In this document: piece by piece, positions 1 to 64,000 of the stretch
Layout: each line of letters opens with the position of its first letter
How positions within the stretch are numbered: the first letter of the stretch is position 1
NCBI GenBank assembly: GCA_023078555.1
Contig: CM041203.1
Span: 5,540,538 to 5,604,537, forward strand
DNA: 64,000 nt
Source: Ulva prolifera
Taxonomy: Eukaryota > Chlorophyta > Ulvophyceae > Ulvales > Ulvaceae
Direction of reading: 5' to 3'
Position numbers and translations under genes: made by a program
The notes under the pieces: model-generated
Told to the model about the DNA's origin: nothing
The model's input: the letters and a program-made list of their open reading frames with translations, nothing else
The model's database searches: none

Positions 1-1
1 G

Positions 2-1720
2 TGGAGATGGCTCGTCGTCTTCGCCGGAGGAAATCTCCGTCGCTGGTTCCCCCTCATGCAACTGTACGGCGCCAGCTCCTGGAGCACTGGGCGACCACAG
101 CTGCTTCAGTTTCGCCCGAGGCTTGGCTGGCAGGTTTGAAACCCACGCCGGAGGATCAGGCGAAGGCGGGGCCAGATGTGCGACGGACAACACCCCGCCA
201 CCTTCAGCCATGGTAGCAGCATCTCGGCCGGCCGCTCCCGGGTGGGGGGCAGGCAACCTCGGCCCCACCAGTCCGGGGGTAGCCCCGGACGGGTCGGCGT
301 GTGGCTGCGCCGTGGGGTCTGCCCCGCCGGGGATGGGGGTGGCCGCGCTGTACCCGGCCGCGTTGGGGGGAATGGGGCCAGGCCCGGCAGACGGGCCCGC
401 GCCCGCTACCACCCTTCCACCAGGGTGGTGGGGGGCGTCGCTGTGACTGTCGTCCTCTCCTGCTGCTGGGAGAGGCTCTGTGTTGGACGCACCTGGCAGC
501 ACAGACTCCTTGGGCGCGGGCGGGGCGGCCTGTGATGGAGCGAGGCCCTCTATCGGTGGGGGCAGACATCCGGTGGTCCTGGAGGGTGGGGAGGCAGGGG
601 CCTTTAGGGTGCCGGGCTGTAGTTGCTCAGGCGGCTCTGCTGTCTGGGGCCCCCCATCGGCCCGGGGGTTCGCGTGCTCCCCCCCTTCGGCTGGCTGACT
701 TCCCAAGGCCCGCTCTACTGCGGCAGCACCCCCTCGCCTGCCAAGATGGCCCCCCCTTCGTGGCTGTGCTGGCTGTTGTAGGCTCTGCCCACGGCTAAGG
801 GCATGCCCCCCCCGAACCGGCCTCCCCCCGTGCCGCCAGAGCCGCTGCCCACGCCCTCCCCTGGCCCCGCCCTCCGATGCACTGCCGACGCTGGAATCAG
901 CCTGCACCGAAGCACGGTCCTCCTCGGGTCCCGGGGATATGGCGTGCCTCGGAACTACCACCGGACTCGAGCGAGCGGCGTCCCCCAGATCGATCTGCAA
1001 CGCCATCAGCGGTGCCTGTAGCGGGGACTCCGTTACCGCAGCCGCTGGCCACTTCGGTACCGGATTCCGCGGAGCCGTGGACTCCCGCTCTACCCATTCC
1101 TTTATCCTCGCTGTCCCGCCTGTGAGCAGCACACGCTCGCGGGCGCCGCCGACATCCTCCGCCACTCCCACCGTGTCCTGGCACGATCTATACAACACAA
1201 TCTCAGGGGGCTCGCACGGGGCCTCGGTACGGACTGCGCGCTCGAACGCGAGTGCTCGAAGGTCATGCCACAAGGACACCATCTTCCATTCTACGTAGGA
1301 GTCGTTGTCCGTCGGGGACACTGCGTCTTCCGCTTCTTTCATCGCCTGTATCGAATCAAGGTACGTCTCCAGCCCATCCCCTCCGGCAGCTACCACACAT
1401 CCCACCATGGTAATATCTACTGCTGTAAGAACGTAGCCAAGACCCATGAGATCGACGGGGAATCCCGGGTCCCGGCCGCATAGCGATATCTCAGGGATGG
1501 GTTGCCCAGGCGTCCACTTCCCTCTCTCTGCGGCCTCCACGAATCGATAGAAAGACTTCTCATACGACTCATGACTGTTCAAGTTAGCTAGCAATGTCCG
1601 TAAGGCCCCATCCGATATCATACTTGCACACGACAACAGTACTCTGATATTCACCGCGAATTGAAACCTCACTCCTTCGTCAATTTCAACATAGACTGGC
1701 AAAGACGATTGCACAATCAT
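2..1720 (-). CDS. Long proline/alanine/glycine-rich open frame, runs off left edge
   Basis: A single minus-strand frame of 573 codons is open from the ATG at 1720 to the edge of the window with no stop. I checked it line by line. The first ~180 residues look like an ordinary folded domain (hydrophobic and charged residues mixed, for example VYVEIDEGVRF and YVEWKMVSLWHDLRAL). The rest is low-complexity Pro/Ala/Gly with scattered acidic stretches. The frame is also open upstream of 1720, so it may be entered by splicing rather than from this ATG. It follows the transposase stop at 1950 by about 230 bases, so it is either the second gene of the transposon or a last exon of the transposase. I recognise no domain. 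Confidence 0.5.
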   Translation of the reverse strand, partial: MIVQSSLPVYVEIDEGVRFQFAVNIRVLLSCASMISDGALRTLLANLNSHESYEKSFYRFVEAAERGKWTPGQPIPEISLCGRDPGFPVDLMGLGYVLTAVDITMVGCVVAAGGDGLETYLDSIQAMKEAEDAVSPTDNDSYVEWKMVSLWHDLRALAFERAVRTEAPCEPPEIVLYRSCQDTVGVAEDVGGARERVLLTGGTARIKEWVERESTAPRNPVPKWPAAAVTESPLQAPLMALQIDLGDAARSSPVVVPRHAISPGPEEDRASVQADSSVGSASEGGARGGRGQRLWRHGGRPVRGGHALSRGQSLQQPAQPRRGGHLGRRGGAAAVERALGSQPAEGGEHANPRADGGPQTAEPPEQLQPGTLKAPASPPSRTTGCLPPPIEGLAPSQAAPPAPKESVLPGASNTEPLPAAGEDDSHSDAPHHPGGRVVAGAGPSAGPGPIPPNAAGYSAATPIPGGADPTAQPHADPSGATPGLVGPRLPAPHPGAAGRDAATMAEGGGVLSVAHLAPPSPDPPAWVSNLPAKPRAKLKQLWSPSAPGAGAVQLHEGEPATEISSGEDDEPSP

Positions 1721-1949
1721 CAGGTAGTATTCTGTGCAATGGAGACGACATGCGCTAGCGATTGCGACGCCGGTGGTCGAAGAAGGCCACATGTGGCTAC
1801 ACGCGCACTGAGTACAGGGACTGGATGAGGCAGGTGACCACCGGTGTACATATGTTGACGCTGAACATGACCCGACTCGGTCCATCTTGGTCCCAAATGA
1901 TCCGTCCCCCAGGGACAGAAGGGATAGCTTACATGACAGCAAAGGTCCT

Positions 1950-4900
1950 TCACACGGTGCGGCCTGATGCCTTATTGGCAGTCGCCCAATACTGCACACA
2001 TTGTACACTACTTCTGACGGGGACTAGTTGGCAGGGCACAGCATCCACGTCTATTACGTATCTGCCTTCATACGCCCTGGACCCACGGTGTGCACCCGCC
2101 ACACAAAAAAACTCGGGGGGCCGCCCCAACACAGGGTCCGGCGCGCGGGCTCCGGGTGTGACTGGCTCCGTACTCCTATACAGGTCGGCAACCCCCAGAT
2201 ACAAGGGGTCGGGCTCGTGCACACATGACACGCAGGTGACCCCGTCCCGGGGCTGCAACGTCGCCCGCATCAAGTACTGCAGCTCCCCTACGTAGTACGT
2301 CACTGTCCCTCCGCCCTCTCCCCGACCCCCCTCAATAAGGTACTTCACGAGGCACCACTTATTATCCTTCTTACCCTGTGTTGACTGCTGTGCACTGCTG
2401 AAGACGTCCCCCACGCGGGACTGTACCCGTTGGAATTTGCACAGGGTCACTGTGCCCTCCTTGCGACAAGCATCTACAGAACCTCTCACCGGCAACCCAA
2501 TAGCCCGGGTGATAGCCACCCGGCGGGCATGGCCCGCCCCCAAGCGACGGTGCGTAGGCCAGCCCTCTTCCTGGAGGGAGTCCTGGTGGAGGAGGAGGTA
2601 CGGCAGCCCGGAAACGGCCCCTCCGTTGAAGTCCAGAGGGAGCACCTCGGCTGACCCCGACAGAGACAGCTCCCTGCCAGCACCATGCACCCGGCCGGTA
2701 ACCCGGTCAATATCAAGAGATTGCTCGGGTGCTGACCTGCCACTGCGCGTTCGCGCCCTCCGGCGTTTTTCGGTGGCAATGGCATCCGACAGAGTTGTCA
2801 TGGCTGCATTCACTGTGCCAGCATCGTGCAATAACCGCATGCAAGTCCGACGAAGCAGTTCATCGTTCACATACACCTGTTCTGGACAACGAGTGGAACG
2901 GTACTTGATCAGCCTCTTCAGCAGCTGGACCATCCGCTCTATCCAGAATTCGAGACTGAAGAAGGCTGCACCGCAACACCTCACCTGATCTGGGAGGTGA
3001 CAAGCCGCCAGATGCAGCTTGTAGGTACTGATAGCAGCTCCCTCGAACGTCTCCTCCGCGAGTTTGGCGTACTGCAGCAGCGTCCCCTGGGCCTGTGTGA
3101 TCCGGGCTGGTGTGTGCTGCCCCGATTCATATCTGAGGCAATACAGGGCCCCTGATCGCAGGAGCCCCCACATCTGCTCAAACACTTTCCGAATTGGCAA
3201 CTCGGACGGCTTCCACGGGAGATTGTGTAGGAGGTACAGGGAGAATGTCTCAGTAAAGGCCAGCCGGTCCTCCATGAGCCACCGACTGCGGTGCCTGCAG
3301 CAAACGATTCCGTTGAGCTACCCGTGCAGATGGGGAACCGCGGCGATGACCTGCTACAAGCGGGCCCCTCGTGGGCAGGGGGAGTATCAGCCCATCCAAG
3401 GAACCGACAACTATGGTGACGCACTTGGTGATGTCAGTGTACACTTTCTTGAAAAGGGACGTCTGCATGATATGAGGAGCTCTGGCTGCGATCGCATTGA
3501 CCACATCAGCAGGCAACCGGTACAGGGCGCAGGGCCCCGTCGGGGGGGCCTTCTTAGATTTCTTCCTGCCTAGCGGAGGGAGCCACTGGTTCCAAAAGTC
3601 CATCAGAACACCAAGAAGGAAGACGTGCGCCACTCCAAGCCGGACAAAATGACAGGGGCTGCACGCGACGCATGATGGGGTGCACAAAATTGACTCGAAG
3701 GCAAGGCAGGGAGCAGCATGCGGCAGAGGGTGCAGGGCGAACTTGAAGTAGGAGAGGATGCTGAACAGCGGGGACCCTTTCACACCCAATAGCTTGTACT
3801 CGTCCTTGGCGAGCTTAGCCCTTAACTCCGGCGTGTCTTTTTTGCAGAATCGATCCCAGGTCGGAGTGTGCACCTGTACGCCCACCCATGCATTGGGAAT
3901 TCCTGCGGGGGTGCAATGGCACTCCATCTGCGCCACCTGCTAGTGGCATTGGTCAGACGGCTTTCAGGTCGTGTTGGCGACAGTACGCTGAACATCGAGA
4001 AGGAGTGGCCACAAAGCGATCCATGCAGTAGTCCGGGAATGGGGAATAGGGGCCGAGCACACGAAGCTGCACCTGGGCGGCGATCTTGTCGCCCTTTCTG
4101 CCCCTGGCCATGATCTCCGCCGCCGAATACTTCAGTCGGTTGTCTGACATCCAAGAACTCGGTGGCACCGGCTGCGGTTCGGTCCACGCAGTCCGCGGGG
4201 GGATGCCCCCTGAGTCGGGTTGCACACTCCCGGCCACCATCCGCGGGGTTGCCGTCGATGCTGCAGCTTCCTCCTCTGGAGTGAGAGTTTTCCCCTTCAG
4301 AGGCCCGTTGACATAGCAGGGGGCGGGCTGCTGCAGAGGGCGATGGTGTCCCAGCCACCTGCACGCAGGTGAGGAGTGGTTGGAAGGTAACGTTTGGGCC
4401 AAGACAGGCAGGTGTGGGATGTGACTGGACGCAGACACTACGCACCTCACAGTGTTGGCGGAGAACACCCACACGCCGTTCTGTGCGCATCTGAAACATG
4501 CCCTCTTGGCCGTATGACCGATGCTGTTAGTAAGCTTCTCCAGCCAGGGGATATCCCCCTCTACACAGCAGAGCACCGGCCAAACGGACAGTACCTCGCC
4601 CCCTGGCAGTGTGATTTTGAGTGCCTCACCCCCAGCTCCTGCATTCAAGCCATCACATGGTGCGGGGGCCAGACACTACGTGATCGGGAACTGTACACAT
4701 CACGCGGCAGTGGCCAGGCAGGCAAGGTGAGTGCGCGCCCCGATCATGCTTCTTGAAGAACGCCACCACGGACTCCAGAATGCTGGCCATGCATGTCGGC
4801 TCGGATGGACCCTCCACCACACCAAGGGTAATCCAGGCCTCATTAGTACATGCGAGATGGGGCGGGAGATCAAGCAGGCGGATCCCCCAGATCGTGACGC

Positions 4901-6461
4901 CGTGCTGTTTGTTGACATACAGTTGTGCAGCATCCCCCCCTGCAAGTGAGTGGTGAGGCAACCAAGGGACACAATTCACTGCGTGTTCCAGTAAGCAGAG
5001 CGACAGAGATAGGGAGGGCTGAACACACCGAGACCGAAAAGCAGCACGACTTCCCCGGCCTCTGGATTCGTAATCTTGTTCCCATATGCTTTGTCTAGGG
5101 CCTTTCCTGCAGGGGAGTTGATGAAGCTGGTCTTGTCCTCGATCGCTGCTGCCCTGGCTTCTTGGATGCTCATCAGCAGCCCCGGTTGCAGCAGGAGGTC
5201 CTTCAGTGAGGCCTCTTCACCAAAGTAGAAGACAGAGCGGACTGGGACACCCTTTCCCGTGAGGTCGACGTCGAACCGTGGCTGTGTACATCCAGGTGTG
5301 CCACAGGTGTCCTCCAAGTGATGCTGATGGTCACTTGGATCAAGCTCAGGAAACAGTTCCCAGCACTGGGGACAAACGTGCCGCGTCACAGACGACACAT
5401 CCGGGACATCCAACACTGCCTTGACGAGGTGGAACGAGGGTGGGAAAAAGTTGCCATCAGGTAGCAGGAGGTAATGTATGAACCTGCACCACGTATCGAC
5501 GACCACGTCTTGTATGCGAAAGAGGCTCTTCAACTGCGCAATCCACATGCACACCGTAAGTACGGTGAGGACGCTCCCGGTGTTTATGTGTTTCTTTCGT
5601 TGCTCATGCCACCAGGCTCCTGAGCCCTTCCGGGCCCCGGTGGTGGGGGGGGGGGGCTGTCGACGTCATCGTCCTGCAAGAGGGAGACACATGCCACATG
5701 GTCGATCAGCACGCCAGGGGAGACACGACGTAACAGACCGATGTTAAAGTTGCCACACCTCGGACCCGTCCGTGCTGTATTCTGATTCGGACGAGGAGGG
5801 GATGGAGGAAGCGTCTGAGAAGTAGGAGTCCGAGTCTGTAGCCCGGGCGAGGTACTCGGCCTCGTCGATGTCAGAGGGTGGGGGCAGCTGTAAAATCACG
5901 CGAATTAGTGCAGTAGCTGCAGATGCAGGTATGGGCAGTCGCACCGCCCGGCCTGGGTCCACAGCGGGCCCACACATGGCCCACAGCAGTCACTGTCAGA
6001 CCAAACACCAGCAGGCAAGGCATGCGGGCCTAGAGCGCCGGGATGCATGGAGGGATTCGCACAGCGAAGAGGTCGTCAGAGTTGGCGGGATGGTTGGGGT
6101 GGCCAGCCAGCGCAGGGGGTATGGGCTGTGGCGAAGAGGGGCCAGCCCCATCGGGAACCCCGCTGACGTCAGCCCCAAGGGTAGCGGAGGAGAATGGCGT
6201 AGGTGGCCGCGAGGATGGACCTGCCCCATCGTGGCCACCAGCGGCTCCCGGGGCACGGGCCGCGGCGGCCCTCCTCAGGCGCTTTTGGCAAGGCTCATAG
6301 TGGTTTTGAGCGGTGGTATGTCTGACGAACTTCTCACCACAGGCTTGACACTGGAATTTAAGTGTCTCCTTCCCCACACGCTCTGGACGGAGTAGACGCT
6401 TACAGTTAACCTCTCCCATCAAGGCATCGACATCATCCCTCGTCCTTCTGGATGCGGCCAT
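1950..6461 (-). CDS. tnp2-like (EnSpm/CACTA) transposase, split by introns or frame breaks
   Basis: Transposase expected to cut and rejoin the ends of a CACTA element. Blocks in order on the minus strand: start near 6461 with a zinc finger (CQACGEKF..HTTAQNHYEPC) and a Pro/Ser-rich tail to 6030; an acidic serine-rich block 5977-5744; 5554-4976 with a further Cys/His cluster (CPQCWELF, CGTPGC); 4979-4653 with the tnp2 hallmarks LLDLPPHLACTNEAW and GVVEGPSEPT; 4648-3953 with CCVEGDIPWLEKL, GHTAKRACFRC and LGHHRPL; 3936-3250 with VAHVFLLGVLMDFWNQWL; and 3275-1950 with the DUF4218-like HLAACHLPDQVRCCGAAFF and FWIERMVQLLKRLIKYR. A GTGAGG..TGCAG intron of about 85 bases fits near 4300-4400. The join near 4980 did not resolve in frame, so the copy may be partly degraded. 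Family identification is good; the exon map is approximate. Confidence 0.7.
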
Positions 6462-6778
6462 CTTCAGCGGCCGGCATAAAAGGGTGGAAAGGCTACCTGA
6501 GTCTCTGGCACCTGCTGTGCGGACAACCGCATTCAGGTCGAAAGAGTACAGCGACACGTACACAGAACGCCTGGCCGCCACGGCGACGGGACGTGCGCCG
6601 GGATATCGAGGCAGACCGGTATTCGAAAGCAGACACCGCAACGACGCTTGACTGCCTTACCAGTGAAAGCGCGGCACAGCACAGCATGTCAGGACAATTA
6701 TGTGTGATACTGATTCACAATAACACCTACTGCCGTTGCGTATCTTACTATCTAAACATCTACGTCGATTACCGCAGT

Positions 6779-7446
6779 ATGACCAACCTGCAGTTTAAGT
6801 TTCTTCGCGCCTCGCCGGTCGTGATCGAGCAAGAAGTTGTAGATGATGTAAAGGTCGGAGGAGGGATGCTCGATGTGCTGGTGAGCAACGTATGGAGCAG
6901 AGGCGCCGGCGTCGACGGTTTAACTCTGGCGTCGACCGTTGACAAGGACAGCACCGTGGACATCGACAGTCAAGAGAAACTGAAGACTTGCGTGTTGTAC
7001 TACTGAAAGGCACCATAGCCGGTGTGCTTGTGTCGCCCGTGCTCGTGAAGCCGCTGGGGAAAGGGAGAGGGGGCTTTGCAGCAGCGCCGACAGCGCAGGG
7101 CACTGCCTGTTCCACCGCCACGGCTGCGTGCGGCGAGGATCACGAGAAGTGGGAGCGGATGAAGGATGGGGTGCTGATGTGGTCGGTAGGGATGGAGAAA
7201 GCAGTCGCTCGCATGGCGGAGGCTGACACAGAAGGAAAGCTGGTGAACGCCCTCGTCAACGAGGAGGCCCCAGCAGACGAGAGGATGTACCCAGGCAGCT
7301 TTCTGACGAGATTTTACGCGGACGCGCTGAGGAATGCAGCAGTAGGGGTGCGACAGCCATGTCAGAATAACAACGTGCTTGGAACATGTCGTCCGCGGTC
7401 AGCCCTCCAGCACCTGTGGCTGCCGACCTATTCTGTGAGCTCCTGA
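6779..7446 (+). CDS. Possible exons of an unrecognised plus-strand gene
   Basis: Two overlapping plus-strand frames look more protein-like than their surroundings. One starts at the ATG at 6779 (FLRASPVVIEQEVVDDVKVG) and stops near 7006. The next, about 6990-7380, carries a mixed helical stretch (HEKWERMKDGVLMWSVGMEK, then GKLVNALVNEE). An acceptor at the end of ..ctactgaaag near 7008 and a donor GTAGGG near 7345 are possible. The gene would run divergently from the transposase and could be part of the transposon or a host gene. No family recognised. Confidence 0.3.
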
Positions 7447-7830
7447 CTCCGGTCCGTGATAATATATGCGTGCAGTAATTACTGACAGATGTTGTGTACA
7501 GGACGGAAAAACTAGCACAGCTTACGTCGCTGCGAGGAATATCAGCAGCGCTTTCTACAGTCAGATTGGCTGTCTGACCAACAGGAACAAACAGTGCGCT
7601 GCGCAGGATGCTTAAGTTTCCAACTTGTTTTGATGCAGCTGTGGTGTTGCGTCCCGGGCCCGATATGGGCAGCCTGAGGGGCGTTTGCCGAGTGTGCAGG
7701 AAGTTTCCGGGACGGGCGTATGACCACAACATAGCGATGCGAAGGAAGGAATCGTATCGTGAAGCTCCCCATCTGCTTGCGGCACTGCACAAGTCTGCAA
7801 ACTCCAAGGCACGTCCTTCTCCTTGGTAGG

Positions 7831-8094
7831 GGCTGGAGTAGCCATTCGCCGAATGGCCACTCTGTGCGGTGTCATGCATTGTCTTGCACTGCACGCGGCT
7901 GGAGTAGCCATTCGCCGAATGGCCACTCTGTGCGGTGTCATGCATTGTCTTGCACTGCATGCGGCTGGAGTAGCCATTCGCCGAATGGCCACTATGTGCG
8001 GTGTCATGCATTGTCTTGCACTGCACGCGGCTGGAGTAGCCATTCGCCGAATGGCCACTCTGCGCAGTGTCATGCATTGTCTTGCACTGTACGC
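7831..8094 (+). repeat. 66-bp minisatellite, four tandem units
   Basis: Four head-to-tail copies of a 66-base unit start at 7831, 7897, 7963 and 8029. Only scattered substitutions separate them. Each unit contains the 17-base palindrome GCCATTCGCCGAATGGC. Because 66 is a multiple of three, several reading frames stay open through the array on both strands, giving long but probably meaningless ORFs. It could be a subterminal repeat array of the neighbouring transposon. Confidence 0.9.
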
Positions 8095-8272
8095 GACGTA
8101 CCAAGCTTAAGAGCCTATGCAGTTCACCATTAGAGGAGACCGGACCCCAATAGACCACGAACCCTTGAAAACGCCCGAGGCATGGGCAATGGAGGACGGC
8201 GTGTATGTGTGCGAAAATCTCGTGGCAATCACTGGGGCCTGACGCTCTATCGAAGGGACCGCAGACTCGCCC

Positions 8273-8945
8273 ATGAAGCCTGGCAAGAGACCACGAAAGA
8301 GCGGGAAGGTACTTCCACCTGACACCCTGTACAGACTACGCCACTGATGTGTTCTACCTGTGACATCGACCGAGACAAGCAGGCGCTCCTGCAGGCACCT
8401 ACCGCAAACAAGGCATCGAGACAGGGAGGTCATCCCAACCCAGGACGGCGCAAGGTGCTCGACGATCTGCCATCCCCACCACGAGCGCTTCGGCGACGAT
8501 CAAGGGCAGACCAATCAGTTCATGATAACAGTGAACAGCAGCCGGAAGCGGACGAGGCAGATCCCACCGCGTCGGATGAAGAGGCCGAACCTGATCAGCC
8601 TGCGGACGCACGCAGCCCCTCACCGGAGATGGAAGTGCAAGCAATGGCACCGGTACGGCTTCTCCAGCTAACTGCTTGTGTCTGAGATCTCTGTCCGTGG
8701 ATATTTGCCCCGTCCAATACCCTGCCAGCTGGAAGAGCTCTTGCGCGATGCAGAAGTCTCAAGACGCGATCGCGAGGCGAAAGGCCAAGGCCGACAAGAA
8801 GGCTGACGAAGAAGCACGTGACGAGTTGAAGAAAAAGATTGAGGAGTACGAGACTCGGCTGGCGGCATATCGGCCCACGAGCAAGAAACCGGAAGTGCAG
8901 AAACTAAAAGCTGATATTGCGCTATTCACGGTACGTCAATCTTGA
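8273..8945 (+). CDS. Possible multi-exon gene encoding an acidic, then coiled-coil protein
   Basis: A short frame starts with ATG near 8273 (MKPGKRPRKSGK) and ends at a possible donor GTACTT. A second block, about 8380-8655, is acidic and proline-rich (EADEADPTASDEEAEPDQP). A third, about 8735-8929, is highly charged (KAKADKKADEEARDELKKK, then EEYETRLAAY) and should form a coiled coil; it ends at a good donor, GTACGT. Later exons are not visible. The gene might be a transposon accessory gene or an ordinary host gene. No family recognised. Confidence 0.35.
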
Positions 8946-10020
8946 TTCGATACAGTTGATACTACATTTAACACCAAAGTCTGTATTAAAATCAATGTTT
9001 GCCTATGATTAACCCATACGACGAATGGATCCCAGGTGGTCTGGGAGACACAGAATAATGCCGCAGACTCATGCATCTGGTCATGCCTGCAGGCGGAGTT
9101 GGTTAAGATTCAAGACTCCTTATTGCTTCACAAGTAGCGAAGGCACTTCGGTCAATATTGATTAATCGTCCAACATAGGTCCTCTGCCCGGTCGGGTTCA
9201 TATCATGTTACAGGATGTTGAGTGTCCTTGTAGCAGTGAATGTTTGCTCTGACTCGAGGTGAATGTGGGAAGTGCAGGCAATGTAAGCACACACATCACA
9301 CTGATTCAGGCAAGCTGCCAATTCCAGACCCGTGTTCACGTTCCCCAACTGGTCAACATCGCAACTGGATTCCCAATCAAAGCACGTGCGTGCACGCCGA
9401 ACACAAGTCCATGTACATGTCAGTTGATGCAACTCACGCCCAGCAAGCTCTTGGCGACTCATTGATCGGTGTCTACAAGTGCACTTGTCGATTCACAAAT
9501 GTATCAGCGTCCACGATTAACGAACCATTCGTGACATGCCTCGCGAGATGTCATAAGCCGCACGTCATAAATCACCATGGATACGGCGCAGCCTACGCTG
9601 TCCGTCGCCCCCTGTCGGACGCCATACGTATGCGCTCCGGATCAGGCAGTTTATGCAAATCTCCGTTCTCCGTCCGTCGGACGGCCAACGGATCCGTGAT
9701 TTCCTCCGCTCATTGTCCGATGCGGCTCCTAAGTGAGGCTGATGGCGACCAGCGTTGCCCTGTGACTCACCAGACGGGAAACGGAACATCCTGCCTACCT
9801 CTGTAACGTCGCCCCGATAGTCCGTGCAACATACGTCCGGCCTCCACCGATTCTCCGAAGGCTCTCCAACTGCCCCTCCGTACACACTACGTCAGCTCTC
9901 CGATTCACCGTGTCGCCATTCTTCTAGTGAGCACGTCCACAGTACAAACTCAAGACTGTGGCACTGGCCTGCGGCTTTAACGTCAGAATCTCAAGTTGAG
10001 ATACCACTACTCACAGGCTG
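8946..10020. other. No supported gene
   Basis: Only frames without domain character or plausible splice partners occur here. No RNA gene or repeat was recognised. Confidence 0.5.
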
Positions 10021-10814
10021 AGTCACAGCTGCATCATGCTGTGTGAACAATGATTGTATGTATGCCGAAGGTGCCTTCGACTTCAGATGTGTACATCACA
10101 ACCTTGGCTCCGGAGTCTGCGTCTGTGTGCTACAGCTGCGAAGCTGCTTGAAGCTCTGTCCATGCAAAGGACACAGGCTGCCTCACGCGTGCACACCGCA
10201 GTACTAGTGGTACAGCAGAATCAGCCTCGGGCACATACATCGACGCATAGGGCGTATGCAGACTCCAACATACCTTCACGCTACATAGCATGCATTGCTG
10301 AGTTGTAGCTCCAGCTAGCTGTAGTCGCGTCCGGTGCGGACGGACACCTGTCCATCCAACTTGCGCTTCAAGGGCGCCAAAAAGCTGTGCAGCGCTCCGA
10401 GCATGGCGAGACTGTTACACTGGTGTAAACTGGCGCAAGCTTCTTGAAAACATCAGCCCCGATCGAATAACTTACGATTTGATATAAGTATAATATATAG
10501 CGCTGGCTCGGAGTCATCACAAAATGCGCGCTCGATCTCGGGGGCATCGCTCTCCGCAGCCTCATCGACATACAAGCTTAGGCCTAGGTAGCATCAATAC
10601 CACAAAAACATCATGTTACTAGACCAGTGATTCGGTCATCTCTCAGGTGAGACACTCTGATATCTACGCAGGCGTGTGCTGCAGCTGGGAGTGCATGTAC
10701 AACTCGATCGACAGGTGGACCACATAGACGACCATGTGGGCCTTGTAGGTCTCAGAGAGCCAATTAGAACTTCATCTTGGAAGTTCAGTGGCTGTCAGGC
10801 TGGCTGACGAACCG
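10021..10814 (+). repeat. Upstream part of tandem duplication, copy A
   Basis: This non-coding stretch is clearly similar to 13650-14430, with substitutions and small indels (for example a 7-base difference inside ggctccg[gagtctg]cgtctg). Indels do not respect a reading frame, so it behaves as 5' flank, not coding sequence. It leads straight into the first exon of the duplicated membrane-protein gene and should contain its promoter. A conserved stretch ggtctcagagagccaat lies shortly before the start codon in both copies. Confidence 0.8.
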
Positions 10815-13220
10815 ATGGTGCACGGTGGGACGTTCGTGCGGCAGTGGCTTGACGTGGAGCAGAGCGCTCCGGCGTTATTGTACCGACAGCGCTACATCAA
10901 GTGCTTCACAGATGGCCATTCTTCGGAGGGCACCTTGAATGTACACCTGGGTAGAGACCGGTCGAAGCATGCGATGAAGCTTAAGGTCGCCCTGACTCGG
11001 ACGGAGTGCTCCTACAGTGTGAGCGATGCAGCAGAATCTGCTGCGAAGCTCCCACTGTCGCGCCTGCAAGGCGCAAGGGTGCGCTCTACACGTGTGCACA
11101 CCTTGCAAAAACACCAACCTACCTTTGCCTGGTGCATTGTGCATGTGTCTGGCATGTGTCCAGTGTGCACTGCCGCGGCGCACATGTACATCCGGACTTT
11201 GACTTGTAAATATTAAGTAGCTATTATAGCTACAGCTATAGTCTCGTCGACGTCGATCGGTAGGCATGCCGTGCGCAAATGCAAAGTGACAGTACAGTAC
11301 ATCTGGAATTACTGATCTGTATGTAACCATCGCCATTGAATTCCCGCAATATGTGAAGAACGTGCGACCTGAAGCTCGTGTAGCTTGTGTCAAAGGGCAT
11401 CTCCGCCACCTGCCGGTGGACTTCGGCCGGAGACGGGGAGCTACAGAGTGCCCTCGTTCGGGTCGTTCGCGGCAGCAACCTCCCGTCCCCCCGCTACGCA
11501 TGCTCAGCCGTCAGACCGCGCGGTTCTAACCTCCCCCCACAGATCCTGCAGGAGCCTGCAGTCACGCAACACTAGATCCGAGATGCGGCGCATGCATCCC
11601 AGCAGGCACCAGTGATACAGGCGGACGAGGTGAGGCTTCGAGGTGGTGGGGGGCTGCACAGCTTCAAGTCCGTCGGCCGTGCATGAGTGCATTGCCTGCC
11701 TGCCTCTGGCTGTTCTGCAGACCATCGCAGCCGAGGTGAACCGGTTCCTTGAGAGTGCCCGGCGCGATTGCCCGGTGCGTGCTCGGGGCCCGGTGCTGTG
11801 CAGGGGTTCACTCCCACAGATATAAACAAACACTTGTAATTTTTGTGTGTACGACTGGCACTGCTCCCGAGCATGTATGTACATGTATACTGCATTGCAG
11901 CCATGCTATCAGTAGATGCGATGCTGACACCTCCACAGGGTGTTGCCGCGCAGTGCGTCTGAGGCAGGTGTACTTGTAGCTTCCTGGAACGGAACATGTG
12001 CCTGCGCTCCGCTCAAGATGCGTGGCAGCTGCACAGACTGTCTCGTCAGTGTTCACACCCCCGGCCACCCTCCACCCTCCAACCCCCGTCTTCTGCTGCC
12101 CGGTTACAACATTTGAGCCTGGGGAGGACGAAGTCCTGCAGGCCTCCGGGCAATGCACGCTTGACGGGCCGCTGGAGCAGCTCAAGGCGGAGCGGCGCCG
12201 CGCTGTGCGCGCAGGGAACTACCAGCAGGCGGATGGGAGGTGGCTCAGCGCGGGGACGCCGCCGCGCAGGAGTGCCCACGTCGAGCTCCTGTCGCACTGC
12301 CGCGGGGAGCTCCACATGCGGCTGCCGTGGCCGACGACGCGCTGGGGCGCCGCGCTGTCCGTGCTGGGTGCTGTGCTGTGGGCTGCTGTCGCCATCGTCG
12401 TGCCGATGCTGCTGGCAGGAGCGGGCGTGGCGGTGCGTCTGGTGGCGGCTCTGAGCCTCGTGCTGGGGGTCGCAGGGGCTGTACTTGCGGCCCGTGCGCT
12501 ATGTGCCGAAAACCAGTGTTACCGCGAAGTCTGCATATCAGCCTGGAATGGGGGGTTCAGCGTGGTCTCTGTGCCGTGGTGGCTTCCGGCGGTCTGGGCC
12601 GTGGCGCTGTGAGGGTGGGAGCCAGGATTCCGGGCGGCGGACGGATCGACACTCGCCCTTTTGGGAGCCGAGGTGCGACACATTCATCATGCATGACACA
12701 CATGCAATGTGGATCACAGAGCTTTGGATACAGCATACGCAGCACTAGTAGTGCGCGGCGGCCACTGGCGGTCGGCGGTCGCGGTCCCCCGGACGGCGGT
12801 CGGCGGTCGCCCGTGCACTGTTGTGACCGCGTCATTAGTAGTACATGCATGCACGCTGGCACTCAGCATGCTGGCACTCACATCAAATGACAGGCATTCG
12901 AATCCGCTGCGCACCATCACACCTGCAAGACACGGGTGCAGGTCAGGGTGGAGGAGGGGAGTGGCGGAGGGCAGACGGCGTCGGTGGCGCTGCACGTCGG
13001 CCGGCGCCGTGCCATGAGCACAACAAGGCAGGTCGCAGCTGCAGTTATGAGGGGCGGAAAGGCGTGGGAGGTGCCGATCGTGGTGCCCCACAGCGGCACG
13101 AACGCGGCTCTGGCGGCGTCCGATGTCTGTGACAAGCTCTGTGTGTCGCCGTGCACATCAATGCCGCCATCTCTGAGGCCTTGCGTGGAGGGGTGTTTCC
13201 TGGGTGCCAGCAGAAGGTGA
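10815..13220 (+). pseudogene. Copy A of the duplicated membrane-protein gene, decayed
   Basis: Paralogue of the gene at 14431-19213. Exon a is intact (10815-11078, 88 codons, donor GTGCGC) and differs from copy B by a two-codon in-frame indel. Exon b starts at 11384 (LVSKGISATC) but hits a stop at about 11573, where copy B reads on. The exon with the PLAVLQTIAAEVNRFLE motif survives at about 11690-11770. The two central exons of copy B (c and d) are absent. Exon e (about 12030-12612) keeps two membrane segments, but has TGA where copy B has a proline codon in ALALPGW. Exon f (from about 12943) has a two-base insertion after DKLCV that changes the frame. Four independent lesions argue for a pseudogene, although a shortened product from exon e cannot be excluded. 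Confidence 0.7.
12740..12830 (+). repeat. Short GC-rich tandem repeat
   Basis: Several imperfect copies of a ggcggtcggcggtcgc-type unit follow each other in the intron between exons e and f of copy A. Copy B lacks the array. Confidence 0.6.
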
Positions 13221-13229
13221 CCCGGTGAC

Positions 13230-13649
13230 TCGGCCGGAATTTGTGTGGCTACAGCAGCTTAGCGATGAAGGTTTGGATCCAGGTCCAGCTGCCGCATAGT
13301 GGAGTACCACTGGTTGTAAAGTATATTTAGAATTACTGAGCCGTATCCTGAAGAGGACGTCGGTAGTGGTGATGAGTGAGCTGAATTGTGACAGGAGAGT
13401 AGAACAGCACAGGCATACAGCAGACATATGGATGTCTGCCAAACCAGCTTCCGCAGACATGGCCGTACTGTTGGAGCAGCGGGTGTGGGTCACATGAATC
13501 AGCTACATGTAGCTGATACAGGCTGGCATAGATGCCAGAGTCACAGCGTCATATGTGGTCCTGTGAATTCGGAGTTGCCAATGTCCAACAGGATACGGCT
13601 CAGTAAATTCAAATTTACTTCACTTTACAGATCTAGTTGTGGGCATTGA
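13230..13649. other. Spacer between duplicated units
   Basis: No gene seen. This sequence separates the end of copy A from the start of the copy B flank and has no obvious counterpart in the other unit. Confidence 0.5.
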
Positions 13650-14430
13650 GAATGATGCATGCGCGTCTGAAGCACCATTCATGTGCCCATGCTGTACAGC
13701 ATCTTGCTGTGTGAACAGTGGCTTGTGTGCATGCCGAAGGTGCCTTCGACTGCGGACGTGTACATTACAACCTTGGCTCCGCGTCTGTGTGCTACAGCTG
13801 TGAAGCTGCTTGAAGCTCTCTCCATGCAAAGGACACATGGCTGTCTCACACCGCGCGCAGTGGTACAGCAGAATCAGCCTCGGGGACATACGTCGACGAA
13901 TACAGCACAGGCAGACTCCAAAATACCTGCAGGCTGCATAGCATTGCCAACTTGTAGCTCCAGTTGTAATCGCGTCCGATGCGAACGGACAGCATCTTGA
14001 GCTGGAAGGGCGCCGGAAAGCTGTGTGAAAGCGCTCAGAGCAAGGAAGGACTCTTAAACTAGAACGACCGGGGAAAAGTATGTTGGGAAACATATACTCG
14101 ATACGAACTGGCTAGACTTATAGAGAACGCTTGGTAGGAGTCATAAATCCGATCCACACTCGATCTCGGGGGCATCGTTCTTGGCAGCCTCACAGCGACG
14201 CCGGGCAGCATCGATACCCCATAGACACATTTTTAAGAACCAGTGACTGTGTCACCTCTCAGGTGCGATGCTTCAAAATGGAGGTAGGCGTGTACTGCAG
14301 CTGCGCGTCCATGTACAACTTGACCGACAGGTGGTCCACAGATACAGACATGTGGGTCTTTTAGGTCTCAGAGAGCCAATCAGGAATTTATCTTGGCATT
14401 CACGTAGCTGTATGGCCGGCTAGCCTAGCG
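13650..14430 (+). repeat. Upstream part of tandem duplication, copy B
   Basis: Counterpart of 10021-10814: the same order of recognisable blocks (atgccgaaggtgccttcgac, then cagaatcagcctcgg, then ggtctcagagagccaat) ending at the start codon at 14431. Presumably the promoter and 5' leader of the copy B gene. Confidence 0.8.
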
Positions 14431-17400
14431 ATGGTGCACGTTGGGCCGTTCGCTCGGCCGTGGCGTGACGTGGAGCAGAGCGCTCCCGCGGTCTTGTACC
14501 GGCAGCGCCACGTAAAATGCTTCACAGATGGCCACTCTTCGGAGCGCTCCTTGAATATACACCTGGGTAGAGACCGGTCGAAGCATGCGATGAAGGTCAC
14601 CCTGACTCGGACGGAGTGCTCCTACAGTGTGAGCGATGCAGCAGAACCTGCGGCGAAGCTGCCGCTTTCACGGCTGCATGGCGCAAGGGTGCGTCTACTC
14701 GCCTCCAAAGCAGATCGCGACAACGGACAGTATCATTAATCTAGGGCACCATGCATTTATCTGGCATGTGCGCAATCTGCACTGCCGCGGCGGACATGTG
14801 TATCCAGACTTGATGTATTGGTCTTGTCGGCATGGATCCATGGATGGGAAGCCATGGCTTTGCAAATGCGTGCTAGCTGCAGTCAAGTATGTATTGATGG
14901 ACACAATACTGGCGCTTGTGTAGGTTGTGACAAACGGCATCTCCGCCACCCCCGTGTCAACCCCAGCCGGTTGTGGCCAGCTACAGAGTGCCCTCGTCCT
15001 TGTCGTGTCCGGGCGCGACCTCCCGCCCCCCCGCTACGCGTACACAGCCGTCAGACCGCGCGGCTCTCCCTCGAATGCAGCCCCGCAGGCAGATTCCACG
15101 GGAGACTGCAATCGATATCGCGCACCACTAGATCCGAGATGCGGTGCATCTATTGCGGGCACCAGTGTGCTTGCTTGTCTTGATTCTGACAGAGGACATG
15201 AGACCCCGAGTGGGGCTGCGGAGCTTGCGGAATCTCCCGACTGCAGCATGCACGGCAGTTCCGCTGCCGCGGGGGACACGACGGAAGTGATCCTTTACAC
15301 GGCACTGCAGCCACTATCGCCAGCGGCAGCTGCCCGTGCGGATGGCCGCAGCACCGCGCAGGCTTCGCGGCACACTGCAAGCACGCCGTTATTCATCCGA
15401 GCGCAGCCGCATGCAGAAACTCCGCCAGCGTGCGCTGCAATCAGTGATACTCCGGCCCGGCACGGCTGCATCCCGAGCCTGCCTCTGGCTGTTCTGGAGT
15501 ACATTGCAGCCGAAGTCAACCGCTTCCTTGAGCATACCCGGGGCGAGGGCTCAGTACAGGTCCGTGTTGAGGGAGCATGGCCATGGCCAGCGCCAGCTGC
15601 GGTCTTGTGTGTGTAGCAGATTCATCCTTACAGCTGTGGTCTGAAGTACGGAGTATTGGATGTTTGTGCACGTGTATCGTCGTGATTCAGATCTGCTGCC
15701 GTGACAGGTAGTGGCTGCAGGTCGAGAATGATCTTCTCGTTGAACTGGAGGACGCCCCCGTCGAGCAGACCGACTTGCTTGATCAAAGTCTACCGACTCA
15801 CAGTCACGGTGCTCCCGACAGCGAGAAGGATGTGCTCCTGTCCTCCTCCCAGCTTTCAAACACCAGCCCACAACCGCAGCCTCAGTCCCACGCATATCGA
15901 CCCCGCGGCTTCCTCGAACTGGTGAGCCAGGAAAATTCTTCTCCATATGATCCTCTGATGGACTGCGAGCCCAGTTCCACCGCTTCTGCCTCGGGCGTGC
16001 CCCAGCTGCAGGTCGATGTGCACACAACATCGCCTCCGAGTCAGGTGTTTGCTGGCGTCAGGCCCATCTGCAGGCCGTGGCGTAGCACGCCGCTGCAGCC
16101 ACTCGCCGGGTCCCCTGTCACCCTTAAGCGATTCGGCAGTGCCGGCCTGGAAATCAAGGTCGCCGGTCCGGGGCTCCTCTCGATTGCCGGTGTGATGCTG
16201 TTTCCTTCACTCCAGGGTGCGTTCAATATGATGATTATGCTGGGAATCGCAGTGGTAACGACCATCATTGAGCTGGTACGAGGTGCTTCAACGTCACACA
16301 AGACGCACTGTGATGAAGGGTCTGGTGGCATTGCTGGCGTGGGGGGTGCCTCGTATATATATGCTCCAGGGCCGGCTGAGCAGGCGTTTGCAGAGGGCGA
16401 CTGCGGGGGTGGTGGTGGGGGTTCGTCGGCCTTCGAACCAACCATGTCAATTGGCTTCTTCGCATCGATCTTTGGTGCGCAGCTGATGATTGCTCTGTTT
16501 CTCCGGCCCTGGCTGCCATGGCTGCGCCTGAGCCTGGATGGGTCGCGGTGTGCCCTGCACCGGCACAGCACCGATCAGCTGCCTCTGTTTACGAGGCTGC
16601 TACACCGCATCGGAGCTATACCGAAGCGAGATCAGCTCCTCGAGCTCGGGCCCGTCCTCGCCGCAAAGGTATGGCATTCTCAAGTCAACTTTGTCCTGAC
16701 ACAGGCATGGATTTGACACAAGAGACATGCTCGATGCAGGTACTGCCGCTGGGCGCCCTGATCAGAACTATGACTGTCATAGCTATGGCTTGTTGTAATA
16801 CGAACCTGTGTCCGGTGGCCTCGCAGCATGGTATTGGCTGCCATTCAAAAATTAGACCCAAAGACCCGGAATCGTGGCACGTGGTGTCGGACCCGATGAC
16901 CCGAAAGTGCTGCAGAAGCAGATATCTCACATATTACAAAGCATACGGTAACTGAGTGGATGTGCAGGTGTGTGCGGTGTCTCTACCCCTGGATACACGC
17001 ATGTGTGCCCAGCGCTGCCTTGAGCTGCATACGCGCTCCCACACCCACCGCATCCTCCTCGGCCACCCCCGCACCCGCTGGCTGCGCAGTTTTCATTTTA
17101 GCCAGACCCTGCACAGCATGGTGCTGAGTCAGCATGTGGAGACCATCGTGGCCACGATCAACCGGTACGTCAGTATCACCGCACACTCAGGGGATGCAGA
17201 ACAGGATGCCGACTGCGATGACGGTGTGCGTGTGGACGACGGCTCCGCGCACCGCCTGCAGCGCCTGAACTTGTCAGAGTCACGAGCGTTTGCGGCATAT
17301 CTACAACAGATTCCGCAGGCGACCCCGGGCACCATCGTATGTCACGATTGCGAGGCTGAAATGACAACATGCATGGTGCCCATGCATGAGCACATGCACA

Positions 17401-19213
17401 AGAAAGCGGCACAGAGGCAGAGGGCCGTTGCGGGCGACGGGCGCCTGGGCGCAAAAGGGAAAGCATTGATCCACGCATCACGGTCACGATCTGAGGAATC
17501 AGCATCGGTGCGACATCCGCGGAAGACGTGCATGTTCTGGAATCGCATCTGTGACGGATTTTAGACTTTGCAGTAATTTGAGATCTGAGCATTCCTCATC
17601 AGTCACTTTCACAGCACGCCCACTGTAAATGTACGACATGCATCATGTACAGCGCGGTGCGCTGTGGCGCTACCATACGTGCGTGGCGGCATGCATGCAT
17701 GTGTTGAATTCAAGTAAAGCTTACAAATGGATGCATGCCACGTGTGCATGTGCCCGGAATCTACTGGTACCTGTAGTGCTGAATTGCAGCCGTATGCATG
17801 GTCAAGCGGCTGAGGCTCCACGTGCACACGCTGCTGCGATCTTGATCGTGGTGGATGAACGCCGAGGCGGAAGTGCTTGCAGGAAGATGCAGTGGAAAGC
17901 AAGGTCGACGTTGCACTCGTCTCCGCATCCGCTGCGGCCGCGGGGACTCTGCCGTCAGTATTCACACCCCTGGTCGGCATGCCCCCTGCACCCCGGGGCT
18001 TCATCTGCTGCCCCCTCCCGAAATTTGAGCCCGGCGAAGACGAAGAGCTGCAGGCATCCGGGGAGTTTGCGCTCGGACGGCCGCTGGAGCAGCTCAAGGC
18101 GGAGCAGCGCCGCGCCGTGCGGGCGGTAAATTTCCAGCAGGGGGATAGGAGGTGGCTCAGCCCGGGAGCGCCGCCGCGCGGGAGTGCCCACGTCGAGCTC
18201 CTGTCGCGCCGCCGCGGGGAGCTCCACATGCGCCTGCCGTGGCCGACGACGCGCTGGGGCGGCGCGCTGTCCGTGCTGGGTGCTGCGCTGTGGGCTGCCG
18301 TCGCCATCGTGGTGCCGATGGTGGTGGCGGCAGCGGGGGCGCCTGTGCGGCTGGTGGCGGCTCTGGACCCCGTGCTGGGGATAGGAGGGGCCATTCTCGC
18401 GGCGCGCGCACTGATTGCGGAGCGCCAGTGTCACCGCGAGGTTTGCGTTTCCGCACAAACCGGGAGGTTCAGCGTGCTGTGTGTGCCGTGGTGGCTTCCA
18501 GCAGCCTGGGCCTGCCGAGCATTGGCCCTGCCAGGGTGGAAGCAAAGCTCTCGAGCGGCGGTTGGAACAATAGAAGACCTCCTGGGAGCCGAGGTGAGAC
18601 GTCTTATCGAATGCATGATGTGCATGCATACAGTGCAGTGCCCTCTGGCCACGTGCTGAAGTGGGCAGCATGCCTCGCACCGCTCTGACCATCATGGTGC
18701 GATTGCTAGCAGCACTTCTGCACACATATGCTTGCTCTGCCGTGACCCGCTTTCTAATCGGGGACCTTAATGTGGAGTAACTCTCATAGCTCTGCATGTG
18801 TCGGTGGCTGTCACATGATGGTTCGGGTGCAGGTCAGAGTGGAGGAGGGCACGGACGGAGGGCAGACTGCGTCGGTGGTGCTGCACGTTGACCGTCGCAG
18901 CAGACACAATTGCAGGCCATCTGTGGCCACGTTGTGTCGCGGCCTGAGCATACGAAGGCAAGCAGCAAGTGCCGACCACACGCGGGAGGTGCCCATCGTG
19001 CTGTCCCACGCCGGCGCCAACGAGGCCCTGGCGTCGTTTGATGTCCGCGACAAGCTCTGCGTTGCGGCTCACATCAACGCCGCCATCACAGAGGCCTTGC
19101 ACCTGGGGGCGCTTCCTGGGGGTCAACCCGGGGCATTGCAACCGTGGCAGGTTGACATTGACGAGCTTGAAACGGAAATGTCAGTGAGCTCGAGCAGTAG
19201 TGGACTCAAGTGA
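14431..19213 (+). CDS. Unrecognised multi-pass membrane protein, six exons (copy B, intact)
   Basis: I join six phase-0 exons: 14431-14688, 14924-15559, 15721-16668, 16968-17336, 17883-18593 and 18833-19213, giving about 1,100 residues. Donors are GTGCGT, GTCCGT, GTATGG, GTATGT and GTGAGA, and every acceptor ends in AG. The first exon has a conserved block, LYRQRHVKCFTDGHSSE. Exon 2 carries LPLAVLEYIAAEVNRFLE. Hydrophobic segments fall near residues 449-483 (LLSIAGVMLF..MMIMLGIAVVTTII), 540-560 (SIGFFASIFGAQLMIALFL), 864-885 (LSVLGAALWAAVAIVVPMVV) and 892-913. A Gly-run (GGGGGG) and a serine-rich C-terminus (SVSSSSSGLK) are odd features. Exon a is as conserved between the copies as its flanks would not predict, which supports coding. 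No known family recognised; an integral membrane role is inferred from hydrophobicity alone. Confidence 0.65.
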
Positions 19214-19796
19214 TGAAGCTGAAGCATGTTGCATTTGGCAATGGGCTGTGTAGCTGCAGCTACTAGTACGCTGACACATACACCGAATGCACCACCTGAA
19301 CGGCAGGTATGCATGATGCCGGAAGGGCCATAGACTTTACGCAGCTGCGCCGTTGTGTATATATCGATTTAACTCCGAACGTTCGGCAGGGACCCTCGAC
19401 AGACGCCGCGTTGCAGGTGCACATGCAACATCGAGCCACTAGCTCCAGCATCGCGAGATCAGGGGCTGCCTTGTAGCTGTTGGGGCTGTCCTGTAGCTAG
19501 TAAATTTAAAGCGGCTGCCCTGGCCGGACGGCATGTGGGTGAATCTCTGTGATATACTCGATTGATGCAGTCGTGCTGGATCAGAAGGAACATGTGGGCG
19601 GCCAGGGTGCCAACGCTCGGGACTGGCACAGGAACCGGGCTAATAGTAGCTGATGCAGCGTGAGGCTCAGCGGGCTGGCCAGCCTAGACAACGGCGCACG
19701 AATGGTGCTGGAAGTGCTGGCTGACCAACTGGTGTGCACGCGGCAACTGCACTGTTGTACTTGATGGTGGCGTCGGCATGTATACGTATATGTGTG

Positions 19797-19850
19797 TTAC
19801 AAAGACATATGCGGCGAGGCGGGCAGCATCGCGAAAGAAGCAAACAGATT
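19797..19850 (+). repeat. R2 (SINE-like) element, partial
   Basis: Recognised by the R2 head: ttacaaagacatatgcgg followed by cgaggcgggcagcatcgcg and aaagaagcaa. Same unit as at 20519, 48331 and 49905. Confidence 0.7.
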
Positions 19851-20198
19851 AATTTCAAGCCCAGACAGCTACGCAACACACACAGAACTCAGCGCGCGCC
19901 CCAAAACGGCGTCGCACACAGAACCTCAGACCGCTACACACCCACACACGCACAAGTACCGTATGTGACAATCACGCACCGCCCCACGCACAGCACCCCA
20001 CACCACAACGCCTGCCCCACCACAGCAGGTGTGTAGACAAACTGCACAGCGTCTAGGATCACCCAGGCTAACTGCAGATTTTACGTAAAACATGCACGCA
20101 CAGAGCCGGAGAGGTAGGTGTAAGGGCAGATTCTGCGCTTGCGACTTGAAGAGGGCCCTCATGTGTATACGTGTGACCATTTGTGCAGGCGCACATAC

Positions 20199-20297
20199 AG
20201 TGCTACCCCGTCCTAGCGCCATGAATGAGTCAACCGGTTTGCGAATGGAATCCTAGGACCGGTAGCATCCCCGGCATCCCTTGTAAATGCACACAAG
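20199..20297 (+). repeat. R3 dispersed repeat, diverged copy
   Basis: Shares gtcctagcgccatgaatg, then a middle tttgcgaatgg..tccta and a tail cccttgtaaatgcacaca with 25877-25983 and 26857-26957, in the same orientation. Confidence 0.6.
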
Positions 20298-20439
20298 ATT
20301 CGGAGAGACATCAACATAGCAGCAAGCGCTTGCTAGCGCCCGCACAATGATTGCACAAAGAACAACAGGAGCCGCCAACTGCATGCAGCCCCGATTCCCA
20401 CCAACACTGTCCATGGTGGGGGACCTAAGGCATGCATGA

Positions 20440-20650
20440 GACCGCGTCGGTAGTTGGTCACAAAGTCAATGGTGGCTACGGGGGGCAGCACCATGAAACC
20501 GGCAGCACCGCGAAACAGTGTTACAAGGATAAATGCGGCGAGGCGGGCAGCACCGCGAAAGAAGCAAGCAGATCAAGTGCAAACACAGACACTCACGCCG
20601 GCGGGTAGCACCGCGAAACAGTGTGGGGCCCACGACCAGGGCAGGAACAC
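20440..20650 (+). repeat. R2 elements, nested or tandem copies
   Basis: Repeated R2 cores, ggcagcaccgcgaaac and ggcagcaccgcgaaagaag, occur at about 20505, 20545 and 20605. One full head, gttacaaggataaatgcgg, starts near 20519. The arrangement suggests an R2 copy inserted in or next to another. Confidence 0.7.
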
Positions 20651-20920
20651 GTCCCCCGGGGTTGGCCAACCCAGTACAACGCACCCAAGCCACAACCAGC
20701 ACAAGCAGAACACGAAGTTCACACACCGGCGTACTAAAACACCAGAGCATTATCCTTATACACTGCAGAACATCGAGTGTCAGTGACTACAGTCCATATC
20801 TCGCCTTCTGTACATATGCACTGAAAGAAAGCAGTCGAATGCGCCAGCTGTCTCGCAACACATCATACTCCGGACCAAGAATCGGCACTGGTTTGTGGTA
20901 AAAATCTGTTATCTTCTGCT

Positions 20921-23900
20921 ATGGGCATCGCTGTAGGTCAAGCGGATTGCCTTGAGCTGCGTCTAAGTGAAGCAGCAACTTCGATCCTGTGCGGGCCGAG
21001 CACGCTGAGCATCCCTGCAGCAGTAGCGCTTCGAAGCAAGTTGATTTCAGATCTGCGTGAGCAGCGAGATGGGGACGTTCTCCTTCCTCTGCCGTTGGGG
21101 AAGGGAGACGCAGAAGCTTGGCTGCAGTTCGCCACCGGAGAGAGCGACGCGCGACACATTGCAGGGGCAGCACATGGCCACGACGCCCTGAATGGGTGTC
21201 TGACAGACAGTCAAGTCGAATTGGGATCTTCTGGTGTCATCGAAGAAGTTGACCTGCTCTGCCGTGCGCTGAAGGTGCGATGGGCGGTGCATACCGGAGC
21301 AATGACTGGCGGAGCACAGCTTCAGAATCGCACACCACTTGACGAACCGATAGCCTGCTATCAGTGTATGGCTGGAATCGGAACGGGAGTGTTGTCACCT
21401 GGCCACAAGGCACTCCGCAAATTGTATGCTTTGGCATCAATTGATGTATGTTGCAACGACCTGTACACCAGAATCCCCCGCAGCAATCATTGCTACGAAT
21501 GACTATTTGGTCATGGCATTCAGTTTCAAGTGACATTATGCCATGCACCAGAGCTTGATCGACTTTCGCCCCATCCACTGTTCAGCCACCCAACTCGGCT
21601 AATCAGAGTCGTCCTTGCACCTCTGCAGAAATATCAACGACCTGACTTGCTTGGGAGAAGGTTGTGTCTGGTGATGATACACGAGTGCTAGTCGATTTAC
21701 AGCCCTTCCTCCTGGGCGATTTCATGCATTGGTCCATGCGGTTGGTGCACAGTTCTGTTGCTGCACGGAAGCAGCCATTGTCACAGAGTAGTGTTGGCTC
21801 GCTTTGCAGCATTTCCAGCGCTGCCACCCAGCAATTAGACCTGAATATTCGGAAATATGGCGTATGATCAGGCCGGACGACTCAACAGCCATTGTCACAG
21901 AGCACAGGCATGCAGGCCGCCGACTTCCTACAGGACCACCAGACGATGGCTGCTGTGATGGACAGGTGCGGCGCCGCGGTCGTCGGGCCGGACCTCGACG
22001 CAGCGCCGACTGACATCGAGCACGCTGCGGCTCGCAAGGTGCGGCACCACGTGACGATGCCTCACGCATGGGCCCGAGCTGCCATGCCTTGAGGTTGTAC
22101 CAAGCTGCCTTGTGGACAGCTTCCTCTATTGCTTGCACTGCTTGATAGATATTGATGGCATCAGTCGCTTCGCATCTGGCGTCTCGTCGAGGAAGTAGCG
22201 AGTTGTGTGTGCTGCAGTGGGCCGCTGAACCAGCCCCCCGCCTGAACCCCGATTACCCTGTCTGCGACATCACAGAAAAACATCACAATTTTTGGAGGTT
22301 CCTACCCTGAAAACCCCAAGTTGCCGGGGCCCCGGGCTGGCGTTCGGGGTGTGTGCCGGTCTGTGTTGGCGGTGGCGCACGTGTGCCCCTGCTTGTGTCC
22401 TGTAGTGCTACCTGCCTCTTTTAACCTGAACATCCTCGGCAACGAACTTGAGGTGCTCTGCAGATCGTGGAGTCCATGCCACAGGACATGGTTCTCCGGA
22501 TGCTGCACGCAATCAACCGTCGCATCAACCCCCGCCCTCCCCGCCACCCCGCGCAGCGGCAGATCCACATCGCCCGCCTGCTGCAGCTGCTGCCCCCAGG
22601 CTTCCACCCCGCCGTCATCCTCGCATGCTGCATGCTCCTGGACGATGACCGTGGATGCCGTATCTATGCGTACATATACGGCGGTGCCGTCGCAGGCGGC
22701 CCCGGGCTCAGACGGCTCACATCCCAGATGCTTCAGGCGGCGGCCCCTCTGGCCACGGAGGGCCTCGACGGGACAAATGCATGGCCGCAGGACAGCGCGG
22801 ATGATCCTGACCCTGGCAAGATACCCGCGAAGCAAGGGGCGCGTAGCCACGAGGAACCAGGGCAGAGCGCGCAGAGTTCCCCAGTCACACACACGCCCAC
22901 ACATGAACTGCCGCAACCTGCCGAAGGTGCAGCACCGCATCCTCTCGGCTGCGAGTGGCCGTGGCGCTCCCGACTGCCAGGCGGCAGCCTCACCAAGCTG
23001 ATCCTTGACCTGCCGAATGAGGTTGCATCGCGGAGCTGCTCCGAGCAGGAAGCGCCGCAGACGTGCCACATGCGTGCGCTCGCGCAGCTGCGCACGCTGC
23101 GCGCGCTGAGCCTCACCGCTCCAGACGTCAACGTCCTTCGCGTCCCGGCGTGCACCGCAGCGCTGCACAGCCTCCCGGACCTGCAGCAGCTCGGCATCTG
23201 CATCAACCGAGCTGCCGGCCATGAGCTTCACACGCAGGAGCTGCTGTCCGGCGTCTGCGCGATGACACGGCTCGCCTCGTTGCGCCTGCATGGCTGTTTC
23301 ATCCCTGGCAGATCGCACACCTGCAGCGCGAGTGCGCAGCGGTCGATGTCGGAGCTCCTGGAGCTGCCCCGGCTGACCTCCATCACACTGGGGCAACAGG
23401 ACCTTGTCTGGGCGTACTGCAAGGCGCTGTTCGACACGCTGCCTCAGATGCGGCAGGTTCGAGAGATCCGCGTCGAGGTGGACCTGAGCCATGAAGAATC
23501 GTTTCCGGACCGGATGATGTGGGCACTCGCATCCGCAACCCAGCTCACAGCGCTGCAGCGACTGTATGTCTTCGGGTTTGAGCTTGGGATGAACACATTC
23601 GGACGGAGACGTCGCGGCGACCAAGAAGTGGCTGGCTTTCACAGGCACCTGCGGGAGGCGAACCCGGGGCTACTGGGGCGCTTGACTCAGCTACCGCTGG
23701 CAAGCTGCTGCATTGGAGAGGATCAGGCGGGGGCGCTCGCAGCTCTGCTTGCAGATCTGCCGGCCCTCGAGGCGCTGGACCTCGTGTGCAACCCCCTGGG
23801 CGATGATGGGATGCTCGCTGTGGCGGCCGTGCTGCCGCGCCTGACGCGGCTCACGTGTGTACATCTTGGTGGGCACACGGTTTCAGACGTCGGCATGTTT

Positions 23901-24239
23901 GCCGTTCTGACGGCGTTGCTGGCGCCGTGGCCGCAGGGCGGGTCGCCGATGCGATGCCTGTCGGTGGGCTCCGAACGCTTTCCGCCGCAGCGCGTGGGCG
24001 ACATGGCGGCCATGATCCGCAGTTTCAGGAGGCTTGAGCGCCTCAGCATCTCCGGCCTCGGCCTTGGGTTGGAGGGTGTGGGGCTGATGGTGCAGGCGCT
24101 GCAGGGCTTGCCCCACCTGCGCAGTCTCCATGTGGACGGGAATGTGAGCAGCGAGGAGTCTCCCGAGAGGGCGCAGCTGCTGCACGTCTTGGCCCCCTTG
24201 ACACAGATCCACACCTTATTCTCTGGTGCGCATTCATAG
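20921..24239 (+). CDS. SKP1/BTB-like domain plus leucine-rich-repeat protein (paralogue 1)
   Basis: Three phase-0 exons: 20921-21274 (donor GTGCGA), 21916-22038 (donor GTGCGG) and 22464-24239, about 750 residues. Residues 1-159 resemble the SKP1/BTB fold: a RSKLISDLR stretch, a polar loop ending in PLPLGKGDAEAWLQF, then LLCRALK joined across the intron to AADFLQD, the same position as LILAANYLDI in SKP1. Residues 160-750 begin with a helical stretch (MVLRMLHAINR, LLQLLPPGFHPAVI) and continue with irregular ribonuclease-inhibitor-like LRRs (LPALEALDLVCNPLGDDG, LERLSISGLGL, LPHLRSLHVDGN). SKP1 and BTB folds commonly link targets to cullin ubiquitin ligases, so a substrate-adaptor role is possible. 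Two paralogues with the same exon phases lie at 37.1-41.1 and 46.4-42.8 kb. Intron 1 holds an R1 element 30 bases before exon 2. Confidence 0.7.
21789..21885 (+). mobile_element. R1 terminal-inverted-repeat element with 17-bp flanking duplication
   Basis: About 97 bases, starting tagtgttggctcgc and ending ggacgactcaa. The internal core tttgcagcatttcc..gctgccaccc..gaatattcgga is shared with the copy at 59886. The 17-base sequence CAGCCATTGTCACAGAG stands on both sides (21772-21788 and 21886-21902), a perfect target-site duplication. The element lies in intron 1 of the SKP1-like/LRR gene. Confidence 0.8.
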
Positions 24240-25876
24240 TTTCGACAGCGCTTCGCCCTTGCACAACCACAGACGGCAGGCGCCAGCCCTTCGCCTGGAA
24301 AGTCACCGCACCCGCTGTGTTCATGTGCATTATGACAGGGGATACATGCGCGGCTGAACAGCACTGTGCGCGTAGAGACACCGGGAGCGCCCGGTGCAGT
24401 CGACGTCGATTTGTTGGATGTCCTGCTGTAGCTGATGTGGGGGTGAGAGCAATGTTGAGTTGCCTCGGAGAACTCAAGGGTTGCTGTCCAGAGGTTAGAC
24501 CTGAACGTGTGAGATTGTTCCGTGTGATCGCGCTCGACGAGCCAGTGCTAGGTGAGTTGGCGGCAGTGATCATCGTGCCGAACCGCGGCCGATTCGCTAC
24601 AGCACCTTGAACCCTGACCATGTGGCGTGCTGTGGCGCAGAAGCCACCAGCAGACGAACAGGCAGGGGCTGCAAAGGCGAGTAGCCCGACACTCTGTTCA
24701 TGTATGCAAGCAGCCCTGTTGTTGATGTGGCAAAACCGGCAGAGTGAGCGTAAGCCTTTGCTGGCACCAGAGCATTCCAGTGCAATGGGTGGGCGCGGCG
24801 TGTGGCTGGCGTGTTGCTACAGTGCCACATGGATGAAGGCGGCTAGTCAAGTGTCCTGTGAAGCTCAACCGTAGCATGTGTGTGATCTCGATCATGGAGC
24901 GCTTGATCTGCAGATGCGATGTTCCTTGAGGAGTAGCTGAGGAGCCCCAGCTGAGCAGCTTCCGAATCTGGCGACTCTCCCGAAGATGCTTGGGGTTGAC
25001 TGCGGACAGACTGTTCGACATCTGCAACCTGCTCTTCGCACTCCCGGGTGCTGGTGGCATGCATGTCTGAATGCCCCGCTGATCCACCGACTTACTATAA
25101 GCGAGGCGCAAGAGGTTGGGTCTCAATGAGTGCTCTGACCGAGGTGTGTTCTGGTCGTGAACGAGACAGTTCTTGGGGATGTGCTTTGAGATGATATTCG
25201 CGATATTCTTGGACCGCATATGATGGGGACATAAGCAGATGCTGTGTTACACGATGTAAGTTAATGACGCGCAGATGATGTCAGTCTCTTGGTGCCCGGC
25301 CATGCGACCACGATGTATGGCCTCGTGTAATCTACTGTGATCTTTCTGCGTGCTCTTTCTGACACGCAGACACATATGCCTGCACCGGGCTGGCCGAACT
25401 GTTGTTGTACTCATCACATCAGCTCACCAATGCAAGGCCCAGCCCCAGGCCCCTGCTCCCCTGTGCCAGTGCTGTTGGTGGTAACGAGTAGTTGATTGTT
25501 TTGGTGCTCTGCCACACGGCGGTCCGTGCTTTCACACATTGCAAAAGCCAAGGCCCCCGATCCTCCCCGGACACCCACATCGCAGCAGCTGCACCCCCGT
25601 CCCACCTGGCGACCGCATTAATGTAATAATATTATGTTCAGACCGCCCCCCTGTAAGGCCACCACGGCCGCCCCTCAGGCACGCCCAAGGTACACGTTTG
25701 CATGGATCGGCAACCGACACGGGCTCGCTTGCTGGAATGGCACACCCGGGCAGCTGTGTGGAAGGTACTTTGAGAGAGGTTTCAGTGACGTGTTTGTCTG
25801 CACCCATTCACACGCATGCTTCTGGAACCATCCAGTTGCTGTAGGGGTACACATACCCATACACACACAGAGTGGT

Positions 25877-25983
25877 GTGGGCTCGTGCCCAGCCTAGTGC
25901 CATGAATGTGTCAGGGGATTTACGAGTGGGTTCCGAGAACCGGTCGCGTGCATGGCCTCTGTCCTTTGTAATCACATACAAGC
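25877..25983 (+). repeat. R3 dispersed repeat
   Basis: About 105 bases: ctcgtgcccagcctagtgcc, gggatttacgagtgggttcc, then cctctgtcctttgtaatcac. Matches 26857-26957 closely and 20199-20297 more distantly. Confidence 0.75.
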
Positions 25984-26164
25984 ACAGACTCACACAAGCA
26001 CTATGGGGTGGAGGTGTGTGCGCGTCTGGGCACTACAGTGTGTCGCATGGATGAAGCCGGAGTGGCCGAGTGCATCGCCACGGCAGCCGCCGAGCACGCC
26101 AACGCCAGCAGCGCTCGGCCGTCGGTCTGTCGTGCTGTGCTGGGGTGCCGTGTTTGGTTGCTGT

Positions 26165-26311
26165 GGTACAAGCTTAAGGACGACTCGTTCGGAAGTCGGA
26201 ATGGCCGGTAGCACCGCCAGGGCAACGAAAAAGCACACCGACGGCCCAACGTTGGGTGCTGTGTGGGGTGGCATCTGCTACGGACCACTCCGACTTTGTC
26301 TTTGCAACACA
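26165..26311. repeat. Two R2 heads in inverted orientation
   Basis: A plus-strand R2 core (ggccggtagcaccgccaggg) near 26203 is followed by a minus-strand R2 head (ctttgtctttgcaacacac) near 26295. Both match the better copies at 60.2-60.8 kb. Confidence 0.6.
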
Positions 26312-26856
26312 CACCCGTCTGAACCCCCCTCCCCCGCATGTGTCACCTCAGCGGCGGACGCTCTGCAGCCGCGCCCCCGGCAGCCTGAGCCCCAGCAGCT
26401 GAGCCCCGGGGCGGCTGCGCCATCAGACTGCTGGGGTCCTGCCCATGGCACAAACCCTGTCTCCCCACACATCCGCAGCATGGCCAACGTGCCGTCGCGC
26501 AGGCTGTCTCCCCCGAAGCCCAAAACCGCAAGGACAGGACGGCTGTGCATGCGTGTATAGAAGCTGCGGAGGCCATGTTCTTGATGGAACTCAGACAGCT
26601 TTTCAGCATAGTCTTCCCCGACTTCTACTTGGACGCGTTCACGGTTCTGTATTCACAAACACAACACAAGAGCACCTTCCGGACTGCTGATTAGTCACCT
26701 GCGCGTCACGGCGTGCATGCATGATTCACGATGCATACATGCACCGCGAATGACGAATGCTCTGCGCCGGTTGAGTGTGGCGTTGTGCAAGGGGAATGCT
26801 CTTGTGCTCCGTGCGGGGCTTCAATCTTTGGCTGGCATCACCGGCCGAGCTGTGGT

Positions 26857-26957
26857 ACGTGCTCGTGCCCGGCCTAGTGCCATGACTGCGTGAGTGGATT
26901 TGCGTGTGTATTCCTGGCAACGGCTCGCTGCCCGGCCTCTGTCCTCTGTAACTACAT
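26857..26957 (+). repeat. R3 dispersed repeat
   Basis: Starts ctcgtgcccggcctagtgcc, has a middle gtggatttgcgtgtgtattc, and ends cctctgtcctctgtaactac. Second copy of the unit at 25877, in the same orientation 980 bases away. Confidence 0.75.
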
Positions 26958-27163
26958 GCACCGCGGGGCCTGCAGAGTGCTAGATCGACGTCGTGACGAT
27001 GGTTGGACTCAGGCAGCCTCTAACTCACGCGTTCCTTGTGCGCACCGCGCATGCAGGCCCTAACGCCAATTTTTTTCGGCACTTGTGTTATGCTGATGGG
27101 AGCTCGTCCGCGTTCACTCTCCTGATCAATCGAAAAAACGACTTCTGCCTTGGTGTATGTTGC

Positions 27164-27807
<644 letters not shown>

Positions 27808-28347
27808 GTAACGCTTGCTGAAGGAATCCAGCTACATCGGTTGCGACCAGGGAGCTACAGGCAGATGCGTAAGGAACTCCTTCGATCCGTAGACTACTTT
27901 GTTGCGACGGCTCAGCCTGATCGGGGGAGCGCTGCGCAGATTGCTGGGACGGGCACCCAGATTTTCGCTCCAAGCCTGTGACACCATGAAGCGCCCTTCG
28001 CCACAAGGCTCGTTGTAGGTGACTGCGCCCCGGTCATGATTCGATGTGCGCCGTCCGTTTCTTTTTCCGTGCGCAATGTACATGTACATGTCGGGTTCGC
28101 CCACACCGACAGCCACTTGCATTTGTCACCGCGCTCATCGTCATGCTGTTGCTATCGTGCACCGGCTCAATCAATGTATACTGTGATATGACGTTTGCTT
28201 TGGATGCTGATAGACAGATGTGAACATGCAGCTGATGCGTTGAAGGCTTCACATGTTCACACGTACGTGAACAGTGAGAGCTAGGCCCGTCACGAAATCG
28301 AAGGCAGCTCCGGGTTCGCTCGCAGGGAACATAAAGAAGCTTGAAAC

Positions 28348-31300
28348 ATGGATCCAATTACAGTCATCGAGGGCGTTGTGACGGTCGTCGGAGCTGTTCA
28401 CTCGATCGTGCAGGCCTTGCGAGAGTACAAGCTGAACCTCGAAGCTATCGATGACTTAGCGCTGTACGTCTCATGAATCTCGAGATATTGACATGGATTA
28501 AGATCCTCTTGCTGTGAATAACTCAGCTGGACCGTGTCATGCACCCAAGGCTTGTTGTCCGAAAAGCCGACTTGCAAGTTGAAATGCCACACAAGTTGAA
28601 GTACGGCCGTTGCTTTCGTCAACATCCAGTGACTATCATCCTGTAGCGGTGCTAGTTGTGCAACTATCGAGCGTTGTTTACAATGCTGGCCCCAACGCTC
28701 ACTCCTGCATGGCCCAGGCTGTCACAGTGTGTTGCAAGGACAAAGCAAGGCAGGTAGCACCGCGAGCAACAACAACCGATACCAGGGGAATCACACGCAC
28801 GCAATCAGCCACACGCAGCTGTCGCAGTGTGCATGCTGCAGTGTTGGGTCGCGCTGCAGCAATTCCAGGGCTGTCACCCACAGCCAGAAACCATGCTTTC
28901 TGGCTGCAGCACTGAACATTCGGAATTGTGACATGTGAACGGTCCCGACGACCCAACACTGGTATGCTGCCAAACAGCAAACATGCACTAGAAGCCGACT
29001 TGCCTTTGAAAAGGTTCCCCCAACTTTAGGGCTGCAAGGATGCCGCAAATGCAGCTATGCCACTATGTCAGCAGTGTGCGTGTGAGCGGTGGGACTCGCC
29101 TGCAGTGCATTGTTGGGTCGCTGGGACATGTTGCATTTTGGACCCCACTCACATGCAACAATTCCGAATATTTAGGTATCACTTCCGGGTGGCAGCCCTG
29201 AAAATTCAGTAAGGGAACGCAACGTTGCTGTAGTGCCCTTGCCACACGTGTACATGCCACCTGCGCAGCTCCTCCGAATTCACATAGCTCACATGGTTAG
29301 CTTCCGACCAGCAGCGAAACTGCGTCTGCATACTTTCAACACGCGAGCTGTAGTACAGGTTTCTGGTGACCTTGGCAAAAGTGCTGAAGGAGCAGAGGCG
29401 GGACCGCATCCCTCCTGCGGGGCTGCATGTCCTGCAAGCCATAGAAAAAGAGACACAGAAGATTCACACCACGGTCTCAAACTTCCAGCAGAGCCACCGG
29501 GTGATGAAGGCCATAAAAGCCAGCTCCACCGTGGTGCGACGCTGACTCTGCTGGATATATCTCGGATCTCCATCTACCTGCACATGCTTCACAAGTGTGA
29601 TTGCTTTACATTTCAACAAGCTCACTTTCCGCCCACCGCGGGTATGTATGCACCTACCTGCACTGACGCGTGCGGATCCGGGCTGTGCATGGCGCGGGGT
29701 GTGATGCTTCGGAGTGGAGTGTGTGGGGCAGTGTCTGCGATGCTGGAAATGTGGCCGTATTCACAGTTGTGCGGAAGCATTTGAGTTCTGTGTGCTGTGT
29801 AAATGCGAGATTTGTCCTGCAGGCACAGCTACGGGAGTCCCGGGTGGTTGTGCACGAGCACTGGACACTCTACCTTGCATCCGTCTCCGCCGCAGGCGGT
29901 TCGCCTGTGCGCGCCGGATGTGGCTCGGACGTCAGTCCACCCTCTGATCAGGGCTCCTCATCCACGGTGTATGAACACCTGCAACTATTCTATGGCGCCT
30001 TTGCCGCGTTGTCCGATGGTGGCGGCCGCGTGGACGCCGGGCTCGCGGGCAAGCTGCGCGAGCTGACTCAGCGACCGCCTGGTGACATCAGCGATGACCA
30101 GGAGCGCTACGTTGCGGCCGTGGTGATGCACATGCAACGGCAGGCGGCGGCGAAGGTGCCCGCGGACGCATTTGTTGTTGCTGTGCATGTTCGAGGGCAC
30201 CTTGCGCAGATGCACGAGGCGATGGAGCGCAGCTTTGCGGCCAGCATGGCCGGCCTAAAAGCGCAGCTGGAGCTCATCTCCGAGCAAAATGCGATCATCG
30301 TACAGGGGCAACAAGCGATTCTCAAACAGGTCAGGGGCTGCGAGGTAGTTCTCCAGGCGTTGGCCTATGGCACGCCGGTGCGCTCGCTTCGGGCGGACGA
30401 GCAGGCCGTCCTAGACATGCACACTGCGGAGGTGGAGAAGGAGGAGAGCTTTGTAGTCGACCGTAATGTGATGGTCTGCCCAAGAACGGGCCTGCAGTTT
30501 ACGCGGCAGGGCGACACGGTGCCGACGGTCGTGCCCGGGTGCGGCTGCGTGGTAGCGCGTGCTATGGCTGAGGTGTACTTGCGGGACGAGCAGTGTGTGG
30601 TGTGCTATCAGCACGTGTGCGTGCCAGAGGGCACAAAGTTCAAGTTGGAACCAGATAAAGCCGCGCTTCTTTTCCTCGAGGACCTCGAGAACGACAGGAT
30701 GCCCGCTATCGCAAAGTTTGATGTGAAAGCAGACTTTGTGGAAGACGAAGGGGGGGAGGACACGTGGCGGGCGGGGGGGGAGGGGGTCGTGCGGTTCGGC
30801 ACGCTGCGCGGGAATCGTGTCGCCGTCAAAACGGTCGTCTTTGCTAGGGCCGAGGCGGCCACTAGGCAGCGGCGCTGCCGCCGGCATGTGCTGCTGAACA
30901 GCATATGCATGCAGCAGTGTGCCGCGAGGGCGTCAGACTACGTGTGCGAGATCGTCGGGCTGTGCTGGGAGGAGACTCGGGCCCACATCGCGATGCCACT
31001 GTATGCAACCACGCTGCAGGAGCACGTGTTGCCGGTGGCCGGGGAGGATCCGCCCGATGCCTCTGCACCGCGTGCTGGGCCTGTGCTGCGCGCTGACACG
31101 GGCCGTGTACGACGTGCACCGCTGCGGCATTCTCCACTGCGATATCACGCCTGCAAATGTTCTGCTCGCGGACGACGGCTCGCCGCGGCTCACGGACTTC
31201 GGGCTGTCACACATCGACCGCAACGGCCGCAAGACACGGACTTCGATGGGCCATACGTTGCTTTACTCGGCGCCAGAGCAAGTCAACGGCAAGGTGAACG

Positions 31301-34300
31301 AGGCAACGGATCTGTTTGCGCTCGGGCGGACGCTGGCGTTTGCGGCTACAGGGGTCGTGCCGTCACCCGACGGGCAGAAGCTGCCGAAGCAGCCGCCGGG
31401 CCTGCTGCAGCAGCTGGAGCTACTCACGGGGAGTGCAGAGGCTCGGCAGAAGATCAATGTTGTTCAAGTCATCGGCGTGTTTCAGAGCCTCCTGTCCACG
31501 CACGGCCCAGTGCCGGTGCGGGACAGCCCTTCTTGACTCCGTTCTCCGGGCACAGGGCAATAACAAATTTGTTAAAGACCGCCTTTCCGGCGCTGACCCC
31601 ACACCGAGTTTGCGATGGCGTCTTGTACTGTCAGACGCCTAGACCTAACTCCACTTGGGACTAGGCAGTCAACATGATGCAAGGTCATGTAACAGTGGCG
31701 GTGAAATGGCGGATCCTGTGTGCAGATCGAAAGGTTGCAAACCGTGGAGGACTTGTCAGCGCGACTGGCGTTTGGGGATGAAGTCGACCTGGAGGGCCGA
31801 GAGATGAGCCTGTCCAATAGCACTCCAGCCCCCCACAGCGTGGCTGTGCCCGTGTCTCTCACTGAGCAGCTGGGAGGCGGCCTGTGCTGCGTCACCTGGG
31901 CGCTCCAGGATGCCCCAGAGGCCGCGTGCTGGGACCTCGCGCAGCACGGCGCTATGCTGTGCAACGTGACCCTTCACATCCCGGAGCACGGGTGTTTGCA
32001 TGTGCTGGCTGGCGACTCCCCCGGGACGTGGCGAAACATGACCATCGCCGGTGCGAGGTCCCTCGATGTGCCTCTGACATACGATAGTATGCATTGCCTG
32101 AACCACGGGATGCTCCACGGACTCTGAGAAACCGACCATGTTTGCAAGACCCACTAGCAGCCGTCAATGCCTGTGCTGCCTGATACATCCTAGGCCACTT
32201 TGGATATGATTGTCGATCACATGTCGCTGTACCTGAAATTATATGTCCAATTCACCCATGCTGTCCCGATAAGTCAGGATGGTGACTCATGTGATCAAAC
32301 TAGTAATCCAGTTTGCTGGAGGTCTGACCATATGCTGTGTGTTGCGCAGGTGGAGGCCACAGCGTGGTGATCGTTGAGGGCACGTTGACCCTCAACACTG
32401 TGGACTTAGACGGTTGCACCCTAGTAGCCGCCACAGCCACACACATCGAAGCCTCAAAGTGCACGTTCACAAATGCCCGCCTCGCTATCTGTGCCTCCGC
32501 GGCAGGCGCTCATGTCACCCTGTCCGCGTGCCGCATACATGACTGCCGCTCCGGCATTGCGGCTCTCGATGGGGCTACTGCGGGAGCCAGCGCAGAGAGC
32601 GCGGTCGAGTGTCAAGGGGACGGGTGCTGTGTGTCTGCTCAGGGGGTTGGGTCTTCTGTCGTGGTCTGTGACGGCTCGACGCTTTCATCCCGCACTGTGA
32701 CATCCTCTCCGGACATTTCGCTGTGGCTTGGGTGCGCCACCGCTGTTAGTGGCGCTTCCATCAAGCTGCATGAAGCCAAACTGTCCACGGCAGAGGGCTC
32801 GCAGGCGGCGGGCGGAGTCCTGGTGCATGGGGAGGGCACCACAGCCACTCTTAGCGACTGCAGCTTCGCTGTGTCAGCAAACGCGGTCTCCGCGCTTGCT
32901 GGCGGGAGGGTGACGGTCCGCCAAAGTACTGCTACGGGCGGCGAATGTGGGCTGTGCGTCGCTGGGTCAGGCTCTCAGGTAGAATCAAACGAATGCACTG
33001 TGTCCAAGAGCACAGTCAGCTGTGCTGACGTCCGCGCCGGGGGCCGCCTGGACGCCGTCAAGAGTAGCTTCTGCAGCAGCGCAAAGATGGGGGTGTCTGC
33101 GCATGGCTGTGGCTCGTCGCTCGATCTCAAAGAGTGCAATGTGGCGCTGAACGCAGAGTGGGGGGTGTTTGTGAGTGGGCGCGCAGTTGCTTCTGTGCAA
33201 GGTGGGAAGGCCGAGCGGAACAATTGGGACGGGATGTGCGTCTGTGAAAAGGCCGAGGCCACGCTCACATGCTTCAGCCTCCTCTCCAGCAAGCGAGGGG
33301 GGGGCCTGATGGTCAACCACGCAGGATCCCGCGCCACTGCCGTAAGCTGCGAGTTTGCGAGAAACGCGCTCCACGGGGCCCGCGCTTACGGCGGCGGCGT
33401 GCTGTGCGCCGAAGCATGCAGCGCAGCGGAAAATGGCTTGCGTGAGGCGTTCTCAGCACCTGTGGCCACTGGCCGCTCGCATGCACACCCGTCAATGCGG
33501 CTGCTGCTTGAAGACCAGGCGGACTCCGACGCCAGCGCGTGTGGGTTCTACGCACATGGCGCCGGCACCAGCGTGACTGCCGGGAAGAGCTGCAAGGCGA
33601 CTGCGAACTGCGGCGGCGGGTTTCTCGCGGCGCGGGGCGCCACACTCACGGTCACGGACAGCGAAGCCAGTGGCAACGCTGGCCCGGGGGCCGCCGTCCG
33701 CCGTGAAGCCACGGCCAAGCTTTTGAACAGCAACTTCAATACATCGGTGGCCGGATCAGGGGTAGAGGTCTACGATGCGGGCACGACTGTGGAGCTGTCA
33801 GGCTGCAAGGCAGAGCGTAACACGAGTGCCGGTGTGCGCGTACAAGGCGGCGCCGCGTTGACGGTGCATGCGCTGCACGCATTGAACAACAAGGAGGACG
33901 GGATGCTGCTGGTGGGGTGCAGTGCAACGGCGGCAAATGGCGCTCAGACGACCGTGGAGGTGAAGTCCTGCATTGCCGACAGCAACACAAAGTGCGGTGT
34001 GCGAGTCCACAACGGTGCCTTGCTGACGGTGCACACCCTCAATGCATGGAGCAACGACGAGGACGGGCTGTTGATCTCGGGAGCTGGCTCGGCTGCTTCA
34101 GGGGTGACGAAAGAATCTGTGAAATCGGGAAAGTGCGTTGCCACTGACAACCTTAAGCGTGGGATCTGCGTCCGCGACGGCGCCGCAATGACCATGCATG
34201 CGGTGGTAGCCTCGCAGAACACGGGGGATGGGCTTCTGCTGATGGGCAGCGGTGGTACAGCCGCCGGAGCAATGAAGGCTGCACATGCATCAATGGAGCT

Positions 34301-35486
34301 CACGCAGTGCAGAGCGGAGGGTAACGAAGGCTGCGGTGTCTGCGTCAAGGCCGGCGCAGCGCTGACCGCGAAGACCCTGCATGCATGCAACAACAAAACT
34401 GGCGGCGTGCTGATTGAGGGGAGCGGCTCCCCCACACCTGGCACGAAAACCTTCACCCCGTCATCTGCAAAGGTGACGGACTGCTCCGCAACGGAGAATG
34501 CTGTCAGCGGTGTCCAGGTCCGCGGCGGTGCGAGTTTGACAGTGCAAGCCGTGCATGCATCGGACAACGCGGCGGCAGGGCTGCTGCTGGAGGGGAGCGG
34601 CTCATCCGTTGTTGCGAGCAACCTTACAGCCAAGTCAAATCGCGACAGTGGCGCCCATGTGCACACCGCCGCGCACCTGAGGGCTGACCGCTTCACAGCG
34701 GCGGAGAATCATGTCGCTGGGCTCCGTGTTGAGCAACACGCGGTTGCGCGTGTCATGAGCGCACGTATCTCCGGCACGGTCGCCGGGAGCGGTGTGGTCG
34801 CTGACAGCCACGGCAGCGCCCTGCTGATGCTGTACTGCAAAGTCTTCGACAACAGTGCGTATGGGCTGCTTTCACAGGGTGCGGCAACCATCAAGATGTC
34901 AAGTTACGAGGGTCCGTCCCGTGTCGAAGGGAATCACCGATCGAATGCGAGAGTGACAGGGGGGGGGTTCCTGCTGCTAGACAATGTCAAGTTGAGCGGG
35001 AGTCAGGCGGGCGGGGTGGTAGCGGACGGGGAGGGGACATCGGCGATGCTCGCGGATTGCACGGTGTCGGACAATGGAGCAGCGGGGCTGGCGGTGCATG
35101 GCGGTGCGACGCTGACGTGCCAGCGCTCGACCGTCGCAGACAACAAACAGGAGGGTGTGGAGGTGAAGGCTGCAGGGAAGGTGCAGCTGAGCAGAGCGAG
35201 CGTGCGGGGGAGTGCGCAGGGCAGCGGGGTGCTGGTCCACGGCGCCGGGTCGTCGGCGTCGCTGATCTTCTGTGAAGCCGCGGAGAACGATGTCGGGATT
35301 GACGTGCGAGAGGGGGGACGGGCGGAGGTGCAGAGCAGCGGCACGGCAGACAATGGCAGGGCGGGGGTGGCTGTTGACCACAGCAGCAAGCTCGAGATGA
35401 GCCGCTGCAAGAGTGTGGATGCGACGCCATTCATCGCGCCGAAAGTGAGGGGATGTTTGGTGCGTGCAGAGTGCACGCCAAAGTAG
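28348..35486 (+). CDS. Helical bundle, RING/U-box-like module, protein kinase and beta-helix fusion (locus 1; one frameshift)
   Basis: Five exons: 28348-28463, 29359-29533, 29823-31515, 31726-32050 and 32350-35486. Donors are GTACGT and then GTGCGA/GTGCGG; acceptors end in CAG. Phases agree at every join, giving about 1,814 residues once one extra base near 31045-31060 is allowed for. Order: residues 1-97 an amphipathic helical bundle (VHSIVQALREYKLNLEAIDD); a helical stretch; about 308-360 a RING/U-box-like cysteine module (MVCPRTGLQF, VVPGCGCVV, CVVC); about 420-661 a kinase with VAVK, HCDITPANVLL, DFG and APE; 662-770 a linker; 770-1814 a right-handed parallel beta-helix of short Gly/Val/Cys-rich rungs. 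The frameshift splits the kinase between its lobes. It is either a sequencing error or a disabling mutation. The paralogue at 53892-63962 lacks the frameshift but has lost the catalytic residues. Substrate and location unknown. Confidence 0.75.
28731..28815 (+). repeat. R2 (SINE-like) element in intron 1 of locus 1
   Basis: Head gttgcaaggacaaagcaagg followed by caggtagcaccgcgagcaac and gggaatcacacgcacgcaat. Same orientation as the host gene. Confidence 0.7.
28839..28961 (+). mobile_element. R1 terminal-inverted-repeat element in intron 1 of locus 1
   Basis: Perfect 13-base terminal inverted repeat CAGTGTTGGGTCG / CGACCCAACACTG, 123 bases long. The core includes gcagcaattccagggctgtc and acattcggaattgtg. 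It is flanked by GCATGCTG and GTATGCTG, a likely 8-base target duplication with one change. An internal insertion around tttctggctgcag makes it longer than its relatives. Confidence 0.85.
29105..29228 (-). mobile_element. R1 element, diverged copy in reverse orientation
   Basis: Contains cattgttgggtcgc at one end and, read on the minus strand, the R1 core ttttcagggctgccaccc and aatattcggaattgttgcatg. The outer terminal repeat is not intact. It lies in the same intron as the copy at 28839. Confidence 0.65.
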
Positions 35487-37119
35487 CGCCCCGGGGTAGG
35501 TTCAGCTGGCTGGACTCGTGGCCGCCACTCATGATTGCATGAGGGGAAATGTGAGGATGTTCGGACCAGACTCTGTAAATGCATTGCCTGGTAGTGCACT
35601 TGGGTGCTCTGCGATGCAGTGGCCTGAGTCCTTGTGATGTGTCACTCAAGCACAGTGCACGCACTGTAGGAATGCAGGTGCTCATCATTCGAGCTTGATT
35701 GGCAGCAGGAATGTGTCCTGTTCCTGGGTGGTCTTGCTCTGATGCCTTGCGAATTCAGTCGTGCGGAGTCTGATGTTTGACTGGCGTGTGACTCTGCTAA
35801 TTGTCTTGATCACGGAAAAGCACCGTTGGATCACTCAGGCCATGACGCAATGTCATCTCAGTGATGAAGTTGTTGTTGCGTCTGGATACCACATACAAAG
35901 CGTGTCACTCATATTCAGATTCAGCACAGTGTACATGTGGAGCTCCCGTTGAAGCGCATCTGCGATGATGGGTCGATGTTGTGTCAGCAAATATGGGCCT
36001 GATCTGGCTCGAATATCCTGGCCAGAACAGGGGAGGGCGTAGGCAGGCATGACAGCCATGATGGAAGCGTCAGAATTCCTTCTCAAGAACAAGGTCGGTA
36101 CTACATCTGCGATAAGAGAAAAATCTCGAGTCAGACCTAGCCACGCAAGAAGACTGTCACGTTTCGTGGGTTGCGTCTCCATGGAGCTGAACAGAGCAGG
36201 TTCATCAAAATTCCTGGGGCATCAAAGTGACAAGGCTCTGAAACGCGTCGTATCGATACTTGAGTGATAGAACTAGCTTTGCTAGGCTACGCGGCGATTG
36301 CTACTGAATGGGCTCCGGAGAGCGTAACCACATAGCTTCAGACGAGTTGTGCACTCGCACAACTGCACTTCCCCCACTGACTTCAAACGAGCACCGATTG
36401 GCGGAATCTGTTTCATAGATGCTGTATACGCAAGTCACCTGTCCTCAAGGCCACGGTGGGTCGTTTTCCGAGCCTTGGGCAGTCCAGCCAGGGATACCAT
36501 GGCGTGACCGTCAAGGAGCAGTGGGGCCTTGAAGCTATCGATTCATGTGGACGACATAGCAGCTTCAGGAAGCCGGAAGCCTATGCGCTGAGAATTCGGC
36601 AAGCAGCGTTCCGTGTGCGTTTGCCTAAAACATTATCGCTCGCACATACGTGATCGTCGGGCAGCCTCAGTGTTACATCTACATGCCTTCGGGCCAAGCA
36701 TCATGTCAATTTACCCCGGCCATGGCACGAGTCGTCCGGCATCCTAGATGGCCAGAGGGGCTGTCAGGTTCAGTGCAAGGGGCCCTCGCGAGGTGTCCGT
36801 TACTACTGCCAAGCACCAGCGCACTCGGCAGCGCACCTCATAATCCCTTGGCCAATGGTGCCTCTTACTGGAGCTGTTTTCTGGGGGTTCCCCTTCCGTA
36901 CTAGTGTCTCCCACATTTCCCCGCCAACAGGGAAAGTAGGTGCACTCCACCAGTCTGCCAACGTATTGTGTGGCATGTATGTATGCATATAGCGATGTGT
37001 ACTGATGGTTATTTCATGAACACTACCAACTGACTGACTCGCCCTTGGGCCCGACCCTTTGATCCACAAGTCCTCGAAGAACACGAGTCTTACTTAGCAT
37101 GACACGATCTTGCATCTAA
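35487..37119. other. No supported gene
   Basis: Short frames only. A missing first exon of the next gene may lie here (for example the frame around 36390-36500 or 36181-36267), but I cannot support one choice. Confidence 0.4.
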
Positions 37120-40100
37120 AAGCGGAGAAGACACAACAAGTACCGTTTGAACATCTTGGATGCTTTTGCTGCTCACTTGCGAACGAGGTGCTCCTTTGAT
37201 GTAACTGTGACTGGCGACATCAAGATGTACACGCGCGTCACTGTCAGCGTCCCGGAAGCTGGCTGTGGAGAGCCTGTACTTGAACACGATGGACAAAAGC
37301 TGTCCAACTGTGTTACTCGAAGGAGTCAGCTACTGCAGTCCTTGCTCTTTACGACGGGCGAGACGTGTGTCCCCATCAGTCCGAAACATTTCCATTTTTG
37401 GGCGGCATACGAGCCGACCGGTGCAGCGGAAGCATCGTCTCTGCTTTCGACTCTCGAGGTGTGCTGAGCCAAATCAATGTTGTCGTACGGGCAGTGTGAC
37501 TGCGCCTTGAGCCAGCAGTTTTCCTTCACCGCTGTGCGTTACGGCAGCATGTCGTTTTCACGTCGACACGAGACTTCCAGTTTACTTGCTAGAGGTTCAG
37601 GAACCACTTCCGTGAAGCTTGTTGAAACAGGATTAAGCAGCTTTCGTGTTCTAGCACAGCCGTAGGTGTACAGCATTCCTCTTGCGGGGCCCCGTCGGGC
37701 ATCCCACAAAGGAGATCTCATAGACCAGGGCTGAATTGCCGCACACCACCGTCGCACTGCAGGTGGCAGTCTTCTTGCAAGACTCAGTTACAGTCTCAAC
37801 CGTGTCCCAGACTTTGGCATGTTTGTTCCGCAAGCAGTGGCGCCAGTCCATGTCCCAATCTCCTCGCGAGCTGATCCCATGCTTGCCCTGGCCTTCAGAC
37901 CTCGGCCAGCCTCGACCTCACACAGCGGAGATTTCAGAGCTTGTACATGGTCTCATGGCACTTCAGCCTGTGGCGCTGCAATCTGTCCTGTCTCATCTGC
38001 TTCCCAGCGAGATGTACCTTTGCCCTCCCTCCATGAGAGCCATGGCTATCGCTGCCAGAATGTGCCATGGTGTGCTAGATCTCACCGGCGCTCTTGCACC
38101 AGAATTTACCTCCCGAGAACATCTGTCCCAGCTTCGGGAGGCCACTGCAGCGAGCCCCGACTCCTGCATCAGCAGTTGCTGGTCCATGGACACAAGGCAC
38201 ACAGATGGTTCGTGCGCGTCAAACTGCCCTACATGTACCAGAGACAAAGACCCATGTCTGTTGGACTCCCCTTCCACCTGTCCCAATTCGCATGACGCTT
38301 CCAGCCACAGCCACACTCACGCGCATGACTGCAACCGCCCTACAAGAAGGAAACATCAGCCGTCTCCCACCGACAACATCTGCCAGTCACCAGTCTCCAG
38401 TGACGCCAGCACACATTACGGAAGTAGCCCGTCCGCACATATGCCTGCAAACCCAGCCTTCCCTGCCTCGCCCACTCAACACCATGCACTCTCACGCCGC
38501 CAGGAACCTGGTTCCTTCTTGACAAGCAGCTGGCTGACACCAGCGTCAGGCAGCCGCTCCCTCCTGCCCTCAGCCCCCGCCCTCACCCTCCAGCTCTCAG
38601 ACGTATGCTATGACGTGTTCACCTTGCTCCCGACGATGCTCCACTCCTTCGCACAGTCCGGGATGCAGCTGCCCCGCGTTCGTGTCAGCGGTGGCCGGTC
38701 GTGGCCTCCCCCGACCGATGCCGACATCCTTGCGACCGTCCCCTTCCTGCATGTCCTACAGCCACTGCGCCCAGTGTCCCTCGAGCTGTCAGGCCTGCCC
38801 CTCTACCTCAGCGACGCGTCCAGCTGGGCGCCAGCGCTCGCACGCATGACGCAGCTGACCCGCCTCGACCTCAAGCTCGATACGTGGAAGGTCATGCCCG
38901 GCAGGACCCTCGCCGCCTCCGGCACAGCCATGGCGCGTGTGCGGCGATACGCGGCCCTCGCCGGCTGTAGTCCGGCTGCCGCGGCGCCGTGTGAGCCATC
39001 TTCGTCCCTCGACAGCGCAGACATGGAGCACTCCCCCCGGCTCTCCCTGGCCTCAGGCCGCGTCAGCAGCTCCCCGCCGGCGGTGGTATCGGCGGCTGCA
39101 GAGCGAGACCAGGCGGCGCAGTACGACTCGTGGATGCATGCGAAGGCTGAGTCCGCGCGCGGCATCGCCCGGCACCTGGCCGCCCTGGCGGGCCTGAGAC
39201 ACCTCGAGATTCACAGCTGCGCGTGTGAGTGGACAGCCGTCACACTCGCCAGCCTGTCCTGTGCGCGTTACCTCAGTCACCTGGAGCTTCACTGGATCGA
39301 CAACGCGCAAAGTGCCGCGCGGCACATGCTCCCCGCCATCGCGAGCCTGCTGTCTACCGCGTTTGCTTGCGAGGAACACAGCGATTGTACCAGCGGCGCG
39401 ATGTCTGAAGATATCAGCATCGGTGACAGGAGCGGTGCAGACGGCCCAGGGTGCAGAAGCCCGGACGACTCGGTGATGTCAGACCACATGCATGAGCAGG
39501 AGTCGCAGGAGATGCCATGTCCCGCCACCATGGTGCGCCTTTTCTGACACGGGCTATAGAGGACAGCTTGCTGCAATCGTGCGTCGGAGTTAAATTACTA
39601 GTAGTTGGGCGCTGCTTTAGACTGCATATTTTTAGTTCAACCGGACTTGATTAACAAAGAAGTGTCACAAGAGGGTCATTAGAGCTAAGTTGTTTGTTGG
39701 ATTCTCATGTCCACACTACTGTGTTGACAGAACAGGCACCGAACGCAAAATGATTACCACATCTGGTGCGCAGGCGCCGCCCCTGGAGACCCTCATACTG
39801 TGCCAGGTGCCCAGCTCCTCTCGGCAGTTCAGCCCAGGCTCTGGCTGCCTGTGGGACCCCTCTGCCGACCTCCAGACCCTCCTCCCCGCCGCCCTTGGTC
39901 GGCCGGGGGCACTTTCCGCCCTGTTCTCGCACTCACCAAGCGGCGCCCTCTCGCGCCTTCAGAGACTCTCCCTCGCTGGACTTTGTGTGGCCGTCAATGA
40001 GCTTGACGCGCTGGTCATGAATGCACCCCGGCTGACCAGCCTCACACTCCCCCAGACAGCTACCCTGCAGTGGCTGCACAAGCTGGCGCCGCTGCCGTGG

Positions 40101-41147
40101 CTGCAAGAGCTGAACATGGAGTACATCCCAAGAACCACCGGCAGGCGTGAGGCCGAGGCGAGGGCCCCAGAAGCGCCGGCAGCCGGAGTGCATGGAGCGC
40201 ATGCATATGGGTTGCCGCGGGCCCGTCCCTCAGCGACGCTGCATGACTGGGAGTGCCGCGGGCGGATGCGCGCTCTCGAGGTGCGGCGGCGACGCACGCT
40301 CTGCCGCGGCAACGCGTTTGCGGTCCTCGCGCCGCAGCTCTGCGCATTCACTGGCCTCACACGGCTCGTGTGGACTGAGCCGCTGCCCGCAAGACCGGCG
40401 GCCGGGGACTGGGCGGGCGTGCTCGCGGCCTCGCTGCGGTCCCTGTGCCAGCTGCAGCATCTGGAGGTCGCGGCGCAGCTGAACTGCGAGTCCGCCGGCA
40501 CGGCCCGCTTTGCCGAGACGCTGGGGCACCTCCACAAGCTGACATACCTCAACCTGTCTGTGTGCGACGTCTCCGAGGTCGCGTCGGCGCTGGGGCGTCT
40601 GTCAGAGCTCCGGGGGCTGGTGGCGAAGGGGGTGGTGCGGCAGGAGAAGGGCGAGGGCGTGTTCTCGCTTCTTGCCGCGCTGCCAGCCCTGCGATGCCTG
40701 ACGCAGCTGCGCCTCTCGGAGAGCCGGCCCTGGCCCAAGCTCCCCCCGTGCAGCCGGGCAGCTCGGGGGGAGAGTCGCGACGCCGGGCGAGGCGTAGGGC
40801 CGCTGCCGGTCGACCCGATGGAGCGAGTTCAGCACTTGATGCACCGTGTTACAGTCTGCGATCACCCAGGGGTGATCTGCAGAGCAGTTGAGGTCCGCGA
40901 GCGTATGCTGGACGCCGTCCGGGGCAAGCTCGATGCCTTGTCAGAGGCTCCGCAGCTGCGGGAGCTGCGGCTGGATACGCCATGCATTTGCGACGTGCTT
41001 GACGCCCTGGCGCCGCGGCTCACGGGGATGAGGGAGCTGCAGCGGCTCGAGCTGGCGACGCTGGGCGAGGGGTATCATCGAGCCAAGCGCGCGCTGTGGC
41101 CGCACGTGCTGGGCCTGCCGCTGCAGGAGGGTGTGAGGCTGTGGTGA
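37120..41147 (+). CDS. SKP1/BTB-like domain plus leucine-rich-repeat protein (paralogue 2)
   Basis: Exons: a frame open from 37120 to 37458 (donor GTGTGC), 37763-39532 (donor GTGCGC) and 39774-41147, all phase 0. The first exon has SFDVTVTGDIKMYTRVTVSV, RRSQLLQSLL, VPISPKHFHFWAAYEP and LLSTLE; across the intron it joins VAVFLQD, matching the ALK/AADFLQD join of paralogue 1. No in-frame ATG lies early in exon 1, so a start exon upstream is probably missing from my model. Exon 2 merges the helical stretch (LVHGLMALQPVALQSVLSHL) with a long Ser/His/Pro-rich insert and the first LRRs (LTRLDLKLDTW, LRHLEIHSC). Exon 3 is LRR (LSRLQRLSLAGL, LTYLNLSVCDVSEV, LRELRLDTPCICDVLD). Possible ubiquitin-ligase adaptor by analogy with SKP1/BTB proteins. 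Confidence 0.65.
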
Positions 41148-42793
41148 CTCCAGTGCGCCATGTTCGCATCAGGCTGTTAGGTCAGCGGAGCGTCGAGGGA
41201 ACCCACATGCCAGCCGCCTGGCATCTCACCGTTACTGGCAGGCTTGTATGTACTAGTGTGGCTTGGGTGGTGTTCCTGCTGCCTCCTGAGTGCTTGCTGC
41301 CACTGCTTATGTGCTTATGTGGTGGAGATGTCAGGAGACGCGGTAACGGCACACAGCCGTGAGTAGGCACTAAACAATACTAGGGCGTCTAATGTCTTCA
41401 GGCGGGGCCTGTGCTCTCTACTTGACAGTCAGGTAGTCAGGCCTAGGCAGCTGTAATACCCATGTGAAAGCACGGGCAGGTGTGCGTGAACGTGCTGCGA
41501 CTGGTGGAAGCTCAGTGAGGCTGCGTGTGCAAAGTCACCTGCTGTAACATAGTTGCTGTGCCGATCAATTGATCGAATTAAAAGTAGTTTCGGCTCAAGG
41601 GTGCATGCTCGTCTTTTCAGCATGTGGAATCGGAGTGAGATGCTATGTCCAGCGCAGGCATGCATGCACATAAAGGTTCACACATCTTGCCGTTAGCACT
41701 CAAGCGCATTGCACAGCACAGATGCCTTGCGGTGACTGGACGCTGTGTTCGGGCTCGCAGTGGGTGAGCATTTCCTGACATGCGTGCATTGGGGGGTTGG
41801 TGTGCTTATGCGTCCCCCCTGGCGGTGCTTCCTGCCACTCCGGCTTTATCCTTGTAACACTTCTGAGTCACGGTTGGCTATACTTTGCAAGCATGCAGGT
41901 CACTGCGCTGTCTGGTGCAGGCGTGTGTCGCGTCTGCGTCCCATCTCTCCCTCCTTTGGATGTTTGTACAGCAGCCACCCACATTCTTTAGTAAAACGCC
42001 TGAGCGACTGCAACATGCAATTGCGAGCCAGCGTCTGGCACCCAGTCAAATGGCGTAATACATGTGGCAATATTCTACATTGCGATACCTCCGCCTATCA
42101 GATGATGCACGTGTGCCCGCACGGTATGTCGCCATGTGCGTCTCTCGGGCTGCACACTTTGGTCACACAGACATGGCTCTCATGTGCATGTTGTGGCCTG
42201 GCCGCTAGAGTTTGGCTGCTGCAGACAATGCCGCCCGTGTGAGGCGTTCTGCAGTCCGAGACATCACAGGCGTTGCATCATGTGTCATACCAGCAAGTGG
42301 CCCATACGAGAGCGGCCTGCTCATCGCGCCAGCTTGCAGGCGTTGCCTATGATTAGCTCATAATCTGTATGAATATTAATATTAATGTCCTGCACGCTGG
42401 TTGTGCTCGCGGTACCTGGTGCTCAAGCTATATCGTTCACTCCAAGTGCTAGACGCTGTGCCGCTGCCTCATCTAATGTGGTTCCGCACGATCTCAATGC
42501 GAGCCTCTGCAACCCTGCGACACACATGAACATTGGCCCCATCTCACCTAGGCACGCAATTGTTCGGGGTCTATTGGGTACACCGTGTACTCACAAACAG
42601 CACGTAATTTAAGGGCTTGCAGTACGCAGCAACGTTAAGGTTTTACAGCACGAACTGTAACATCTACTGGAGGTGCACCTGCATACGCATGCTAGCCAGG
42701 GCGACCAGGGCCAGCGTGACGGCCGGTGCTGCCCAAAGCAGCACAGCATAGCACAAAGCACGCCAGCGTGCACTGCCGGCAGCCCACCTGCCG
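41148..42793. other. Intergenic, with one R2 copy
   Basis: No gene supported between the LRR gene ending at 41147 and the convergent LRR gene ending at 42794. The first ~400 bases are similar to 47726-48240, part of a duplicated 3' end. Confidence 0.5.
41805..41872 (-). repeat. R2 (SINE-like) element
   Basis: Read on the minus strand: gtgttacaaggataaagccg, gagtggcaggaagcaccgcc. Matches the R2 head and core. Confidence 0.75.
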
Positions 42794-45514
42794 TCACCAG
42801 TAACACTCTTGCCCCCTCCATGTCGACATCTCAGCCACGGTCAGCCACGGCGCTGCGGCCAGAATCGCATCCTTCAGGGCCCCCCCGCTGGCAGCCCCTG
42901 CAGCCTCGGCACCCTCGTGCTGGAAGGGTGCCCCGTCGCGCCCCTCGATTTCAACCTGGCGCAGGGCCGTCGCCTGCGCAAGCAGCGGCACGGCGGCCAG
43001 TGCCGGCCCGTCCCCGCTGATGTCCAGGAGCCGCAGCCGCGTCAGCGGCTGCAACGAGCCAACCACCACCACCAGGCCCCCCCCGTCGAGACAGCATCCG
43101 CACAGCACCAGCTCCTCCAGCCCCACCAGCCGCCGCAGCCGCCCCGCGACCGCCGCTGGGTTGTCATCCAGCCAGATGTCAGCCAGCGCGAGCCGCCGCA
43201 GGCCATCCACGCCGCCGCCCACCATCTCCCCCGCGGCCTCCAGCAGCCGCAGCGCGCCAGCGCACGTCGCGAGCGTGTCGCTGACGTCGAGGGCCGTGAG
43301 TGCTGTCATCTGCGGCAGCGCCCCCGCAACGGCAGCCATGCCCGGGTCACGGAACACGTTCCCCGCGAGGTTGAGCGTCTGGAGGGCAGGGAGGTGCGCC
43401 AGCATCGCCCCCAACGCCACGGCGTCTGAGCGCCCGAAGCAGCAACACTGCAGCTGGAGCGCCGTCAGCTGGCGCAGGGCCCCCCCCTCCTGTGCGTCCA
43501 GGCAGCGGAGGTATTCGGCAGGCCGAGCGGCGTACGTGTCCGCGGCATTCAGGGAGCGCAGGGCCGTCAGCGCCGTGGATCGGCACACGTGTAGAACCAG
43601 CGGACATCCGCGGGCCTGAGCGCTGCTGCCGCTGCAGTACACCTCAGCTCTACCGCTTGAACCGGCCGCGGATGGCTCTGAATCGTCACTGCTGGTCCAC
43701 CCGTCACTCGAAAACTGCGAGCCGTACCCTCCAGCGCTGACCCGGCCCCTCTCAGATACAGTCACACCCTGAGCTGCCAGCCAGTCCCAGTCCATCGCAT
43801 ACTTCGTTGTGTGAGCAATGTCGAGCGTCTGTAGGGCAACGAGGCAGTCCAGGACTTCCGCAAACACGGCCGCCCAGTTATCATTCATATGGACGCCATA
43901 TAGACGCAGGCAAGTCAGCCGTGTCAGCCGTGACAGGCTGAGGACCGCATCCCGCTCCGTCTGCGGCAGGAGGGCTGACGAGGCACTTGAATTGCAGTCG
44001 ATGCAGCGCGGGAGGGAAAGGCTGACCAGCTGGGTCAGATCAGAGATGCCGTGCAAGAGGCTGGGTGCGTTGCATGCATGCGGCCCGACGGGGGGGTCGT
44101 GGGTGTGCATGTGGAGCCGCGAGAGCCCCGGGAGAGCGTGCAGCGTGGCCACCATCAGGGTTTGCGCCATGCGGATGGTACGGTGAATATCACTCTCGTC
44201 CGGGGGCGGGCATTGGCGGTGGCGCATAGCACTGCAGCAGGTGAAATCCGCCGTCAGTGTCAGCTCACGGAGGGTCTTCAGCTGTGAGATGGCACCGAAG
44301 GTGCGCGTAAGGTGCTGCGCCGAAGACCTGGGGATTGACAGCGAGAGCGACGTCAGCGATGCTGCGGCGTCATGCATTGCGGCTGGCGCGAGGCCGGCGG
44401 GTGCGACCGGCAGCGGCGCGGCATGCCGAGCGGCGAGGTTGGCGGCCGCGGTGCCGCTGATGTCCGGCTGCGGTGTGTCGCGGCGGCGTTTGCGTGGGAT
44501 AAGCACTTGAAGGGGGATTGCGTGAGGGGAGAGCTGCAGGTGGGGGGGGACGGTGGGGGTGGCGTTGGGGTCCCAGACGCGGTGCGGGCTCCCGCCGGAG
44601 AGCACCGCCGCCGCCGAGAGGACCTGTACGAGGAGGGAGGCGCGTGCGGGGGCCGCGTCGTCGAGGGCGAGGTGGTCCGGGAGATCTGGGAGGTCGAGGC
44701 TGTGGCTACTGGTAATCTCTGGGAGCCGGGCCTGGAGGACGGCCGGGTGGCAGGAGGGCGGCAAGAGCAGGAGCAGAAAGATGATCTGGTTCCATTGCGC
44801 GACTTGCCTGGCCATGGCGTGGTCGCACATGAAGTCAACATGTTTGGGGATGAGGCAATCGATCGGCTCAGCTGCCGAGACGACGGAGAGGAGCAGGTGT
44901 GGCGGGACGGCTTGGACGATCTGCACAGCCGCTTCAGACTCGATCTCGAGAGGCGTTCACACTCATGCGTATGCGCGCGCGATATCCATCACGCATGTTG
45001 ATTCTATGCTCTCGGCCCGTGGCAGCTCTGCAGCAGCATTGTGCGGCTACGGCATATCCGTTAGCGGGGCAGCAACACATTTTGCAGGGCGGCAGGGCGG
45101 CACGTGGCAGTCTGCGTCTCGCTTCCTGGGCATATGTGGATATTCACAGTCGGTTTAGCGCAAGCCTGTACGAGCTGCAGCTGCGGATCTTGCTGTAGTC
45201 AAGGACTCTTAAGTTGTGATGCTGAACTAAAGCTTGCAGGCTTTTGCACGTGGTGACCAGAAATAGCGACTGCCAATGTGGCTAGAAGTACTGTTTGGTG
45301 GTGATTACCTTGCAGGCCCGCGTGCGCTGCTTCTCGGAGGGAAAGTACGTGATCTGTGGTGGTTCCTGGGCCGAGAGCCGAATGAAGCGGCCCATCCGCT
45401 TTGCTTTTGGCTCCGGGACAAACACTCTGCTGAGGGTGTGGAGGAGCATGCCCAGCAGCTCCAGATCCTGCAGGAAGTCTGCAGCCTGCACGGAGGACCT
45501 TTTCTTGGAGGACC

Positions 45515-45576
<62 letters not shown>

Positions 45577-46385
45577 ATGATTGATTGTTTTGGCAGACAG
45601 CTTGCTTGGCACAGGACTGTAATCTGTCTCAGCAGCTTTGGGCAGTGGGTCTCATGTGGAGCAGATATGGCTTCGTAATCCTACGGCATGAGTGGAAGTT
45701 ATCCAAGCAGGCCTAACCTTCGTAGAAGTTGATCAAGTACACAGCATGTACCAGGGTGCAGACAGCTACAGCTACACAGGCTCTGGAAACAGTATGATGC
45801 AAGGTAACAATCCAGCGAAGCTCCAACAGCTCTGTCGGAAAGTCTAAGTGTGGGCGCTACAGGCAGTCATCCTCACTGAGACACGATAGAACACATCACT
45901 GTCGAGAGGTTGCGACATGTTGATGCATGGGCTGTATCAGATCTGACGACGCACGAATGTGCAAGTCAACATAGCTGCATTTTATGTGAACTTCACAACG
46001 GAGACGTGGATGTCATGGTGAGCGAAGGGATAGCAGATAAGCGGCATCGCAGCCCAATTCGGCGGACACACTGGCAAGCTTCAGCAAGCACAGACCACAC
46101 CATCAGAGCTGAAAAGAGTGTATCATCGTGGAAGGCTTGAAGCGGTGCAGGGCCCGCTCGATTGGGAGCTGCTGTGGCTCGAACGCATGCCTTCCACGCT
46201 TGCAGCTCGTGGACGGACAGCGCGAGTGGCACGTCCACGTCTGCGTCCGTCTGACCTCTGAGGGTACACAGCAGCTTGCTGCGGTCAGCATACAGTGGCG
46301 AGATATGTAACGGAGTGAGCCCATGCGCAAACGATATCTGGTTGCGACGGAACCGGCACACAGTATCGTGTGTTTTTGCAGGCAT
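42794..46385 (-). CDS. SKP1/BTB-like domain plus leucine-rich-repeat protein (paralogue 3)
   Basis: Minus-strand exons 46385-46101 (donor GTGTGG), 45485-45309 (donor GTAATC) and 44920-42794, all phase 0, about 862 residues. I chose the ATG at 46385, but the frame is open further upstream to 46613. Exon 1 carries ISFAHGLTPLHISPLYADRS, KLLCTLRG, VDVPLALSVHELQAWKA and LFSALM, joining AADFLQDLELLGMLLHTL in exon 2: the SKP1/BTB-like arrangement of the other two paralogues. Exon 3 opens with IVQAVPPHLLLSVVSA, matching IVESMPQDMVLRMLHA in paralogue 1, and holds LRRs (LKTLRELTLTADF, LVALQTLDIAHT, LPALQTLNLAGNVFRDPG, LTALDVSDT). Intron 1 contains an ATTG repeat about 30 bases before the acceptor. Function inferred only from the fold. 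Confidence 0.7.
45515..45587 (+). repeat. (ATTG)n tetranucleotide repeat
   Basis: About 15 units of ttga/attg with two interruptions near the right end. It lies in intron 1 of the minus-strand SKP1-like/LRR gene, close to the exon 2 acceptor at 45486-45488. Confidence 0.95.
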
Positions 46386-46904
46386 CACGCCGTAAGGGAA
46401 GGGCGCAACAGTAAGATTTAGCCAAAATAACGGTTTTTGTAAAACGGAGTCTGTGTAATTAGTATTCAGCAATTGGTGAGGCCGGTGTGTCCAGTCGCGC
46501 TGCCCACTAGTACTAGCTGTATCTCGAGGCAGTCCGTGTACGCAGTGGTCAAGTGCTCTTGGTACAAGCCAAGAGATCACAGCGCCAGTCCGAGTACATG
46601 CATCATGATGCATGACGGCACCGGACCGTGGTCACAGCGCCAGGCCAGCAGCACCGCATTCAACAAGCTCGATGTCTCAGACTTCAGCCTCTGTACCTAC
46701 TGTGTCCACGACCGATGAGCGTAGTGACGTGTGAGTGCGTTCACTGTGGGCACACGTGGACACCATGGCTGAAGGTGCGTATCCGTGCGTGAGGCCTGCA
46801 CCGGATATCCATATGCACAGTCTGTGGCGTGTGGGCGTGGGCGTGTGTGTGGCTGCGTGGCTGTGTGGCTGTGGCCGGCGCGGGTGCTGCCGTTAACGCA
46901 ACGT
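46386..46904. other. Upstream region of paralogue 3, no separate gene
   Basis: The minus-strand frame of the exon at 46385 stays open to 46613, so part of this stretch may be coding. Nothing else is recognised. Confidence 0.4.
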
Positions 46905-47015
46905 TGCGTGGGTGTTTTGGTGTGTGCTGCGTGTGGCTTGTTGCGTGGTGTGCGGTTCCCCTGGTTCTTGCTTGCGGTGCTACCTGCCTCGCTTGCTTTG
47001 TCCTTGTAACACAGT
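46905..47015 (-). repeat. R2 (SINE-like) element
   Basis: Minus-strand reading gttacaaggacaaagcaagc, gaggcaggtagcaccgcaag, aaccaggggaaccgcacacc is almost identical to the plus copy at 49905-49995. Both stand upstream of a beta-helix exon (47044 and 50288). Confidence 0.85.
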
Positions 47016-47024
47016 CTGTGGCTA

Positions 47025-47460
47025 CCCCCCCCCCCCCCCCCCCTACGGAGGCAACCCATGCAGGCGAATCCGGCGTGTGCACCGGCGCGGCATCTTCTGG
47101 CGCGTTTAAATTCGCAACTGCACCTGCACCCTGTGTGACCGACGCGTGCCCGCTGTACGCCGTGCACAGCCTCGCAGTCACGAAAATCCATTGCACCCTC
47201 ACCGGCGGCGTCCTGGCCCTCGCCGCGAGCGGCCCCCGCACCTCCGCCGCCCTCCGCCGCTGCCACGTACACAGAAGCGGCGAGGACGGAATCAGGCCGC
47301 GCGTCCGGTGCGTACATGCATGACGGCACGGCGACAGCTTGCACCGCTGCGGCCTCTCCCAGCTCCGCATGGCTGTGTAAGCACTTGCGGCATCCACGGC
47401 CAAGGGGGGGGGGGGGGGGGGGGGGGGGTGGATCGTCGAGGACTGCATGCTGCGGCACCT
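47025..47460 (+). pseudogene. Beta-helix gene fragment, decayed, with C19 and G25 runs
   Basis: After a C19 run (47025-47043) the sequence matches the first part of the exon at 50288: SGVCTGA, CPLYAVHSLAVT, HCTLTGGVLALAASGP and ALRRCHVH. It then jumps to material like 50660-50780 (ggcggcatccac; cgaggactg). A G25 run stands at 47404-47428. The frame is broken soon after 47320. It is a truncated duplicate of the beta-helix gene at 49324-52818. Confidence 0.8.
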
Positions 47461-47628
47461 GATTTTAATCACATGTCGTCGGCTGAGGATGTGGCAATCG
47501 ACCGGAGCGCCACAGCGGTAACACGCTCATGCCTCACCAAATAACGAAAGCGCCGCCACGGCGCCAGAGCAGGCTGTGCGACGATTGGACCTGCACATAT
47601 GTTATATAATTTGGCAGCGTCGCGCACG

Positions 47629-48240
47629 CTGGCCACGCTGGGCGAGGGGGATCAGCGCGCAAAGCGTGTGCCGTGGCCGCACGTGCTGGGCCTGCCGCTG
47701 CAAGGGGGTGTGAGACTCCCGGTCGCCGAGTTCGCACCTGGCTGTTTGGTCATGTGCAGAGTGTTGAGACAACTCATTTGTTAGCCGCCTAGCGTTGCGC
47801 CATTGCTGGCGTGCTTCCGTATCAGCGCGGAGCGGTGTTGCAGCTGCCTGCTGAACTCTTAAGTAAAGCTACGTTGGTAAGCTACGTAAGTATATTTGCT
47901 ACTACGTGTGTGCTTGCATGGTGGGTTTGTCAGGAGAGGCCAAAATGGCCATGGTACATAGATGTGAACTACTTGTGAACTTGTGAACTGGTACCGAGTC
48001 GGTACATTCCGAGCGATGCAAGGGTATGGCCTGAGGCCATTCCTGCAGCCCATGGGACCTGAGGCCATTCCTGGGCTCTTTATTCGACGGAGGCAGGTAT
48101 ACTGGGGCAGGTATCTAGAGATAGTCAGGCAGCTGTAAATTCATTGAGATGGCATGGGCAGGTACCTGCCGGTCCAACTGAACAGTTTATGACTAGTGGA
48201 AGCTCAATGACGGCGCTTGTGCAACAGAATTGCCTTTAGC
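47629..48240 (+). pseudogene. Duplicated 3' end of the LRR gene (fragment)
   Basis: 47629-47720 repeats the last codons of the LRR gene at 37120-41147 (ctggcgacgctgggcgaggg; ccgcacgtgctgggcctgcc; ggtgtgag), and similarity continues into its 3' flank (gccagccgcctggc-like; agtcaggcagctgtaa; tggaagctcaatgacg). No upstream part of the gene is present, so it is a dead fragment. Confidence 0.8.
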
Positions 48241-48330
48241 AGACTGGTGATTGCATCGCAAGCATGGCATGCTTGCGCGTCCACGATCCAGGCACACAGC
48301 ATGTTGAACTGGAGCCGTGTGGCAGTGCAG

Positions 48331-48395
48331 TGTTACAAGGACAAAGGCAGCAAGGCGGGCAGCACCGCGAAAGAAGCAAATAACCGAAGCAAACA
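48331..48395 (+). repeat. R2 (SINE-like) element
   Basis: gttacaaggacaaaggcagc, aaggcgggcagcaccgcgaa, agaagcaaat. One of the clearest R2 heads. Confidence 0.85.
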
Positions 48396-49323
48396 CATAG
48401 ACACCCACGCACGCGACACCCACCACGCCCAAAAAACAAAAAAAGATACGACTGTGTGGCCTGAGTCCACGACTTGAACGCATGGGGTCCATCGCACGAA
48501 TGTGCGAATGCTTATTGCCTCGCCCTCTTTCACCGCATGCCAGCAGTATGGTTGTTTGGACTTTTGCCGAACCGTTTGCTGGTGGCCGCTGGCGTGCAGC
48601 TAACGTTCGTTGAATGCATATGCTGCTGAGTCTTGCTGCTGCAGCTGCGTCCGACGTGGATATCTCTGGGCATTGAACCCGGTTTCCGGCGAACCTCTCT
48701 GCAGCTCGACGAATTTAGCCTCTGAAAACGTGCAGTGCTGCTGTTAAGCAAGTGGGCAAAGCGGCATTCATCATCAACATGTCGACGCGAACCGGCCAGC
48801 TGTGCTGTTTTTACTGGAGTCGCATCACTAAATTGCAGACTACATAAATAGCTTCACCGTTAAGAACAATGTGACTCGGATAATGCACTCCAGATCACGT
48901 GGAAAATGACCTGAGCACTCTTTTCCGCCGATCAATGTCTGTCCACTGGTACAAGCAACTGGCAACAGCAGAGCAGCGTACACGCTCTGTGATCTGCGGC
49001 CATCCAATTCGAGTCCGGTCCTCTTTATATGATTTACATATCGAGATTCCGTGCCCGGCTTGCGGTAGGGAGCAAGCCGTTCATGGTAACGTGCCGCGGG
49101 ATTGCGTCCCAACGCCAAGTCTCGGTTGGCTCGGAGCAGAGAAGACAAAGACACGTATTCTGTCTACAGACAAGCGAAATTCGGTACGCCTTCTGCCTTG
49201 CGCCCTGTCTGCGACAGTTCATGACACGTAGCGGATAACAGCACACTGGCACGCACAATGCAAGACTGTAGGAGGACTATGTAAAGCACGGCACGCACCA
49301 TTGCGAAGCGCTACACATACAAT
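48396..49323. other. No supported gene upstream of the third beta-helix gene
   Basis: I looked here for a kinase exon like those of the other two beta-helix genes and found none. Only short unrelated frames occur. Confidence 0.5.
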
Positions 49324-52300
49324 ATGCTCAATGAGATTGCGTCATGCATGCAGGCCAAGGTCACTAGCCTGGAACAACTCTGTGCCCAGGTTACTGCTAA
49401 CAACGTGCCAAGAATCGACTTGCACTCACAAGATCTGAAGCTGGAAAATAGCATCTCCGCACACATAACCACCAAGTTCATCGTGTGGCGGGCATCTCCG
49501 CATGGCTGTGGCGTGCACTCTGGCACAGTCCATATCCCCAAAGGCAGCACACTTCTCCTCGACGGATTTGGCGCCCACTTCAACACAGTCAAGTTTTCGG
49601 GTATGGAATCCTCTGTTGTAGCTGCAGCGTGAGGGTCACTGCGTATCCTGTCACTTCCTATCGGATCAGGTCTGAGGCGAAAACAGCTGCTGTGTCATGG
49701 TCTTACAGCATCTGCAAGAGCGGCTCCATGACGACCTGCTGGATCCTTGTCGCTGTGATTCTAGCCTCCGAGATCCAGACAGGTCCGCGGCTAGCCCGAC
49801 GGTGCCGTTGGCTTTGGCCTGCATATGGCACAATGGTGCAATTGTCGGTCAACCTCCTTTAGTGCTTGACACAGCCACCAGCAGAGCTTACAGCTGCCAC
49901 AGTTGTGTTACAAGGACAAAGCAAGCGAGGCAGGTAGCACCGCAAGCAAGAACCAGGCGAACCGCACACCACGCAACAAGCCACACGCAGTTGTGTGGCC
50001 ATACCAGTAGATCATGCATGTGACTTGTGCCTCATGGGTCCCACAAGAACGGACTGGGAAGCCAAGCACGTCATCCAATCTCAACTGCCCGGGCCGTGAA
50101 AAGCAGCCGCACAGAGAGCAAAGCAGCACACGCGCTGCCTCTCCATCAGTCCCGCGGTCCTCAAAGGCGTCCTACCATCATACCTACCATCATACCTATG
50201 CGCCTCGTGCGCTGTGACGTCCCGCATACATTACACCGCCGCATGAGCACAGTCCGTGGCCAGTTCTCCACGGAGACCCGCATGCAGGTGGCTCCGTCGT
50301 GTGCACCGGCGCGGAGTATTCCGGCACCTTCCGCAACTGCACCTTCGACACATGCCCGCTGTACGCCGTGCACGGCGCCGCCGTCACGCTGTCCCACTGC
50401 ACCCTCACCGGCGGCGTCCCGGCCCTCGTCGCGAGCGGCCCCGGCACCTCTGTCGCCCTCCGCCGCTGCCACGTCCACAGCGACATCAGCGGCATCACGG
50501 TCGAGGCCGGCGCGACGCTGCGCGCGGCCTCGGTGAGCCTCCGCGGCCTCGCGCACGGCGTGTACATGTTCATCAACGACCCCGGCAGCCGCGCGGCGCT
50601 CCGCGACAGCGTGCTCAGCGGCCCCCGCGGCCGCGTCAACAACGCGTTCGGCGCGTTCGTGCAAGGCGGCGCCCTCAGCCTCCTCCGCTGCCAAGTCTCA
50701 TGCATCCGCATGGCCGTGTACGCGCTCGCGGCGTCCACAGTCGAGGTGCGGGGCGGGTTCATGGAGGACTGTGGCTGGGGGGTGACCGTTGTCGGCGGCG
50801 GCCACACGCTCGTGCGTGATGTTGACATCAGCCTCATGAATTGGACCGACGAGTGGGGGGCCTACCCGATTGCAGTCGCGCTCGGCAAGCGGCTCGCACC
50901 GGAGGGCGCGGCGGGGCAAGTTGAGCGGTGCACGATGTACGGCAGCGTCGCACACGGCATGCATGTCAGCTACGGCGCAAAGGGCGCGATGCAGCTGTGC
51001 CACATGGTGTGTGCCGCCGGCGGTGCTTCGGTGGAGTCCGAGCGCAGCCGCGTGACTGTAGCAGACTGTTACATCGGGGACTCAGATGAATGCTGCAAGG
51101 TGGCGTCGGCGGGGTGCGCGATGCGGGTTGAGCGCTGTGAGATGCAGGGCCGGAACGGCGCATGCGTCGCGTCCGGGGGCTCGCTCTCCATCGCCGACTC
51201 GAAGCTGCGGGGGTGCGCCGAAGCGGTTCAGGGGGTCGTCGCCGCGGTGGACTCTGCGGCGCTGGTGCTGCTGCGCTGCGCTGTGGCAGGGTCCGGCCTC
51301 GGCGTGCGTGTCATGCATGCCGCGGCGAGGGTCGTCGACACGTCCGTGTCGGACGTCGTCAGCAGGTTCCTGGCGCGGGCGCCCGCGGACGGGGTGCCAG
51401 TGTGCTGCGGGTCCGGGTACGCGTGTGTGGGTGGGAACCTGGTTGTGACCGGGGGGGCGTTGGAGAACTGCGTCGTGGGTGCGATGGTGCGTGAGGGGCC
51501 GGGCGGGAAACACGGCAGCGTGGAGATGCAGCGTGTCACGCTGAGGAGCTACATTGTGGGTGTGCGTGGGTACGAGGGGAGTGAGGTGGCGCTGATGGAC
51601 TGCGAGTTCACGGCGGGAAAGTGCGGCAGCCGTGACCTGGTGCCGATGGAGAATGTCGGGCCGGGGGCAGGCTTCGAGACCGCTGTGATACTGCACGACT
51701 CAGACAGCGGGAGGGTGGAGCGATGTCGGTTTGAGGGTCACTGGTGCGACATCGCGGCGAGAACACGCCAGCCGACGATCATCCGTGACTGCGTGCATGA
51801 ATCTGCGGCGCCAAAGAGCTCATGCATCCGGGTGGAGGCAGAGACCGTGGTGGAGGGGTGCCGCTTCAGCGGCGTGGAGCAAGGGGTCTCCTGTGAGGCT
51901 GCGAGCTGCACGGTGCGGAGGTGCGAGTTTGGGCCGGGCGTGCGTGAGTCCGCCATCAGGGCGATGCAGAGCGGCCGTGCGATGGCGATCGATTGCTCCG
52001 TCACAGACAGCAAGGTTGCGCTGCACGTGCAAGATCAGGGGTCGGTGCACGCACAGGACTGTATCTTTACCCGGGTGGAGCGCGGCTGCGTGCTCCAGGG
52101 AGGGGGCTGCTCGGCAGCTGCCAAGCGCGTCCAGATGCGGGGCGGTGCCTGCTTCGTGCACGCCGCGACCTGCAGTGCCTCGAAGCCCACCGTGAAGCTC
52201 GTTGAGTGCAGCATCTCGGACTGCGAGCACACGGGGGTGTACCTGGCAGGCGCCTCAGGGATGCTGCTAAGGTGCGACATCCTAAGATGTGCGGTGGGGA

Positions 52301-52818
52301 TATCGCTGCAGCACGCGGCCTCGGCCCGCGTCCGGAATTCACTTGTTTCGGGCGGCGGCAGCGGGTTCCTGGTCGCCGCTGCGTCAGCCACCGCCGCGTG
52401 CGGTATCTGCGAGAGGGCCGGGGACGCGTCGCTGGAGGCTGCGCGCCGCGCGCTGCGTGCTGCGGAGGGAGGCGAACAGCCGCGGGCACGCTGCGCGCAT
52501 GAGGGCGCTCCAGCGCGGCTGCAGCTGGAGGGGGTCGAGGTGGTGGACTGCCGGGAGGAGGGGCTCCGGGTGGGGCCGCTGGGGCTTGTGGACGCCAGCG
52601 ATGTCCTCATGCGGGGTTGCCGCCGGAGCGTTTCGGTGGAGTCGCTGGTTGAGAGGAGCCAGTTCCGGAACTGCTCGGCTGAGCATGCGGCGCCTTCGCC
52701 TGCTGAGGGGGGGGCTAAGCCGGTGGAGGGCTGGCGGTATGAGTGGGAGGGCGCGGAGAAGTGCTTTGTGCGGCGGCCGGAGGCTGTCCCCGGCATCGAC
52801 GTGGTGACGCCGCCGTGA
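49324..52818 (+). CDS. Right-handed parallel beta-helix protein (third paralogue, no kinase)
   Basis: Two exons: 49324-49600 and 50288-52818, joined at phase 1 (donor GTATGG, acceptor GCATGCAG) to give about 935 residues. The first exon (VTSLEQLCAQVTANNVPRID, GTVHIPKGSTLLLDGF, NTVKFSG) is homologous to exon 4 of the two kinase fusions (NVTLHIPEHGCLHVLAG, NMTIAG) and ends at the same intron position. The second exon is a long series of beta-helix rungs (CTLTGGVPALVASGPGTSVA, VQGGALSLLRCQVSC, MEDCGWGVTVVGGG). No kinase or RING-like exon was found upstream, so this copy either lost the N-terminal part or the part lies beyond recognition; exon 1 could also start by splicing at GCATGCAG near 49355. 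The intron holds an R2 element. Beta-helix rungs often bind polysaccharide or protein surfaces, but no ligand is evident. Confidence 0.7.
49905..49995 (+). repeat. R2 (SINE-like) element in the intron of the third beta-helix gene
   Basis: gttacaaggacaaagcaagc, gaggcaggtagcaccgcaag, aaccaggcgaaccgcacacc. Near-identical inverted relative at 46905-47015. Confidence 0.85.
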
Positions 52819-53891
52819 GGAGATTTACTGTGTGCATTTTTTTTTTCCGTTCTCCTGGGCCTGAGCATATGATGCAGCGATGGTGCAGCAGAAGCGTTCA
52901 CGAGATGTGCCTTGTGGCAGGTACAAAAACACAAAACACAAAGTTTCAGTGTGTGGACCTGGTGGTGGCCTCTGTCAGCGTTCTCCTGCAGCTGTGCATA
53001 AGAAATACCAGTTCCCTCTTCACAGCCTCTCTGTGCTCGTTTTCCGTTTGCTATGTAGTCGAGATCTAGTGTATGAAGCGGGTAGTTGTTTACTGCGCAT
53101 GGCGTGCCGTGATGATGGTCTGCTTCGAGTCGGAGGGCGTGGCTTAACCAGCTTGCATGTAATGTGTGATTTCCGGCATGCCATGCGCAGTGTCATCAAC
53201 AATGATGCATCTTACACACACGGCACGACGGGCCGGACACAGGCTCTCCACACCAGCGCCTCAATTGAGCACAATCGCGCCAGTTTGCTGCATTGCCGTT
53301 CCAGGTTGATGCAAAACCAGAACGGCCAGGCATCACGCATGCATGATTTGCCGCCGGCGGATATGCATGCCATCGATGGCGGATATCCCGCAGAGACAGA
53401 ACAACGTGTGTGCTCCCTGTGTTACGCAAGACCAAGCAGGTCTTAGCAAAGAGGTTGTGAGACTGCAAAGGGGGCGGACGGTGTCGCGGGCGGCAGGCTG
53501 ACTCCATCGATAGGCGACCCGAGCACCAATGTGCTATAGCACATCAGTCCGAAACGCCAGCACAGCAGCCAGGCAGGGGCTGTGTGCGGTAAATCAGGTG
53601 CATCAAGGCATGCTGCAGGACTGTTCACAACATGGCGCATGAGTCTACACGCTGACGTGTACCGTATCACCTGTTGCGGGCGACCCAATCACACACGATC
53701 TGATCAACGGCAACTGTCGACCAAAACTGCTGCTGTCATACTACGCTCTGGGCTTCTACTGAAAACCATACCGCTGAAGACTACTTCTCGGCCATGACAT
53801 ACGTCCGCCCTAAAGCAGGCTACGTACATTTATTGGGCCCTTCACATCATTCACATAGCAGCGGAGCTCACCATTAATACACATTCGACTC
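52819..53891. other. Spacer between convergent beta-helix genes
   Basis: No gene supported. The third beta-helix gene ends at 52818 on the plus strand and locus 2 ends at 53892 on the minus strand, tail to tail. Confidence 0.5.
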
Positions 53892-56800
53892 CTATGGTGT
53901 ACAGCCTACCCGCACCAGCGCCCCCTTGGCCCGTGAAGGCGCCAGAAACGCAGTCTCATCTTCGCTGCTAGACGCCGACATGTCGAGCCTACTCGACTGG
54001 TCCACCACAGCCCCCGCCGTGGCGTTCCTTGCCGTGCTGCTCCGCTTGACCTCCACCCTCGCCCCATCCCTCACGTCAACCCCTGCAGCAGCGTTGTCCA
54101 ACACAACGCAGCGCACCGCCGCGACAGCCGTCCCTACGCCGCGCGCGAGGAGCCCACCCCCCCCAGTGCTCCCCAGCAGATGCACCCCTGTGAGATGTAC
54201 AGTACTGCCCGATTGTACGTCTACACCCGCCTGAGCGTTGGCCAGCGTGGTTGAGCGCTGACACGCCAGCGCCGCTCCGGCCTGCACGATGGCCCCACAG
54301 CCACGGTTCTCCTGAAGGCAGCACTCCGTCAAAACGACGGATGTGTCCTCCCCGTCAGCACACAAACCGCTCCCCTGCACGCTCCCGAGCAGCAAGGCGC
54401 TGTCGAGCATCGCGGCCCCGCTCGTGTCGACTTGCACATTTGACAAGACGTTGTTTGCGATGCGGGACTGCCCCGTATGTCCCGTCACCTTCGCGCTACC
54501 TCCGTGCCGCACCCACACCCCATGCCCGGCGCTCCTGGCGACATCGCAGAACAGAAGCTTCACGGTCGATGACTCGGCAACAGTGACGCCGCTGCCGCCG
54601 ACTGTGTCATGCACAGTCGCGCTTTGGAGCCTCGCCTCGCTGCGGTCTCTGACGTGGATGCCGGCCAGGGAGTTGCTTCGCGCCATGCATGACTCAACAG
54701 TCAGCTGTGCGAGGGTCTGCGCTGTCACACCGCCGCCGCGGTTGGACGCCACCGTCAGCGTTCCCACTGACGCGGATGAGCCGCTGCCCTCCGCCAGCAA
54801 TCCCACGCCGTCGTTGTGTTCTGCGTGAAGTGCGTGCGAGGTCATCACGGCGCCGTGTTGGACGTGGAATCCGCACCTCTTATTGCGCTCGGCTGTGAGG
54901 GGGCCCCTCGGAGAATCTCCACGGCCGTCCTCGCTCGAACTAACCCCGACCATAGAGGAACAGCTGCCGGTGACGAGCACCCCATCCTCGGCGTTCCCCA
55001 ATGCATGCAGTGCATGCACTTTCACCTTTGCACCGAGCTTGACGTGGACGCCACATCCTGCGTTGCTCTTGCACGTGCAAGCCTTCACGACTGCGCTTGT
55101 CTGGGATGCACCCTGATGTGCGGCCCCTGGCGGCATGGCGCCGGACCCGACCAGCAGCAGCCCGTCCTCGTTGTTGTGCAATGCATGGAGCCCATGCACG
55201 GTGACTGCTGCACCGTCTTGCGCGCGGACGCCGCATCTGCTGTTGCCGCTCACCCTGCAGCCCGCCAGCTCAGCGGTCGTCCCGGCGTAGAGCTCCACGC
55301 CTGACCCCGCCACCGAGTCGGTGAACGCGCTGTTTGAGAGCCTGACAGTGGCCTGACGATGGGCGGCGGCGCCTGGCCCGCCGTTTGCAGTCGCCGTGCT
55401 GTCTGCAACTTCCATCTGTGCCCCGTGAGCCGCGACAAACCCGCCCGCGCAATTCCGCGTTGCGGCGCACCCTCTCGTCGCAAACACCTGAGTCTTGCGA
55501 CCATGCGCATAGAATCCGCACGCGCTGGTGCGCAAGTCCGCTTCATCCGCGAGGATCAACCCCATCGCTGCATGCGTGTGCGCAAACCCAGACCGCCCCT
55601 GGCCACTCGAAGCCAGCCCGGCCGAACCGGACGCCGACCGCCGCACCGGCGCTGAATACGCCGTCCGCGAGCCGTTCTGAAACGCATTGCATGCCACAGC
55701 ACGCAGCGTGCTCCCATCGTACGCGCGGGCGCCGTGAAGCGAATTGTTGGAGAAGTCACATCGGTTCGCCTCCACGACGGACCCCGGGTTATTCACAAAC
55801 ACGCCGCCGCCCCGCTTGCTGGACAGCACGTTGAAGGCGGAAAGCTCCGCCTTGGCGCCTTCGCAGACGTAAAGGCCATCCCAGATGTTCTTCTCTGCTT
55901 TCCCTCGCTGTATGTCGGCGGTCGCACCGCCGCCCACATGCATGCCCCACTGTGCGTTCCCGGCCACCGTGCAGTCAGTGAGAGCCGCGTGCGTGCCGCC
56001 GCCGAACACCCTCACGCCACTCGCCTTCAGGCTGCTACAGAGACTGCATTTGACCAGCTTCAGGTGCCCTCCGGCATTGGCGTCAGCGCAGCTCTGCACA
56101 CACTGAGACACAGTACACCCCTCGGCATCGACTGTGGACCCTGCCCCCGTCACCCTCACGCCACTCGCGCCACCAGAGGAGGTGCATCGCTCCAGCGTCA
56201 CCTTCCCGCCAGCTACCGCGGACACCGCGCAAGCCGACACAGACAGGTCGCAGTCGCTCAGCGCGGCACTCGTGCCGTCCCCATGCACCAGAACTCCGCC
56301 CACCGACCCCGGCCCATCCACCGCAAACGCTCTAAACATCCGCGAGTCGTTTCTGGGGCCGCGGACGCATACCGCTGCGCCATGCACAGCGGCGGCGCAC
56401 CCTAGCCACAACTCCGAAACCCGGTTCTTTGTGTCCAGAGACATCGTCGATCCGTTGCTCACGATTGATGAACCCGGGCCTTGAGCAGAGATGCAATACC
56501 CCGCACCCGTGCATTGGATGCTGCTCCCTGTGTTGACCTCGACTGAGGCGCCACCTATGGCCACAACCCCCGTCTCACAGCCACGGATCTGGCAGGCGTG
56601 CAGGCTGACCTTTGTGGTAGTCCCAGATGCGAGAACGGAGAGCTTCGCGTTGGAGAGCACACAGTCAGTCGCGTTGACGTCGGCGCCGTGAGTGGCTTCC
56701 AGGGTGCAGCCGAGAAAGGTCACCGAGTCGAGCGTGAGCCTGTTGGAGGCTCCGTGGGCGTCCACGACAACCGCGCTGTGTTCCCCACCTGCATGTTTGT

Positions 56801-59800
56801 GTCAAACTCTGGTACTGTGTGAATGTGCATGGTATTGTATTCACACATAACGAATGGACTGACTCCTTGCTATGTCAGACTCTCGGTCGGACCGGCTCCT
56901 GTCAGGTACTGCACCAGCTTCCGGCCCGGTGCCACGGACACAGCGCACTCGGCCACAGCAGTGTCAGATCATAGAAAATGAGTCCAAAATACTCAGGTAT
57001 AATTTCTGGTTTGTAGCTCTGAAATGGGGGCAAGGCAACCCGACCATGCAGGCCGACTGGGCGCAACTCCTGAGATTGGCTGTGGTGAAAACAAACTCGC
57101 TCATATCTACTTATGCTGATGAGCGAGTTTATATGTATAAAATACAAAATGTCCCACTGATACATATGTGGAAAATGGAGGGGCGCCTGCATAAACCACC
57201 GGGAATGGGCACGGTTGCTCCTAATGATGAGCGGCATATGAGCGACGGCCTGTGTAGACGTGGCGTCACACCACACACTAGCCACAGGGCAAGCAGTCAC
57301 AAAACTACACATCCAGCATACCGGTATACTGGACTATACCGGTATACTGGACTATGCCGGTATGCAAGTTATATACGACTTGCACGCACAAATGACGTCC
57401 CATCCGCACACGCTACAGAGGCTCGCACCTGCTATGGTCACGTGCCGCCACGTCCCCGGAGATTCGCCGCCAAGCACATACAAGCGCCCATGCTCCGGGA
57501 TGCGGAGGGTCACGTTGCACAGCACGGTGCCGTGCTGCGCGAGGTCCCAGCACGCGGCCCCCGGAGCATCCTGGAGCGCCCAGCCGATGCAGCTCCAGCC
57601 GCCCGGCAGCTGCTCAGTGCGAGACACGGGCAAGCGCACGCTGCGGGTCGCGGGGGCGCTGCCGGAGAGGCAGATCTCTCGGCCGCCCAGACCTACCTCC
57701 TCCCCAAACGCCAGCCGGGCGGACAGGGCTTCGATCGTCTGCACCCGCTCTCCCTGCACAACTCGCGCTGGCCATCCTCATGCATGTGCACATGCATGAT
57801 GTGCCACGAAAAATTGAGTTTTGCAGCACAGTCAGATAGATTGATGGCCCTCTGCACTGGCCAGCCGCACATGCATGCACTACTGTTGTAGATACATATA
57901 TGGAAGCCTATCTGGATATGCGCAAGACAGTGTTGTAGCAACGGGATGCACTGTTGTCATCATGTTCTTCCACGGAAACCATTACTAATAGCATGGACAT
58001 TGTTCGCAGGTGTTCAAATCAGATTAGTCAAATCAGTCAGGCAGTTGTGGTCATGATCAAGTCAGTATCGGTAGACGGCAGGGGAGGGTTGGCCCGCACC
58101 GGCATTGGGCCATGCACAGACAAGAGGCTCTCAAACACGCCGATCACCTGCACGAGGCTGACCTCCTGCCGCGCCTCCTCACCCCCCGTCAGCGCTTCCA
58201 GCTGCTGCCGAAGCTCTGGCGGCTCCCGCGGCAGCTCGTGGCCGTGCACGCGCGACGGCGCCACCCCCGTAGCCGCAAATGCCAGCGTCCGCCCGAGCGC
58301 AAAGATGTCTGCCGCCTGCTCCACCCTCCTGCAGCGCGGCCTGTCAGCCGACTCGGCCTGCTCCGGCGCCGCATACAGCGCCGGGTCCTGGCCTAGCGTC
58401 CGAGCGCGTCCGCCGCTCAACAGCTCGCGGCCGATGTTCGACAGCCCGAAGCCGGTGAGCCGCGGCGAGCCGTCCTCCGCAAGGAGCACGTTCGCCGGCG
58501 TGATGCCGCAGTGGATGATGCGACGACGGTGCACGTCATACACGGCCTGTGAGAGAGCGCGCCCCAGAGCCATCACGCGGTGCAGCTTCATCTTGCCGGA
58601 CTCCTCCGCCAGCACCTGGTCCTCTAGGGTGGCCCCGTACATCGGGATCGCGACGTGTGCGCGGCCACGGCCCTCGTCCCAGCAGAGACCGACGATCTTG
58701 CACACGTACTCTGACGCCCGCGCAGCGCACTGCTGCATGCATATGCTGTTGAGCAGCACGTGCCGCATGCACCGCCACCTCCAGGTGGTCGCCTGCGGCT
58801 CGGAAAACTCAACGGTGTTCACAGCCACGCGCGCGCCGCGCAGCGTGCCGCAGCGCACCCCCCCCTCCTTCCCCGTTCGCCTAATGCGCCCCTCCGCGTC
58901 CTCCACAAAGTCCGTCTCCACATCAAACTGCGGGATGGCGGGGACGCGGTTGTTCCTCAGGTCCTCGAGAAATACCAGCGTGGCGTTGTCGGTGTGCAGA
59001 TCCTCTGGTTCGCCCGGTTGCGGCTGGTCACGTGTGCGATCGCAGATGCCACACTTCCTCTCGCGCTGGTACAACACGGCGATATCCCGTGCGACAACGC
59101 AGCCACAGCCCGGCACTACTGTCGGCGCCGTGTTGCCGTCCTCCGTGAACGGCAGCCGACTCGCAGGGCAGATCATCACATTCTCCTCCACAACGAACCG
59201 CGCGTCCCGCTCCACCGCAGCGGTGTGCTTGTCAATCAGCTGCTGATCCTCCCGCGCCAGGTCGCGCGTCGACCCGCCGTACGCGATCGCCTGAAGCGCC
59301 GGCGTGACTCGATTGATCGCAGAGAGGACTTGCTTCTGGCCCTCTGCGATGTCCATGGTCTGTTGCGACAGCTGCGCAAGCTGCTCCTGCAGCTCTGCCA
59401 CCCCGGCCGAGACGCTGCGCTCGATTGCCACCCACATCATCTCCAGATGCGCCCGGACATTCGGCCGCGCGGCCCCCGGAGCCGCAACAAAGAAGGCGCT
59501 GTCCGGCACACGCGCAGCCGCCTGCTGCTGTAGCTGCGTCACTACAGCCGCCAGGTTGCGCTCCTGGTCATCAGTGACGATGCCGGGCGGGTGCTGAGTC
59601 AGCTGGCGCAGGCACCTGTCGGCCGCCGTGGCGTCCGCGCCGCCGCCGCCCTCGCAGAGGGTGCTCACCGCGCTCCACAGGAATGCGAGGTGCTGAGTCA
59701 GGCCGAGTGGCATTGAGTCCCCCGCCGCCTCGGCCGAGACGTGCGCGGCGACGGCAGGGTTCGTGAGCGGTGCGGCCGCCGCATGCATGCGGGTGCCGCC

Positions 59801-62800
59801 GGCAGATGAGAGGGCGCAGAGGTAGAGGGTCCAGTGCTCGTGCAGGGCGACGCGTGACTTCCGCAGCTGCTCCTGCACGCCAGCATCAGTGTTGGGTCGC
59901 TTTGCAGCATTTTCAGGGATGCCACCTAAAACAGAGCTGGATATTCGGAATTGTTCAATGTGATCAGGCCCGATGACCCAACACTGTCCTGCACGTCAGC
60001 ACCCCGGCTGTAGCGCAGGGCCTTGACGTGCGACTTGTGCACAGGACTGAGGTGACGCTCCGACCACACGTCACAGTGTTCCAGTCCACACAAACGACCA
60101 AGCCCGGCGGCAGGCCCGCATGAGGCGGGCGCCGGCCGGGCCGCCGCATGGGGCTGCCGGTGCCGCGCGGGCGGCGGGGTCGTGTAGCGTGTTGGCATGT
60201 GGGTCTGGGTCGCGTGCGGGTGCGAGGGTCGGGTGTCGGTGTGTTACAAAGGAAAAAGCCGGAGGGGCCGGTAGCACCGCCAGAACCAAAAGGGAGAGCA
60301 CGAACAACGCAAAGCGCACGCAGCAGGAGAGCAACAGCCAACGCCAAGGCAGAACAAGCACCCACACACCTCCACGCTCCCACATACTACCACACGAACC
60401 ACACACTGAAACCCGACCCACGCACCCACGCACCCGCACGCGGCCCAGACCCAAACCCAAACACACACCCAAGCACCCACAAACCCACACGCCAACACGC
60501 CACACGACCCCGCCGCCCGCGCGGCTGCGGCAGCCCCATGCAGCGGCCCGGCCGGCGCCGGCCCCACACGGAAGCCGCCGGGGGCCCCCAGGACCCCCGC
60601 CCCAATGCCCCGATCAGGCCAGCCCCGAGCGCCGGGACAACACACCGGGTGTCGGTGTGTGGGTGCGTGTGGGGGTGGGTGCGTGTGTTGGTGCGTGGGA
60701 GTGTGGGGGTGTGTGGGTGCTTGTTAAGCCTTGGCGTTGGCTGTTACTCTCCTGCTGCGTGCGCATTGCGTTTCTTGTGCTCTCCCTTTTGGTCCTGGCG
60801 GTGCTACCGGCCCCTCCGGCTTTTTCCTTTGTAACACAAGCCTCCCACCCTACACCCACAAGCACACCCACACGCCCACCCCCACTCGCACCCCACCCAT
60901 CAGCCAGGCGCGAGAGCCCCAAAAGCGCATGCATCCAAGGCTGCCAAGCAAAGAAGCAGCGAGACCCCAACAACAATCCCCGCCCCAGGGAGGCCCCCGC
61001 CTCCCCCAACACAACCCACCCCGCCCTGCCCCTGCACACCACCCCGCCCACCCGCAAACTTCCTGGATGTGAGAATATATCGCCAAGTTCATAGGTACAT
61101 TGACTTTAATGCATGGCATAGGAAGAGGCCCACTGATATGCGTATGGGTGAGAAATCCGGATTTACTTGACATCATGTGACATGAAAATCGTATGAAGAC
61201 TTGAAACGTTTCACTGCACCGCAATAGCCCGTTGGCCAAGGTGACCAGGTGTTCAACATGTACTCGCAGTGCTGGCTATGAACTGTGGCGCCCCCGGAAC
61301 ATACGACTCCACTGCGTTTCAGAATCAGAGACCACGGCGGCTCACCCGCGCCCCGATCCACCATGTGGTCGTGACTGCATCAGCTTGAGCTCGGGCCAGC
61401 TGCAGAGCTCCACATGGCGTGAGCAGTGATGTGCAGCGCTGGAACGGGGCACGGAACCAGGCGGCTGCGAGGCTCTACTGGTAGCCATTAGCTATTCAGC
61501 TGTCCGGCTATAGCCATCATGATTTGGCGGCTCCAGCTACAATAGTATAGGCACAGTATCATACGCTAGCAGTCGAGAGTTCTGCTCTGAGAGGTTCAAA
61601 GAGTTCATGGACCAGGCCGGCATCACCGTCGCAAACCGAGAAAGGCACTCGGATTGATGATTAGTATAGTGCGGTATTGCGGTGCGCATGCATGCATGGC
61701 GTCACGTACACTCACGGTACAGCGCACGACTGTCAAATCACTACAAGTGATGCCAGTGTTCGTGCGGACTCGGTGACGGCCAGGTGCACATGAACCCGGC
61801 GCGCTCTCATTGCATGGTCGGCATGCACACGCACAGCAATGCGTTTGTGTGTACCTTGCAAGGTGTATGCAAGGTATCACTTTCTGCAGCTGAATTTGTT
61901 TGTGAAGATCGTATTTATCGTCCAATACCTGTCTGGCTGTATTGTTCTGGACACGGGACTGAAAAAGCCCACCAGTAACCTCATTGACCCTTGTGGTCAA
62001 GTGTCACCGTGTTGCAAGCCCGGTCTGGGTCGATCCAGTGGTGCCACCTGCCTCTCCGGGTTTCAAAGTGAGTGGTCCTTGTTGCATGTGCAGCAGAGCA
62101 TGCACACGGCGTGCTGTTGCAGGGACGCACCGCCGTTGAGCTAGCTTGGACGACTTTGATGACCAGGCGCCTCCGCATGAACGTTGACAGAGTGTCCTTC
62201 ACGGCGCCGCACTCCGCCTCGATGGCTGCTAGGATGCGCAGCCCGGCCGGGGTCACCAGGGTCCTCTTCTGCTCCCCCAGCACCGCGGCCATGCACGTCA
62301 GAAACCTGCATCCAGTTGGAATTCGCAGGCTTGCGGCACCATTCGTCATTCAGAAGATCGAGGCAAAACAGTCCATTGCACTGGAATGTATCAGCGGATG
62401 GCAACCGGTTCGTGAGTGTGCATCGACGATACATCCACCACAGTGCTGTCCACCGGTCGACGCGGCAGGGTGTCACCTCAACTCGCAGATGTATCGGCTG
62501 GCAGGCTAGCCTGAGATCGTGAGAGAATGCTGCCGATAGCACGTGTCATGGGATGCCGGAAGTGTGCAGAGGGGATGGATGACCGCGGAAAGTCGCGTAA
62601 AACTACTCGACAGGGCAGTCCGTCACTTCATCAGTATGCATCTGTCTACGTGCATGTTCTGGAGGGTATCTGGATGTACCGAGCCGTATCCGATACATGA
62701 GTCATGTACAGGGCATTGACAACTCTGAATGGATGGGAGCACATGCCGACGGGGTAAACCGTGTGCTTGCCTTCTGGCAATTGTTTAAACACACAGTCGG

Positions 62801-63962
62801 CACAGTCGCTACACAGGCACTGAGCATGCTGAGGCCCGGGTGACAGCTGCGAAACTGCTGCTGTGATCGCCATGGGAACGGCAGGAACTTCGTGTAAAGC
62901 TTAGCACTGGCAGTACTCAGGCTGCCCCACTGTACAAAACTGGCCATGGGGTAACCTAAATTTCTAGTGATGGAGGCTGTTGCGAGACACTTGCGGGGCT
63001 CGTGATTGCAGATCCACACCAAGCCAACGATCAGAGCTTTACGTTCGCATGCCAAAAGCATACACGCCCATAGCACACAGCCCTGCAGGGCGTTTGTGAC
63101 TGGTGCCCTCTGCGTTGCAGAGTTGGGTCGCCGGGCCCGATCACTTAGAATTATTACTCATGCGTAGTCGTACTCATGCGTACTCCTCATGGGAGCCCCA
63201 ACAATGCTGCATGGCGACCCAACACTGCTGCATTGACAGCAGAGAGCGTCAGGCGAGGCAATTGCAGCCAGTGCAGAGCTTCAACTCCTGCATCCGCTCA
63301 GGCAAACATGTCCTAAATTATATTGCTCTATATACAAGCAACATGCAGCCTGTGTACATGCAGTCTGCGTAACCACAAGTCGGTGGTTTCGAAGATGCCA
63401 ATGAATGTCGCGTAAATCGCCACGCTCTACCTGTCGAGCACACAACGAGTGCCATGATAATAGTTCAGCACACGTGCAGGCCATGCGCACGCACATATGT
63501 ACAGCGAAGTCGGGTGGGAGCCTCAAGCCTGGTACGGCTCGGAAGCGTGCGATCTACCTGGTATGAGGTATCTACTCTGGTATGCATGCCCTACACAAAA
63601 GCAGAAGCTCTGAATGTCACCATAAACGGACCTGCTTGATCTGCGGTACCCAGGTCACACGAAACACGGACAGCGGGCTCTGAGCGTCCCAGGATTCGTT
63701 GAGTTCTGCCAGTGATCGTGCCGTGCATGTCGGTCACTTGAGGCACGTCCGACGCTGTTGAATTGCTGCTACTCTAAGCGTTTGCATACTCATATCGAGG
63801 TTGTGATACGTGCTGCGACGCAAAAGGGGAAGCACACTGCATGAAATCGTCAGCAGCACGCAGGCTGGCCTTGTACAGCTGCCACGCCTCGAACAGCCTG
63901 TGAACGGCCTTGATCACTGCTAGCGTGGCCTCAATAGATCCAGTCACGGTGATGGGCTCCAT
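53892..63962 (-). CDS. Helical bundle, RING/U-box-like module, pseudokinase and beta-helix fusion (locus 2)
   Basis: Minus-strand exons 63962-63838, 62305-62131, 59872-58100, 57753-57429 and 56788-53892 total 5,295 nt, exactly 1,765 codons with stop. Exons 2 and 4 match locus 1 in length (175 and 325 nt), and all phases agree. Donors: GTGTGC, GTGCGT, GTGCGG, GTGCGA. Residues 1-100 are a helical bundle (VHRLFEAWQLYKASLRAADD, FLTCMAAVLGEQK); about 330-380 hold the cysteine module (MICPASRLPF, VVPGCGCVV, CGIC); the kinase fold follows to 691; exon 4 is a linker; 800-1764 are beta-helix rungs. The kinase has VAVN for VAVK, HCGITPANVLL for HCD and GFG for DFG, so catalysis should be lost. An N-terminal helical bundle plus pseudokinase recalls MLKL-type proteins, but this is an analogy of layout, not shown homology. 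Intron 2 is 2.3 kb and full of repeats. Confidence 0.8.
59886..59986 (-). mobile_element. R1 element with 15-bp flanking duplication at a splice acceptor
   Basis: About 100 bases bounded by the 12-base inverted repeat CAGTGTTGGGTC / GACCCAACACTG, with the core gcagcattttcagggatgcc and gatattcggaattgttc. It is flanked by TCCTGCACGCCAGCA (59871-59885) and TCCTGCACGTCAGCA (59987-60001), one change. On the gene strand the duplicated sequence contains the acceptor GTGCAG of exon 3 of locus 2, so the insertion duplicated the acceptor. Confidence 0.9.
60118..60575. repeat. GC-rich inverted repeat
   Basis: Sequence around 60130-60190 (gcatggggctgccg, cgcgggcggcggggtcgtgt) recurs inverted at about 60495-60560 (acgaccccgccgcccgcgcg, gcagccccatgc). 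The arms enclose an R2 element and a cac-rich low-complexity stretch. All of it lies in intron 2 of locus 2. Confidence 0.8.
60241..60370 (+). repeat. R2 (SINE-like) element, longest copy
   Basis: gtgttacaaaggaaaaagcc, ggaggggccggtagcaccgc, cagaaccaaaagggagagca, cgcagcaggagagcaacagc, caacgccaagg. Together with 60725-60842 it gives the best view of the full unit, about 125-130 bases. Confidence 0.9.
60725..60842 (-). repeat. R2 (SINE-like) element, inverted partner
   Basis: Minus-strand reading is nearly identical to 60241-60370 over about 120 bases (gttacaaaggaaaaagccgg ... agtaacagccaacgccaagg). Confidence 0.9.
63118..63227 (+). mobile_element. R1-end element in intron 1 of locus 2
   Basis: Terminal repeats CAGAGTTGGGTCGCC and GGCGACCCAACACTG, 110 bases. 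Flanked by CTGCGTTG (63110-63117) and CTGCATTG (63228-63235), a likely 8-base target duplication with one change. The interior (a short actcatgcgta tandem) differs from other R1 copies, so it shares ends but not core. Confidence 0.8.
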
Positions 63963-64000
63963 TCTTCACGCCACTTGCGACGAGCCGTGCGCGGTCGCCA

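What the first reader, a model, noticed from the sequence alone, without database searches (positions are those of the whole stretch)
28348..35486. Kinase fused to a long right-handed beta-helix, with RING/U-box-like and helical-bundle modules in front
Seen: five exons with compatible phases join an N-terminal helical bundle, a Cys-rich RING/U-box-like module, a kinase domain and about 1,040 residues of beta-helix rungs. The kinase exon ends at ..HGPVP|GTGCGG in locus 1 and ..HGPMP|GTGCGG in locus 2, after which the two sequences diverge, as expected at an exon end. The next exons both start at phase 0 and have the same length. Inference: one protein couples a recognition-type beta-helix to a kinase and a ubiquitin-type module. 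I know of no named family with this order.
Basis: partly seen in the sequence, partly recalled or inferred. Interest (0 to 1): 0.92.

Follow-up and report, generated by a model that had tools for sequence, protein, structure and literature searches.

The report
Kinase-beta-helix receptor-like gene family
An unidentified photosynthetic eukaryote, probably a green alga, carries a multi-copy gene family that joins a helical bundle, a small zinc module and a protein kinase to a long beta-helix, an arrangement that looks like an intracellular sensor and that I could not match to a named family.

Summary
The architecture is real at sequence level and belongs to a multi-copy family. Locus 2 (minus strand, 63962-53892) joins in silico from five exons into one open 1,764-residue chain: helical bundle, coiled region, zinc module, kinase, linker, right-handed beta-helix. 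Locus 1 (28348-35486) has the same exons and phases, but its kinase exon is not one open frame (about 31032-31056), so as assembled it does not encode the full chain. Corrections: the 'RING/U-box' keeps four invariant cysteines in 12 aligned members, not eight ligands, and locus 2's kinase lacks K, D and D. In the own genome, 25 of 31 zinc-kinase matches have a linker or beta-helix match within 3.5 kb downstream on the same strand, 0 of 31 upstream or on the other strand. On C9 the end of a kinase and the linker share one open frame. The N-terminal bundle is only weakly MLKL-like. Best reading: an intracellular sensor whose beta-helix recognises something and drives the kinase and perhaps the bundle. 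Architecture well supported, function inferred. The large protein database was off; no transcripts were available.

The parts
28348..28463 (+). locus 1 exon 1: start codon and first part of the N-terminal helical bundle
   Evidence: donor GTACG, phase 2; phase-2 donors also read by eye in paralogues
29359..29533 (+). locus 1 exon 2: middle of the N-terminal helical bundle, weakly MLKL_N-like
29823..31515 (+). locus 1 exon 3: last bundle helix, helical/coiled region, zinc module, kinase
   Evidence: 1,693 nt, not one open frame
30477..30605 (+). locus 1 zinc (RING-like) module, from the first to the last of four Cys that are invariant in 12 aligned members
   Evidence: Rtf2 RING E 0.0032, 17.3 bits, cut-off 27.4
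31032..31056 (+). frame break in the locus 1 kinase exon (7-base difference from locus 2 in the alignment)
31057..31515 (+). locus 1 kinase C-lobe in the second frame (HCD, DFG present)
   Evidence: Pkinase E 3.5e-17, 63.1 bits (slightly longer piece)
31726..32050 (+). locus 1 exon 4: linker/cap of the beta-helix
32350..35486 (+). locus 1 exon 5: right-handed beta-helix, stop at 35486
   Evidence: Beta_helix E 5.5e-59; model pLDDT 77.8; fold matches
63838..63962 (-). locus 2 exon 1
   Evidence: weak match to locus 1 exon 1, E 0.943
62131..62305 (-). locus 2 exon 2
58100..59872 (-). locus 2 exon 3: helical region, zinc module and pseudokinase in one open frame
57429..57753 (-). locus 2 exon 4: linker
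53892..56788 (-). locus 2 exon 5: right-handed beta-helix
   Evidence: Beta_helix E 8.2e-50
49285..52818 (+). beta-helix gene without a kinase in front, used as a contrast: a linker-like reading frame with an in-frame ATG, then a beta-helix reading frame

Best explanation
Shown from sequence, by in-silico splicing: a gene family whose fullest intact member here (locus 2) encodes one polypeptide with, in order, an N-terminal helical bundle, a helical/coiled brace, a four-cysteine RING-like module, a protein kinase (catalytic residues kept in some copies, lost in others), a short linker and a long right-handed beta-helix; in several C1 and C9 copies a second linker/beta-helix unit follows. Inferred: it is an intracellular sensor. 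By inspection there is no signal peptide or membrane helix. The beta-helix binds a variable ligand, binding frees or clusters the kinase, and the kinase (or, in pseudokinase copies, the conformational switch) releases the N-terminal bundle, which signals or, if it is truly MLKL-like, acts on membranes. The zinc module may assemble complexes or recruit ubiquitin machinery. Locus 1 is a sister copy that is either broken or mis-assembled in its kinase.
Against: No transcript or protein evidence. Locus 1 has a frame break. The MLKL assignment is below every cut-off, and three reversed controls gave unrelated families at similar or better E-values. The C1 beta-helix omega is 0.52 when B's first unit is used; between the two window loci the beta-helix is no faster than the rest (0.374); the C9 pair has omega 0.97 over 169 codons. 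Within 6 kb, 5 of 31 also have a match upstream and 1 on the opposite strand. Locus 1 exon 4 has an in-frame ATG at codon 26. The structure model of exon 3 failed (pLDDT 36), so neither zinc module nor kinase was checked by fold. The five C2-type copies have no beta-helix match downstream.
Confidence: 0.45

Rival explanations
1. A cytosolic substrate-selection machine rather than an immune sensor: the beta-helix holds a protein substrate, as the CASH/beta-helix region of FBXO11 does, and the kinase and zinc module modify it.
For: Same kinds of parts; FBXO11's CASH domains consist of right-handed beta-helices and are important for substrate recognition (passages of PMC8825234). The zinc module has a weak Rtf2-RING lead.
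Against: No F-box and no UBR zinc finger appeared in the Pfam scans of the window pieces; the module keeps only four Cys in the 12 aligned members. Tandem expansion fits a sensor family at least as well (inference).
Confidence: 0.28
2. Locus 1 is a decaying copy: the kinase frame break is a real mutation, and only truncated products or a pseudogene remain. (Compatible with the best explanation for the family.)
For: Exon 3 length 1 modulo 3. 64 GT-AG choices would restore the frame, but the shortest are 19, 46 and 85 nt, far below this gene's known introns (210 nt and up), and longer ones remove kinase sequence (inference). At least two other matches carry stops (C4:6443168, C9:289044), and the C4 copy's exon 2 is split over two frames.
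Against: The C-lobe after the break (omega 0.365), exon 4 (0.293) and exon 5 (0.374) show constraint like the part before it (0.389), and a 1,044-codon beta-helix is open, so the break is recent or an assembly error.
Confidence: 0.4
3. The beta-helix is a separate gene that happens to follow the kinase.
For: Beta-helix genes without a kinase exist, one in this window, and many beta-helix reading frames lie on C2 at 134-570 kb, where the zinc-kinase searches found nothing.
Against: No start codon for exon 4 upstream of it, conserved splice phases, one open frame in C9, order and spacing at 25 of 31 matches.
Confidence: 0.05
4. A carbohydrate-binding kinase that monitors cell-wall or exopolysaccharide fragments.
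For: Structural matches include alginate epimerases, PL6 lyases and phage tailspikes.
Against: Many right-handed beta-helices match these, so the fold does not name a ligand; no secretion signal is evident by inspection (sequence; hydropathy).
Confidence: 0.12

Closest known systems
MLKL proteins (animal MLKL, plant MLKLs, fungal homologues)
   Same: N-terminal helical bundle and a kinase or pseudokinase in one chain; weak sequence lead only. MLKLs of animals and plants share the HeLo four-helix bundle (passages of PMC9950082; PMC12881547).
   Different: Long C-terminal beta-helix and an inserted zinc module; catalytic residues kept in several copies. Glomeromycotina MLKL homologues carry Sel1 repeats (passage of PMC8778642). 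Plant MLKL C-terminal repeats were not looked up.
FBXO11 F-box ubiquitin ligase
   Same: Right-handed beta-helix (CASH) region for substrate recognition beside a ubiquitin-type module (passages of PMC8825234).
   Different: No F-box or UBR finger found here; a kinase is present; the zinc module is of another kind.
Plant receptor kinases and NLR receptors
   Same: Tandem gene arrays with a conserved signalling part and a more variable part; the comparison rests on general knowledge of those receptors.
   Different: No LRR or NB-ARC domain found in the chain; beta-helix in that place.
Rtf2 / SP-RING type RING-like domains
   Same: Few zinc ligands in a RING-sized module; Rtf2 is the only Pfam lead, E 0.0032.
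   Different: Under the curated cut-off; the SP-RING resemblance is recalled, not tested.

Membership tests
Protein kinase (Pkinase, PF00069) | Pfam match over curated cut-off | tested here: met
   locus 2 40.4 bits, locus 1 C-lobe 63.1 bits, cut-off 31.7
Protein kinase (Pkinase, PF00069) | catalytic Lys, HRD-type Asp, DFG Asp | tested here: inconclusive
   locus 1 VAVK/HCD/DFG but split by the frame break; locus 2 VAVN/HCG/GFG lacks all three; C1 and C9b copies keep Lys, HLD and DFG; C9a has Lys, HLD and DLG; C7 HLD and DFG (its Lys was not aligned); the five C2 copies lack Lys and the HRD Asp and have DFS
Right-handed beta-helix (Beta_helix, PF13229) | Pfam match over cut-off and beta-helix fold | tested here: met
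   198.8 and 169 bits, cut-off 25.9; model of locus 1 exon 5 and fold matches
MLKL | N-terminal four-helix bundle of the MLKL/HeLo type | tested here: inconclusive
   MLKL_N hit in 3 of 6 members, best E 0.028, 14.3 bits against cut-off 27; five MLKL sequences of the PDB at E 0.67-0.87 with 8 other rows above them; 3 reversed controls reach E 0.0012, 0.0017 and 0.0068 with other families; no model of the bundle was made
MLKL | membrane permeabilisation and cell death | not testable with these tools
   needs expression
RING finger E3 | eight zinc ligands in cross-brace order | tested here: not met
   four invariant Cys in 12 aligned members, of 36 places found
RING finger E3 | E3 ligase activity | not testable with these tools
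   needs a biochemical assay
U-box | Pfam U-box match | tested here: not met
   no U-box listed in scans of the exon 3 pieces
FBXO11-type F-box protein | F-box | tested here: not met
   none listed in Pfam scans of the window pieces
LRR receptor kinase / NLR | LRR or NB-ARC domain in the chain | tested here: not met
   none listed in Pfam scans of the window pieces

The most novel reading that the evidence does not exclude
A previously undescribed class of intracellular immune receptor in algae, in which a right-handed beta-helix takes the place of LRRs as the diversifying recognition part and is fused, through an active or pseudo kinase, directly to an MLKL-like executioner bundle: sensor, switch and executioner in one chain.
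Probability: 0.22. Interest if true: 0.88.

Novelty: new variant of a known kind. Interest (0 to 1): 0.64.

Why it matters
If the inference holds, algae built a sensor on a beta-helix rather than on leucine-rich repeats, and coupled it in one chain to a kinase and perhaps to a cell-death bundle. Immune receptors of algae are poorly known (general knowledge, not searched here), and this family gives defined loci, an intact member and clear domains to test. Even without an immune role, a multi-copy kinase/beta-helix fusion with strong constraint on the kinase C-lobe in one copy pair is unusual.

Tried and rejected
Separate genes for kinase and beta-helix: rejected on start codons, phases, spacing and the single-frame paralogue. 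Canonical RING or U-box: rejected. A small intron mending the locus 1 kinase: 64 GT-AG choices exist, the shortest 19, 46 and 85 nt; not accepted. Structure of exon 3: no usable model (pLDDT 36), not searched further. Viral contigs: no relative; prokaryote genomes: one locus, a kinase stretch in Nonomuraea. Phages, near mode: no match. FBXO11 was not among the rows shown in the fold searches, which does not exclude it. Two paper searches aimed at the fusion (6 and 5 papers) and two on neighbouring topics listed no paper whose title or abstract start describes a kinase/beta-helix fusion; of these I saw passages of six papers and none in full.

Rows and counts: ignore 'exon3 RING..N-lobe', computed out of frame. 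Searches used only part of the hit lists; one search repeats the count with all 46 rows, all 38, 4 rows, and 28 of 118 rows (those on my reading near a zinc-kinase match). The genome tool scores only its best candidates, so absences are not proof. The 31 matches include the two window loci, C36 matches that duplicate C9 ones, and one short match with a stop (C9:289044). At first I took the second C9 copy (253257-253775) as a second kinase-linker frame; one search shows that it lacks zinc module and kinase, so I dropped that claim.

Full report
What is there. Locus 2 on the minus strand has the same five exons; exon 2 (175 nt) and exon 4 (325 nt) are equal in length in both loci. Locus 2 joins in silico to 1,764 residues without a stop. 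Introns 3 and 4 align at 45% and 44% over aligned bases while exon 4 is 78% identical, so the exon borders are where similarity begins and ends.

The frame break. In locus 1 the kinase exon is 1,693 nt, one base over a multiple of three; the alignment to locus 2 shows a 7-base difference near 31031-31037. The first part runs in one frame to about 31031, and the C-lobe with HCD and DFG runs in another from 31057. Omega between the loci is 0.389 before the break, 0.365 after it, 0.293 in exon 4, 0.374 in exon 5, 0.213 in exon 1 and 0.572 in exon 2. So the break is recent or an assembly error. As assembled, locus 1 does not encode the whole chain.

The modules. N-terminal bundle: Pfam MLKL_N is the only family matched by more than one of six members (3 of 6, best E 0.028), at 14.3 bits or less against a cut-off of 27, in a roughly consistent register (my reading). 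A profile of the six hits five MLKL sequences of the PDB at E 0.67-0.87 over about 100 residues, but eight other rows rank above them, and three reversed controls reach E 0.0012, 0.0017 and 0.0068 with other families. I call this suggestive, no more. Zinc module: four Cys invariant in the 12 members aligned, weak Rtf2 lead; not a canonical RING, no U-box listed. Kinase: locus 2 40.4 bits, locus 1 C-lobe 63.1 bits. By residues, locus 1 and the C1 and C9b copies look catalytic (VAVK or IAVK; HCD or HLD; DFG), C9a has DLG, locus 2 lacks all three, and the five C2 copies lack the Lys and the HRD Asp. Beta-helix: 198.8 and 169 bits, model pLDDT 77.8, matches to Vag8, AlgG, NosD and tailspikes.

The family. 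The genome (88.9 Mb, 44 contigs, unnamed) gives 31 matches to a C1 copy's zinc/N-lobe part, in arrays on C1 and C9, and five full-length copies of another type on C2. Within 3.5 kb, 25 of the 31 have a linker or beta-helix match downstream on the same strand; 0 of 31 upstream and 0 of 31 on the opposite strand; 0 of 5 for the C2 type. Within 6 kb the figures are 26 downstream, 5 upstream and 1 opposite. Copies C1A, C1B, C4, C9b and C7, and the C9 copy at 253-256 kb, show one or more of the same N-terminal exons or the coiled region. C9b has linker and beta-helix frames downstream. On C9 (243384-243989) the end of the kinase and the linker are one open frame; the rest of that kinase and the beta-helix lie in neighbouring frames. 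The next C9 copy has lost zinc module and kinase: the start of its zinc exon runs in one frame straight into the same proline-rich tail and linker, which shows that the front part and the beta-helix cap belong to one gene and that the middle can drop out. On C1 a beta-helix and a second linker lie in one 614-codon frame, by their frame lengths and register. Beta-helix genes without a kinase also exist: the one at 49285-52818 has a linker-like frame with an in-frame ATG, whereas exon 4 of both kinase loci has none upstream of it (locus 1 has one at codon 26 inside). Many beta-helix frames lie on C2 at 134-570 kb, where the zinc-kinase searches found nothing; those lists are lower bounds.

Selection. 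Between copies A and B on C1 the kinase C-lobe has 1 nonsynonymous and 21 synonymous differences (omega 0.016), the zinc/N-lobe part has omega 0.255, the beta-helix 0.90 against B's second unit and 0.52 against its first, the tail 0.71, exon 1 0.66. C-lobe and beta-helix (second unit) differ at p 5e-8. This fits a conserved signalling part and a freer recognition part. Against it: between the window loci the beta-helix is no faster than the rest (0.374); the low dS of the C1 beta-helix pair (0.094) may mean gene conversion (inference); and the C9 pair has omega 0.97 over 169 codons, the differences lying mostly in the proline-rich tail.

Organism. 38 matches to the light-harvesting family PF00504 make it photosynthetic; 'green alga' is my inference. 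No species was identified.

How it may work. Inferred: the beta-helix binds, the kinase switches, the bundle acts. No signal peptide is evident by inspection, and the most hydrophobic 19-residue stretch of locus 2 averages 1.64 on the Kyte-Doolittle scale, inside the beta-helix, so I place it in the cytosol. Which ligand, and whether the bundle acts on membranes, is unknown.

Known relatives. MLKL proteins share bundle plus kinase (passages of PMC9950082, and PMC12881547); FBXO11 shares a beta-helix for substrate recognition (passages of PMC8825234). The paper searches that ran listed nothing that describes this order, and the protein database could not be queried, so novelty is provisional.

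Noticed in passing
window 49285-52818 (+): A beta-helix gene without a kinase in front, with a linker-like reading frame bearing an in-frame ATG, between the two kinase loci.
   Followed up: partly
window 22452-24239 (+), 39651-41147 (+), 42794-44956 (-): Long reading frames with leucine-rich-repeat matches; only LRR_6 in the first is over its curated cut-off.
   Followed up: no
G000 contig C2, 134-570 kb: Many beta-helix reading frames, a large share of 850-1,081 codons, without a detected zinc-kinase.
   Followed up: partly
G000 contig C2, 736-795 kb: Five zinc-module pseudokinase genes (HCG or HGG, DFS) with no beta-helix match within 6 kb downstream.
   Followed up: partly
G000 contig C9, 253-256 kb (-): A family copy that has lost zinc module and kinase, joining the start of the zinc exon in frame to the tail and linker.
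   Followed up: partly
G000 contig C36 and C9 about 315-321 kb: C36 matches have the same scores as C9 matches, so it may be a duplicate or allelic contig.
   Followed up: no
window 60051-61094: Low-complexity, repeat-like stretch within intron 2 of locus 2, which is 2,258 nt long.
   Followed up: no
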